This document shows, in pieces, positions 1 to 64,000 of a DNA stretch of 64,000 nt (positions are counted from its first letter, which is position 1; every line of letters begins with the position of its first letter). A model generated the notes under the pieces. It saw only the letters and a program-made list of their open reading frames with translations, was not told where the DNA came from and searched no databases. This DNA comes from Tieghemostelium lacteum (lineage: Eukaryota; Evosea; Eumycetozoa; Dictyosteliales; Raperosteliaceae). Location of the stretch: NCBI GenBank assembly GCA_001606155.1, contig LODT01000041.1, forward strand, positions 248,001 through 312,000. The letters run 5' to 3'. Made by a program: the position numbers and the translations under genes.

Positions 1-762
1 GTAAAAGAGACAATTAGTTGTGATAATGCATGTGGAGGTATTGATTGTGTAAGAGATTCAGGTTTCTGTTGTGATTGTTCCAATAGTGATATTATTGAAA
101 ATCGTCAACTTACAAGATCCAAGAAAAGTTGCGATTTGTTTGGTTTGCTGACATCTACTGCTCATTGTCTACAATTTTCAAAACAAATGTTTAACATGTT
201 TTCTGTAAAAGAATGCACTACTAGATATAATGTAAAGGTAACTATTAAAATGTTTGATATATCTCTTGGTTCCTATAGAACTGAAATTTTGAATTTATCA
301 CCATCATCTCCAATTTCAAGTTATAAAGAGTTACAATTAGAATTGGAAGGTAACTTTTTGCCAGTTGTTCACTTTAAAGATTACAGTGGCTATTATATTT
401 CAGCTCCAATGGATAGTAATGATCCAATTAATGCCTTACCATATAACAACAATACTATGATTTTGGAGAGAAATTTATTTGATAAATCTGGTTTGTCATG
501 TAATAAGATTGGTGTTTCTTACAGTGCATTTCAAAACCAACCTAAACGTTGTCAATCAGAATTATCCTCATGTCTAAGAAATCAATTAAAAGATTACTTT
601 GAAAAAGGTACCTATTTCATTGGCTCCTTAGGAGAAATTTCCCGTGTTCATTCTACCACTAACTCCACATCTTTATATTTGTCATTAAACTACCCATTTG
701 ACATTAAGTCATTTGTAAAACTCAATCTTGTTTCTAACACAATAGATGCAACAGAGAAATAA
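1..762 (+). CDS. HAP2/GCS1 family gamete fusogen, 5' end outside window
   Basis: The frame is open from base 1, so the gene starts before the window. The visible 253 residues carry family hallmarks: a GFCCDC cysteine cluster near residues 21-26 and the segment CNKIGVSYSAFQNQP, which closely matches the conserved HAP2-GCS1 core. HAP2 is the eukaryotic membrane fusogen that merges gametes, and dictyostelids keep homologues of it. Oddly, the frame closes at 762, soon after the conserved core. The membrane-proximal Ig-like domain, TM helix and cytosolic tail usual for the family are not seen in this reading. Either further exons follow, or this is a truncated paralogue. Downstream bases overlap a possible antisense exon of the next gene. 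Family identity is firm; completeness is not. Confidence 0.85.
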   Translation, partial: VKETISCDNACGGIDCVRDSGFCCDCSNSDIIENRQLTRSKKSCDLFGLLTSTAHCLQFSKQMFNMFSVKECTTRYNVKVTIKMFDISLGSYRTEILNLSPSSPISSYKELQLELEGNFLPVVHFKDYSGYYISAPMDSNDPINALPYNNNTMILERNLFDKSGLSCNKIGVSYSAFQNQPKRCQSELSSCLRNQLKDYFEKGTYFIGSLGEISRVHSTTNSTSLYLSLNYPFDIKSFVKLNLVSNTIDATEK

Positions 763-916
763 ATTGGATATTCAAAATAAAAAAAAATAGAGAAACCTAT
801 TATATTTACTAACATTGGTGGTACGAATATTTTTAACATTTCTTTGGCTGTTCCACGAACCAAAATACCCTAGTTCAAAAAAATTAATAAAGGAAACCTA
901 TTTGTATAATGATTGT

Positions 917-1742
917 TTATATTTTACTTACTAATGGTATTTGGAGTTGATAATTCTCACCGTCTATCAAATTGGAATCCATTCTTACAATATGACCAGT
1001 TGAATTTTGTACCAATCTATCAACTGTTACAGTTTTCGGATTATATCCAAATTTATCCAAAATTAGAGTTCTAATAACTTCTTGAGAAGTACGTGGCTGA
1101 AACTCTATTATTTCCTTTCTCGTTCTAAAAACTCCTTTACTAGAAACATTGATTCTTTTGTTCTGAGGAAAAAGAATTGTATAATCACCACTACGATTGA
1201 ATGGAGATGGCTCAATAAGTTCAGGACGATTTCTTTTTTTTAACCCATAAGCAATACGTCCAGTATACATTTCAATTATCTGGGAGACTAATTCCCAAGA
1301 AACCCCAATTTTAAATTCTATAAGAGGAACATATAAATTATTATATTCATTACCATCATTTTGGTTATCATCTTTCATGAAAACTCTAATTACTTCATCT
1401 GTTAAATATAATTTTAGTATCAATAAATATTGTATGTCCTTGCTAGTTTGAGGATGTGATGTAATACATACCTTGTTGTTGTCTTTTAACGTAACCTCTA
1501 ATAATGGCTCTGTTTCCCATCAGAGGTATTAACTCCCTCCATTCTGACTCAGTTAATACTTTTGCTGAATTAATACTAGTAACCCCATTTAAATTTAATG
1601 AATCAACTATACCCTGTCTTTGAGATTCAGGTATACCAGATTGGGTAGAAAGAATCCAATCAATAAGTGGAGATTGTTGTAGTAGTTGTTGTGACGAAGT
1701 TGTGGTTGTTGTAGTTGTTGTAGTAGTTGGTGGATTAGTCAT
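917..1742 (-). CDS. Unknown dictyostelid protein, at least two exons
   Basis: Exon 1 runs 1742-1472 and exon 2 1398-917, joined across a 73-nt intron (GTATGT...ACAG) that keeps frame in phase 1 (…RQQQ/DEVIRVF…). The N-terminus has a Thr run of ten followed by a helical segment of about 65 residues that might be SAM-like (low confidence). The remainder is basic, with no family I recognise. Exon 2 contains a clean GTAAGT donor at its end (…QIPL). Splicing from there to an acceptor near 870 would open a third exon reading GILVRGTAKEMLKIF… down to a TAG near 682, antisense to the HAP2-like 3' end. Without that splice the protein ends at 917. The gene is convergent with the HAP2 homologue. Confidence 0.6.
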
Positions 1743-1997
1743 TGTTGAAAAAGATTCAATGAAATATAAATAATTTGGTTATTTGAATTGTAAAATAAAA
1801 TTTTTATTTTTATTTTTATAATTATTTATTTTTTATTTTAGCCTTTAAACATGTATTGCTCTAATCAGTCAAGTTTGTTTTTTTTGGCAATAAACATCCA
1901 ATGTAAATACTAAACCAAACCAAAGAAATTTAAATAAAAATTCAAGTATAATTATATACAACTACAAACATATGTGATTTCCACGGTTAAATGTCAG

Positions 1998-2138
1998 CAT
2001 TGATTCATTTAACATACAAAAAGGCAATGCAAACAAATCAAATTATGTTTTATTATATCTAATCATCCAGATCAATTTAAGGATATCAAAAACGCTTATA
2101 ATCAACTACAAAAGGAAAAAGAAAAACAAAATAAATAA
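1998..2138 (+). pseudogene. Degraded J-domain (DnaJ-like) fragment
   Basis: In this otherwise empty spacer, bases 2058-2138 read SNHPDQFKDIKNAYNQLQ and then a stop. This resembles the HPD motif and following helix of a J domain (HPD…F..I..AY..L). Just upstream, in another frame, LTYKKAMQ resembles helix II (IKKAYRK…). No initiator or spliced frame unites them, so I read it as a relic. The rest of the 1743-2202 spacer is AT-rich and contains nothing else recognisable. Confidence 0.4.
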
Positions 2139-2202
2139 ATAATTTTATTAAACACATATCAAAATTTTTTTTAATAATCGTATTTTTCAAGATTGACAAA
2201 TA

Positions 2203-3991
2203 TGGAAGATGAAGAAATAATGAAATATAGTAATGTTCCAGTGTTACCTCACTATATAATAAAAAAGATATTAAATATATTTTAAATCTTTTTGGGTTGG
2301 AGACTTCATTCTATTTTCATTGTTATATGATAGTAACATTGTCATCAGTTTGTAAAAAGTGGTCAGAAGAGATTGTCTCACATTTAGAATTCAATTTTAT
2401 CTTTTTTAAAAAGAAGAAGCAATTGGATGTATTTACCAAATGGTTAGATAGAGGTATAAATTTTAAGAGAGTTTCCATATGGTCATCTATCAATATCGAT
2501 AGACAGACTCTAGAAGATAATCATAATAATATACGTTTGAAACTAAAGAGAGTATTGAATATCATTAATTCACAGAGACACAGTGGTCAGGAATATAGTG
2601 ATAGGTTCTCCGATCAGAATCTTCTAGATGATTTAGATATCATATTAGAATGTTCAAATTTTGAGAGATTCATTGAGATACATGATATCAATTATCTCAC
2701 TTTAGATCGTTTTGAAAAGTATCAGCATTACAATCAGAATATTTGTAATAAGGGGCTATATAAACTGGCTCTTTCAAATGTGAATTTAGAGAATGATCAT
2801 TTAAAAAAGGTTTTGGAGATGATGAAAACTCAAACTTTGGTGATTGATTATGCACTCGATTCGCGTGCAACTCAGAGTTTGTTTACATGTACTTCTCTGA
2901 CCTCCCTTACAATATTCATATGTTCATTTACTCAATTGACATTTGAAAATCTTCTAACTCAACATCCTCTTCTTGAAAATCTTAATATACACTCCAATGA
3001 CTACCTCTCAATACACAATGAAGGCACTACACTATTTTTACCACTACTTATCTCACATAAAAATATAAAAACTTTATCATTAACTGTACATAACTATACA
3101 GAGAATTTCAGTAGGATTATTGAATATCTAAATTGTAATCAGGTGTTAACGTCACTTGCCATGTGGGGAAAGATTGAAAATGACCTTTCACCAGAGGAAC
3201 TCATCAATAACAGAATAAATAATAAAACACTTCATAGCCTCCAAATAAGCAAATTCAATAACATAATTAACCAATGGCGTGGTAATTCCGGTATCACACA
3301 TGTTACCCTATTATCACCAATAACAGAACTCAATTGCCAATCATTGATTAGCAATCATCTCAACTCACTAAACGAACTTCACCTTCTATTCAAGTTACAG
3401 AATATACATTTGGTGATTGATATCATTAATAAATGGTCACCTAATCTAACTGTGGTGGATTTGAAATTTGATTCTTTTAGAAGAAGAGAAACCTCATCAG
3501 AACAGACAAAATCTGAACTAAACAAACTAATTACAGCTATTGCCGAGAACTTGTATATAAAAGAATTATCACTTGAGGGACTTAATCAAGATTTTGTAAT
3601 TGAAATCTTTAATTTAAATCATCCAACTATGCATTCAGTTAATGTATCAGCAATACCAGATCTCTCCGACAAAATCTTTGAAGTAATATCACATAATACA
3701 ACAGTTCAAAATCTAATGTTTGAAGATTATAGGTCTACAGCAGGTTCAATTGATACTATTCGATCAGCTCTATCAATTTTACAATATAATCATAGTCTTC
3801 ATAAGATTCTCTATTTTAGAAAATCACTTCATAACCCACCACCCGATTGGCACATCACCAAAAAAACTTTAAAAAAAGAAATGGCAAATATCCTAATAAC
3901 CAAATCAAAACAAATCTCTCCAGACGAAATCTATATACATGATTTTATAAATCCTGACAATGGATGGAAACTATTAAGCCATTATAAATAA
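2203..3991 (+). CDS. F-box/LRR-like protein, frame interrupted near the N-terminus
   Basis: An ATG at 2203 begins MEDEEIMKY… and reaches VLPHYIIKKILNIF, a typical start of dictyostelid F-box proteins, before a stop near 2284. The continuation of the F-box, LNLFGLETSFYF…VTLSSVCKKWSEEI, lies in the next frame, which then stays open to 3991 (564 codons counting from a non-ATG). The body shows leucine-rich segments such as SLTSLTIF and HPLLENLNIHSN, typical of the large dictyostelid F-box/LRR families that recruit substrates to SCF ubiquitin ligases. There is no GT donor that would explain the shift as an intron. It is therefore a one-base indel in a decaying copy, a sequence error, or a later start. 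Function is by family only. Confidence 0.6.
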
Positions 3992-4068
3992 ACCAAATTT
4001 GTTTTTGGTACCAGATATTCACCATTTTTACATTTAATTTTTTTTATTTTGATTCTTGATAAAAAGTC

Positions 4069-4911
4069 ATGTTCAAACAAATCTTAATTAATTCTAGTAA
4101 ACTATATAGATTTTATAGTACAACTACAAAAGAACCTTTAGTTTTATTAGAAAAGCATTTAGGAAAAGATGGAAAATATAATGGTGTACAGATAATGAAA
4201 CTAAATAAACCATCAGCAATGAATGCATTAAATTGGGAGATGGGTGATGATTTTAAGAGATTAGTTGCAGAGTTGGAACAAGACTCTACATTGAGAGCAC
4301 TGGTTCTTACAGGTGCTGGCGATAGAGCATTCTCTGCAGGTGGTGATTTACAGTTCCTTAGAGAACGTGTGAATGAGACACCTGACCAGAACGCAAAGAT
4401 TATGGAGAAGTTTTATAATACCTATTTGTCAATTAGACGTGTACCAGTACCTATCATATCAGCAATCAATGGTCATGCTATTGGTGCTGGTTTGTGTTTG
4501 GCTTTGGCAACTGATATAAGAGTTGCAAGTACCAAAGCAAAATTAGGTGTGACTTTTGTAGATATTGGCATTCATGGTGGTATGGGTTCTTCTCATTTTC
4601 TTCCAAGATTAGTTGGACATCAGGTAGCTGCTAGAATGTTATTGACTGGTGATGTAATTTTAGGTGAGGAGGCAAAAAGATTAGGTTTGGTATTGGATTG
4701 TGTTGAACCTGATCAATTGATGCCAGTGTGTTTGGAAATGGCTGAAAGAATAGCTACAAAGAATACCATTGCAGTTAGATCAAATACTAAAACTCTAAGA
4801 AATATACAAAATGTTGGTTTGGATCTATCATTAAATAGAGAGGCTGATGCTCAATCTCAATGCTATGCCGATAAAGAGTATCTAAAAAGTCCAATTTTTG
4901 ATAAAAAATAA
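4069..4911 (+). CDS. Mitochondrial enoyl-CoA hydratase/isomerase family protein
   Basis: A 280-residue crotonase-fold protein. The first ~20 residues ([20 protein letters not shown]) are basic and hydroxylated with no acids, as in mitochondrial targeting peptides. Both oxyanion-hole segments are present: AFSAGGDL near residue 90 and NGHAIGAGL near 140. The two catalytic glutamates of classical hydratase are not where expected. The PEILLG-type motif reads TFVDIG, and the EMVLTGD-type motif reads ARMLLTGD. It probably handles an acyl-CoA by a reaction other than simple hydration, or another residue serves; the substrate cannot be told. The ATG follows an AT-rich leader directly downstream of the F-box gene, same strand. 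Confidence 0.85.
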
Positions 4912-5219
4912 TTATTCGTTTATTATAGATGATAGACATTACATTCTTTAGAATCAATCGTTATGTTATAAAAGATATGATTAGAATTCTAAACCCCCAA
5001 ATTCTTTTTTTTTTTTTTAAATTTCTATATTTAGTATTGATAATTGTAAAGAATGTTGTTCTAATTTCAATTTAGAAAGTTTGTCCATAGATTAAAAGCT
5101 TCGATGTCAAATCACAATATTACATGTAAATTCAGTGGTATTAAATTTCAATATAAAATTGAGAAATCTAAATCTCAATTGACATGATATTTATAAATTA
5201 AATAATATTAAGATAAATA
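4912..5219. other. Intergenic spacer, no gene seen
   Basis: This stretch is AT-rich, with a T9-plus run near 5007-5018 and stops in all frames. It holds the 3' end of the crotonase gene and presumably the promoter of the first short-chain dehydrogenase. No RNA gene or repeat is recognised. Confidence 0.6.
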
Positions 5220-5228
5220 ATGATTTCA

Positions 5229-5260
<32 letters not shown>

Positions 5261-6083
5261 AGTATGGTATATTACTGGTGCCTCAAGTGGTGTTGGTCTT
5301 GCTTTGTCACAAGAATTAATTAATCAAGGATACAATGTTGCTGGTACATCAAGAAAACTAGCAAATATTAAAGATAAAATCAATAATGATAGATTCTTAC
5401 CTCTTGAAGTTGATTTAATTGATGAAAATAGTGTAATTCAAAGTCTCAAAAAAACTGTTGAGAAATTTGGAAAATTAGATGTGGTTGTAAATAATGCTGC
5501 TCAAGTGATTATTGGTGCTTTTGAAGAATTTACTGATAAGGAATTAAGAGAGAGTTTCGATTCAAATTACTTTGGTCCTTCTAATGTGATTAGAAATGCA
5601 CTTGTTTATCTAAGACCTCAAGGACATGGACTAATTTACAATATCTCCTCTATTGGTGGTTATGCAGGGTATCCATTTTGGGGAAGTTATGGACCAACTA
5701 AATTCTCATTGTCAGGTCTTTCTGAAGTCTTACATAATGAATTAAAACCATTTGGAATTCAAGTGGTTTCATTGAATTTGGGTATGACCAGAACACCAAT
5801 TCACAATGTCATCTTATTCTCAAAAAATGAGATTCCAATCTATAAGTCCAGAGAGGCTATTGAAAAGTATTACAAGTTCACTGAATCCTATCCATATACT
5901 GATCCATCTAAATTAGCAGTACTCTTAATCCAACTGTCAAAGGAATCTGATTTGCCATCTAATATATTTGTAGGTGAAGATTCAAACCAAAGAGCCAAAG
6001 AAAAAATAGCTTTGGTTAATGAAAGTATTAACAAATATGAGAAAAGAGCTGGTACTGATATCTTAGAATCTAAAAAAGTATAA
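5220..6083 (+). CDS. Short-chain dehydrogenase/reductase (tandem copy 1)
   Basis: A classical SDR of 287 residues. The cofactor motif TGASSGVG lies at about residues 19-26, the NNAAQ motif near 93, a catalytic Ser in NISSIGG near 142, and YGPTK (Tyr-x3-Lys) near 157. Such enzymes oxidise or reduce alcohol/carbonyl groups with NAD(P)(H); the substrate is unknown. An Asn run (ten AAT codons) precedes the domain and is typical of dictyostelid homopolymers. The next gene is a close paralogue in the same orientation, so the pair arose by tandem duplication. NNAA in place of the usual NNAG is a mild deviation. Confidence 0.9.
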
Positions 6084-6500
6084 TGTAAATCTATCTCCTC
6101 TATACCATTCTATTCAATAAACTTTTAAAGTGTTTTTTAATTAGTTTTGATGACTTTTCAAAATCTAAATCTAAATCTCTTATTTGATCAAGTGTCGTAA
6201 AACTGTAAACATTCTTTTTCAATATCATAAGTATGGTGTAATAGAGTTCTCCACACCCTCAAAAAAAGAATTGCATACAACTTCTAAATTAAAAAAAAAA
6301 ATAAAAAAAGAATATTTTTATTTCCCCCATGGAAGATTCTTTTCTGATTTAGAAAAAAGTCTTCATGAATTGCATCGGCAATAATTATTCTCCATTGCAT
6401 TTGAAATCAGTATAAAAGTTTTTTTCCGAAGTTTAATTTAAAATTAAATATAAAAATCTAATTAATTAAAAAACATATAAATATATAATTGTACATAAAA
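6084..6500. other. Spacer between the two SDR genes
   Basis: AT-rich spacer. A 66-codon open stretch at 6184-6384 starts at TTG, is Lys-rich and looks like chance. The segment just before 6501 (TTTTTCCG, then A/T-rich) is the likely promoter of the second SDR gene. Confidence 0.5.
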
Positions 6501-7361
6501 ATGGATAGAATTGAATCTAATAATAAAGTTTGGTTTGTAACTGGTGCCTCAAGTGGTATTGGTTTGGAATTGGTAAAGAGTTTAGTTGAAAAAGGGTATT
6601 CTGTTGCAGGAACTTCAAGAAAACTTTCCAATCTAAAAGATAAGATTGCAAATGAAAGATTCCTACCACTAGAAGTAGATTTAGCAAATGAAAGCAGTGT
6701 AGAAGATGCTCTTAAAAAGACTGTTGAGAAATTTGGTAAATTAGATGTTGTTGTAAATAATGCTGGTCAAGCTGTATTTGGAGCTCTAGAAGAGTTTTCA
6801 GATTCTGAATTGAGAAACATATTCGATTCCAATTATTTTGGTCCATTGAATGTTATTAGACATTCACTAAAGTATCTCAGACCACAAGGACATGGTTTAA
6901 TTTATAATGTATCTTCTATTGCTGGTTTTATTGGAAATGCACAATGGGGTGCTTATGCATCAACTAAATTTGCACTAACAGGTGCATCTGAGGCTTTAGC
7001 TGCTGAGTTAAAACCTCTTGGAATTCAAGTGGTTTCTGTTAATCCTGGAATGGTAGATACACCAATCCACAATTATAAACCATTCACCAAAATAACCATT
7101 CCAGAATATAAATCCAAAGAAAAAATTGATAATTTCTATAAATATAGATATTCAATTAGATCTACTGTACCATATTCTGATCCAATCAAATTATCAAATC
7201 TTCTAATTGATCTTTCAAATCAAACTGATATACCAGTTAATCTCTTTTGTGGTGTTGATTCAATCCATACCGCTAAAGATAAATTATCTAATCTCTCAAA
7301 AGATATAACTTCCTATGAAAAGAGTGCTGGTGCTGATATTTTAGAATCCAATAAAAATTAA
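6501..7361 (+). CDS. Short-chain dehydrogenase/reductase (tandem copy 2)
   Basis: A 286-residue classical SDR starting at the ATG of MDRIESNNK. It has TGASSGIG near residue 15, NNAGQ near 87, VSSIAG near 138 and YASTK (Tyr-x3-Lys) near 152. It aligns along its whole length with the preceding SDR, including the shared SAGADILES-type C-terminus (copy 1: RAGTDILES). Residues between the catalytic motif and the C-terminus differ most, which may mean different substrates. It lacks copy 1's Asn run. Confidence 0.9.
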   Translation: MDRIESNNKVWFVTGASSGIGLELVKSLVEKGYSVAGTSRKLSNLKDKIANERFLPLEVDLANESSVEDALKKTVEKFGKLDVVVNNAGQAVFGALEEFSDSELRNIFDSNYFGPLNVIRHSLKYLRPQGHGLIYNVSSIAGFIGNAQWGAYASTKFALTGASEALAAELKPLGIQVVSVNPGMVDTPIHNYKPFTKITIPEYKSKEKIDNFYKYRYSIRSTVPYSDPIKLSNLLIDLSNQTDIPVNLFCGVDSIHTAKDKLSNLSKDITSYEKSAGADILESNKN

Positions 7362-7510
7362 TAAATCCTCATATAAACTTGCATTAGATTAGATTTTTAT
7401 CTTTGTGTGAACTTTTTAAACATCACTTATGAAAATTTAAAAATAAAAAAAAAAAAATTTTTCATTTTTATCTCATCGACTTTTACTTCTTTTGTAGAAA
7501 GTAATTACAA

Positions 7511-9400
7511 ATGTCGGATTGGGCTGAAGCAACAACAGAAGATGGAAAAAAGTTTTATTATCACAAAAAAACTAGAAAATCACTTTGGGATAAACCAGAG
7601 GAAATGATTCAATATGAAAATGCTTTAAATAGTGCAAAGAAAAGTGCAACACCACCTTGGGCCTCTTCAAATTCCTCAGTGGCAAATAATAACCAAGTCA
7701 GTAGTGGATCTGTAAATAATAACAATAGTAGTAGTAATAGTAGTAATAGTAATAATAATGGTCCAATTTGGAAAGAATATATAACAAAAGATGGAAAGAA
7801 ATATTATCATAATTTAGTAACTGGTCATACAAGTTGGGATGCACCTGATTTCTACCAACCTGCAATCCTACCAAATAATGTACAACAGAAACAACAACAG
7901 CAGCAACAGATACAACAAAGTTCAGGTACAAATATGAATCAGAGTAGTGGATCCACTAGTGGTAGAGAGATATTTATAGAGTTACTGAAAGAGAATGAAA
8001 TTGGAACTACTTGGACATCAGATAGAGCTTTTAGATTAGTTGCAACAGATGAAAGATACCAAGCATTGAAAACAATGACCGAGAGAAAACTTGTATTTTC
8101 TGAATACATTGCCGAAAAGAAAAGAACAGAAATGGAAGAGAAAAAGAAAAAAGAGAAAAAGAATAGAGATGACTACTTGGCTTTACTTAAAGAGACTCCT
8201 GAGATTAATCCACTAACAACTTGGAGACATGCCTCTTTGATTTTAGATGGAAATCCTAGATTTGAGGCACTAGATAGTGAAAGAGATCGTGAGGATCTCT
8301 ATAAACTCTATCTAGATGACATGGAAAAACAAGAAAAGGATGAGACTCTAGAGAAAAAAACTGAAAATATGAAATTACTAAAACAAAAGTTTGAGCAAAA
8401 CCCTTCAATCACATTTAGTACTCAGTGGAGAAAAGTTAGAGACGAATATGAAACTGATCCACTGTATACATCGTTGGATAATTTTGATTTCCTATCGGTA
8501 TTTGAAGCACATATAAGAGAATTAGAGAAGAAACAAGATGATCTAAAACGTCTGGAAAGAGAGAAACAAAAGAGAGAGTCAAGAAAAGATCGCGATGCAT
8601 TCAGACAATTGTTAGCTGATAAGTATCAGAGTCAGGAGTTACATGCCCTCACTAGATGGAAGGAATTTCACTCAAAAATACAAAATTTACCAGAATATGA
8701 AAAATTGTCTCAACAGACTTCTGGGTCGTCACCTTTGGATCTCTTTGTGGATTTTAAAGAGGATCTAGAGAAGAAATATGAAAAAGACTATAAAAAACTA
8801 AAAGACATTGTCAGAGCATTGGATTTCAATTATGTACCACAACAAACGACTATAGAGTCATTTAAAGAGGCCATATTGAAACATGAGAAAATCTCTACGG
8901 TTTCACCTCAAAACTTTTTACCTTTTCTTGAGTATCTTAGATACAAGGAAGAGAGTAAAGAGAAGTCTCTAGCCAAAAAGAAAAAGAAACAACAAAAACA
9001 CTTTCAACAGTTATTGTCAGATCAAAGAAATATCAATGCTGAATCTACATGGCAGCAAGTTAAACAACAGATTCAGAATGAAAAGTATTTTGAGGAGCTA
9101 GCAGATGAAGATGAACGTGAGAGACTTTTTAATCAACATCTAGAATATGTAAAGAAATATCTAGAAGAAAACCCACCTTCAACTGCCACCAATAGTAATG
9201 GCACTATTGAATTGGAAGATGGTGAAGAAGGTGAACTTATTGAAGGTGAATCTAACGATTTAAAGAAAAAAAGACCACACAATTTTGATTATAATAATAA
9301 TAATAATAGTAATAGAATGGACTATGACCAATTTTATGATAGAAATTATATGGTCTATGATATTGATGATAGACCCTTCAAAAAAGATAAAAGAAGATAA
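7511..9400 (+). CDS. prpf40: Pre-mRNA-processing factor PRP40 (WW and FF domains)
   Basis: A 629-residue protein with two WW domains, at about residues 1-33 (DWAEATTEDGKKFYYH…SLWDKP) and 83-113 (WKEYITKDGKKYYHN…TSWDAP), separated by an Asn/Ser linker. A series of FF-like helical modules follows from about residue 150 to 560 (for example FIELLKENEIGTTWT, FRQLLADKYQ, FQQLLSDQRN). This order is that of yeast Prp40/human PRPF40, a U1 snRNP protein that bridges 5' splice site and branch-point factors in the nucleus. The tail is acidic, then basic (KKDKRR). The start is the ATG of MSDWAEA, directly preceding WW1. Confidence 0.95.
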   Translation: MSDWAEATTEDGKKFYYHKKTRKSLWDKPEEMIQYENALNSAKKSATPPWASSNSSVANNNQVSSGSVNNNNSSSNSSNSNNNGPIWKEYITKDGKKYYHNLVTGHTSWDAPDFYQPAILPNNVQQKQQQQQQIQQSSGTNMNQSSGSTSGREIFIELLKENEIGTTWTSDRAFRLVATDERYQALKTMTERKLVFSEYIAEKKRTEMEEKKKKEKKNRDDYLALLKETPEINPLTTWRHASLILDGNPRFEALDSERDREDLYKLYLDDMEKQEKDETLEKKTENMKLLKQKFEQNPSITFSTQWRKVRDEYETDPLYTSLDNFDFLSVFEAHIRELEKKQDDLKRLEREKQKRESRKDRDAFRQLLADKYQSQELHALTRWKEFHSKIQNLPEYEKLSQQTSGSSPLDLFVDFKEDLEKKYEKDYKKLKDIVRALDFNYVPQQTTIESFKEAILKHEKISTVSPQNFLPFLEYLRYKEESKEKSLAKKKKKQQKHFQQLLSDQRNINAESTWQQVKQQIQNEKYFEELADEDERERLFNQHLEYVKKYLEENPPSTATNSNGTIELEDGEEGELIEGESNDLKKKRPHNFDYNNNNNSNRMDYDQFYDRNYMVYDIDDRPFKKDKRR

Positions 9401-9525
9401 AAATATTTTATTAAAAATAAATCCAAAATTGAACATGTCTATTTGATTTGGTAATCTATACATAATATTATTACTATTATCATAATAATAATGATTATTA
9501 TAATAATTTATTTAAATATCCATTT

Positions 9526-11944
9526 TTATTTTGAAGTTTGTGGTGTGAGTGGTACATCACATTCATTGATTTTTGCCAATTTTTGATTTTGTACCATTAG
9601 AGTAGGTTCTTTAATAAAATATAGATCATCTTTATATTTTCCTTCTTTTTGTAATTCAATTATTGCCTGCCAATTTTGTCTATTTTTAGACATTATATCT
9701 AGAAGGATTTTAGATTCCACCAAAAACTGAGCTAAGGCTTGGTAGAGTTGTAAAGCTACAAAATCAATAAAATCTGCAGCTATTCTTGCTCTGGTAGTTT
9801 GAGTCTTATTCATAAATGGTGCCACTGGGAAACCACATACCTTTTCATATTGTGACTGTTGAAAGAATTCGTCAGACACCCTAATAGACCACTCAAAATT
9901 AAGTTCCCAAGGTCTTGCAACATTAGAAATATCACCACACTTTATCAAAAAATTTAAAATTTGTTGTCTATCCTCCTTTTTGTTTCTATCAAATTCCGAA
10001 CTATTCAAATGATGTTGAAACTTTGAAATATGTTCAAAATGATTTGCCATATCTATATAAAAGAACATGATCATTAATATATCTATAAAATTGAATATAT
10101 ATATATATATATACAGTAAATAGTATTATAAATAACATACCAGTAGCTAAAATTAATTGTACAACGGATCTTCTTAATTCTTTATATTGATCCTCATTCA
10201 AACCCTCTAAAATATTACATTCTGAATTTTTTAAAATCTTAAAAGTCAACATGGCATGATGGTTCTCAAGGACAGAGACATCATTGTAGGTCATGGACAG
10301 CTCAGATTGAGAATTGACTTGAAAGGCATTATTGAATCCGGGATGATTCAAGTCATGGCACATACAGGATATCAGCAGTGACAGAATATCTAAATGGGTA
10401 AGATACTGTGCAGCATTAAAACTAGTAAGAAAACTATAACAAGTTTGAGTAACATCGAATGCATGTATAAAATTATGATATCGATTGGACTTTCTGTAAA
10501 GACTGTGTACTGCCATTATAAATCTCTGAAGTTTTTCAATTGGTATCTTAAAGATTGTCAACAATTGAAAGTTTTCAAACATATCCACTAGAAAGGGCAT
10601 CAAATCGTCTTCAGAGTACTTAAATATATCAAAATCCCATGCCTTAATGAATTCCTTTGCATCCTTATTAGGTGGTGCCTGGGGAAATGTCGGAATGGAA
10701 TACCGTCTATTAGTACTATTACTAAACTCCGTCACCAAAAAGGATTTAGTAGCTTGATCTATACTATCGTTTTTAATCAACTTGTCAAAAGATGGTCTAT
10801 AGATATTACTACTACCTAACTCCTTGAGAACCTGTGTCAATTTAGATTTCAATTCATCCTCATTCTTGTACCAATCACTCTGCTGAAGTAGCTCTTCAAT
10901 ATTTCTACTCACTGAAACCAATGGTGTTTCCATTGCCTCCTTACTGATACTACTAATCTCTGTAATCTTTCTTGTTAATTCTTCAATTTCATGTTCTTTT
11001 AATTTCATTTGTTTTGCTAAAAGTGATCCTTTTTCTCTTTCTTGTGCTAGTACAGATCTATAAGAAATTAAGTTAGAATAATCTATACAGCAATCTTAAA
11101 TTCACTGTCTAACTTACTTATATTCCATTTCTTTTTTCTTCTGCCAAATACTGCCTAATAAAGTATCAATTTTTTTCTTTAAAAGTTCTTTTGCTATGGG
11201 TTTAGTTAAGAAATCCTGTCCACCTATCTTTATAGTGTCATTTGCACATTTATAATCTACAGCTGTACCTGACATTACTATAATTTTTTTTTTTTATATT
11301 TTTGATTAAATTAGGAAATGTACTTTAGAGGAAATATTGGTAAAAATACCTACATATAACTGGTATTTTATTAAAAACTGGATGTAGGTTTATTTTTGTA
11401 CATAGATCAAAACCATTAATCTCTGGCATCATTACATCTGTTAATACTAAATCATATTTTACTTGACCCTTTTCTAAACATTCCCATGCCTCTTCACCAT
11501 TGTGAACTACAGTTACTGTTGACAACAAATGGTGTGTGTAAATCCAATGGTGTTAATAAGAAATGAAATACAAATCGGGAATATATGTTTATCACACCAC
11601 CTACCATTATAATGAAATTTTTTTAATACATTCTCTAGAATTTTTCTTTGAATTACATCATCATCTGCCACTAATATGTGTACTCTTGAGGGACTGTATT
11701 CAAACTGAAACTCAATATTAGATGATGTAGATAGTGGACTTGATGAGGTGGATGATGAAGATGTTGATGTTGGTGTTGGTGTAGAGTTATTGGCATTAGG
11801 TGCTTTATTATTTCCATTCATAATAATAGTAGTAGTGTTATTTGATATAGTTTCTATATTAGCTAGTACAGTGTTACTGTTTAGAACCTGTTTTTTATCT
11901 TTGCTGTTGTTCTCATAATTTATATATTCATTTTTATTATTCAT
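9526..11944 (-). CDS. regA: RegA-type response regulator/cAMP phosphodiesterase
   Basis: Five exons: 11944-11605, 11515-11354, 11277-11118, 11057-10141 and 10052-9526. All four introns are in frame, giving 701 residues. After a Ser/Thr/Asn-rich leader comes a two-component receiver: acidic pocket VADDD near residue 88, phospho-acceptor Asp in LTDVMMP near 138, and Lys in LTKPI near 193. A class I cyclic nucleotide phosphodiesterase domain follows: HNFIHAFDV near 415, CHDLNHPG near 453, and GDISNVARPWE near 565. This architecture is specific to dictyostelid RegA, the cytosolic cAMP phosphodiesterase switched on by the RdeA phosphorelay, which sets PKA activity in development. All metal-binding and phospho-relay residues I looked for are present. 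Confidence 0.96.
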
Positions 11945-12338
11945 TATAATTTAGCCAAATTTATATAAACCTTTTTTTGTTATTTACAAAAAAAAAAAAA
12001 AAAAATTTTTAAAAAATAAAATTTTAATTTAATTTATTTTTTAAAAGAATGAACTTGAAATAGATATTTTAAAATGATTTGATAGAATTGAGAAATGACA
12101 ACAACAACAACATTTATATAAGGAAGTTCTTAAAGTTTTTTTTTTTAAAATTTTATTTTTTTTTTTTTGAAAATGGGACCTGAACAGATATTTTTGATCG
12201 TAGGCTTATTTTCGAATTTTTTTTTTTTTCTTTTCACTATTGTCGACTCAACTTGATCCCTTATATATAAAAGAAATAAATATAACACAGTTATAACTTT
12301 TTCTTTCACATATATATTAGATTTAATCACACCACAAA
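11945..12338. promoter_or_regulatory. Divergent intergenic region between regA and sterol reductase
   Basis: This 394-bp spacer separates two divergently transcribed genes, so both promoters must lie here. It is very AT-rich, with several A or T runs of ten or more bases and a short CAACAACAACAA tract near 12100. I see no gene in it. Confidence 0.55.
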
Positions 12339-13730
12339 ATGTCACAAGTCAGAAACAGAAATAATGCTGAAAAGTCAGTCAGCGAACAAAAACCAGTCTT
12401 GACTGAACAACAAAAAAAAGAATTAGCAGATCTCAAAAAGATTCATCCAGCCAATGAATTTGGTGGTATTGTTGGTACTTTTCTTTTGATCTTTGTATTG
12501 CCTGTCGTCATTTACTGGATCTGGGCATCTATTGAATTCAATGAAGGTTACCTCTTACGTCCACAAGAGCTCTCAGTTAACGGTGTTGTCGCTTTCTTCC
12601 AAAACCTCTTTAACACTTGCTACAAATACGCTTACCCAACTAAAGAAGCTGCCATTATCTACTTTGCCTGGTTCTTTTTCCAAGCTCTCCTCCAACAAGT
12701 TGTCCCAGGTCGTAAAGTCCTCGGTAGTCCACTCCCAGGTGGTGCCCGTCTTGAATATACCTTAAACGGTTGGGCTTCATGGTGGATCACTATTGCCGCT
12801 GTTCCAGTATGTCTCTATTTTGGTCTATTCAAAGCCACTATTCTCTACGATAACTATGGTCCATTGTTAACTGTTGTCAACATCTGGTCCTTTGTCTTCA
12901 CCTTGCTTTTGAAATTCCACGCTATGATCAAAGACGAACAAGAACGTATGTCTGGACACTTCTTCTATGACTACTGGATGGGTTTCGCTCGTAATCCACG
13001 TATTGGATCTTTTGATTTGAAATTGTTCTGTGAAGCTCGTCCAGGTCTCATTCTCTGGGTTTTGATGAACTTCTCTATCGCCGCTAAACAATTAGAATTG
13101 TACGGATTTATCTCAATCTCAACCCTCATGGTTTGTGCCTTCCATTTCTGGTACATTATGGACTACTACTATCACGAAGAGGCCATTCTCACCACTATGG
13201 ATATCATTACTGAGAAATTCGGTTACATGTTGGTCTTTGGTGACTTGTCATGGGTTCCATTTACCTACTGTTTCCAATGTATGTACTTACTCAAACATCT
13301 CCAAAACGGAGCTCCAATCCAAATCTCTTTGGCTTACGCTGGTTTTGTTATGGCTTTGAAATGTTTTGGTTTCTATTTGTTCCGTTGGGTCAACTCTCAA
13401 AAACACGCTTTCCGTAGAAACCCAGAAAACTTGATTTGGGGTAAGAAACCAGACTACATCTTAACCAAACGTGGTACTAAATTATTGTGTTCTGGTTTCT
13501 GGGGTGTTGCCAGACATCTCAACTACACTGGTGATATCATCCTTTCTTGGACTTGGTGTCTCCCATGTCTCTTTGACTCACCAGCTCCATACTTTTATGG
13601 TATCTATTTCACCACTTTGGATCTCCACAGATGTTGGAGAGATCACAACGCATGTTTGGAGAAATATGGTGATGATTGGAGAAACTACTGTAAGAGAGTT
13701 CCATACGTTTTCATCCCAGGTCTTTTCTAA
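12339..13730 (+). CDS. Delta(14)-sterol reductase (ERG24/TM7SF2 family)
   Basis: A 463-residue polytopic membrane protein, intronless. The family signature is strong. NPRIGSFDLKLFCEARPGL near residue 215 and the C-terminal run ARHLNYTGDIILSW, then HRCWRDHNACLEKYGDDW, and a terminal PYVFIPGLF match ERG24-type reductases that saturate the C14 double bond in sterol synthesis in the ER. DHCR7 and ERG4 are relatives; I prefer C-14 reductase from the LNGWASW and RPGL segments. Codon use (many ATC, CTC, GTC, GCC, CGT codons) is noticeably more selected than in neighbouring genes, which suggests high expression. Confidence 0.85.
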   Translation: MSQVRNRNNAEKSVSEQKPVLTEQQKKELADLKKIHPANEFGGIVGTFLLIFVLPVVIYWIWASIEFNEGYLLRPQELSVNGVVAFFQNLFNTCYKYAYPTKEAAIIYFAWFFFQALLQQVVPGRKVLGSPLPGGARLEYTLNGWASWWITIAAVPVCLYFGLFKATILYDNYGPLLTVVNIWSFVFTLLLKFHAMIKDEQERMSGHFFYDYWMGFARNPRIGSFDLKLFCEARPGLILWVLMNFSIAAKQLELYGFISISTLMVCAFHFWYIMDYYYHEEAILTTMDIITEKFGYMLVFGDLSWVPFTYCFQCMYLLKHLQNGAPIQISLAYAGFVMALKCFGFYLFRWVNSQKHAFRRNPENLIWGKKPDYILTKRGTKLLCSGFWGVARHLNYTGDIILSWTWCLPCLFDSPAPYFYGIYFTTLDLHRCWRDHNACLEKYGDDWRNYCKRVPYVFIPGLF

Positions 13731-13896
13731 AGTGCCAATTGATAAAAATCTTGTAATGATTATCTACAAAATAAATAAAAATAACTTTAATCATTTTCAA
13801 AGAAATGAAATACCACTCCCCTTTATGTTATCTATTGTATTTTTTTTTTTTAATTTTTTAATATTATGTTTTTAGATTGGATTGGAAAATGAAATA

Positions 13897-16168
13897 ATGT
13901 CTAATAATAATCAAAATGTATTGAATACAACGACTACAACGACTACAGCAACTCCTACATCTAGCCAAACTGCTAAAAATCCAGCTAGTAAAAGGGCATT
14001 GGAGAATCCAACAGATGAACAAATAAAGAAAAAGACAAAGAAAAAGAGACCAGGTCCTCTTACAATTGCAGAGGAGTCTTTTATATCAAATGCTTTCAAA
14101 GGTGTAAAAGTGGATTTACCTAATCTATCTAGTGATCTAAAGAGAATGAGAAGAAAGTTTATTCTTCGTGAACAACAGAGAAATTGTAATCTCTTAAATT
14201 TTAATATAGACGATAAAGTACATAACTATCATGTACAAACAAAGAAAAAGGATCAAAAACTTTCAACCTATTATACTAGAGAGGAAATACCCTCGTTTCA
14301 GGCTAATCATTTGTTAAATATTCAACAGATATTTCAACAAGCACCTGTTATGCAACATCAACCTCAACAACTTAAACCTGCACATTCTTATCCACCACTA
14401 GTTAAACCACCTCAAATTGGTCAATCGTATACTACGCAACTCCCAACATCATCATATAGACCAGGTACTGGTATATCAATGCTTTCTTCACCAATGTCAC
14501 CATCACTCTATCCAATAACTAGTCCTATTATACCAACAAATATACCTAAAAACTCTCCAATTTCCCCCTCAATTAGACCTTCTACAATTCCTACAAATTC
14601 ACCAATATCGCATCAGATTCCTTCAAATTTACAAGCTACAATTAATACACCTAATGCAACTCCAACACTTACCACAGCAATAACACCCACAACAGCAATA
14701 CCCACAGCTTTACCAACCACAACAAAAATACCTACAGCAGCTATACCACCCACAGCAACTTTAGTACCCACAGCTACAATACCCACAGCAACTTTGGTAC
14801 CAACAGCTACAATACCTACATCAGCTATACCACCCACAGCAACTTTAGTACCCACAACTACAATACCTACAGCAACTCTTTCACCACCACCTAAAACAGA
14901 AGTAACAATTCCAGAAATACCAATATTAAAAGAGATACCCAAAGCATCAGCTAAAATTAAGCCACTATCACCACGAAAATCAAAAACCACAGCAAAAACA
15001 TCTGCGACAACTTCTCCTCCAGATTCAAAAACTACAAGCACCACAAATGTAAATAATGTAAATAATAGTTCACCACCAACCAGTTTGGAAACAGGATTTT
15101 CTCAACCACCTCCACCACCATCAACAACATCTAAAATAGAAATAAGCAATATAGCAATAGATAAAGCCAAAGAAAATATTGAAAGCAATGATAAAATTAA
15201 TATAACTATAACACATTTAGAAAGTAACATCTCAACTAGTACTGTTGATATTTCATTACAAAAACCTATTAATACCTTTCAAAACAATAATAGGAAATTA
15301 AATAGTCAAAATGAAAAGTCCTCTTCATCTCTATTTAAATACTATCATTGGAAAAGTAATAATAACAGTAAATCAACCAATAATAATGAGCAACAACAAA
15401 CTCCAATCAATACCTATCAAAAACCATTCGAACCTCTAAGCAATAAGATTATAGGTAGAAATCAGTCAGTAGAACCTTATATAAGTCCTTATACAACTAG
15501 AGAACTGAAACCATACATTAGAAGGGATTTTCAAAGCCAGCCATTAAGATTACAACTCTTAAAGGAACTCTATCAATTCTTTGTTATCAATGACATTGGT
15601 ATCAACGAAAAAGCATATAGTAAAACAAATTATATTACAGATGATGAACCATTAGATAATATAAAATTATCTTTAAAACTCAAGACCTCAATTGACTATA
15701 GATATCTTACTCCAGATCTAGCTGACAGAGCTAGAATATTCCTATGTGAAAACTTTTGGTCTGGTATTCAAAGTATGTAAATATAACCTTTTTTTTATAT
15801 ACTCTATATTAACATAATTAAAAATAGTTGATGATATTATGGGCTATCCAGATTTTACTGTATGTGCAATGTATAGATCAATGATTATTGGATGTGGTAT
15901 TATGAGTCCTGATGGATATATAATGTTTATAACAGTACACCCAGAATGGCAAGGTTGTGGAATTGCATCATTTATGTTATATCATCTCAGTCAGACATTG
16001 ATTGGTAAAGATATAACTCTACATGTCTCAATTAATAATCCAGCACTTATTCTCTATCAAAAGTTCTCTTTTAAACCTGAAGAGTACATTCAAAATTTCT
16101 ATGAACACTATTATGAAGATGATGGTGAAAAATCAAAAGATGCATTTCTATTGCGTCTGAGGAGATAA
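13897..16168 (+). CDS. KAT14/CSRP2BP-like histone acetyltransferase
   Basis: Exons 13897-15772 and 15828-16168 join across a 55-nt intron in phase 1 (…FWSGIQ/IDDIMGYPDF…), giving 738 residues. The C-terminal ~200 residues match animal KAT14. There is a region ending LTPDLADRARIFLCENFWSG, then a GNAT fold with VHPEWQGCGIASFMLYHL (acetyl-CoA loop) and TLHVSINNPALILYQKFSFK, ending LRLRR. KAT14 is a subunit of the ATAC acetyltransferase complex. The N-terminal half carries a basic patch (KKKTKKKRPGP) and a long low-complexity Pro/Thr/Ala/Ile linker with internal repeats. A more upstream TTG is in frame, but the ATG at 13897 is the first usable start. Confidence 0.88.
14670..14890 (+). repeat. Imperfect tandem repeat coding Pro-Thr-Ala-Thr/Ile modules
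   Basis: Units resembling ACAGCAACTTTAGTACCCAC and ACAGCTACAATACCCAC recur, translating to PTATLVPTATIP and close variants. They lie in the disordered linker of the KAT14-like protein. Such tracts expand by replication slippage. Confidence 0.75.
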
Positions 16169-16676
16169 AAAGGAAATAAAATTCCATTTTCCCGACAAGG
16201 ACTGTGAACCTATCATTTTGTTGATATTTTATTTGATAAATTTTCAATGAAATATTTTCACATATTAACAAAATTAGATGATCTCTTTTCTAAGGCTTTT
16301 TTTTAATTTTTTAAAAAATTTTCATTTATCTCTTGGATTTCAAACAGATAATTAAAAAAACCCACACTCACATATTTTTTATTACCATATATATATGTGT
16401 GATCGGAACTATTTATTCATATACTTTATTTATTTATTATAATAGATTGTTGTGTTATTATTAATTTTACTATCAGATAGACTATCATATTAGTAGTTTA
16501 TTATTTTATTCCAGTACACTAGTATTTGTCTTTGTCAAACTAGTTAAATATTTGTAACTACAACAACAACAAACAAGTATTTATATTTATATATACATTT
16601 AATTTTACCAAAAATATTCTATTTAATATTTATTTAGTGTAGCAATAGTACAACATAAAGAAAAAAAATTTATACA
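16169..16676. promoter_or_regulatory. AT-rich upstream region of the Ras-family gene
   Basis: This 508-bp spacer is gene-free. It contains T and A tracts, alternating TA (TATATATATG near 16388) and an ACAACAACAACAAAC tract near 16560. It should include the promoter and 5' leader of the GTPase gene at 16677. No structured RNA is recognised. Confidence 0.45.
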
Positions 16677-17294
16677 ATGGGATTATCCAATAGTAAAAAA
16701 AAGGGTAATAGCAGAAAGGATAGTAATTCATCTTTAAAAGATGGTACAACTAAAGATGGTGCAAGAAGAGAGAATTCATTTATAGATGGTAGACAATATA
16801 AACTAGTAATGTTAGGTATTGGAGGTGTTGGCAAATCCAGTGTCAGTATGAGATTTGTTCAGGGTCAGTTTACACCAGACTATGACCCAACAATTGAGGA
16901 TGCCTATGTTACTCAGCATGAAATTGATGGTAAACATATAAAGATTGAAATTCTAGATACAGCAGGCCAGGAATTCTACACTTCTGGTGTTCATGATAAG
17001 GTATTTAGAATAGGTGAGGGATTTGTATTGGTTTACAGTATCACCTCCAGAGAATCTTTTGAAAAAATTAAAGATATTCGTGAGAAAATCCTCTGGGCTA
17101 GAGACACTGAAAGTATACCAATGATTATTGTTGGTAACAAAAATGACATTGAAAGAGAACGTAAAGTCTCTGTTCAAGAAGGAAAAGACTTGGCAAGAGA
17201 TTTTAATTGTCCCTTTTTAGAGACTTCTGCAAAAACAAATAATAACATTACCGAGTGTATTAATACCATTTTAAGAGAGGTTATTAAATCTTAA
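16677..17294 (+). CDS. Ras-family small GTPase with N-terminal lipidation motif and no CAAX box
   Basis: A 205-residue small GTPase. The P-loop is GIGGVGKSS at residues 47-55, switch I has YDPTIEDAY, switch II begins DTAGQEF, and the base-recognition motifs are NKND and ETSAK; all G motifs are present. A 40-residue basic/Ser leader precedes the G domain and begins MGLSNSKK. Gly2 and Ser6 plus lysines are the usual N-myristoylation/basic-patch signal. The C-terminus ends EVIKS with no cysteine, so prenylation is excluded. Switch II after the Gln reads EFYTSGVHDKVFR instead of the usual EEYSAMRDQYMR. It therefore probably attaches to membranes by its N-terminus and may use unusual regulators (inference). 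Confidence 0.9.
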   Translation: MGLSNSKKKGNSRKDSNSSLKDGTTKDGARRENSFIDGRQYKLVMLGIGGVGKSSVSMRFVQGQFTPDYDPTIEDAYVTQHEIDGKHIKIEILDTAGQEFYTSGVHDKVFRIGEGFVLVYSITSRESFEKIKDIREKILWARDTESIPMIIVGNKNDIERERKVSVQEGKDLARDFNCPFLETSAKTNNNITECINTILREVIKS

Positions 17295-17382
17295 TAAATA
17301 TCAAAATTGTACAAATAATCTAATAATAATGTAAAGAGAAATAATCTATAGATTCATTTTTATTGTTATAACAAACTAATGT

Positions 17383-20300
17383 TTAGATAACATAGAGTGA
17401 TGATGCAAATACAATATCTCTTTTGATGAGTCTAATTGCTTCTTCCATCTTTTGGAATAATTTGGTATCACCAATGATTCTAGAGCAATTTCTAACCTCT
17501 TGACATGTCTCACCTATTCTAGTAATTGCTCTTACAATGGAACCCTCTAGAACATTGGTTAATTGGCAGATATCATTAAATGGCATACCTCTAGCCCATT
17601 CATAACAAACCTCCATCAAACCAAAATTGAGAATATTTAATTTATCTTCTGATACTTCAAGACCTAATTTATCCTCCAATTGGAAAACTCTTTGTGCAGT
17701 CTTGATTAAGTTATTCTTGGCTTCAATGAGTCTTGGTGTCAATGATGGTTCAGTGGCATCTTTTTCTTGAAATATAAATGTAGATAGGACTGCAACAATC
17801 TCAGATGGCTCCAAAGAAAGGAATGCATTTTCAAAAATCAATTCCGAAATGATTAATTCCTCACAAGTATTGATTTCTCTTGAAACTCTTCCTTTTAGTA
17901 ATACATTATTACCTTGATCAATGTATCCTAATTCTCTAAGAATATCTAAACGAATTTGGAAATTTGGCATTAACTGAAGATTTTCATTAGATACCTTATG
18001 TTGAGCCTCTACAATTTCTTTTTGAATTTCATATTTCTTTTCTGTAATTTCATACTAATATTTTTTAATAACAATTAGTGATCAGGGATAAACAGCTCTA
18101 AAAAATGAACTACTTACATGTTCTTTTAATTTTGGACAGGTATGACATTTTGATTCTGGTATTAGTTTTTCAATTTTCTGAAGTCTATTGTATTTTTGAA
18201 CAAAATTAATATCCTTTAATTTTAATTTATCTATTGGGTCTAGTGCTGGTGGTCCAAGTGGTAGAGGATATTGTTGGATTAATCTCAATAGCTGCTGTTC
18301 CAATGAGTTAATTGCAATATTATCATTGGATTCTATAAGTTTGGTATCGATCTAAGATAATATTAGAATAAATATATATATAGCTTAGAAATAGATAAAT
18401 AATATTGTTATAATTACTTTAATCTTTTCATCACAAAACTTTTTAATTTCAGAACCATCGCTGGTATATATAATGTGTCCATCTGATTGAATTTCAATAT
18501 CATTTTTCAATTTTAATGAGAAAATTGTAAATGTTCTAGTAACTTTGTTATTTGTCTATTTTGAATATAAATGTTAGTTACAATTGTATATAATGGAAAA
18601 ATGAAATACATACATATTGTTTAACAATAGTTGAATCACAATGAATGACAACACCAATAGTATAACTTTGATACTTCATATCAGAGTCATTGGATAAGAT
18701 TAAAACTCTTCCTGGGGAGAAATGGTTTGAACTTGGTAGAGAAAGAATGGTTTTTTGAATTTCTTGATTGAGGTTTTTGGCTTCATAAAAGATATTGAAA
18801 TAGTTTTCAATATCAGGTTCACCAAGGATACATTGAATTTCAGATTGCTTGGTGTAGTTTTGTTTCAGTTTATCAATGTTTTGTTGAATTGATGGAAGAT
18901 CCTTTTGAGTTGAGAACTCAGAGAATGAACGTTTAATCATATCTTCTACCTTGAAATCTTGGACTCTCAAGAGATTTAAAATCATATTATATGTCAAACG
19001 GAATTGAGAGTTTAATTTTGAAGGTACACCTAAAATCATAGATTCAAGTGTACCTGAATCTGGGAAATCTTTCCAATAGGTCAGAATTACAGTACCTACT
19101 TTATCCAAACCTCTACGACCTGCTCTACCAGACATTTGGGTATATTCACCTGGTAACAAATCTCTGAATCCTGAGCCATCATGCTTACGAGTATTTGAAT
19201 AGACTACAGTCTTTGCAGGCATATTTACGCCCATAGCAAAAGTTTCTGTTGCAAACAATACTTTTACAAGTGATTTAGAGAATAGAATTTCAACTAACTC
19301 TTTTACAATTGGTAATAGACCACCATGATGCACACCAATACCACGTTCAAGTAATTCACGAATTTGAAGAATTTGGGGTAATTCTCTATCATCACCTTTC
19401 AATCTAGCCAAAGATTCTTCAATAAATACTTTAATTTGAGATCTCTCTCCATGACTAGTTGTCAAATTGATATTGTTACCTAAACCATAGGCATATTCTT
19501 GACATTTGTTTTTAGAAAAACTAAAAACAATAACAGGTAGTTGTTGTTTTTCTTTGAGTAAGTTAATTAATTTACCCCATCCTTGTTTGGCAACATTACC
19601 AAAGTTATTAAAACCACTACCTCCACCACCTTGTCCTTGACGATTACCACTACGATTGTTATTATTTGATTGCTGATCTTGTTTATAGAATGAGGCACTG
19701 GCTTGATTAAATCCAGTCATTAAAAAGTTTCTATTAGAATCTACAATCTTAAATAAATCATTACTGGGGGTGTGAATGTAATGTTCTAATGGTACAGGAC
19801 GCTTATTAGTACCAATGACATATATTGGCATCTTTTTAGTTCTACCAATCCAATCAGCAAATTCCAATGGATTTGATACCGTAGCTGACAAGAGAACAAT
19901 CTTAACATGTGCAGGTAACATGATAATAACCTCTTCCCAAACTACACCTCTTTCCAGATCATTAAGATAATGAACTTCATCAAAAATTACCCATTCGATA
20001 TCTCTAATCAAATCAGCACCCTTGTAGAGCATAGAACGTAGAATCTCAGTTGTAAGTACTAAACAACTACTAGCAGGACTTACAGATACATCACCAGTAA
20101 TCAAACCAACATCACCAAAAGTATTCTTAAAATCTCTAAATTTCTGATTACTCAAAGCCTTAATGGGACTGGTATAGATTGCTCTAGTCATATTTTTAGC
20201 AGACATTGCAATGGCATATTCAGCAATAACAGTCTTACCAGCACTAGTATGTGCTGAAATAAATACTGATTCACCACGTTCCATATGAACAATAGCCTGC

Positions 20301-21379
20301 TTTTGGAAAGAGTCCAATTCAAATGGATACTCAATTGCAGGATTAGCAATCAACTCTAAGAATGGTGTTGTAATCTCTTTAGTTTCTAAATGTGCCCATT
20401 TCTTTTCTTCAACAGCTGATAAGCTATCCAATTTAGATGTAACTACTGATACATCTTCTACAATCTTTAGTGAAGCGGTTTCATTGATAATTTCATCAAT
20501 AACCTCTTGTTCTTTTATATTCTCTAGAATTTCCTTATTTTGCTCTACTTCTTTAGCATCTTGAGTTTCTTCTTCTTCTTCCTCCTCTTCCTCTACTTCT
20601 TCCTCTTCCTCTTCTTCTTCCTCTTCTACATCCAATTTCAAAAGTGACTCTAGATTAAGAGTTGTATCAGTAGAAGTCTCTGGTTTTTTATCTTGTTGTT
20701 TTTGAATAGTGAAATCTTTAATTTCATTATTTAGACCAGGTACTGAAGTTAAAAGATTTTTTGATTGCCAAAATGATTGCCAATCAATCTTTTGTTTAGA
20801 TTGGTTGATTTTAAAGAGATGATGGTCCTCTTGTTCAACACCTGCTGGTAGAAATGGGAAATTTTGAGCATTTCCTCTGTGGAATTGATCAGGACCTGAT
20901 ATCTCATTCCAAGGTCTTGATAATGATGTTGAATTGGTTGATGTCAATTCAGTGTCAATTGGAATCTCTTTAAATGATTGCATAGAGAGTTGATGTTGAT
21001 TTTGATCTACATCCAATTCAATAGTTTTGTTTGGTTTTGATAATTGAACTTCTATTAGAGATCTCATTGAATCGGATGAGAAATCTATATCTCTACACCA
21101 TAATAGTTGTTCATGACTACTTGTGAATGTCATTTTGAAATCCAAATAATCTTTTCTAATACTATCCATTATATCTGGTAATTGAAATATTGGGAATGAA
21201 CTAGTTGATGATGGTATAACATCAATAGAATCATTAGAATTTACTTGTGGTGATATCTCTGCTTGTGAATTTAAACCAATACTCTTAATCTCCCATTTAA
21301 TTTCGTCATTCTTTATTTCCTTTTTCTTATTTGTTGTCTTTTGCTCTAATTGTTCTAATTCTGAAAAGAATTGATCCAT
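17383..21379 (-). CDS. SKI2-like exosome-cofactor RNA helicase
   Basis: Four exons (21379-18614, 18555-18418, 18351-18118, 18054-17383), all phase 0, give 1269 residues, close to SKIV2L. An N-terminal SKI2 region contains SLSRPWNEISG. A long Glu tract follows near residues 250-268, then the DExH helicase core: SAHTSAGKT near 380, DEVHYL near 466, SATVSNPLEFADWIG near 496, FATETFAMGVNMPA, and GRAGRRG near 756. The C-terminus is the DSHCT domain ending AIRLIKRDIVFASSLYVI. SKI2 unwinds mRNA for the cytoplasmic exosome within the Ski complex. I prefer it to MTR4 because of the SLSR-type N-terminus and the CHTCPKLKEH motif. The chosen ATG is the first in the frame. Confidence 0.93.
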
Positions 21380-21503
21380 TTTTCTCAGATGTTGTTGAAG
21401 TAACAATAAATATAAAACTGATTCAGAAAAACCAAAAAATAAAATTTGAAGGTGAAGATATTTAATATTTATATTTACATTAATTTGGATTCAAGTTTTC
21501 TTA

Positions 21504-22184
21504 TTATTTATAAACTTTTAAATTTACACCATATTCATTTGATAACTTTGAAAGTAGTTCTTTATCTTTTTTCTCATCAAAAACTCTACTACCGACTCTA
21601 CCTCTACCTCTAACTTGATGTTTTGTTAAAATCTCTGGTATGGAGTCGTCTTCAAACTCTTTATCATGTACAGTTTCTTCTTGTCTAAGTTCATCTTTTT
21701 CATTAGAGTTGTGTAATGGAATTCTATCTTGTTTAATATCAGAAAACAATTCACCAAAGATAGAATCAATTTTAGTTTGTAATATAGGATCATCAGGCTC
21801 CTCTACACTATGAGTATTTAAATTCTTACTATAGTGTACGTTCTTTTTCTTTCCAACAGCACTATAGTATGGATCATATTTATATCTAGGTTTACTGTTA
21901 TTATAATTATTATTTCCTTTATTGTTATTATTATATTTGTTTTTATAATCTTCTTTTTCAATTTGGTTTCTATTATGCGATACAGTTTGTTTGATTACAT
22001 TTTCTAGAAACGGTATATTTGGTGCAGAATTCCTAGGTGAACTTCCAGAAATACTCTTTCTAGATTTGTAATCACTGTCACTATTTCTATCTACTGGTCC
22101 ATCAAATGTCTCTTTATCTTTTTTATACAATGATTTTATATAATCTTTATTTAATTCTAAACTATCTAAAACTTCTTCATCCAT
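21504..22184 (-). CDS. Uncharacterised hydrophilic protein
   Basis: A 226-residue protein starting MDEEVLDSLELNKDY. It is highly charged, with an Asn/Lys/Tyr-rich middle (KNKYNNNNKGNNNYNN). A C-terminal segment HQVRGRGRVGSRVFDE is followed by a short helix and looks like a conserved motif. I do not recognise the family. It is divergent from OGG1, with only 83 bp between start codons, so the two genes probably share a bidirectional promoter. Confidence 0.65.
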   Translation of the reverse strand: MDEEVLDSLELNKDYIKSLYKKDKETFDGPVDRNSDSDYKSRKSISGSSPRNSAPNIPFLENVIKQTVSHNRNQIEKEDYKNKYNNNNKGNNNYNNSKPRYKYDPYYSAVGKKKNVHYSKNLNTHSVEEPDDPILQTKIDSIFGELFSDIKQDRIPLHNSNEKDELRQEETVHDKEFEDDSIPEILTKHQVRGRGRVGSRVFDEKKDKELLSKLSNEYGVNLKVYK

Positions 22185-22267
22185 TCGTATCAAATGAAAA
22201 ATGTAAAAATGAATAGGACATACCGCCTTTTTTAAAATTTCTTTTTGGTTTTTATTATCAATACACT
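22185..22267. promoter_or_regulatory. Compact bidirectional promoter
   Basis: Only 83 bp separate the start codons of the divergent unknown gene (minus) and OGG1 (plus). Both promoters and leaders must fit in, or overlap, this AT-rich stretch. Confidence 0.5.
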
Positions 22268-23323
22268 ATGTCTTTGTTATTAAAAGGGAATTGGGAAATA
22301 TTAAAATTGAATAAAAACTCACTGAATTTAGAGAGAACACTTTTTTCAGGACAATCGTTTATATGGAATATAATAGAAAATACAGAGAGATTATTTATAG
22401 GAACTATTAAAGATAATATAGTAGTTTTAAAAGAAAATGAAATAGATAAAGATACTATTGAATATAAATTTATTGATAGTAAGCAATTGGTAAATGACAA
22501 TAACAAGATGACAGAAAAACAAAGAAAAGATGAGTTGATAAACTATTTCAACTTAGGATATCACATCAATGATCATCTAAAACAATGGAAACAAGATACT
22601 GAACCTGATATGAAAAAGAAACATAGTCTAAATAAGCAATTTTGTGAGACTTACGATAAATTTCAAGGATTAAGACTTATTAGACAAAACCCTTTGGATT
22701 GTCTATTCTCTTTTATATGTTCACAGAATAATAATATAACTAGAATTTCAAAGATGGTAAAGAACTTGCAATCAAAGTATGGAAGTGAGATTACTGAGGT
22801 TGAAGGTCAGAAATACTATTCATTTCCATCACTGGATCAACTGATGAATTGTAAAGAAACTGAACTCAATGAACTAGGGTTTGGGTATAGATCAAAATTT
22901 ATAGTACAATCTGCAAAACAAGTTAAAGAGAAAGGAGGTGAAACTTGGTTAATGTCACTTCGTGAAAAGACACATCAAGATGCTCATAAAGAACTACAGA
23001 CCCTTATGGGAGTAGGTCAGAAAGTTGCGGATTGTGTATGTCTATTCTCCCTCGATAAATTTGATATTGTTCCAGTGGACACTCATGTATATAAAATCTC
23101 ACAAAAACATATGCCAACACTAAAAAAGAAGAAACTCTCACCTGCTATCTACCAAGAGATTCGTGAATTTTGGAAATCAAGATTTGGATCACAAAGTGGC
23201 TGGGCCCACACTATACTCTTTGCAAATGAGATTAGTCATTTTAAAAAGAGACCTCTAGAAAAACCACAACAAATAGAAAATGATAATGAAACAGAAGTCA
23301 CAGAGAAAAAGGATGATAAAAAT

Positions 23324-23354
<31 letters not shown>

Positions 23355-23389
23355 TAAAAGAAACCAAATCAAAGAAATTAAAGAGATAA
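22268..23389 (+). CDS. ogg1: 8-oxoguanine DNA glycosylase
   Basis: A 373-residue OGG1-family glycosylase/AP lyase of base excision repair. The helix-hairpin-helix reads LMGVGQKVADC, with catalytic Lys at about residue 252, followed by PVDTHV with catalytic Asp at about 271; the 19-residue spacing equals that of human K249/D268. The N-terminal domain contains FRIGQ-like SGQSFIW and the conserved NPLDCLFSFICSQNNNI. The C-terminal 50 residues form an acidic then basic tail (EEEEEEEEEVKETKSKKLKR) that could act in nuclear targeting. Intronless. Confidence 0.95.
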
Positions 23390-23420
23390 TTTTGTGTACA
23401 GATATAATATATTTATAGGT

Positions 23421-24296
23421 TTACTGTTTTTGAATTTTTAAACTAATATCAATGTGTGGTACACCTTGAGTTAGATTACCCATACTTATGATATCTACAT
23501 CATTGGTGATGTATTGTAAAATAGTATCTGAGGTGATACCACCAGAGAGTTCAATTATGACATGAGGGTATTTTGTTTTTAGGAAATTTGAAACTGGCTT
23601 ATGATCTTCTGGTTTAAAATTATCCAACATGACAACATCAGCACCAGCTTCAATAGCTTCTATTGCTTCTACTTGAGATCTACATTCCACTTCAATTTTC
23701 AAAGTAAATCCACCAACAGTACGAGCATTCTTTACAGCATTGGTAATATTACCACATGACCAAATATGATTATCTTTCAACATGATCATTGAAGATAAAT
23801 CCATTCTATGACTATCCAAACCAGCAACTAACAATGCATATTTCTCTACTAATCTGAAACCAGGAGTTGTTTTTCTAGTACCTGCAATCTTACCCTTCCA
23901 ATCTGGGAACTCTTTACGAACCTTCAAGTTCAGAGTCTTTCCTCTAGTAGTTATACCACAAGATCTAGAGATTATATTCAAAGACAATCTCTCACCAATG
24001 AGAATGTTTCTAACAGGACCTACTACAGTTGCTAATAAATGTGGTTTTCCATCTTGATATTTAATCTCTTCACCATCTTTTATAAACCATTCAACCTTAC
24101 ATTTCAATTCATCGAATATCTCCTGTACAAATAGTCTGCCTGAGAAATAACCATGTTGTTTACCCAACAAATGTGCAGTCTTTATATCCTCTCCTACAAT
24201 CACACCACCATAATCAAAAGATGGAATATCTTCTTTCAACCAATCTTTAACTAAACCACTAACAGTTTGTTTTGGGAATAAAAATGATAAATCCAT
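23421..24296 (-). CDS. qprt: Quinolinate phosphoribosyltransferase (nicotinate-nucleotide pyrophosphorylase)
   Basis: A 291-residue QPRT that converts quinolinate and PRPP to nicotinate mononucleotide in de novo NAD synthesis. Recognisable segments are ERLSLNIISRSCGI, AGTRKTTPGFRLVEKYA, HRMDLSSMIMLKDNH, IEVECRSQVEA, DVVMLDNF and ELSGGI. These are the substrate-binding Arg/Lys/His clusters of the type II PRT barrel. Length is normal for the family. The gene is convergent with OGG1, with about 30 bp between stop codons. Confidence 0.95.
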   Translation of the reverse strand: MDLSFLFPKQTVSGLVKDWLKEDIPSFDYGGVIVGEDIKTAHLLGKQHGYFSGRLFVQEIFDELKCKVEWFIKDGEEIKYQDGKPHLLATVVGPVRNILIGERLSLNIISRSCGITTRGKTLNLKVRKEFPDWKGKIAGTRKTTPGFRLVEKYALLVAGLDSHRMDLSSMIMLKDNHIWSCGNITNAVKNARTVGGFTLKIEVECRSQVEAIEAIEAGADVVMLDNFKPEDHKPVSNFLKTKYPHVIIELSGGITSDTILQYITNDVDIISMGNLTQGVPHIDISLKIQKQ

Positions 24297-24419
24297 CCTA
24301 TGTTACTTCCTTTAGTCTATTACAACTGAAAATTAATTTAATAAAAAAAATGAAAAGTAAACCATATTTTGATTTTCTTTGAAATAAATTCACACAATTA
24401 TGAGTGGTTTGTGAGATCA

Positions 24420-24977
24420 TTAATTTTCTTTAATAGAAGTTTCTGATTTATTAGTTTTATTAAAAGAAGTTTTTTCTGATTTATATTGATCATTCCAATT
24501 CTTTTTTTTAATATATGTGTATTGATGTTCAACATCAAAGTATAATTTACATTCAATTTTTAAATGATCTAATTTTTTATCTGTACACAAGTTATTGTAT
24601 GAATCTGTAAATTGTTTGGAATTATTTTGCATTCTTTCGAATTGTTCATTGTAATCCTTTGGTGTGAAACCAGGAAACACTTTAAATCCGCCAGACGATA
24701 AGTATATATTTGGTATAGCTGAACCTTCATCAAATTCCAAAATCTTACAACCAAATTTTGTTGATAAATCTACAAAATCCTGTAAATCTTGGTCTTTTAG
24801 TGACAGTTGTTCTTTTACTTTGTCTCTTAAATCACCAACAACTGTAGAATATAACAGATTATATCTTTGATCGGCAGACAAATTCAATCTCTTCAGAGAT
24901 TTAATAGAGGAATTATTGAGTTTTACTCCTTGAAATACACTTATTGGATGCTGAAGTTTAGTTATAAATTTTGACAT
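24420..24977 (-). CDS. Uncharacterised 185-residue protein
   Basis: A single-exon gene. The first 120 residues look folded (…HPISVFQGVKLNNSSIKSLK…), while the last 35 are Lys/Ser/Thr-rich and disordered. No TM helix, signal peptide or motif that I recognise. The coding pattern is consistent and the frame opens at an ATG, so I take it as a real gene of unknown role. Confidence 0.6.
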   Translation of the reverse strand: MSKFITKLQHPISVFQGVKLNNSSIKSLKRLNLSADQRYNLLYSTVVGDLRDKVKEQLSLKDQDLQDFVDLSTKFGCKILEFDEGSAIPNIYLSSGGFKVFPGFTPKDYNEQFERMQNNSKQFTDSYNNLCTDKKLDHLKIECKLYFDVEHQYTYIKKKNWNDQYKSEKTSFNKTNKSETSIKEN

Positions 24978-25127
24978 CTATCTCACCACAAATTGTACAA
25001 CTTCGAAATGAAAACTTCAAAATAAAAATATCATCAAAAAAGAAAAAAGTGTAAGAGTAATTAAAATTTCAAAATGAGGGCCAATAAGTAATTTATTTCC
25101 AATAGACCAATAAATAATACCGTAAGA

Positions 25128-25817
25128 TTAACGATATGATTTTTGGAATCTGGCTCTGGCACCACGACCACCGAATTTCTTGGCTTCACAACGTCTTGGG
25201 TCGGAAACTAATAATAATCTGTCGTATTCCAATAAAGCTTTTTTGATTTCGTTTTTGGATTGTTCATCAACGTCTATATAGGAAAAAAAGAAAAGAGAAA
25301 TGTTAGGGTTAAATGTTTAAATATAGTCTACAAACCAACAACAATATATGATATCTGATGGGGACCATTGCTTTGTTGTTGACAAAATGGAATTCCTAGA
25401 GAATTCTTTGCAAACTCATATAAATATGATAATGCATACATTTTTGGTAATAAGCAACGATGGCTTTAGCGATAGCTTGTCTGACAGCTGTGTGTATTAT
25501 AATATAATGTTAGCTTTATAATTTTAATGTTTTAATAGAATATTGAGGAGGCTAGAATGAAACATACCATAGATTTGGGCAACAGAACCACCACCTCTGA
25601 CTCTAACACGGATGTCGACTTGTTGGTATTTGTCTTTACCGACAATGATCATTGGTTCGTAAACTTTTAATCTTAAGAGTTTTGGTTGAACTAATTCCAA
25701 TGGAACACCATTGACTTTAATCAAACCTTTACCGTTGGTGCAGTAAGCAACAGCGACGGCTGATCTCTTTTTACCGTGAGTTTGAACAACTTTTAATGGA
25801 GCAGCTTCAGTAGACAT
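25128..25817 (-). CDS. rps16: 40S ribosomal protein S16 (uS9)
   Basis: Three exons (25817-25568, 25487-25440, 25273-25128) give 147 residues, the family's normal length. Exon 1 carries [16 protein letters not shown] and the RVRGGG loop. A 48-nt exon 2 codes [15 protein letters not shown]. Exon 3 ends with [26 protein letters not shown] split into the expected basic tail that reaches the decoding centre. Both intron positions keep frame (phase 1). Codon use is of the highly expressed type (TTC, GGT, CGT, GTC). Confidence 0.97.
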
Positions 25818-25949
25818 TTTGAATTTTGGCTAAACGAAAAAGGATTCGAAAAAAAAAAATTTTTATTATTTTGATTGAAAAAATTTACACGATTTTTGTA
25901 AAATTTTTAGTAAATTTTTACAAAACTAGTAGTTTTTAATTAATTTTCA

Positions 25950-26027
25950 TGGATAAAGTGAAAGTCTATCCAATACATGTTTGTTCGAGAGATTATGAAG
26001 GCTATTGTTTAGTTAACACTTTATCCA
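25950..26027. repeat. 11-bp perfect inverted repeat upstream of rps16
   Basis: TGGATAAAGTG at 25950-25960 is mirrored by CACTTTATCCA at 26017-26027, with a 56-nt gap that is less AT-rich than its surroundings. A second short hairpin (AAAGAGAGATTTATCTCTTT) follows near 26062. This could be a cruciform, a small structured RNA or chance. Confidence 0.4.
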
Positions 26028-26230
26028 CTAATATAGTTTGTTTAGGCTAATTTAGTGATAAAAGAGAGATTTATCTCTTTTTATGTCTTTATTGTAAAAA
26101 AATAAAAAATATTTAATATGAGAAAACAAATACAACCTTTAATGTTTAAAAGATAAAAAAACCATTAATATTGCACGTGATTCTAACTCATACAAAAAAA
26201 TGTTGAAGTCAAATTTTTTTTTTTTTTTTT

Positions 26231-26408
26231 TTATCTACAGAAGTCACGCACTCTGTTGTTGATAAATCCATCAAACAATTTAAATTTTTTAATTAAGATA
26301 TCCTCAATTTTTTGATCTTTGTAGACGCCTAATTTATTAGCCCTGTTACAAACAGTTTGTTCTACATACGTATATCTTATTATCAAATAAAAAATGTCGA
26401 ATGGTAAT
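26231..26408 (-). pseudogene. Orphan exon-like coding fragment
   Basis: On the minus strand a 58-codon frame follows a TTGCAG acceptor-like site and reads LPFDIFYLIIRYTYVEQ…VYKDQKIEDILIKKF… to a TAA. It has clear coding texture, but I find no matching upstream exon or initiator. The first residues resemble the opening of dictyostelid F-box/ankyrin-type proteins, but the match is weak. Confidence 0.35.
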
Positions 26409-27003
26409 CTGCAATAGAGTTAAAGAGCTTCTTTCAGGGATTATTAAGTTTGAATATAATATTTTAAACAATGATAATATTGAATCAAAGATAGACGAAC
26501 AAATTATGATTCATAAAAGCGATATACACATATAGAAATAATAATAAAAATAGAAATAATAATAATAATAATATAATAATAATAATAACAAACTTGTAAA
26601 CCACATTTTAGAGAATGATTTACCCAGAGTACACATTCTACAACCTACAGTAAATATAATTGTTAATGCTAATTCTCAATTAGTAAACCAAGTAAATCAA
26701 AAAAACTTTATTATTTTTCAAAACTTAATTGATAATCTACAGCTACAGCACGAGAATCAACAGCTGCAACAAGAGAATCAACAGCTACAACTAAATAATA
26801 AACAAATACAAAAAGAATACCCAACAGAGATTGAGGAGAATATTGAATTAAAGGGTATCATTAATCAAAATAATGAAACACTAGAAGAGATAAAAAAACA
26901 AGTAGATCAATTAATTTCCAACGAAAACAAATTGGAATTAATGATCTTAGAAAAGAATTCCCTATTGGAGGAATCAACAGAAGTAGAATCAATAGAGACA
27001 TAA
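26401..27003 (+). pseudogene. Broken Asn-rich coiled-coil gene
   Basis: An ATG at 26401 opens a 44-codon frame (MVICNRVKELLSGII…). It ends just before AAT runs (26540-26590), after which a second long frame codes a coiled coil (LQLQHENQQLQQENQQLQ…, then LEEIKKQVDQLIS) to TAA at 27003. At least two frame changes separate the pieces, both in or next to the AAT runs, where slippage is easy. Product family unknown. Confidence 0.45.
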
Positions 27004-27329
27004 AAGAATTGAATTATCTTCTTTGCCAACATATTTCTAATTTCTGTAGTTTCTTTTTGAAGATAATCTTCAATGTTTTCATGGGTAATTGGGCAATTAG
27101 AAAGACCATAGATATTTCTTTTTTGTTCACCAAAATATAGACCAAAGCTTACCTCCATTTCGTCAAAAACAATACCACCAATTTTTTGGTTGTCTTTACA
27201 ACTATCAGATAGGATCTGGAAGTTATAATCCACATCTTCTTTTTCTGTATATATCACACATGGAGCTTGGTGATCTGTTGAGGATATTATAGATGACCCA
27301 GATGAATTGAAAAATATCCATGGACTCAA
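26907..27329 (-). mobile_element. P-element/THAP9-like transposase fragment
   Basis: A 140-codon minus-strand frame contains KIGGIVFDEMEVSFGLYFG followed by NIYGLSN. This resembles the first catalytic block of P-element/THAP9-family transposases (…FDEMKI…GLVYD…G.IVG). The remaining catalytic blocks, a THAP zinc finger and terminal inverted repeats are not seen nearby, so this would be a dead fragment. It overlaps the tail of the coiled-coil remnant on the other strand. The family call rests on one motif. Confidence 0.35.
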
Positions 27330-27426
27330 AACAATTCAACAATTCTACACCAAATTACAAACACTTTTACCTCCACAATCAACTGATTTTTTTGATTTAG
27401 CTTCATATAACACTATATATTCCTGA
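27274..27426 (+). pseudogene. Short coding-like fragment
   Basis: A 50-codon frame without ATG reads SVEDIIDDPDELKNIHGL…TIQQFYTKLQTLLPPQ… to a TGA. It has a protein-like composition but is antisense to, and overlaps the start of, the transposase-like frame. I treat it as another scrap in this degraded region. From 27427 to 27831 I see only AT-rich sequence with one imperfect direct repeat (near 27485-27545 and 27680-27750, sharing GTTGTGCA and TTCAACC.TTTATTCAA). Confidence 0.3.
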
Positions 27427-27831
27427 GGAAAATATTATATTTCATATAAAATAAAATTTTGAACCTATAAATTATTCCTTTAGCAGTTGTGCAACTTAAT
27501 CATTTGTACATTTATTCATTAGTTCAACCTTTTATTCAAACAAACATATAACTAAAAATAAGCAAATATCAATGATGATCAATAAATCCAATCATTAATT
27601 AAAGATAAAATGAATTTCAATAAATAAAAAAATATTTAATTCTCATCCTTTCCTATGAAATTATCAAATTAATAGTTGATCCAAAAGTTGTGCAGTATTT
27701 ACCATCAGTTCCTTTATAAGATTATTCATCAATTCAACCATTTATTCAATATATATATTTTAACAATATAAATTTAAAAATTTTTTTTTCATTTTTCAAA
27801 TTTACACTTTAGAGGTATATCTGTTTCCAAA

Positions 27832-28448
27832 ATGGGTGATAGCAATAATGATAACTTAACTCTCCCAAAAGGTATGATTTTTATAAAAAGTAGTTTATTA
27901 ATGATTGAATTGATAATATTAATATTGATATTGGATGATGAGTAGCTACTGTTTCAAAATTGATAAAGGAAATGTTACCAAATGATATAAAATGTTCTAA
28001 TGAAACTAGAGATATGATATTGGAGTGTTGTGTTGGTAGGTTTAAACATGTATTGAATGATTTTATCATACTTTGAGGATGAATAATTAATTGTAGAGGT
28101 TTTTAAATAGAATTTATACATTTAATATCGAGTGAGGCAAATGATATCAGTGGAAAAGATAATAAGAGTACTATTGGTGCTGAACATGTAATAAAGGCAT
28201 TAAACGAATTAGGTTTCAGTGAATATACACAAAAAGTTTCAGAAGTCTATGATAAACATAAACTAGAGGCAACTACAAAGAAAGAACTAAAAGGCAGTAA
28301 AAAAGATTTGAAACCCACAGAACAACTATTAGCCGAACAAAAACTATTATTTCAACAAGCAAAATCAGCTTATAATGCTGATATTAAACAACAACAGGAA
28401 CAGCAACAACAGTTACAACAATCACCACCTCAACCAAAACTGGAATAA
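27832..28448 (+). CDS. dr1: Negative cofactor 2 beta (Dr1), histone-fold repressor
   Basis: Three exons (27832-27871, 27946-28035, 28111-28448) give 155 residues. The histone fold reads LTLPKATVSKLIKEMLP, then EFIHLISSEAND and TIGAEHVIKALNELGF, almost the animal Dr1 sequence. The C-terminus keeps the LLAEQKLLFQQAK helix and adds a Gln-rich tail (QQQEQQQQLQQ). With NC2-alpha it binds TBP on DNA and blocks TFIIA/TFIIB. Each exon alone is too short to stand out; the splices at G/CT and G/AA are in phase 1 and recreate the conserved AT and EF residues. Confidence 0.93.
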
Positions 28449-28699
28449 ATCCATTGGACATAATACACCCAGTATTGTATAAAATAGCAGTTGCCGAGGA
28501 TATATATAACTATATAGGTTTTTATAGTGGAGTGGTAGTATATATCTATATACATAATCATCTATATAGTGTACATAAAATTTTAAAATAAATATTTAGA
28601 TGGTTCTATATGATCAATCCATTAGAAAATATAAAATATATTCCAAAAGGAAATTCTGTAGAACCATTAATTCCAATACCAAAATTTAAATCAAGATAA
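28448..28699 (+). other. Possible small spliced gene or fragment after dr1
   Basis: Directly after the dr1 stop, in another frame, 46 open codons read NPLDIIHPVLYKIAVAEDIYNYIG…. After a TTTAG acceptor at 28599, a second frame reads WFYMINPLENIKYIPKGN… to a stop at 28697. Both look protein-like, but I find no initiator and no donor in the right phase. It might be the end of a small mitochondrial-type protein whose first exon I cannot find, or chance. The rest up to 28841 is AT-rich spacer. Confidence 0.25.
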
Positions 28700-28841
28700 A
28701 TGAACCACTTTACTCATCTTTGTAAAAAAAATGATATTCCAAATTCTGAAGAAAAGCCAATTCTCATAAAATTTTTCTATTAATTAAATTGTAAATTATT
28801 TTTTTTTTTTAATTGAACTTGTCCATTTATTAATTTTTAAA

Positions 28842-30404
28842 ATGATGTACCAACAAAATAATCTAATAAATCAAGGAATGATGAACAATCAGCCTCAACA
28901 ACCATATAGAAACCAAAACATGGGAATGAATAATATGGGAATGAATAACATGAATAACATGAATAACATGAACAATATGAACAATATGAATAATATGAAT
29001 AATATGAATAATATGGGAATGAACAATAATATGAACTTACTAAATAACAATGGAATGAATAACATGGGAATGAATAGCAATTTTGCTATGAATAATAGTA
29101 ACATGAATAACAATATGGGGATGAATAATTTAAACAACAATCTATTAATGAACAATAATACCAATAACATGAATAACAATATGGGAATGAATAATTTAAA
29201 TAATAGTTTAGCTATGAATAATATGGCTATGAATAATGGATTGGGTGTTATGAATAATAATATGGGAATGAATAATTTAAACAACAATTTAGCATTGAAT
29301 AATAATAATATGGGAATGAACAAGAATGTTATGAATAATAATATGCAAATGAATAACAATCTTGCTGGTGTTAATAATAGTTTACTTATGAATAATGGTA
29401 TTGGTGCAAATAGTGGAATAAATAATGTAAATCAATTTAATAATCAAAATAATAATATTGCTCAGAGACCCCAACAACAGCCATTACAACCATCACAACA
29501 AATTTTAGGTATGAACAATAACAATAATCTTTATGTACAACAGCAACAACAACAACATCAAAATCAACAACAACAATTTTCATCTGGATTTTCACAACAA
29601 AATAATAGCTCAAATTTAATAATGAATAATAATTTAAATGTAAACAATAGTAACAATATACCAAATTTGATGAATAATAATGATTTTAGTAATTTAATGT
29701 TTCAGGGACATCTTCCTAGTAAATTACCATCATTTAATCAACAACAACCAACTCAATTAAATCAACAGCCACTGGATTTAAATACAATACCACAAATGAG
29801 TAATGAATCTAGAGCACAATATTACAATGTATATTATAAAATTGGAGGTAACGATGGTGGAAAGGTATCAGGATCTACAGCTAAACCAATTTTGATGAAA
29901 TCTCAATTACCAACTGAGAAACTAGCTGAAGTTTGGAGACTTTCTGATATAGATTCTGATGGCAGTTTAGATAGAGAAGAATTTGCACTTGCAATGCATT
30001 TGATCTATGCACTGAAAAGTGGTATTTCATTACCTACTCAACTACCAAAACACCTAATCCCAGAATCTAAACAAGTATATCATATGGGTTCTGCATCCAA
30101 TCAAAATGATTGGCAATCATTCCAACAAGCTAATATCAATCTTAACCAACAACCTCAACAACAACAAGGTTTCATTCAAGCACAATTCCAAAACTCATCT
30201 CAACCCAATTCTAACGCAATAGGTGGAGGTAATAACTTTTTTTCACAAGATCAAACCACACTTAATTTTGTACCTGCTGCCTATGTACCAAAATCCAATG
30301 TACCTGGCTCCGCAATCTCATTTGAACAGCGTGTAGCCTTGTCAAGCGATCTCGATGCTGCATTGGCAAAAAGAGGACAAAATAGAAATAATAATTTATT
30401 TTAA
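28842..30404 (+). CDS. EH-domain protein with Asn/Met-rich N-terminus
   Basis: A 520-residue protein. Residues 1 to about 300 are low-complexity Asn/Met then Gln/Asn repeats. An EH domain (about 320-410) follows, with YNVYYKIGG, MKSQLPTEKLAEVWRLSDID and an intact EF-hand loop DIDSDGSLDREEF. EH domains bind NPF tripeptides in endocytic adaptors, so a role in clathrin-mediated traffic is likely (inference from EPS15/REPS families). The C-terminus carries a short conserved-looking helix, ISFEQRVALSSDLDAALAKR. The prion-like N-terminus may favour condensation, as Eps15 tails do. Confidence 0.9.
   Translation: MMYQQNNLINQGMMNNQPQQPYRNQNMGMNNMGMNNMNNMNNMNNMNNMNNMNNMNNMGMNNNMNLLNNNGMNNMGMNSNFAMNNSNMNNNMGMNNLNNNLLMNNNTNNMNNNMGMNNLNNSLAMNNMAMNNGLGVMNNNMGMNNLNNNLALNNNNMGMNKNVMNNNMQMNNNLAGVNNSLLMNNGIGANSGINNVNQFNNQNNNIAQRPQQQPLQPSQQILGMNNNNNLYVQQQQQQHQNQQQQFSSGFSQQNNSSNLIMNNNLNVNNSNNIPNLMNNNDFSNLMFQGHLPSKLPSFNQQQPTQLNQQPLDLNTIPQMSNESRAQYYNVYYKIGGNDGGKVSGSTAKPILMKSQLPTEKLAEVWRLSDIDSDGSLDREEFALAMHLIYALKSGISLPTQLPKHLIPESKQVYHMGSASNQNDWQSFQQANINLNQQPQQQQGFIQAQFQNSSQPNSNAIGGGNNFFSQDQTTLNFVPAAYVPKSNVPGSAISFEQRVALSSDLDAALAKRGQNRNNNLF
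28940..29015 (+). repeat. Nine-nucleotide tandem repeat coding Asn-Met-Asn
   Basis: Units of the form AAY ATG AAY are repeated about eight times without interruption, giving (NMN)n in the EH-domain protein; related, more diverged units continue to about 29360. Confidence 0.85.
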
Positions 30405-30601
30405 ATTCAACAAATCCCCTTTACTTCTCCTTCTTCTTTAATTAAAATACTATTTATTTAAATATCACCCAACCTAAAATAAACAGAAAACCCCTTATTC
30501 TATTCTAATCAATTCAAATTGAGATTCATTTATTATATGTTTAGTTAGAAATAAACCAAATTATTCCTACTTGAGATCTCACTAATATTATATTTAATAA
30601 T

Positions 30602-30714
30602 TTAATCATCACTACTACTACTTGATGATTCACTGTCACTATCAGAAGTATCACTATCACTTTCATCAGTATAACTTTCATCACTTGAATATTGTGAATC
30701 AATTGATTGATCTA

Positions 30715-30751
<37 letters not shown>

Positions 30752-32088
30752 TATATTCATATTATTATTTACATTATTGTTATTATTAGTATTTATTAGT
30801 GGTTGAGTAAACATTGGATGATTAACAGTTCTAGGTTTGTTGTAATTATTATTGTTATTTTGTACAGTGTTGTTAATGTTGTTGAGACTATTATTACTAT
30901 TTGTTAGAGTGATATCTTCATCATTGTTAGGTGAACCATAACCTTCTGGAGGTTTAAATGGTGGTATGTTACCATAAGATCCACCAGTTAAAAGTGAATT
31001 ATCTAGATCATCAAGTGATGGCGAAGGTGTATCAGTGCTATTATATCTATGAACAGGAAATTCTTCAAACTCAATATCTTGACTACTGTTATTACTATTA
31101 TTTAAATCTGATAATTCATTATCTAGTGCTTTCTCAAATGAAGAACCTTCTAGATTCTTTTCTAAATCTTTAACTAAATCCATTAACTGATTTTCATTCA
31201 TTGATTGATTGAGGGTTGATCTACTGCTACCACTACTATTAGAACTTCTATATGAAGATGTTGAAGTTGATTGAATATGATAATGTTGTTGATTATTACT
31301 ACTACTATTAGTTGGTAACAAAGGTGGTTTAACAACCATTGGTTTACTATTTGATGGTGTTTTTCTACTATTTGTATTTGTCACTGGCGGTGGTAATACA
31401 GTAATGTTACTACTATTGGTAACAGTTGGTAAAGGTGATGATGAAGATGACCTCTTTTTAGATACTGATGATTTTGCAGTTGATGTATTGGGTAAAAGTG
31501 GTGGATTGACAGAGGTTACTTGTGAAGGTGGTGATAATGGTATATCATCATAACTATTCTGACTAGATGGCTGTGATGATGAATCAGATTTAAACTTTTT
31601 ATTTGTAGGCATTGGTATATCTGAACTACTAGTTGTTGAATCCTTTTTCATTAATGCTGCATGTCCTGTTTGTTTCTCTAATCTAAATTGTCCATTTTCA
31701 AAAATCAAAAGACATTCATATTCTTTACATTGTTTATATGCACCGTGATAATTATATTTTTCATTTGGATTCTATATATGTTTAAATTCTATAATTAATC
31801 TCAAAGATTACCTATTGAAATAGTGTTTTTATATTACATTTGTATGATTATATTGTATGTGTACTGCACCTTGTGTAGTTTTAAATATATAGGCTGGTTT
31901 AGATGTATCCAATGACTTAGGTTTCATATTATCTACATTTGCTCGTATGTTAATTTATATGTGCTCTAGTGTAACTTGTTAATGTACATACATTGAACAC
32001 TATGATATTGGTCTGTTTGATCATTTGGTGCTAAAATTGATTTACCAACGGTGACATTATATGTATGATCATAATCTGGTTGTTTCAT
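30602..32088 (-). CDS. EAF-type transcription elongation factor (ELL-associated factor)
   Basis: Three exons (32088-31992, 31932-31838, 31771-30602) give 453 residues. The first ~100 residues match the EAF domain: YNVTVGKSILA, FKTTQGAVHIQYNH and KQCKEYECLLIFENGQFRLEK. EAF proteins bind ELL and stimulate RNA polymerase II elongation. The rest is a long Ser/Pro/Asn-rich region ending in an acidic serine tail (YTDESDSDTSDSDSESSSSS), comparable to the transactivating tails of animal EAF1/2. The exon joins (phase 1, then phase 0) restore the conserved VQYNMKP and NPNEKYNYHG segments. Confidence 0.88.
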
Positions 32089-32404
32089 TTAGAGTTATAT
32101 AAAAACAAAATGGATAAATGTATGTTTACAAAAATAAAAAAAAAAAATTAAAAAATAAGGTATTATCTGTTGGTTTGGATATCTTAAGAATATTTTAATC
32201 TGATTTAAAATTATGATAACACTCTACTAGTTTAAATCTAATTTTAGAAAATATAAAATTTAATCAAATTCTTCTGATATTTTAAGTTGTTTGAAATAAA
32301 AATATCTATTTAAATTTATAAAAGTTTTTAGAATAAATATTTAAAATGATTTTCTCTTCCATTTCTTTAATTTTTTTATATTTCCTATAGATGTAATTGT
32401 TAAA
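32089..32404. promoter_or_regulatory. Divergent spacer between EAF gene and receptor array
   Basis: This 316-bp gene-free, AT-rich region holds the promoters of the minus-strand EAF gene and of the first gene in the four-member receptor array. Confidence 0.5.
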
Positions 32405-35400
32405 ATGAAACAATTACTTTATATATATGTATTTTTAGTATTCATTTTTAAATCTTCCTATAGTTTACCCCCTAAACCAATCAATGCTACACAATGTAAA
32501 TATTGGATCATTTCATACTTTATAATATAATCTAATTATAGAAACCATAGACGATCAGGTGTTGGTTCTAGCTGAAAATTTTAATTTATTATCACGTTAC
32601 CAATCAGATAATGGAACATATTTATTCTGTGCTCCATATGAAGTTGATATACCCTTTTTTTGTGATAATAATAATAATTTAGCATTACTGTATGAATACA
32701 CTTGAATCTACAACTAATCGAATTTCAACTTATTCCTATTCTAATATAAAATTTATCTATTTAAGGAATATAAATGGAAATGGGTTAATACCAATTACAA
32801 AAGACCAATTAACAACATTGACCACTGTAACATCTATGTAATGTATTTTTAATATATAATTGCTATTCAATTAATATTAATTAATCTATTTAAATAGAAC
32901 ATTTGTCAAAATACCTATTGCTATGGAAACTTTTACTTATTTTATGGAGATTCCAAATTTGGATATGTAGGTAGTTTAAAATGAAATAGAGTATTGATCA
33001 CAAATTATTAATCAAATTATTTAGCGAATTAGATACATGTGGAATTACTGCATTTCCAACACAAAACGTTTCTGATAAATATAAAGTCGTCTTACACAAT
33101 AACCCAATTGAAAGTATACCTTCACTCATGGCACCTCCTTTTCTAATAATGTACATATGGGAAATAACAGCCAATGATACTTCCTATTTTAGAAATTTAA
33201 CATATTTTAATGTTGATGAAGAAATAAATTTAACTACATTGTAAGATTTTACTCAATATTTAGATATAAGTATAAATAATTCTAACCAAATTTTGTACAG
33301 CAAATCAATTACAAATAATATACCAGTTTTTACAAAAATTCCACTAATATTGTAAATATTTTCCCATTGGGTATTGCTACATTTAGATTTTTTAACCAAG
33401 CTTCAATAGAACAATTTATTTAGGTCCAAATTTTGATATGGGTACTATAAATCAATTGGGTTTATACAAAACTACAAGAATGTAAATATTATAAATATAA
33501 CTGCTTAAATGTTTAGAACTGACAATTTTTGAATACATAGGGAAGTAATTGATTTATATGATATGTATACATTACCTGGTTTTGCTTGGAAAAATATGAC
33601 AGGCGCTATTTATCTAGAAGTTGATGTAATACCTCCAACTTCTATAATAGATATTTCAAATCAAAATATTGAATCGATGTATGTAATTGAATACCTTATG
33701 ATAATATCTATATTAATCTAATACATTTTTATAGAATTATTAAATCTAAAAATGTACCATTTTCAGTTAACAAACAATTTCCTTTTACTGGTTTAAACAC
33801 ACTAAGAACTTTAATAATTTATAATTGTGATTATATATCATTCCCAACTGAACTTTTACAATACACAAATATATTCGAAATGTAAATATTTAATATTTAA
33901 TATTAATGAATTGATACTAATTATAATATTACAGTGATTTTAGAAATTGTACAATGACAGGACCATTACCAGAACTACAACCTATTACAAAACTCTATTC
34001 ATTGTATGTATTAAATTAAATAGTAAAGATGGGATGAAATATTAATAAACTAGTATTTGAAGAAATCTATCTAATAATAGGTTTAATGGAACTGTTAGTG
34101 ATAAATTTTGTAATATATTTGCTAATTTAAGTTATAATAATCTAACAGGACCTCTACCACAATGTATTGGATGCTATATAAAAAACCCTATGTATAGTAG
34201 TAATTTTGCTGGAAATAATTTCACAAATTATAAAGAGGGTATATTATATCCAAATTGCACAATTACAATTTCCAAAGCTGTTTTATCATCGCAAACTCTA
34301 AAACTATATGGAACCAATTTCCCAATAGATACAAGAGAGATAACAACAGACCCTGTTTTAGTAAATACTGTATATGGTTATAATTCAACACAAATTTCAT
34401 TTTCTTTAAGTACTTCAACATACAACATGTTAAAATCTCATGGATATATTGATATACACTTTAAAACACCAAATATAACAGTTAGATCACCTAAATTTAT
34501 CTTAGAATCACCTATTATTGCGAATATATGGTACACACCTCTATTAGACTTGGGTTATACTTTTCAAGCTGTTGGGTTTAATTTTGGTACTAATTACAGT
34601 GTGGTTAAAGTAGATATCCCTCCATACAAGTGTTTTGTAACCTATTTAGTCGATTATGTAATTAAATGTGATCTCTACAACAAATCCATTCCAGAACAGC
34701 AATACTCTTTCAATTTCAATCTGTCAGGAACTATATCTAAAAAATCTTTTAATTTTGTTAGATCTTATCCTATATTATCATCTATTATTCCAGTACCTGT
34801 TAGTGGAGGTAATATTACAATGTATGGTTACTTTGGTCCCAATCCACAGAATGTTTCAGTTGTATTAACAGTTCAGACAACTATGAATACTAAATATAAT
34901 TGTACTGGTGCTGTTGTAAATTCTACTACAATTGGATGTTATTTAGGTCCTATAGTAATACCAAATGATATTTATTATCAACTAACAATATCTGCAGAAG
35001 TTGATGGTCTTAATACGGTTGGAGTTTATACTATTCTAGATGATAAACTACCTTGTTCAAATAGTGGATGTGGTAATCATGGTGCATGTACAACACTAGG
35101 TTGTGTGTGTTATCAAGGTTTCAGAGGTGCAAAATGTGATTTAATAGCTGACAATCCAAATATTGTTGTGAATTCAACTGGTGCTCATTTTGGTGATGAT
35201 GATGGTTCTTTCACTTTATCAATTGTATCTGTGAGAGAACTGACTCCTTTTGGAGTCTTAGTTTCTGAAATTCCAATTGATAAATGGACTCCAACAGCTA
35301 TAAACAATAACAATGGTGAGGTTCATTCGATTTTTGAATTCAAAAAGAATAATTTCACAATCACAACTGATTTTGAAGAAATCATATCAGAAAAGAATAT

Positions 35401-35962
35401 CACATTTGCTGGAATTGAAATGAACCTTCAACCAGGTTCAATCAAACTCTCAATCACACTTTCAAGTTGGCAATACATATCAAGTGTGAATTACCTTCAA
35501 GTTGTTTTGAATTCAACTGCTGATTTCAATCAATGCGATGAAGATGGTAGTGGAGATAATGGAATTGAAACTGATGGAAACTTGAATTTCCTTCAAATCA
35601 AAAAAGGAGGAAAAGTATTTTATGGTCAATTCTTGAACAAAGTACTCTCAGATCAAAGAGCAACCATTGTTTCAAATCAAGTCCTTTCTGAAGATGATAA
35701 TTCCATTCTAATTGGACTGAACCTCCCACATTGTAATGAATGTGTAATTGATCCTAATTTTTCAGTTCTTTTAGACAGTGAATTCAATAATGATGATTGT
35801 AAATCCAGTTTATTGAAAGATAAACCATGGTTTTTACCTGTGGTAGTTGTCATTCCTATTGTATCAGTTGCCATAATCGGAGCGGCTTCCTATGTGATTA
35901 TTAAGAAAAATCAATTTACCAGATTCCACAACAAATTGCAAAAAATAAGTCACAGTAAATAA
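32405..35962 (+). CDS. ComC-like LRR/IPT/EGF type I membrane protein, array copy 1
   Basis: Eleven exons: 32405-32495, 32551-32689, 32766-32837, 32898-32966, 33025-33240, 33301-33351, 33410-33481, 33541-33678, 33735-33881, 33935-34003 and 34063-35962; the frame is continuous for 987 residues. Signal peptide MKQLLYIYVFLVFIF; LRR region (for example LSYNNLTGPLPQCIGC); two IPT/TIG-like modules (PIIANIWYTPLL…, then YPILSSIIPVPVSGG…YGYFGPNP); one EGF (CSNSGCGNHGACTTLGCVC…GFRGAKC). A ComC supersandwich-like domain follows (ITFAGIEMNLQPGSIKLSI), then a TM helix near the end (VVVVIPIVSVAIIGAA) and a ~20-residue basic tail. Many N-glycosylation sites. A surface receptor or adhesion role is inferred. 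Confidence 0.88.
35063..35785 (+). repeat. Homogenised EGF-supersandwich block, copy 1
   Basis: This ~720-bp stretch is nearly identical at the base level to blocks at 38841-39562, 42546-43265 and 46133-46855, including synonymous positions. Flanking exon sequence is much less alike. Confidence 0.9.
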
Positions 35963-36140
35963 AAAATCTTTCTGTGAGACTTTTAATACCAATTTTAACG
36001 AAAAACTGCAGGAAAGGTTCGATACGTTTTTCTTTTAAAATTTATCTGAAAATATTGGGATGTTCGTGAAATTCCCAATCGACATGACATAATTTTCATT
36101 AAAATTTTAATTATGTTTTCTAGTTTCCTTTGACTATAAC

Positions 36141-39100
36141 ATGAAACTATTTACCTGTGTAATTTTAATTTTATTCTTTTATACCAATAATATAAATGCT
36201 GATTATTCTTTGGCACAACCAATAAACCAATACCAATGTTTGTAAAAAATTCAAAAATCATGACATGATCATCTAATTAGTAAATTAACTTAAAATAACT
36301 TGAAGATAACCAAACTTTATATTTAGCACAACTTTTTGGTATTTTAGATGAATATCCATTAGTAAATGGAACTTATTTATTTTGTGGGTTATATAATAGA
36401 GCAATTACATGCACAAACCAACTATATATAGAGAAAATGTAAAGTTCATTTGAAGAATTAATTAATTATCATTGAAATACTAATTTATTTATTAATAGTA
36501 TATTAAAAGGAAATGGATTAATAAGCATTACCCAAGATCTATTAACAAGTCTCATGACAACTCTATCAATCATGTAAATATTGATATCATACCTCACATT
36601 GATTATGAATAGCAATTAATTTAAATAATATCATAGAGAACTTGATTCTATTCCACTTAGCACAGAAACTGTTGAATATTTATTTTCAAGTCAACAATTA
36701 ACTTCATTGTATGGATATATAGATTATTTTCAAAATTTATTATACATACGATTAACTAATGTTTGTTGACTATCTAGTAAATTTGATACATGTGGAGTTA
36801 CCACACTTCCAACCCAACTTAATAAGTTAACATCTTCAGTTATTCTACATAATAACCCAGTTCAAGTCATACCTGAACTTAGTAGTTTATACTTTCGACT
36901 AAACACTTGGAGGATAACAGCAAATGATACAACTTACATCAAAAATATTTCATATACCAACGTTGAAGCTCAATCTTTGATATCATTGTAGGTATTTAAC
37001 AACTACATACTCTAATAATCAAAAATCTAATTTAACAAAAATCTATATAGTGATTCTATAACAAATACATTTCCAAATTTTGCGGTGACTTCGGAATTTA
37101 CCGAAAGGTATGTACTTAATTGTTCATATATTTTCTAAGAAACTAATAGAAACAAGAAGGACTATTATTTTAGGACCCAATTTCGATATGAGTACATATA
37201 ATAATATTTTCAATTATTCAGGAACTTCATTGTAATTATTTAACCACAAACAAATAATTTGTAAAGTTACTAATCAAATTTAATTTAAAGAGGCATAATT
37301 GATAATTTTGGAACATATAAACTACCATTTTTTCCTGAAAATTTAAGCATAACAGAACTAAATTTAATGGTTGATATTGAAATACCAACAAACTACATTA
37401 ACGTCACGAATACTTCACGTCTTCATTATTTGTAAGTATTTCATTGTATATAGTATTCAAAGTACCAATTAAATTAACCATTCTCTCACTTTAATAGAAA
37501 AATAGTATCAAACAAAGTACCATTCACTTTCAATAATGAATTTCCATTTATAGGTCTAAATAGTCTGGATAGTCTACATTTAGAGAACAATCTTTATTCA
37601 TCTTTTCCAACTCAATTATACCAATACCCAGATTTAAATTATATGTATGTAGTAGTTTACACTTATATTCTGTTACTTTTCACTAACTAAAACAACTAAT
37701 TGTAACACTAATATTATAGTATTTTAAAAAACTGTAGTATGTCAGGACCTCTCCCCGTCTACCCATATAACAATCTTCCATTTCTGTATGTAAAGTAATA
37801 TTTAGAATAATTTCCCAAACTATACTAATTCATTGAATAAAAGTGATTTATCATATAATAAATTGTCAGGGTCAATTAATGGGAGTCTCTATTGTAAACA
37901 TATGAATATTTTCAGTTACAATAACCTAACAGGACTATTACCAGAATGCTTTGGCTGCTATATAAAAAATCCAGTATATGCTAAATATTTTGCTGGAAAT
38001 AATTTTAGTAACTATAAAGAGGGAGAATTATATCCAAGTTGTACAATTACAATATCCAAAGTAATATTATCAATTCAAATGATGAGTTTTTATGGTGAAA
38101 ATTTTCCAATGTTAGGATCAGAGGCTGAAATTGTTCAGTTTCCTACACTTATGATATATCCACAGACCTCTACAGAAATGAGGGTAACACCTATAATGAA
38201 CTTATACAAATCATTGGTAGCCCTTGGATATGTAGATATACACTTTATCACACCCAATATAACAATTAGATCTAGTATCATATTGGAGCCACCAAAGATA
38301 GTTAATGTGTTCTATAGTCCTTTATTGAACATTGGATACACTTTTGGTGTCATTGGGACTAATTTTGGAACCAATTACAGTCTAGTAAAGGTTGATATAC
38401 CACCATATAAATGTATATTATCAGAATTGTATCAATACTCTGTAATTTGTAATATATATGAAAGGAATATACCAGATAAAGAGTACTCCTTTAACTTAAA
38501 TTACACTGGAACAATCATTAAAATGTCTTTTGATTTTGTCAGACTCTATCCAATTGTATCATCTATTATCCCAGTACCTATTAGTGGTGGTAAAGTAACT
38601 ATATATGGGTATTTTGGTCCCAATCCACAGGAGGTAAATGTTACATTACAAATCCATAGTACTACAAAACTTAATTACACATGTGCCAATGCTATTTTTA
38701 ATTCAACTGAAATAACTTGTGTTATTGGTGCTATTTCTTTACAAGAGATTATTTACAATATGGTTATGATTCCTAATGTTGATGGTATAGAAGGTTTGGG
38801 TATCTATAGTATTCTAGATGATACGTTACATTGCTCAAATAGTGGATGTGGTAATCATGGTGCATGTACAACACTTGGCTGTGTGTGTTATCAAGGTTTC
38901 AGAGGTGCAAAATGTGATTTAATAGCTGACAATCCAAATATTGTTGTGAATTCAACTGGTGCTCACTTTGGTGATGATGATGGTTCTTTCACTTTATCAA
39001 TTGTATCCGTGAGAGAACTGACTCCATTTGGAGTTTTGGTTTCTGAAATTCCAATTGATAAATGGACTCCAACAGCTATAAATAATAACAATGGTGAGGT

Positions 39101-39737
39101 TCATTCGATATTTGAATTCAAAAAGAATAATTTCACAATCACAACTGATTTCGAAGAAATCAAATCAGAAAAGAACATCACATTTGCAGGAATTGAAATG
39201 AACCTTCAACCAGGTTCAATCAAACTCTCGATCACACTTTCAAGTTGGCAATACATTTCAAGTGTGAATTATCTTCAAGTTGTTTTGAATTCAACTGCTG
39301 ATTTCAATCAATGCGATGAAGATGGTAGTGGAGATAATGGAATTGAAACTGATGGAAACTTGAATTTCCTTCAAATCAAAAAAGGAGGAAAAGTATTTTA
39401 TGGTCAATTCTTGAATAAAGTACTCTCAGATCAAAGAGCAACCATTGTTTCAAATCAAGTCCTTTCAGAAGATGACAATTCCATTTTGATTGGACTGAAC
39501 CTCCCACATTGTAATGAATGTGTAATTGATCCTAATTTTTCAGTTCTTTTAGATAGTGAATTAAATGATGACAAGTGCAATAATGGCTCATTGAAAGATA
39601 AAACATGGATTCTTCCAGTTGCCGTTGTTATACCCATTGTATCAGTTGCTATTTTAATATCAGCAGCATATGTTTTGGTTAAAAAGAAACAACACATTAA
39701 ATTCCAAAATAAATTGGAAAGATTAAACAAACAATGA
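36141..39737 (+). CDS. ComC-like LRR/IPT/EGF type I membrane protein, array copy 2
   Basis: Same architecture as copy 1. The signal peptide exon begins MKLFTCVILILFFY at 36141. Short LRR exons follow, separated by 50-70-nt introns whose joins I followed through exon 8 without a break; the last exon is 37844-39737. LRR, IPT and EGF segments are recognisable (LSYNKLSGSINGSLY, FYSPLLNIGYTFGVIG, CSNSGCGNHGACTT). The extracellular head differs from copy 1 at roughly a third of residues, while the EGF/supersandwich part is almost the same. The tail (VLVKKKQHIKFQNKLERLNKQ) is shared with copy 3, not copies 1 and 4. Only 178 bp separate it from copy 1. Confidence 0.87.
38841..39562 (+). repeat. Homogenised EGF-supersandwich block, copy 2
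   Basis: Near-identical to the block at 35063-35785. Similarity to copy 3 alone continues beyond the block through the TM and tail codons. Confidence 0.9.
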
Positions 39738-39829
39738 ATAAAATTAGAAAATTCACAAGATATTTACGAGGATGAAAATATCATAGATTTTTTTTGATTT
39801 TGAAAAACATCATTTGCAATAATCTTCGA

Positions 39830-42800
39830 ATGATGAATCTAACTTATTATTTATTATTTATTTATTTATTTGTATATTTAACAAATGGTTATAACACACC
39901 AATGGATCCTACTCAATGTAAGTTCAAATCAATATTGTAAATGTATCTATTGATCTAACAATAGATTTATATAGATGACCAAGCATTGGAAATAGCTCAT
40001 CTTTTCAATTTAAATATGTCAGAGTATTCAATTATAGACGGTAAATACACTTTATGTGGCAACTTTGATAGCACCTTTGATTGTTATAATCAAAGAGTAA
40101 CTAGAATGTATGTAGGCTTTTGAGATTTGTAAATAGAAGGGAAATGATTTCCCTTCAAGACTCTAAATACTAATATTTTAAAATAGAAACCTTTTTGGTA
40201 ATGGATCAACATCAATAACAAAGAGTCATTTAACAACTCTGATGCCCTCGCTGCTCGCAATGTAACTATTATAATATTAAAATTTCAGTGTACAACGAAT
40301 GCAATACTAATGAAATGTTCATAACAGTGAATTCATATCAGTCCCAATCAACGAAGAAACATTCACTTCTTTCTTTGATTCAACTGTATCTAATTTAAAA
40401 TACTTGTATGTTTGATGCTCAGAATCTACATAAACCAATACAATGGGATTAATTATTTATCTAGGGAATTAGATACATGTAATGTTACAAGCTTTCCTAT
40501 AGATACATTTACCTATATAGGATTTAATCAATTGAAACTATTTAATAATCCCATAGAGTGTAATGTACCCATTGATATTATGAAATTTAAAAATCTCACA
40601 CTATGGCAAATTTTCACTAAAAATAGTTTATATATAAAAAATTTTACCTACACCGATTTTATACCTTTTGGAAAATTTGCCTCTACAGTGTATGTATTAT
40701 ATAAATTAGATGTTTGTAACCTATTAACCTTAAAACTATTATCAGAAATCTTATCACAAATAATTTTCCAAACTCCAACCTTAGCATGTATGAAATGTAA
40801 CTATTTATTAAACATGTTAGAAATGATAATACATTTACTCATATTAAATCAAATACTACTTATTTAGGCAATTTATAATGGGTCCAAATTTTAATTTAAG
40901 TTCATATGATAATGTTTTACAATATAAAACAAGCAATTTGTAAATATTATAACTTTTAATTAAATTATATCTAAATTATATCTAATTATATCATTTTAGA
41001 GGAATTTTTGATCTTTTAGGTTTATATTCACTACCTGAATTCCCAGCTGTCAACAAAAATAATGTAGGTGTTATACAGCTTCAAGTGAATATTGAACCAC
41101 AGTCAACATTTATTAATCTAACTGAATATGAATCGTTGAATAGTTTGTAAGTATGAACCATCATTCCTTTATATAAAGCAATCAATATTCTAATCAGGAT
41201 ATAAATAGGTTAATAACAACAAGAGATATACCACTTTCATTGAACAAACAGTTTCCATTTGTTGGGTGCGCTGGTAGACTTACTTATCTACTATTGCAAA
41301 ACTCTGATTTTCCAAACTTTCCTGCTGATATTTTGGGGTGTACATCTATTTCACATTTGTAAATATTAAAGATTAATTTGCATTCAAATTACCATTTTAT
41401 TAATATATGTTGAACCAGGTTATTGATAAATAGTGGAATTGGTGGTACATTACCTGATATTTCAAAGTCTAAATTACAATTAATGTATGCATCTAAGAGT
41501 AGTATAGATTAGAGTACTATATTAACATTTTTGAAAAAACAGAGATTTATCATATAACAAATTTACTGGATCAGTAGATAAAATGTATTGTAATATATTG
41601 GTGAATTTAAGTTATAATAACTTAACTGGTAATCTTCCAGGTTGCATAGGATGTTATCTTAGAAACCCTGATTTTGCTAGAAATTTTAGAGGTAACAATT
41701 TCACAAACTACAAAGAAGGTGAAATCTATCCTCCCTGTACAATCACAATTACCAAATCTATATTATCAATCAACAAAATATCAGTCTATGGAACCAATCT
41801 CCCACCAAGATCAATGAATGAAGTTATTTCTATACCTGCTTTTACGTTACCCCCACAACCATTCAACTCCACATACTTTTCAATGCTTTTAAATAGAAAG
41901 AGTATTTATGACCAATTAAAAGCTCAGGGATATATAGACTTTCATTTTATCACACAAAATGTAACCATAAGAGCACCATTAACTATTGCACCACCTGAAA
42001 TGACAAACATCATTTATTCACCTCTACTGAACATTGGTTACACTTTTAGTGCTTTTGGATTTAATCTTGGTACCAATTACAGTGAAGTTAAAGTTGAAAT
42101 ACCTCCTTATAAAGCATATATAACCAAGTTAACAGATTATAATGTTATATGTGATTTATATAACACATCAATTCCTGAAAAGCAGTATACTTTCATTTAC
42201 AATTACAGTGGTATTGTAGTAAGAAAAGATTTTAATTTTGTTAGATCTTACCCAATTTTAACAGCTGCAACTCCAGCTCCTCTAGCTGGAGGAAATATCA
42301 CTCTGTTTGGTTATTTTGGTCCCAATCCATATAATTTTACAGTTAACATAGTTTCTCAATCATTGGCAATTAATATCTCATGTAATAATGCTGTGGGTAA
42401 TTCTACTACCATTATATGTGAAATAGAACCTGTTAATATCGAAAATATCAACAATTATTTCTTTTTACTATATTATAATGTTGATGGTATACTTGGTATG
42501 GGTTCGTATGGTTATTTTGATACGAATTCATTGACATGCTCTGTAGATGGATGTGGTAATCATGGTGCATGTACAACACTTGGTTGTATGTGTTATCAAG
42601 GTTTCAGAGGTGCAAAATGTGATTTAATAGCTGACAATCCAAATATTGTTGTAAATTCAACTGGTGCTCATTTTGGTGATGATGATGGTTCTTTCACTTT
42701 ATCAATTGTATCCGTGAGAGAACTGACTCCTTTTGGAGTTTTGGTTTCTGAAATTCCAATTGATAAATGGACTCCAACAGCTATAAATAATAACAATGGT

Positions 42801-43454
42801 GAGGTTCATTCGATATTTGAATTCAAAAAGAATAATTTCACAATCACAACTGATTTTGAAGAAATCATATCAGAAAAGAATATCACATTTGCAGGAATTG
42901 AAATGAACCTTCAACCAGGTTCAATCAAACTCTCAATCACACTTTCAAGTTGGCAATACATTTCAAGTGTGAATTATCTTCAAGTTGTTTTGAATTCAAC
43001 TGCTGATTTCAATCAATGCGATGAAGATGGTAGTGGAGATAATGGAATTGAAACTGATGGAAACTTGAATTTCCTTCAAATCAAGAAAGGAGGAAAAGTA
43101 TTTTATGGTCAATTCTTGAACAAAGTACTCTCAGATCAAAGAGCAACCATTGTTTCAAATCAAGTCCTTTCAGAAGATGATAATTCCATTCTGATTGGAC
43201 TGAACCTCCCACATTGTAATGAATGTGTAATTGATCCTAATTTTTCAGTTCTTTTAGACAGTGATTTTAATGATGAAAAGTGCAATTCTAGTTCATTGAA
43301 AGATAAAACATGGATTCTTCCAGTTGCCGTTGTTATACCCATTGTATCAGTTGCTATTTTAATATCAGCAGCATATGTTTTGGTTAAAAAGAAACAACAC
43401 ATTAAATTCCAAAAGAAATTAGAAAGATTAAAAAACAAAAGCTTTGTAAAATAA
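39830..43454 (+). CDS. ComC-like LRR/IPT/EGF type I membrane protein, array copy 3
   Basis: Signal peptide MMNLTYYLLFIYLFVYLTNG starts at the double ATG at 39830. The following LRR exons keep frame as far as traced through exon 6 (including exon 5 with LDTCNVTSFPID and a short exon VNLITNNFPNSNLS); the last exon is 41543-43454. It codes LSYNNLTGNLPGCIGC, two IPT-like modules, an EGF (CSVDGCGNHGACTTLGCMC), the supersandwich-like domain, a TM helix and a basic tail (KKQHIKFQKKLERLKNKSFVK). The EGF has Met in place of Val in CVCYQG. The gap to copy 2 is just 92 bp, so the promoter must be very compact or overlap the upstream gene's 3' end. Confidence 0.86.
42546..43265 (+). repeat. Homogenised EGF-supersandwich block, copy 3
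   Basis: Near-identical to the blocks at 35063, 38841 and 46133. Confidence 0.9.
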
Positions 43455-43554
43455 ACTTGATTCTTTTGAGATGAAAAGGTTCCTTAGAAGAAGATATTTT
43501 TTACAAATTTATTTTATTTTTAAGAATAATATCTGTTCATTTTATTGTGTTTAA

Positions 43555-46500
43555 ATGATTATCCACATATCATTAATTCTAACCTTTTGGTTAATATTAG
43601 TTAGAGCTCAGATATCAGTTGACCCAAGTCAATGTAAGTAAATTTCAACCACCAACTAAATAAAATCTAATAAAACAAAACAGATGCACAGGTTCTACAA
43701 TTAAGCCAAATGTATAACTTGAATATGTCACTGTATCCTATTGAGAATGGAACTTATTTATTTTGTACACCTTACTATATAAACTTTGGTTGTAATGGTG
43801 GTTTTCTAACATCAATGTATGTTTATTTGTTGAATTTGAACTCTGCTAAACTACTAATATATAACTTTAGATATATTAAAGGAGATGGGATAACACCTTT
43901 GACAATAAGCAATATAAATACATTAATGCCAACCCTCACTTCAATGTATTTATTTGAAAGTAATTTGAATTTTAACCTGACTATATATTAATGATATACT
44001 ATTTAATGCAGCTCCTTCACATCTATACCAATACCTACAGAAACATTTGCTTCATTTATGCAAAGTTCAATATTAACTTCCATGTAGGTAAACTATTCAA
44101 AATATTTTTATAATTAATATATTTATAAATTTTATAGAGATCTAGACACATGTAATGTTACGACTTTTCCAACAGAAAATATCAGCTATCAAAAATCAAC
44201 GGTATCTTTATCCAATAATCCGATAAGCAATATTGTAGATGTATCCTTATTTCCAATAATATTAGTGTGGAAAATAATAGCAAATGAAACATCATATTTT
44301 AGAAATTTTTCTTATCCAATTATAGAAAATGAAAATCTAAACACAATGTATGTTTGAAAAGTTTTACAATTTTGAATGTATACTAATATCTTGGTAGTGA
44401 AATTATTTCAAATAACTTTCCAGAAATATCAGAAGTTGATACTATGTAAGATTTAACAATCAAACATATTCATAATCTTATAACTAATTTTTTTTGTAGT
44501 AAAATTATTCCAGGTCCTAATTTTGATATGAGTACCTCACCTAATATAAATTCTTACACAACAACTAAATTGTAATTATTTAACAATATTTAAATTACTA
44601 CTTCTATATTAATTTTCATTTTAGAAACATAACTGATATTTTAGGACAATATACTTTACCAAGTATTCCATTAATATATGGTGTTGTACATTTAACTTTA
44701 AATATTAATGTACAACCACCGACATCATTTTTCAATTTTTCAAACTACTATCAACTATTTAGTTTGTATGTATTAATCATCCTATTTTAATTCAAATCGA
44801 TCTAATTCCTTTTATAGTTCATTAAAAAGTAGAGATTTACCATATGCATATGATCAACAATTTCCATTTGTAAATATTCCACCAGAAATTCGGGATTTCA
44901 GTTTGGAAAACAGCTATTTTAGAGAATTTCCAAGTATTTTATTAAATAACACATATTTACAATTTTTGTAAGTAAATGTATTTGGAAGAAACTGAAACTT
45001 TTTATATTAATTTACCTTAAAGAACTTTAAAAAATTGTGGAATTGAAGGTCCATTACCAAACATTTCAAAAAACAATTTTTTTTTAATGTATGTATAATG
45101 ATCTATATTCTTTTTAAAATTAAATATTTATAAAATATATAGAGATCTTTCTTATAACAAGTTTTCAGGATCTGTGGATACAAGTTATTGTAATATTGAT
45201 GCCAATTTGAGCTATAATAATCTTACTGGACCCTTGCCTGAATGCATTGGATGTTATATAAAAAACCCAATATTGAAAATAAGATATGAAGGAAACAATT
45301 TTTCAAATTATAAAGAAGGTATACTGTATCCAAATTGTTCAATAACTATATCAAAAGCCATTTTATCAATTACAACTCTAACAGTATTTGGTATTAATTT
45401 ACCACTTTATCCAGAGGAAATTTCAACTTCTCCTCCTTTTAATTCATTACCTCGTGTAACTGACATTAACTCATTTTCATTCATCTTTAAATTGGATACC
45501 TATTACACTTTAAAATCACTAAAATTTATTAGTATCCATTTTTATTCTCCAAATATCACAATTAAAGCACCTATAACATTAGCACCACCTATCATCAAAA
45601 ATGTAATGTACTCACCACTACTGAATCTTGGTTATACTTTTAAAGCAATTGGTTTTAATTTTGGATCTCAAATCACTAATATCAAAGTTGATATTCCTCC
45701 CTATAAATGTTTTATAACCGAAATTGATGATAATGTACTTTCATGTAGTTTATATAATAAGTCAATTCCAGAGCAACAGTATACTTTCACACTCAATCTC
45801 ACTGGCTATGTAGTATCCTACAAGTTTAATTTTGTTAGATCTTATCCTACAATATCAACAGTAATTCCTGCACCGTTAACAGGTGGTAACATTACTATTT
45901 TTGGATATTTTGGTGAGAATCCAACTAACTTTTTAGTTAATCTTCTAACATCACCATCTGATAACGTAACATGTACTGGTGTTATTGGTAACTCTACAAC
46001 TGTAATGTGCAATTTAGGACCTGTAACAAACACAATTTCCGTATTTTTCACAGTAGTTCTTAAAATAGAAGTTAATGGTGATAGTGGAATAAGTGTCTAC
46101 AAATTTCTAGATAATACTATACCTTGCTCTATAGATGGATGTGGTAATCATGGTGCATGTACAACAGTTGGTTGTGTGTGTTATCAAGGTTTCAGAGGTG
46201 CAAAATGTGATTTAATAGCTGACAATCCAAATATTGTTGTGAATTCAACTGGTGCTCATTTTGGTGATGATGATGGTTCTTTCACTTTATCAATTGTATC
46301 TGTGAGAGAACTGACTCCTTTTGGAGTCTTAGTTTCTGAAATTCCAATTGATAAATGGATTCCAAAAGGAATCAATACATCAAATGGTGAGGTTCATTCG
46401 ATATTTGAATTCAAAAAGAATAATTTCACAATCACAACTGATTTTGAAGAAATCAAATCAGAAAAGAATATCACATTTGCAGGAATTGAAATGAACCTTC

Positions 46501-47075
46501 AACCAGGTTCAATCAAACTCTCAATTACACTTTCAAGTTGGGAATACATTTCAAGTGTGAATTATCTTCAAGTTGTTTTGAATTCAACTGCTGATTTCAA
46601 TCAATGCGATGAAGATGGTAGTGGAGATAATGGAATTGAAACTGATGGAAACTTGAATTTCCTTCAAATCAAGAAAGGAGGAAAAGTATTTTATGGTCAA
46701 TTCTTGGACAAAGTACTTTCAGATCAAAGAGCAACCATTGTTTCAAATCAAGTTCTTTCTGAAGATGATAATTCCATTTTGATTGGACTGAACCTCCCAC
46801 ATTGTAATGAATGTGTAATTGATCCTAATTTTTCAGTTCTTTTAGACAGTGAATTCAATAATGATGATTGTAAATCCAGTTCTTTGAAAGAAAAACCATG
46901 GATTCTTCCAGTTGCCGTTGTTATACCCATTGTATCAGTTGCAATTATTGGATCAGCAGCATATGTTCTAATTAAAAATAAGAGATTGGGTTTCTATCAA
47001 AAGAAATTGGATAGAATTAAAAATAGCCAAAGTATGGAGAAGGAAAATTCATCAAATGCTAGTGTATTATTATAA
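43555..47075 (+). CDS. ComC-like LRR/IPT/EGF type I membrane protein, array copy 4
   Basis: Signal peptide MIIHISLILTFWLILVRA starts at 43555, 100 bp after copy 3. Short LRR exons follow; the last exon is 45143-47075. Order as in the others: LRR (LSYNNLTGPLPECIGC), IPT-like modules (MYSPLLNLGYTFKAIGFN…, YGY-like FGYFGENP), EGF (CSIDGCGNHGACTTVGC), supersandwich-like domain, TM helix, then a longer tail (KNSQSMEKENSSNASVLL). A local patch in the conserved domain reads KWIPKGINTSNGE where the other three have KWTPTAINNNNGE. The juxtamembrane sequence SEFNNDDCKSS is shared with copy 1. Confidence 0.86.
46133..46855 (+). repeat. Homogenised EGF-supersandwich block, copy 4
   Basis: Near-identical to the other three blocks except for a ~35-bp divergent patch at about 46358-46388. 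Confidence 0.9.
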
Positions 47076-47396
47076 TTATAATTTACATATTATATTTAAA
47101 TAAACCTGTATATTTAAAATAGTATAATTACTGCATATTTTAAATGATATTTGTGATTTTGGTTTTCTCTTGGAATCTGTTTCTTTGTATTTATTTGATT
47201 TAGTTTTATCATCTACATGTAAATCGAAATCTTCTTTTTATGTATATAAAAAAAAAAGAAAATATATTATTTATGTGATTGGAGGATTTATGAGATGATG
47301 AATTGAAAGGGATGTTGTGCAATGAAAGGGGTGATGTTTGTACTATTTTGTTTGAGTGAGGGAGGTGAGTGGGGCTAAAATAAAAATAAATTTAAT
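47076..47396. other. Convergent spacer after the array
   Basis: This 321-bp, AT-rich spacer lies between the stop of array copy 4 and the stop of the convergent adenylate kinase gene. It contains GT/GGGTG-rich bits near 47310-47375, but no gene is recognised. Confidence 0.5.
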
Positions 47397-48398
<1,002 letters not shown>

Positions 48399-48638
48399 TA
48401 TAAACCTAAAATATCTTTCTACTTTGTTAGTATGCACTACAAAAAAAAAAAAAAGAAATTCAAAAAAAAATTTCACTCCAAAAAAATTATCAGGAAGTTC
48501 TAAAGTGGAGTATCTACTTTTAGATTCTTAAATACTTTTTTCATTCAATTACGAGAATAAAAAAAGTAGATAATAAATTTATTAATTTATTAATTCAATT
48601 GTTTATGTACAAGTAGTTTTGTTTTGATTTTTTTAGTT

Positions 48639-50618
48639 TTAAAGTTGTGCATCAATTGATTGATTTCCAAAATCGTCAAATGATTGGGCTTTTGATCGGG
48701 AAAATAAAAAAAAATTAAAAAAATGTTAATATGAAATTGTAAAGTTAAGGTGTGAGTAAAAATAGAACATACTTAAAAATGAATCATCAGTATAGAGTTC
48801 TGAGATACCTTCATTAGCAATTACAGTATCAAAGTAGAAACTCTGTTGATCGTAGTTATCAGTTGGTACTTGGAAGGTTATTTGTCTATTAGGATGAAGA
48901 GGTGACTGAGGAGGTTGCATATTAGATATACTTGGACTATTTGGTATGTTAGTTGGAAGATGATGATTATTATTGTTGTTATTATTGTTGTTATTTGCAT
49001 TCTGATCGTATGGAGAATAGGATGATATCATTGAATTTGGTTCCCAATAAGATACATTAGGATTACCTAATCCGCTATAAATATTATTGTTAAGATGTTG
49101 TTTAGAAGGTGAGAATATTTGATCATTTCCTATATGACCTGTTGGATATATAAATTGGTTGTGGTTATTAGGTGCATTAGTCATTGGAGGTTGAGGAGGT
49201 TGAGCATTATATGAAGTATCCATATCATCACTTGAATTACTGGTATTGGAATTTGGTTGATTGAGTAAGAATACATCTATAGTCTGACCTCCTTCATTAT
49301 GTAAAAATACTTGATATCTACGATTGGGTGGTTCCATTCCTTCGTCTGGATCTGGAACCTCTAATTTAGTGCCTGCAGGTGCCTTAATAGCAATGACAGT
49401 ATCATTTTTCATTCGTTCAATATCACGAAGATCATCATGAGTTACATAAATATATCGTGACGATTTGGAATCTGTCAACATTACCGAGAGATTCTTTTGT
49501 GCCTTTTTTATATTGCTATCTAATGCAGCTTCTTTTTCTTTGAGTTTCTTAATATCTCTCTTGTAGACATCAACATATTTTGGATCAACAGGCATAGTCT
49601 TTACGCCATATGCTTTCCATTGAACACGATTTTTTGAACATTTTTCAATTAGGCCAACACCCTCCAGAACACATGTGACATCGTATATTCTTCTTTTGGA
49701 GATTTCCAATTGATCAGCAGCCACTTTTAAATCAACAATACCCTCAGAGGATTTTCCCATAATCTCCAGAAATTTCTTTGTTAATTGTACCAATGAATTA
49801 TCAAATCTGTTACCAGATTGACTACCCATTAAATCATCACCACTAGCTGATCCTGTTTTTGATTCTGCAAATGATGCTGATTTTGATCTTTTTGTGGCAC
49901 GAGCTGCTGGTTTTTTCTTTGATTGACTTGATACAATGTCATCCATATTTTCATCTTCCTCTTCAGTATCGTTTTCACCATCGTCTGCTGATTGTTGTTG
50001 TTGTTGTTGTATATCACTCATTGAATTGGATCTTTGTGGTCTCTTTCCTGTAACTTTTGATTGCGCTGGCTTCTTTGCCGGCCTTCCTGGTTTTTTGGAT
50101 TTCCCATTCGTTGGGGGTGGTGGTGATAATATCTCCTGTGATGATCCTGCTCCTGGTGTCTCTGAAACATTACCACCACTAGAATTTATACTTCTCAATA
50201 ATTGTAATGAACTTTGAACTTTTTGATCTATACTACTATTACCAGCTATTGTATTATTATTATTTTGACTATTCATTAAAGGTGAAGAAGGCGGAGGTGT
50301 AGAAGGTGCTGTTATTGTAGTTGTAGCTGTCGTTGTTGGTTGTCGTATCTGTTGTTGTTGTGGTTGTGGTTGTTGTTGTTGCTGTGGTTGAGGAAGTGGA
50401 AGTGAAAGTGGTGGTTGTTGTTGTTGTTGTTGTGTAATTTGCAATGGTTTTGTAGATTGCAGAGATGCCATGGATTGTATCTCTGTTAATAAAAATGGTA
50501 ATACACCATTTCCATTATTTAAATTATTATTATTCTGATTGTTTACAATTATATTGGTAATTGTATGATCCATATCTAAACTTTGTTTTGGTTTTCTAGA
50601 TCTGGTAACTGGCATCAT
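48639..50618 (-). CDS. E2F-family transcription factor with AT-hook
   Basis: Exons 50618-48773 and 48688-48639 (phase 1 join) give 631 residues. The winged-helix DNA-binding domain is at about 268-335 (LTKKFLEIMG…ISKRRIYDVTCVLEGVGLIEK). A leucine-rich dimerisation helix follows (YKRDIKKLKEKEAALDSNI), then a marked-box-like region (IAIKAPAGTKLEVPDPDE). The single winged helix plus dimerisation part indicates a DP-partnered E2F, a regulator of cell-cycle genes. A KKPGRPAKK AT-hook near residue 180 lies in the low-complexity N-terminus (Gln/Pro runs). The tiny last exon ends TQSFDDFGNQSIDAQL, an acidic stretch in the position of the E2F Rb-binding tail, though I cannot show it binds Rb. Confidence 0.92.
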
Positions 50619-51036
50619 TGTGCTATCTCTCTATCTTTGTCTCTGTCTATATCAATTCTATGTATTTTTAATTTTTAAAATCTAAACTCTGTAATTTTAA
50701 TGGTAATCATATTATTTCAAAGTATTGGATTCTGTTTGATCGAAAAAGGTACCTTTCAATAAAAATGAAACTTTGGCGCTCTTTATCTCAACAATAAAAA
50801 AGTAATATGAACTAAAAAAAAAAAAGAAAACTAAAAAAATGGAGGGGTTTGGCAAATTATCTGAATATTAAAAATATCAATGAACACAGAAATAAATATA
50901 AGGCAATAAATATTTACTAACTCTAATAATAATCAATAATAATAATAAAATTATAAAGAAAAAAAATTACTAAGAAAGGGGGACAGTTAAAATTATCCTA
51001 CACTCCCACACACCACTTGTTTCAATGCCAATTTTA
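50619..51036. other. Spacer between E2F and BORCS6-like genes
   Basis: This 418-bp AT-rich spacer includes the E2F promoter. A TTTGGCGCTC stretch near 50773 resembles an E2F-site core (TTTSGCGC), which would allow autoregulation (inference). No gene is recognised. Confidence 0.45.
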
Positions 51037-52146
51037 TCATTTAGTAGTTGGCAATGAAGATTGTTTAATTAAATTCATTATTATAATTTCGAAACGATTG
51101 ATATTCTCTTTAATCAACTTTATCTTTTGGTGAAGGTTCTGTATAGATTTTGTCTGTTCATTTAATTCAATACATCTAGTAATCATAATTTCAGTTTCTC
51201 TCATTGAATTTACTGCATTTTGACAAAGTGAATCTGTTGACATTTTATAGGCATGGAATAACTCTACTGACATTTTAGTCATCTATACAATCAAATTAGT
51301 TTATCATAAACTACAACTAATCTATAACATCATATCACATACCATTTGTAAACTATAATTTAAACTTCTAGTCAGAGCAATGACTGATTCTGAACATTTC
51401 ATTGCATCCATTTCAATAGATTTTAATGTTTTAAATCCAACATTGGTCAGATAAGGTATACTTTGATGTTCAAAATATAATATATCATTAAAATTAGGTT
51501 GTTGTGGTTGTTGTTGACTATTTGGTGTTATTGATGTTTGTGTTGGTATTTGTGTTTCTGTTTGTAAAGGTTTTGTATTTTGTTCATTTGTGTTTGTAGT
51601 TGTAGTGGTTGTAGAAGTTGTAAGGGTTGTATCTTTTTCAGTTAATAAATTTAATTCAGGAGGTGGTGTACTACTATTTGTTATATTGTTATTATTGTTG
51701 TTATTATTATTGTTGTTGCTGGTGTTTTTTGAAGATAGGGTTGGTGAGTTGGTGAGTGAACTATATGATGAAGAGGTTGAGGATGGTGAAGATAATATAC
51801 TATTTACACTGGATATGATATTTCCAAATTGATCATTATACTTTTTCATTTGTTCTGCAAGTTCTTCTTTTTTCTTATTTTGGGATAATGATCTTTTATG
51901 ACTAGATCCACTTCCTATACTAGATGGAGGTAGATTTGTATCATTTGAAGTATCATCTAAAGCAGTGATGGGATTCGAATACTTTTTATGATAATGTCCC
52001 ATCATATCTGCTAATTTATCTTCTCTTTCTTTTTGTTTTTTTTCTTTGATATCCTCCAATGTTGAATCTAAATCCTTATCAATATAATCTATAGAATGAT
52101 CATTTTGATGCTCCTCTACATTTTTATTTATATTCTCTGTGTTCAT
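51037..52146 (-). CDS. BORCS6-like BORC complex subunit
   Basis: Exons 52146-51343 and 51282-51037 (phase 0) give 349 residues. The N-terminal two thirds are disordered (Ser, Asn and Thr runs). The last ~125 residues form helices resembling animal BORCS6 (C17orf59): CSESVIALTRSLNYSLQM, then SVELFHAYKMSTDSL and ETEIMITRCIELNEQ. BORC sits on lysosomes and recruits Arl8 to control their movement. Similarity is judged by pattern, so the call is moderate. Confidence 0.65.
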
Positions 52147-52270
52147 ATTTGTATTTACAAAAAATAAAAAAATAAAATTTCATTTTAATTTTCATATTAT
52201 TGCAATAACCAGATTGAGTTTACTAAGCTAATCTCATTTTATCTCATTTTATCTCAATACACAATAAAGA

Positions 52271-53167
52271 ATGTTCGGACCACCAAGACCACCAAAACCA
52301 ACTGATAGTAATAAAAATGATAATGATGATGATATTAAAAAGGTGCATGGTCCAATATTGCCCAATAAAGAAGATAAACCTTTAGTAGAGCAAAAGAAAA
52401 AGGTTTATGGACCTTCATTTGGTAGAGATAGTGTAGATGATTCAATTCAACCTACAAAAGAGGAACATAAAGAACCTAATACAAAGAAAAGGGTTTTAGG
52501 ACCATCTTTTGAAAAGGATGATGAAGAAGACGAAGAAACTAAACCATCTCCTATAAAAAAACCAATGATAGGTCCATCATTAAATAATACAAAAACAGTA
52601 GTGGATAGTGATGAAGAAGATGAAAATGAATATCAACAAAATCTAGGTGAATGGGAAAAGATTAAAAAGAGTAGAGATAATGAATTATCTTTGAATAAAG
52701 ATAGTGATGGTAAATTGAAACGAGAGGAATGGATGACTGCTCTACCAACTGATAGAAAGATTGGTAGTACTCTGACCAATAGGACATTTAGTAAGAATTC
52801 AAATGTCAATGTAAATAAAGTGGATGGATCGTGGATTGATAAACAAGATAAATTGTTAACACCAACAACTGCTACAACCCCTTCAATTATCCAAAGAGAT
52901 AATAATAAACTTGAAAAAACAGTGATGGGTGACACCAAAAAACCCAAAAGCCTCTTAGAAATCCACCAAGACAATCTTAAAAAGTCGAATAATATTTTGT
53001 CTGAAAAGAAAAATTCGTCAAAAAGTCCAAATGTTGTTGGACAACCTTACGAATTTGATAGGGAAAAAGCCATGGAGATACAAAAAGTGGATAGAGAATA
53101 TTTATCAAAAATTGTAAATACTAGTAACGAATTAAATGACAGATTTTCAAAAGGTAGAAATAATTAA
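52271..53167 (+). CDS. GPALPP motifs-containing protein (GPALPP1-like)
   Basis: A 298-residue charged protein with repeated G-P-x-[LF] motifs in the N-terminal half (MFGPPRPPKP, VHGPILP, VYGPSFG, VLGPSFE, MIGPSLN) and the characteristic LKREEWMTALP segment near residue 155. The C-terminus has LLEIHQDNLKK and a conserved DREKAM…KVDREYL helix. This matches GPALPP1 (DUF3752), a nuclear protein of unknown role linked to splicing factors by its motif type. Intronless; divergent from the BORCS6-like gene with a 124-bp gap. Confidence 0.88.
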   Translation: MFGPPRPPKPTDSNKNDNDDDIKKVHGPILPNKEDKPLVEQKKKVYGPSFGRDSVDDSIQPTKEEHKEPNTKKRVLGPSFEKDDEEDEETKPSPIKKPMIGPSLNNTKTVVDSDEEDENEYQQNLGEWEKIKKSRDNELSLNKDSDGKLKREEWMTALPTDRKIGSTLTNRTFSKNSNVNVNKVDGSWIDKQDKLLTPTTATTPSIIQRDNNKLEKTVMGDTKKPKSLLEIHQDNLKKSNNILSEKKNSSKSPNVVGQPYEFDREKAMEIQKVDREYLSKIVNTSNELNDRFSKGRNN

Positions 53168-53584
53168 TTAATTAAATCTTAGAAAACAAATTGGCTCTGT
53201 GTGTTATGTTATTATAATAATTTAAATCTACTTGTAATAAGAGTGTACACAAAAATAGAAAAAAACCTAAATATTAAAGAAATCAAAAATTATTGCATTT
53301 AATATGATGGAGCACCTCATCACACTCTACCACAATTCTATTGGCTGTTGGTTTGCAGGCAACTTGCAACTGACATTAATTTATGTTAGGTGAAAAAAAA
53401 TAAAGTAAGTTTTTGGTTGGTTTTTATTTCAAAGAAACAAAGCAAAAATGCCAAAAAATAAAATAAAAATTAAAAATAATTATTTATAAATATCTTTTTG
53501 ATTTTGCTCAACAGCTGTCAACTTTTTTTTTTAGTTTCTTTTTCTTTTTGGTTTATTTAATAGTCCTAATTTAATTTATATATA
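53168..53584. promoter_or_regulatory. Upstream region of the four-TM gene
   Basis: This 417-bp spacer includes a less AT-rich patch at 53300-53400 with an inverted CCAAT (ATTGG) and the imperfect palindrome TTGCAGGCAACTTGCAA near 53355. It is a plausible regulatory element for a gene whose codon bias suggests strong expression. No coding frame is seen. Confidence 0.4.
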
Positions 53585-54379
53585 ATGGCCAACGTTAAAA
53601 ATATTATTCCATTTGTCATCTTTGGTGTTGCTTGGGTACTTTTAATTGTATCTTATTCATGTAAGTTATACTAATACTAAAATATAATCACCATCACTAT
53701 CACCATCTTTCAATATTAAGATGGATGGGGAAGAATTTCCAAATTTTTATAAAAATTTTTTTTTTTTGTTGAGAGGTGAAATATATATTAATATACATTC
53801 TTTATTATATAAATAGCTTATTGGTACTACTCAAGAACCAATCCAGATAGTGATACTACTTACACAATTTCATATTTCAAACACGATCAACTTAAGGTAT
53901 ACGCTAAGGTTGGTGGTCAATCCGCAACTGCTTACCACTCCTGGACTTCAGATGAAAAAGAAAACAACAAAAACTCATTTGCCATTGCAAATGCTGCTTT
54001 AGCTTTCACAATTATTTCCTGGGTCGTCGACACTGCTGTATTATTCTTTTTATTGTTATCCATTATTGGTGTCCTCTCCAAGATTCCATTGCCAATGGGT
54101 ATCTTCACCAGAATTCTAGCTGTTGTTGCTGTACTTTGCTCTCTTTTGGGTCTATTGATCTTCTTGGGTTATCCAAATGGTCAATTGAGAGATTGTAAAG
54201 CTCAATACGATTCCGATTTATTAAAAGATGCTTGTGATCAAGTTCCACAATACAAAAACTTTGCTGGTTCTGATGACAATGTTAAATGGGGTCCATCTAC
54301 CGGTTGGATTATTTTAATTATCGCTACTGCTTTGAATCTTGTTGGTTGTATCACCACTGGTTTCATTGCTCAATTCTAA
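53585..54379 (+). CDS. Dictyostelid four-transmembrane protein
   Basis: Exons 53585-53660 and 53817-54379 (156-nt intron, phase 1) give 212 residues. There are four hydrophobic helices: residues ~7-25 (IIPFVIFGVAWVLLIV), ~95-120, ~130-155 (AVVAVLCSLLGLLIFLG) and ~190-210 (IILIIATALNLVGCITTG). The layout is claudin/tetraspan-like, with the larger extracellular loop between TM1 and TM2. I do not know a function. Exon 2 uses selected codons (ATC, GTC, TCC), indicating strong expression. Confidence 0.8.
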
Positions 54380-54621
54380 AAAGTATTGTTGTTTTGATAG
54401 TTCAATTTACTCCAATTCCCCTTCTATTTAGTAATATTAGAAAATAGATTAAAATAAATCTATATTTATATAATTAATTTTTTTTAATTTCATTTTTATT
54501 CTCTTTGATCATCATTATTTTTTCTTTTTTTTTTTTCACAATTTTTTTTTATTATTTTTTTTGATCTTCATTTTGTAAATATAAATTGTGTCTTTCTTTT
54601 TTTTATAACTATACATAAACA

Positions 54622-55505
54622 ATGGAACATTTAAATAGAGGTGGTTTTGATTTTGATTTAGCTCAAAGGTACCTTAAAATTGATATTTGGAATAGAGGAT
54701 TTAGTTGGGAGAAATATTAATTTTGATTTTGGGGTTGTATAGAAATATAATATTAGAAAAGAATGGATTAAAGATGCCAGGATTTTTAAAAACAGGTACT
54801 ACTATTGTAGGTGTTGTATACAAAGATGGTGTTGTATTAGGTGCAGATACCAGAGCAACTGAAGGACCAATTGTAGCCGATAAGAATTGTGAAAAGATTC
54901 ATTACATTTCAGATAATATATATTGCTGTGGTGCAGGTACTGCAGCTGATACAGAGAATGCTACAGCATTGATTAGTTCCAAACTTACACTACATAAATT
55001 GTCAACTGGTAAGGAAGTACGTGTTATTACAGCTTTGACAATGTTGAAACAGATGCTCTTTAAATATCAAGGACATGTATCTGCAGCTTTAATTTTAGGA
55101 GGTGTTGATATTTCAGGACCATCACTACACACTATATATCCACATGGTTCAACTGATCAGTTACCTTATGTAACTATGGGTTCAGGTTCTTTGGCAGCTA
55201 TGGCTGTCTTTGAGGCTAAATATAAAGATGGCATGTCAAAACAAGAAGCCATTGATTTGGTTGCCGAAGCTATTGCAAGTGGTGTCTTTAATGATTTAGG
55301 ATCAGGTAGTAATACAGATGTAACTATCATTGAAAGAGGCAACCAAGTAACCAAATTAAGAAATTACAAAACTCCAAATGAACGTAAATACAGAGGTCCA
55401 GCTTACAATTTCAGATCTGGTACCACTCCAATTCTTTCCACAAAAATTGCACCTCTTTCAACCAAAGTCACCATTGAAGATGTTGTTATGGGTGAAGCTA
55501 ATTAA
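54622..55505 (+). CDS. psmB7: Proteasome subunit beta type 7 (beta-2)
   Basis: Exons 54622-54668 and 54743-55505 (74-nt intron, phase 2) give 269 residues. A 34-residue propeptide ends KTG, exposing catalytic Thr35. Asp51 and Lys67 sit at +16 and +32 of the mature chain as required for activity (…[21 protein letters not shown]…NCEKIHYI). The trypsin-like beta-2 assignment follows from this mature start and the long C-terminal arm ([18 protein letters not shown]). It is part of the 20S core in nucleus and cytosol. Confidence 0.95.
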
Positions 55506-55633
55506 AATGTAAAAACAATTTGGAAATTTAGAAACATTGATATTCACACATACCCAACTTTTCCAATATAATAAAAATAAAATTTCTATTAAATATTGAA
55601 TTCAAATAACTATAGTAGTGTATTATTTTATTT

Positions 55634-57828
55634 TTAATTATTGGTATATTTTAGAATGGATAAATTCAATGGTAAATATATTAATGTTAGGAATGGGAAA
55701 AAGAGATTGGAATAGAGTTGATACTGTGCAACTAATTCGTTTAGGAGTGTAAATATATTTACATCTAGATAGAATCTTGAGAGAATTGGTAGCAAGATTA
55801 CAGGTGATAACATTAGAAACACTATATTCTTTACTAACACAAAAAGTCTTTGAATTTTACTGCCTTTATAAGTTACAATACTGTTACTGTTGCTATTGAA
55901 TGAAAGTATACAAAGTGGTATTGATAGAATGGATGCAAATGTACAAAATGAAAAATTTAACAATGACATTGATGTTATAAATACTAATATGGGTAAATTT
56001 GAAAACACAATAAAACTATTACCACCAAGTTTCTTTGCTGTTGTTGTTGTTGATGTTGAGGTAGGTGGTGTTGAGAATAAATTGTCAATTTTCTTTAGGA
56101 TGACTTTGAATACTATTAAATATAGAAATAGTGAGACTGTGATAAATTTAATTTCATCCAATAAATTTACCAATAATGGGGGTAAAGTGAGAGATGTGGT
56201 CGATAGTGATGATTCACTTTTAAATCTATTAAAATTAATGTTAAATGTTTGTGGTAATAGGTACAAGAGTATTCCAATGATTTGAAATAGGCATACTACA
56301 ATGATTGAGTATACTATATCTCTAGGACTATCACTGGTCTCCATTTTAAAGATTTTTGAGAGTAATTGGGAGAGTTTACTCTGTCTTCTGGATGGAGTTG
56401 TGGGAGGTGTTGAAGGTGAAGAAGAAGAAGGAGAAGGAGAAGATGAGTTTAGAACTGGTGAATTTGTAGATTTGTTTTTTCTTAGTAGGAATATATCCGA
56501 TTTAAATGTAGTCGATAGAGTAATGAGTAGATAGACAATTCTAATGATAAGTGGTGCAAGTATAAGACCTAGTGATATCATATATTCACCAATGGATATA
56601 TAATGAAATGGTGATGGCAGTAGATAATAATAAAATGACTGATGAAGTCTCTCTAAAAGATTATTAAGACTACGAATAGTGCCTATAGTAATCTTACTGA
56701 TTTTTGTAAGAAATTTAATATTATTATTACTGTAATAGCTATTAGGTATACCAGGTGGAATACCAATAGTAACTGCATCTATATGATATCTATTATATAT
56801 TCCATGATTTCCAGTTGGTTTTCCAATGGCTTGATTCATCATGAATCTAAATAGAGTCTTAAAGTTCTCTGGTAGTGCTAAACTAGTATATCTCTGAAAA
56901 ATGGTCATTAAAGACTCACTAGTACTCACAGAGTCACTAAGTGAAATTAAATCCTGTATACCCTCTTTTCTAGCTAGCCTTCCAATGGTATTTATCAAAT
57001 CTAGATTTGGTAACTGTCCATTACTACCTTCACTGAGGATATAAATTTTATCCTGGAATTTATGGTCAATCTCAAAGTTTATAGCACTTTGAATGAGTCC
57101 TGCTCTTGGGAAGAAATTGTCTCTTACAGACGATCCTATATTCGAGTCGTGATAGTCATGTAACCATGATCTTATACCCTGACCATTATCCAACTCTGAA
57201 TCTGAGTTATGTGAACTAATGACTAAAATGAGATCTTTAGCTAACCAACTTCTACCTTTAGTGTAAATGTACTCGCATATAGACATTATAAACCCTATAC
57301 TAGATATCTCATCAGTTCCCAACTCTGAGGCTTTTGATAGTTTGAATTGTGTTGAAATTACAATAGATTCAGTTCCATCAGATTTTGGTGCTCTTAGTAC
57401 AGAGTATACATTATATTTTACAGTTCCGTCTGTTGCATTGTACTTGTGTAGATAGCTATCTAATCCCATCTCTAGAAGTTGACCATGTATCCATTCCATT
57501 GATTTCTTTTGATCCTTTTCATTCCTTATTGTTTCACTCTGAAATGATTTTGAGTATTTTATAATTCGATGTGATTCCTTATGATCAAAATCCACTAATG
57601 ATAACCCTGGCATTAATGCATTCTCTGACATGTAGGTATTATGTGCATTTATAGGGTAGAAATATATAGATACTATTCCAGCTGCATATAAAAGAAATCT
57701 ATTTATACTCTAATTAATATCCTTCAAATTAAACTCTACAATCATTATATTATAATTAATTAAAATTACCCTATGGTGAATACCAATCGTAACTTGGATT
57801 TATCCTTTTTGGTTTGAACATCAATCAT
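55634..57828 (-). CDS. gpaa1: GPI transamidase component GPAA1 (GAA1)
   Basis: Exons 57828-57770 and 57707-55634 (phase 2 join) give 710 residues. The N-terminus MIDVQTKKDKSKLRL leads into TM1 (INRFLLYAAGIVSIYFYP) and then ENALMPGLS, a GPAA1 hallmark. An ER-lumenal M28-peptidase-like domain (VISTQF…GTDEISSIGFIMSICEYIY…) follows, then several C-terminal TM helices (for example FITVSLFLYLIVF, FSNLPILVFITSMSLL). GPAA1 holds substrate protein and GPI in the ER transamidase complex. A Ser/Pro/Thr-rich cytosolic or lumenal insert lies near residue 420. Convergent with psmB7. Confidence 0.92.
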
Positions 57829-58259
57829 TTCCTAAATTTAATAAAATTAAAAAAATAAAAAAAAACTCTAAATTACTACAAGAAAAAAGAAGATAATCAA
57901 TTTATTTTATATTGAGTAATCTTTATAATATAGCTAATCATTTCGATCAAAGATACCAAAGATCCTTAATTACATATAATAAAAAGCAAGACAATATTAG
58001 TCTTGACGCTAATTGAAACCAATTAAATTTAAAATATGAAAATGACTTCGTAAGTCATACAATTAGTGGACCTATTGGACTATAGTTAACCAAAATCTAT
58101 AGCTATTAAAATCAATTACTCTGTACCATACATTATTAAGATACCAAAATCATCCAAAGTAACCATATTCAATAACTTCTTATACACCAGAGATTACAAA
58201 TTAAGGAGCTAAGTTCAACCAACATCCAAATACCATGAGTTACTAACTATGCTATGAAT
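57829..58259. other. Spacer between GPAA1 and the Gln-rich gene
   Basis: This 431-bp AT-rich spacer contains the GPAA1 promoter and the downstream gene's 3' end. A hairpin CAAGAC-7 nt-GTCTTG lies near 57988. No open frame of note. Confidence 0.45.
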
Positions 58260-58907
58260 CTACTCAGGTACTGCATATTGAACTTGTTCAATTACATCAT
58301 CAAAGACAACACCAAATCTAATGTCATCAATAGAAGCTCCGTATCTGTACAATGCAATGATGGAGTTTTCATTGTAATCTGCAAGTTTATAGATGTGCTC
58401 ATCCTTGTGGAGACTAAGCAAACAAGCAGAATGCGCGTCACTTGGAATGAAATCTCTTTTTACAATGTATCTTTCCAATGAACCTTGTGTGTAGAATTCT
58501 AGAAATTGCTGTCTGAATTCCTCTGGAATATTAATTGCAGATGTATATTCCTCTTCTTGACTGATTAATAAATGAGAGTGCATTGTAAGTCTCTCTTGCA
58601 AAAATGAAAGTCTATTCCAATATCTTTCCTGTTGTTGACTTTCTGTTTCTTCTTCTTCTTCCTCTTCCTGTTGTTGTTGTTCACCACCTTCGTAATTGTA
58701 ATCAACTTCTTCTTCATCCTGTTGTTGATTATCTTCTTGATGTACAACTACCTGTTCACCATATTCCTCTTCTGGTGGATGTTGATCATTTTCCTCACCA
58801 TGATCTTGGATATTAAATCCTCCGAGTTGCTGAAGAAGATCCTCTTGTTGACCAATATCTTCTGGTTGATTATCATATTCATCTACTGGTAGCGATGGTG
58901 GTGTTCG

Positions 58908-58951
<44 letters not shown>

Positions 58952-60629
58952 GATATACAAATTCAATGTTGTTTTCATAAATGTTTTGGGTTGTTGAATT
59001 TGTTATATTGTTATTGATATTATTATTATTAATTCTATTATTGTTATTATAAATGGTATTACAAGTAAAACCAAAATTAAAAACTAAATTTGGATTAAAG
59101 ATAGCACATGGATCGTTTCTATGTTCTTCTCTCCAATTTTTCAAAGAATACTTTCTGTCCAGGATTCTCAGAGATATTAAATTATATTCTATATCTCTAG
59201 TATTCTTTATAAATCCAATCCAACCATCTTCCCTGTTTTTCATTATAGTTTTTTTATCTGCTTCCTCCTGTAAATTTAACTTTTTGTGGGTATATATTAA
59301 ATGTTTAGGAGTGAAGGGCAGAACCTTCAATGGGAGTGGATCTGTAACTCCTTGACCAGCTAGAACAAAACATCTCTCCATTAAATTCTTTTTGAATTCA
59401 GTGATTGGATCTAATGCAACTTCAACTATTGGTGTTACTGGCTGTGAAGTGGATTGAATAGGTACATGTGGTTGAATATATAGTTGTTGTTGAATATATT
59501 CCTGTTGACCAACTGGTTGAGTAGGTACTGATACCTGTTGTTGTAAATATTGTTGTTGTTGATTATATTCCAGTTGAGAAACAACGGGTTGAACAGGAAC
59601 TGATACCTGTGGTTGTAAATATTGTTGTTGTTGAACATATTGATGTTGAACAACTGGTTGAACAATTGGCTGTGGAATATATATATTTGCCAATTGTTGA
59701 TTTAATTGATGTTGTAACATATTTAATTGTTCTTGTTGTTGAATATACATTAATTCATGTTGTGAAATATTATTTTGTTGATTTTCAGAATTGTTATTAT
59801 TATTGGTATTACATATATTATTATTATTATTATTTTGTTTTAATTGATCGTTTTCAGATTCTTTTTTGAGTTCGGTGATTTGAACCTGAAGATCTTTGGT
59901 AATTTTTTCCAATTTTTCTATAGCTTGATTTTCGGAAATTTCTTTTTCTACAGATGAGCAAGACTTAACTTGGATCTCAGTAGATTTTTTTGAGTCAGTA
60001 CTACCAGAACTTGGAGATTGAATAGATGTTTCTTTTTTAGCTGTTCCATTAGCTTTTCCAACTTTGACTGACCCAGTATTGTTATTGTTTTCGTCATCTT
60101 CGTCACTGGAATCGTCATCAATGGGTGCACTAAATTTAGATTTAGTTTTGGTGGGTACAATTGGAGAAATTGATTTTGTATATTTTTTTTGATTTTGTGT
60201 GGAAGAGGAAGATATATTATTTATATTATTAACTTTACTCTTATTCTCGGATCCACAAGTTGATGAAATTGTTGAGCTGGTTATTGGATTTTTATTTTTT
60301 TGTTGTGATATATCCAATTTAAGATTCTCTATTTTTTGGAAAAGTTGTGCAATCAGATCTTCTTTTTCCAACAATTGATCTTTAATTCCAGCTAATTGGA
60401 TTTCCAAATCATTTTTTTCCAATTCTACTTTTACGAATTCTTTTCTATTTTCTAACTCTATTGTTATTATTTTATTCTTGTAGTACTCTCTCTCTTTTCT
60501 ACTATAATCTAATATATCTTTTGTCTCTCTGTGTGATCTAGAGATTTCCATGTCTCTCAGTAAAATCTGTTCACATTTATCAGCTGCAGAAACTGAAAAA
60601 AAGTCTAGAATAATTTTAGATAGATACAT
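58260..60629 (-). CDS. Gln-rich coiled-coil protein of unknown function
   Basis: About 789 residues from the ATG at 60629 (MYLSKIILDFFSV…). A TTTTTTCAG acceptor-like site lies near 60595, so an upstream exon may exist and the true N-terminus is uncertain. Residues ~30-120 form a charged coiled coil (ELENRKEFVKVELEKNDLEI). Asn/Ser/Gln-rich sequence follows, with repeats like QQQYLQPQVSVPVQPV. A folded-looking stretch DPITEFKKNLMERCFVLAG… and …LRILDRKYSLKNWREEHRND precedes a second poly-Gln/acidic region. The last ~110 residues again look ordered. I recognise no family; it is probably dictyostelid-specific. Confidence 0.7.
58907..58952 (-). repeat. CAA trinucleotide (poly-Gln) microsatellite
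   Basis: About 15 uninterrupted CAA codons on the minus strand code a poly-Gln run in the Gln-rich protein; the pure repeat is prone to length change. Confidence 0.95.
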
Positions 60630-61235
60630 TGGATATTTAGATTTTAAGTTGTAGTACTGGGTGAATAATAACAATTGAATTAACTTTTAGAAAGTAGTAG
60701 TAGAATATAAATAATAAGAAAAAAAAAATAAAAAAATACAATTCTTTTTTTATTTGATCTGATGTACAAATTTAGTAAAAATTTTCATCACCATTGGAGA
60801 ATACTCTTTCATATTTACTATTGTTAAATTATAATTTGAATAAATTTGGAATATATATATATTTTAAATCTATATATATCATAAGAATAAAGTTTATTTT
60901 TTATAAAGATCATTTTCTTTTCCATATAATTCTGAGAGAATATCAAATTGAAATGATTATATATATTGATACCCCACTGGATGATTCTTTCTATAACATA
61001 AGTTTTTAATATATTTTAACTTTGTAGTTTTAGTTTTTTTTTGATTTTGTAAGTTTTAAATTATCCATGATAGGTGATAAATATCAATTAATTGATTGGG
61101 AGATAGAAATATAAAAGTCATTTATTTAATTTTGATTTATTAATTTTTGGAAAGTTATTAGTTGTTGTAATTTAAATAATAAAATATTTTTGATTTTAAA
61201 TTTTTTGAGAATTGTGTGAATGACAGGTGAAGACA
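60630..61235. promoter_or_regulatory. Divergent spacer upstream of the Gln-rich and PRP4 genes
   Basis: This 606-bp AT-rich region lies between divergent genes. A 72-codon open stretch (60794-61009) is Ile/Phe/Tyr-rich, starts without ATG and reads like AT-rich noise. No RNA gene is recognised. Confidence 0.5.
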
Positions 61236-62930
61236 ATGGATGAGAATAATCAAAAATCGAGAATATTTTTTGGAAGTATAAATGTAAAGAAATTATCACC
61301 ACAGGTTCATTCTCTACATGATGGAAATAAGAATAAGGAAATGAATGATGAGACTAAAGAGGAGGTATTGGAATTCAGTAAACATGCACAAGATTCTTTA
61401 ATTAGAAAACAAAAGTTACAGGATGATATGGATAAGAGAAGACGTGCAAAACAAGTTATTCTACCAACTAGTGATAATTTGATAAAGATGAAATTCAGAG
61501 AACTTGGTGAACCTATTATATTGTTTGGTGAGAAACCTGAAAATAGAAGAGAGCGTCTGAAATCATTGTTATTAGATAGAAATTTAGTTGATGGTTATCC
61601 GATATCAGAAAGAAAGAAACAGGAGGAAAAGAAACAACAATATCAGCAAGAACAGGATTTTCTTACTGTTGGCACAGAGGAACTGAAACAGTGTCGTATT
61701 AATATTGCAAAATACTCACTAGAACGTGCTTCTCAAAGACTTCAAACTCAAAAGAGAAAAAGAGAAGCTGAATTACAAATTCAAGAAGAAAACAAACAAA
61801 TGTTTGAAGAATATCAACAAAAGCTAATTGAAAGACAACAAAAATTATATAAAAAAGCTCAACTGATTCAACAAAAAAAGGATGAGAATAATGATGTAAA
61901 CATGGTGGAGGAAGATGAAGAAATATCAGATATACCGAGTAATTTACCATTTAAATTGACTGAATATGAAAATGAGTTAATACAAGTGACAAAAGATCTG
62001 AAAAACTATTACCCCTCTTTAAGTCAAATTGGTGATGAGAAGATAAGTTCAGTGGGTTTCTCACCAGATTCAAAGATGGTTGCGACAACTAGTTGGGGTG
62101 GAATGCTAAAGTTATGGGATGTAGATGGTAGGGAGAGACTTGAGAATCAATACTCAGGTCACAAAGAAAGAATTAATAATTTATCATTTCATCCTCAATC
62201 TACACTATCTCAAGGTGCAGGATCAGTTAATATAGCCACGGCATCTTGTGATCAAACTTGTAAATTATGGTCACTGGAGAGTAGTACTCCATTAGCTGTT
62301 CTCAGTGGACATTTAGGATATGTAAATCGTGTTTGTTTTCATCCTATGGGTAGATATATTGCAACTTCATCTTCCGACAGATCATGGAGATTATGGGATA
62401 TTGAAAGTCAACAAGTATTACTAGACCAGGAAGGTCATTCAGAAGCTATTCTAGGTATATCTATTCAATGTGATGGTTCACTGATTGCCAGTGGTGGTCA
62501 AGATAGTTTATGTAGAATCTGGGATCTAAGATCTGGAAAACCTGTACAACATCACCAAGGTCACAGTAAACAGATTATATCTATAGATTGGTCACCTAAT
62601 GGATACCAACTAGCAACATCCTCTGAAGATAATACTGTAAGAATCTGGGATTTGAGAAATCCTCAGAGTAACTACTCCATCCTAGCCCACAATTCAGTGG
62701 TATCCTGTATAAAATTTCAAAAATCATCAACATCTTCAACTACACCATTTGGTTATCTGTTATCATCATCCTTTGACAATACTCTAAAATTATGGTCTCC
62801 AAATGATTGGAAACCTATATTCACTCTGGAATGCCATAGTTCCAAAGTTACATCTTGTGATATCTCCTCTGACAATACAAAAATACTTTCTGGTTCCTTT
62901 GATAAAACCTGGAAGATATGGAGTGTTTAA
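61236..62930 (+). CDS. prpf4: U4/U6 snRNP protein PRP4 (PRPF4)
   Basis: A 564-residue protein starting MDENNQKSRIFFG. The N-terminal splicing-factor motif (SFM) domain is near residues 65-120 (IKMKFRELGEPIILFGE, RRERLKSLL). A Gln/Glu/Lys-rich helix follows (KKQQYQQEQDF…QLIEKQ-like), then seven WD40 repeats from about residue 265 to the end (for example WGGMLKLWDVDGRERL, SCDQTCKLW, SSDRSWRLWDIESQ, FDKTWKIWSV). PRPF4 stabilises the U4/U6 di-snRNP with CypH and PRPF3. The GTG nine bases upstream is not the start. Confidence 0.95.
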   Translation: MDENNQKSRIFFGSINVKKLSPQVHSLHDGNKNKEMNDETKEEVLEFSKHAQDSLIRKQKLQDDMDKRRRAKQVILPTSDNLIKMKFRELGEPIILFGEKPENRRERLKSLLLDRNLVDGYPISERKKQEEKKQQYQQEQDFLTVGTEELKQCRINIAKYSLERASQRLQTQKRKREAELQIQEENKQMFEEYQQKLIERQQKLYKKAQLIQQKKDENNDVNMVEEDEEISDIPSNLPFKLTEYENELIQVTKDLKNYYPSLSQIGDEKISSVGFSPDSKMVATTSWGGMLKLWDVDGRERLENQYSGHKERINNLSFHPQSTLSQGAGSVNIATASCDQTCKLWSLESSTPLAVLSGHLGYVNRVCFHPMGRYIATSSSDRSWRLWDIESQQVLLDQEGHSEAILGISIQCDGSLIASGGQDSLCRIWDLRSGKPVQHHQGHSKQIISIDWSPNGYQLATSSEDNTVRIWDLRNPQSNYSILAHNSVVSCIKFQKSSTSSTTPFGYLLSSSFDNTLKLWSPNDWKPIFTLECHSSKVTSCDISSDNTKILSGSFDKTWKIWSV

Positions 62931-63166
62931 ATATAATATAAAATAAAAAAAATGAATTCTCCCTCAAAATCCGATACAATTCCTCTACCTTATCTTTGTA
63001 ATCTGTGTATTATTTATACAATAAATTTTTCTATTTTTCTATATATATTGTTTTATTTCATTGCTGAATGAGACTCTATCTCTGCTCTGTTTACATTACA
63101 AATCAAAATAAAAAGGAAATTGGTTAATAAATGGTCGTGAAAGAGAGGATTTGAGAGGGGTTTTAA

Positions 63167-63455
63167 TTAAAAATCTAACCTTAATTGTTTTGAAAAGTCA
63201 TCGTCAATTTGTTCTGTATCCCAATCATCTTCCCATTGATTTTTATCAATTTCTTCACCTTCTACCATATCTATTTGATTGCAAAAAGAGTTAATATACT
63301 TTATGATCACAAGTGTTAATAGATTTGATCAAATACTTACTATCTTCAAATTCTTCAAATTCATCATCTTCTATAACTTCAATTTCTTCCTTTACAGGAT
63401 TTGGTAGTGGTGTAGTTGCTTTCTTGTCTGTTTTATCAGTACCTTTGGAGGCCAT
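63167..63455 (-). CDS. sem1: DSS1/SEM1, small proteasome-lid and BRCA2-associated protein
   Basis: Exons 63455-63341 and 63270-63167 (phase 1 join) give 72 residues, the usual size. Two acidic-aromatic clusters define the family: [11 protein letters not shown] in exon 1 and [20 protein letters not shown] in exon 2. DSS1 is an intrinsically disordered subunit of the 26S proteasome lid and also joins BRCA2 and TREX-2. The N-terminal 20 residues are Lys/Thr-rich. The protein ends QLRLDF. Confidence 0.92.
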
Positions 63456-63592
63456 ATTTATATATTTACAAAAAAAAAATAAATTAGTTGATGTTGTGAA
63501 TTTCAAATTATAAAAAATGAAAAAAAAAAAAATAAAATGTTACTTTAGTTTTATTTGAGTCAATATCACACAATATCACAAATTTATCGAAA

Positions 63593-64000
63593 ATGAACAA
63601 TAGTGGAAGTGAAGTTACAAACAGAACAAAACCTAAAAAGAATGAGGTTGATAAACAATCTAAAAAAGAAGCAAAAAAAGCAGCAAAAGAAGAACAAAAA
63701 CCATTGAGAGAAGAACCCAGTAAATCCCCAATGGGACTACTAAAGACAATCTTGGTATTATTGATTGCATTATGGGTGGGTATTTACTATTTCCGTCCAC
63801 AACTTTTTCATAATATCCCTACAGCCATCCCCACAGCCAGATCAAAGGTCAATCCATACTATAATGAAATTGTATTGAGTACAAAGTATTTACAATTATT
63901 GAAACAAAAGGCACATTACACTGATCAAGAAATAGATGCATTTGCAGATGTAACTTTATTAGTAGGCTATAATACCAATATAGATTTGATTGTTGATGCT
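63593..64000 (+). CDS. Probable ADP-dependent glucokinase, N-terminal part (runs off window)
   Basis: The first 136 residues are visible. A Lys-rich cytosolic leader (KKNEVDKQSKKEAKKAAKEE) precedes a single hydrophobic anchor (LLKTILVLLIALWVGIYYF, residues ~49-67). A helical linker and a first beta strand VTLLVGYNTNIDLIVDA follow, at the edge. That strand resembles the VAVGVNA.VDV opening of metazoan ADPGK, which likewise is ER-anchored by an N-terminal segment. The catalytic C-terminal motif is outside the window, so the call is tentative. Confidence 0.5.
   Translation, partial: MNNSGSEVTNRTKPKKNEVDKQSKKEAKKAAKEEQKPLREEPSKSPMGLLKTILVLLIALWVGIYYFRPQLFHNIPTAIPTARSKVNPYYNEIVLSTKYLQLLKQKAHYTDQEIDAFADVTLLVGYNTNIDLIVDA

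What the first reader, a model, noticed from the sequence alone, without database searches (positions are those of the whole stretch)
32405..47075. Four-gene head-to-tail array of ComC-like receptors with diversified heads and near-identical stems
Four complete genes share the order signal peptide, LRR, IPT/TIG, EGF, supersandwich-like domain, TM, short tail. Their LRR/IPT heads differ widely, but ~720 bp coding the EGF and membrane-proximal domain are almost identical at base level, including silent sites. That pattern (variable ectodomain on a homogenised stem, clustered, many N-glycan sites) resembles recognition systems such as the dictyostelid tgr allorecognition genes. A cell-cell recognition or ligand-discrimination array is an inference; the homogenised block is directly visible.
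Basis: partly seen in the sequence, partly recalled or inferred. Interest (0 to 1): 0.82.

Follow-up and report, generated by a model that had tools for sequence, protein, structure and literature searches.

The report
Receptor arrays with homogenised constant stems
Neighbouring surface-receptor genes of a social amoeba keep copying one shared membrane-side "stem" into each other while their outer "heads" stay old and different, and most of the sister clusters checked in the same genome do likewise.

Summary
Four intact 11-exon genes (32405-47075, +) encode signal peptide, LRRs, IPT-like domains, EGF, ComC_SSD (PF22933), TM and short tail. Silent divergence is near saturation in the heads (dS 0.96-1.64) but only 0.08-0.15 in a 237-codon EGF-SSD block. 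Stem silent sites are free to change: between arrays pS is 0.51-0.74, and a dispersed copy of gene 1 diverges evenly along its length (head 0.14, block 0.13). So the block was homogenised by interlocus gene conversion on old paralogues.

It is not local. PF22933 has at least 150 matches in this 23.3-Mb genome. Of 13 arrays examined (46 genes), 12 hold a stem-homogenised pair: 37 of 69 pairs, never the reverse. Three arrays fetched after the pattern was seen all show it. Tract starts cluster at the first EGF cysteine (25 of 31 pairs).

Selection for diverse heads is not shown (dN/dS 0.3-0.7), and recognition is untested. My reading: a variable-head, constant-stem receptor repertoire, the stem perhaps docking a shared partner. 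Closest evolutionary analogues: clustered protocadherins, TLR1/TLR6.

The parts
32405..35962 (+). gene 1 (990 aa): signal peptide, LRR exons, IPT-like domains, EGF, ComC_SSD, TM, short tail; 11 exons
   Evidence: also copied whole to contig C9 (L012)
36141..39737 (+). gene 2 (981 aa), same order
39830..43454 (+). gene 3 (995 aa), same order
43555..47075 (+). gene 4 (992 aa), same order
35066..35776 (+). homogenised block of gene 1 (237 codons, EGF and ComC_SSD; SSD match 35153-35770)
38844..39554 (+). homogenised block of gene 2 (SSD match 38931-39548); with gene 3 the tract runs on nearly to the stop
42549..43259 (+). homogenised block of gene 3 (SSD match 42636-43253)
46137..46847 (+). homogenised block of gene 4 (SSD match 46224-46841); holds a 23-nt patch with ten differences, shared with the C9 copy and not with genes 1-3
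34063..35053 (+). last-exon head of gene 1: final LRR and IPT-like domains, outside the homogenised block

Best explanation
The window holds one of many tandem arrays of ComC_SSD surface receptors in a dictyostelid genome (very probably Tieghemostelium/Dictyostelium lacteum; inferred). Shown by sequence: the LRR/IPT heads are old paralogues with near-saturated silent sites, while the stem (EGF + supersandwich domain, often on into the TM) has been repeatedly overwritten between array neighbours by interlocus gene conversion with both tract ends inside the genes, so that an array carries a near-uniform stem of its own under different heads. Inferred: the proteins are a receptor repertoire with ligand-facing heads and a constant stem that docks a shared partner, because the tails (19-36 aa) are too short to signal alone; the slowly changing stem stays similar enough to go on converting while the heads have drifted out of reach, so constraint and conversion reinforce each other. 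The confidence is for the evolutionary mechanism; for the docking-stem receptor function about 0.35.
For: Head dS 0.96-1.64 against block dS 0.08-0.15; Fisher p 6e-25 or less in six of six pairs. Stem silent sites are not frozen: pS 0.51-0.74 in 78 of 78 between-array comparisons. The dispersed C9 copy of gene 1 diverges evenly: head 0.14, block 0.13, tail 0.19, introns 0.117. In the head C9 is close to g1 only; in the block it is 0.09-0.15 from all four. Both tract ends lie inside genes for most pairs, and 3' and 5' flanks are not alike. All three 2:2 site partitions occur inside the block (1, 4 and 2 sites). Recurrence: 37 of 69 pairs in 12 of 13 arrays, 0 reverse; tract start within 9 codons of the first EGF cysteine in 25 of 31 pairs. 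149 of 150 SSD matches have no stop inside, so the family is kept functional. Short tails in 50 of 50 genes.
Against: GC3 is not consistently raised in converted stems, a mark that was seen in fugu protocadherins. The tree conflict of the block (C9 with g4) rests on one 23-nt patch and vanishes without it. One of 13 arrays (C11) shows no homogenisation, and 32 of 69 pairs do not meet the criterion. Six of 31 tract starts lie elsewhere. The flanks of the C9 copy are only 70% and 64% alike, below its introns. No data on partner, ligand, expression or strains; the GLMP likeness is a modest fold match (TM 0.50).
Confidence: 0.88

Rival explanations
1. Neutral by-product: conversion acts on whatever stretch of neighbouring copies is still similar enough. 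The stem is simply the last such stretch because its protein changes more slowly; nothing favours identical stems, and there is no functional constant region.
For: Stem pN/pS is lower than head pN/pS (medians 0.22 and 0.57 over 31 pairs), so the stem would stay convertible longest. Members with diverged stems coexist in the same arrays.
Against: Stems differ widely between arrays (dN up to about 0.7 between single genes) yet stay uniform within them; the 5' edge recurs at the EGF start. Neither result excludes this rival.
Confidence: 0.45
2. Prey or microbe sensing: LRR receptors without kinase, like plant LRR receptor-like proteins, whose heads bind bacterial or fungal ligands and whose stems bind a co-receptor.
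For: LRR part closest by profile to plant LRR receptor ectodomains; clusters, TM, short tails.
Against: No ligand, no induction data; the LRR match is by fold family, which many kinds of receptor share.
Confidence: 0.3
3. Allorecognition: a tgr-like system in which different heads tell kin from non-kin.
For: IPT-like domains by fold, clusters, intact genes, and the published comparison lists tgrB1 as group 4 only and tgrC1 as D. discoideum only (PMC4931340 Table 3), so other species may use something else.
Against: No between-strain data; head dN/dS below 1; head-to-tail arrangement instead of a divergent pair; the homogenised part is the stem, while tgr recombination sites fall also in the binding region (PMC12324515).
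Confidence: 0.15
4. Assembly artefact: reads of one stem were placed or merged into several copies.
For: 454 reads with a roughly 700-nt near-repeat are a known hazard; reads cannot be inspected here.
Against: Copies have private differences (7, 9, 4 and 16 single-copy sites in g1-g4), mostly silent for g1-g3; stems in other arrays range from pS 0.04 to 0.29; the published assembly, if this is it, used fosmid maps and primer walking (PMC4931340).
Confidence: 0.03
5. No conversion: silent sites of the stem are constrained, or the array is a very recent duplication with fast or relaxed heads.
For: Antisense open frames of 70-107 aa overlap the stem end in all four copies.
Against: Head silent sites are near saturation; stem silent sites are near saturation between arrays; the C9 copy shows equal silent rates in head, block and introns.
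Confidence: 0.02

Closest known systems
Clustered protocadherins of teleosts (fugu; PMC1852091, passages read)
   Same: Tandem cell-surface genes; membrane-side 3' part of each gene made nearly identical by regional gene conversion, N-terminal part different; homogenised sequence differs between subclusters.
   Different: Cadherin domains in vertebrates; raised GC3 there, not here; positive selection reported for EC2-EC3 of mammals, not shown here; no LRR, IPT or SSD.
TLR1/TLR6 and avian TLR1A/B (PMC3125219, passages read)
   Same: LRR receptors in tandem; conversion keeps the membrane-side part alike while the ligand part diverges; authors propose co-evolution with binding partners.
   Different: Converted part includes a large cytoplasmic TIR domain; two genes rather than many arrays; here the tail is 19-36 aa.
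tgr genes, tgrB1/tgrC1 (PMC12324515, parts 1-3 of 6 read)
   Same: Dictyostelid TM proteins with IPT-type domains, large clustered family, recombination.
   Different: Divergent pair with shared promoter; no LRR or ComC_SSD (recalled); recombination sites also in the binding region; no stem-limited homogenisation described in the parts read.
ComC and the ComC_SSD family (PF22933)
   Same: SSD well over cut-off with EGF before it.
   Different: comC is listed as group 4 only in PMC4931340; orthology and function of comC were not tested here.
Plant LRR receptor-like proteins such as Hcr9/Cf (recalled; search listing only)
   Same: Clustered LRR proteins, TM, short tail, conserved membrane-side part (recalled).
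   Different: No IPT, EGF or SSD; a different kingdom; a resemblance of working principle only.

Membership tests
ComC_SSD proteins (PF22933) | SSD match over the curated cut-off | tested here: met
   105-110 bits against 24 in all four window genes
ComC_SSD proteins (PF22933) | orthology or functional equivalence to D. discoideum comC | not tested
   no dictyostelid comparison genome was available
tgr family | IPT/TIG domains | tested here: inconclusive
   Pfam TIG E 0.29 in one window gene; fold match to Plexin IPT3-6 E 3.2e-9
tgr family | tgrB1/C1-type divergent pair sharing a promoter | tested here: not met
   all four genes are on + strand, head to tail
tgr family | allelic polymorphism matched between strains | not testable with these tools
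   one genome only
Regionally converted receptor clusters (protocadherin or TLR1/6 kind) | low silent divergence in the membrane-side part, high in the outer part | tested here: met
Regionally converted receptor clusters (protocadherin or TLR1/6 kind) | raised GC3 in the converted part | tested here: not met
   stem and head GC3 similar, e.g. window 0.19-0.22 against 0.14-0.22
Regionally converted receptor clusters (protocadherin or TLR1/6 kind) | positive selection in the outer part | tested here: inconclusive
   pairwise dN/dS 0.31-0.67; dS near saturation in the array, small counts in recent pairs; no site test run
Plant-type LRR receptor-like proteins | LRR ectodomain, TM, short tail without kinase | tested here: met
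   a likeness of layout, not membership
Plant-type LRR receptor-like proteins | signalling through a co-receptor kinase | not testable with these tools
   needs binding experiments

The most novel reading that the evidence does not exclude
A second, tgr-independent recognition repertoire of social amoebae: on the order of a hundred or more ComC_SSD receptors in many arrays, each array with its own constant-region stem kept matched by gene conversion so that all its different heads plug into one array-specific partner. This would be a germline variable-head, constant-stem receptor system in Amoebozoa.
Probability: 0.25. Interest if true: 0.85.

Novelty: new variant of a known kind. Interest (0 to 1): 0.6.

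Why it matters
Domain-limited gene conversion in receptor clusters is known from vertebrates. Here it recurs in 12 of 13 arrays examined of one amoebozoan superfamily, usually with the same 5' edge, with array-specific stems and an unlinked copy as a natural control, so one genome is a replicated experiment on how constant/variable receptors arise. It also gives a concrete candidate repertoire for what dictyostelids outside group 4, listed as lacking tgrB1/tgrC1 orthologues (PMC4931340 Table 3), might use to sense kin or prey.

Tried and rejected
Rejected: a very recent duplication (head silent sites near saturation); silent-site constraint (C9 control); unequal crossing-over as sole cause (tract ends inside genes and unlike flanks); tgr membership as stated. 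Tried with little yield: GC3 (no consistent signal); tree conflict in the block (significant only through one patch); pairwise windows for positive selection (none clearly above 1); NCBIfam on the LRR part (three weak chance-like matches, none to member 1). Literature: ten searches; in the listings of 8, 9, 42, 45, 46, 67 and 78 I saw no paper on ComC_SSD arrays or on conversion of their stems. The listings show 10-20 papers each, and the library holds open-licence papers only.

Limits: 13 of 29 clusters and 50 of at least 150 matches (46 genes in arrays, 4 single) were examined. The first ten arrays were picked from the hit list by score and position, the last three from those with 3-4 members, not at random. 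C30 was held in part (2 of 3 genes) and the fifth, oppositely oriented member beside the C29 661k array was not held. Gene models are mine, without transcripts. The 9-codon count and the 0.6 ratio were set after looking at the data. Pairs within an array are not independent.
Full report
SETTING. The window is G000:C34:248001-312000 of a 23.33-Mb, 43-contig genome. Size and gene content fit Dictyostelium (Tieghemostelium) lacteum, published as 23.4 Mb in 54 gap-free contigs from 454 reads, fosmid maps and primer walking (PMC4931340, passages). The species name is an inference.

THE FOUR GENES. A splice model trained on long frames of the window, then corrected by comparing copies, gives four 11-exon genes without internal stops: g1 32405-35962, g2 36141-39737, g3 39830-43454, g4 43555-47075. 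They stand head to tail with 178, 92 and 100 bp from stop to next start. Each has a signal-like N terminus, LRRs spread over small exons, and one last exon with the final LRR, IPT-like domains, EGF, ComC_SSD, TM and a short tail. A profile of the four LRR parts matches solved plant LRR ectodomains (GSO1 E 2.4e-45, FLS2). Pfam finds ComC_SSD at 105-110 bits (cut-off 24) but no TIG over cut-off in these genes. The fold model of the g1 last exon (pLDDT 75.1, pTM 0.42) finds the IPT3-6 fragment of Plexin A1 first (E 3.2e-9, low TM-score) and Met fragments within the top ten, so IPT is supported by fold rather than by sequence. Sequons number 23-29 per protein.

THE BLOCK. In the codon alignment the heads are near saturation (exons 1-10 dS 1.21-1.64; last-exon head 0.96-1.54), the 237-codon block has dS 0.08-0.15 and dN 0.002-0.021, and the end of the protein returns to 0.46-1.58 except g2-g3 at 0.06. 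Fisher tests on synonymous changes give p from 6e-25 to 3e-37, and identical runs of 107-190 nt exceed the longest of 1000 codon shuffles (43-63 nt) in each of six pairs. In 50-column bins identity is 46-68% just upstream, 92-100% inside (78-82% over g4's patch), and falls off after g1 position 35790; beyond the stops it is 16-52%. The 5' flanks are 47-55% identical. The copies are not merged duplicates: 7, 9, 4 and 16 sites are private to g1-g4, and inside the block all three 2:2 partitions occur (1, 4 and 2 sites), which suggests more than one exchange.

WHY CONVERSION. (a) Stem silent sites can change: between the first members of 13 arrays stem pS is 0.51-0.74 in all 78 comparisons. (b) A dispersed intact copy of g1 lies on C9 (L012), 89% over 3812 aligned nt. 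Against g1 it shows dS 0.14 in the head, 0.13 in the block, 0.19 in the tail, and intron divergence 0.117: a simple duplicate diverges evenly. The match reaches about 110 bp upstream and 100 bp downstream, but those flanks are only 70% and 64% alike. (c) In the head C9 is close to g1 alone; in the block it is 0.09-0.15 from all four, so the array's stems share a history that its heads do not. A 23-nt patch with ten differences is shared by C9 and g4 against g1-g3. Block trees put C9 with g4 (100/99; C9+g1 rejected, AU p 0.005) while head trees put C9 with g1 (100/100); without the patch the block is unresolved, so this conflict is one event. (d) Tracts end inside the genes on both sides, which unequal crossing-over alone would not give. 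Against: GC3 is not consistently raised.

HOW GENERAL. PF22933 has at least 150 matches here, all over the cut-off, 149 of 150 without a stop (a capped list, matches rather than genes). Eighty-six of the 150 lie in 29 clusters by an 8-kb rule. I examined 13 clusters with 46 genes, plus 4 single genes. With the criterion stem pS below 0.6 of head pS and Fisher p below 1e-4, 37 of 69 within-array pairs are stem-homogenised, in 12 of 13 arrays, and no pair shows the reverse at the same cut-offs. The C11 pair is the exception. Counts by array range from 6 of 6 (window, C24, C34 65k) to 1 of 21 (C21 138k). Three arrays (C34 65k, C14, C2) were fetched after the pattern was known; 6 of 6, 1 of 3 and 3 of 3 of their pairs meet it. 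Members that are not homogenised have stems near saturation, for example C29_676059 and C14_353509. In the 31 most clearly homogenised pairs, from nine arrays, the tract starts within 9 codons of the first EGF cysteine in 25; three C24 pairs start inside the stem, and three C34 65k pairs reach 100-154 codons into the head. The 3' end varies from before the TM to near the stop. Control: a TIG-only tandem array on C37 (three long frames and one shorter) shows no block, the lowest 60-codon pS in six pairs being 0.38; a recent TIG pair on C24 is alike throughout. One diverged control array is little, but it speaks against homogenisation of just any tandem receptor.

SELECTION. Head dN/dS is 0.31-0.49 in the window array at near-saturated dS. 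For the recent g1/C9 pair it is 0.67 in the LRR exons, 0.53 in the last-exon head and 0.60 overall, below 1 with p 0.002, against 0.21 in the block. In the recent pair C21_217767/222534 parts of the head have pN at or above pS on small counts. Heads evolve fast under weak average constraint; positive selection is neither shown nor excluded. Median pN/pS in homogenised pairs is 0.22 in stems and 0.57 in heads (31 pairs).

WHAT IT DOES. Shown: TM proteins with LRR/IPT heads (in the window array), a stem, and tails of 19-36 aa after the TM in 50 of 50 genes, too short for a signalling domain. Several other arrays have heads with DUF7034/DUF7035 instead, so one kind of stem carries more than one kind of head. 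Inferred: signalling needs a partner, and the stem, uniform within arrays and different between them, is the natural docking part. The stem model (pLDDT 74.5, pTM 0.71) finds the luminal domain of GLMP first (E 3.9e-6, TM 0.50, rmsd 6), then two Man38A entries and a lysosomal peptide transporter entry, 8r8q_B. That GLMP is a short-tailed accessory subunit of the transporter MFSD1 is recalled, and the likeness is of fold only. Whether heads bind kin, prey or other ligands cannot be decided here.

KNOWN SYSTEMS. The nearest evolutionary likeness is the clustered protocadherins of fugu, where the 3' part of variable exons is over 99% alike among paralogues and the converted regions differ between subclusters (PMC1852091, passages), and TLR1/TLR6, where conversion keeps the membrane-side part alike while the ligand part diverges (PMC3125219, passages). 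The tgr genes recombine too, but tgrB1/C1 form a divergent pair and their recombination sites fall also in the binding region (PMC12324515, parts 1-3 of 6). The 2016 genome paper counted 76 IPT/TIG, 15 EGF-like and 7 proteins with both in D. lacteum; the SSD family was not among the domains that I saw counted there. I saw no description of these arrays in my search listings (open-licence library only).

VERDICT. A real, strong and widespread case of stem-limited concerted evolution in an amoebozoan receptor superfamily: a known kind of process in a new and unusually well replicated setting. Recognition function is an open hypothesis.

Noticed in passing
stem model ma69593a0e8cc (window 35054-35788): In the library of predicted viral structures the ComC_SSD stem matches two pandoravirus proteins (A0A2U7UC85, E 6.7e-8, TM 0.59; A0A0B5J2G4, E 4.7e-5), viruses of amoebae; a shared fold or an exchanged domain.
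   Followed up: no
L012:363-4123 (contig C9): Whole-gene dispersed copy of window gene 1, intact, 89% alike.
   Followed up: yes
C21:217767 and C21:222534 (L024, L025): Recent whole-gene duplicates (head dS 0.07, stem 0.05) whose tails differ more (dS 0.26) than head or stem, as if one tail had been replaced.
   Followed up: partly
C37:93000-105500 (L035, L036) and C24:365500-372500 (L037): Tandem TIG genes without SSD, ending in EGF and a hydrophobic C terminus: one diverged array, one nearly identical pair. TIG has at least 150 matches in the genome (capped list).
   Followed up: partly
L014, L016, L018, L026, L028: Other ComC_SSD arrays carry heads with DUF7035 and DUF7034 (and DUF7743 in L026), so one stem type serves several head types.
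   Followed up: no
window 7511-9400, 12339-13730, 18578-21379, 28842-30404, 48726-50618, 61236-62930: Ordinary neighbours by Pfam: FF/WW protein, ERG4/ERG24 sterol reductase, Ski2/Mtr4-like helicase, EH-domain protein, E2F factor, WD40 protein.
   Followed up: no
window 39455-39763, 43160-43483, 46748-46993, 35677-35889 (- strand): Antisense open frames of 70-107 aa over the stem end in all four copies; probably a by-product of the sense sequence.
   Followed up: no
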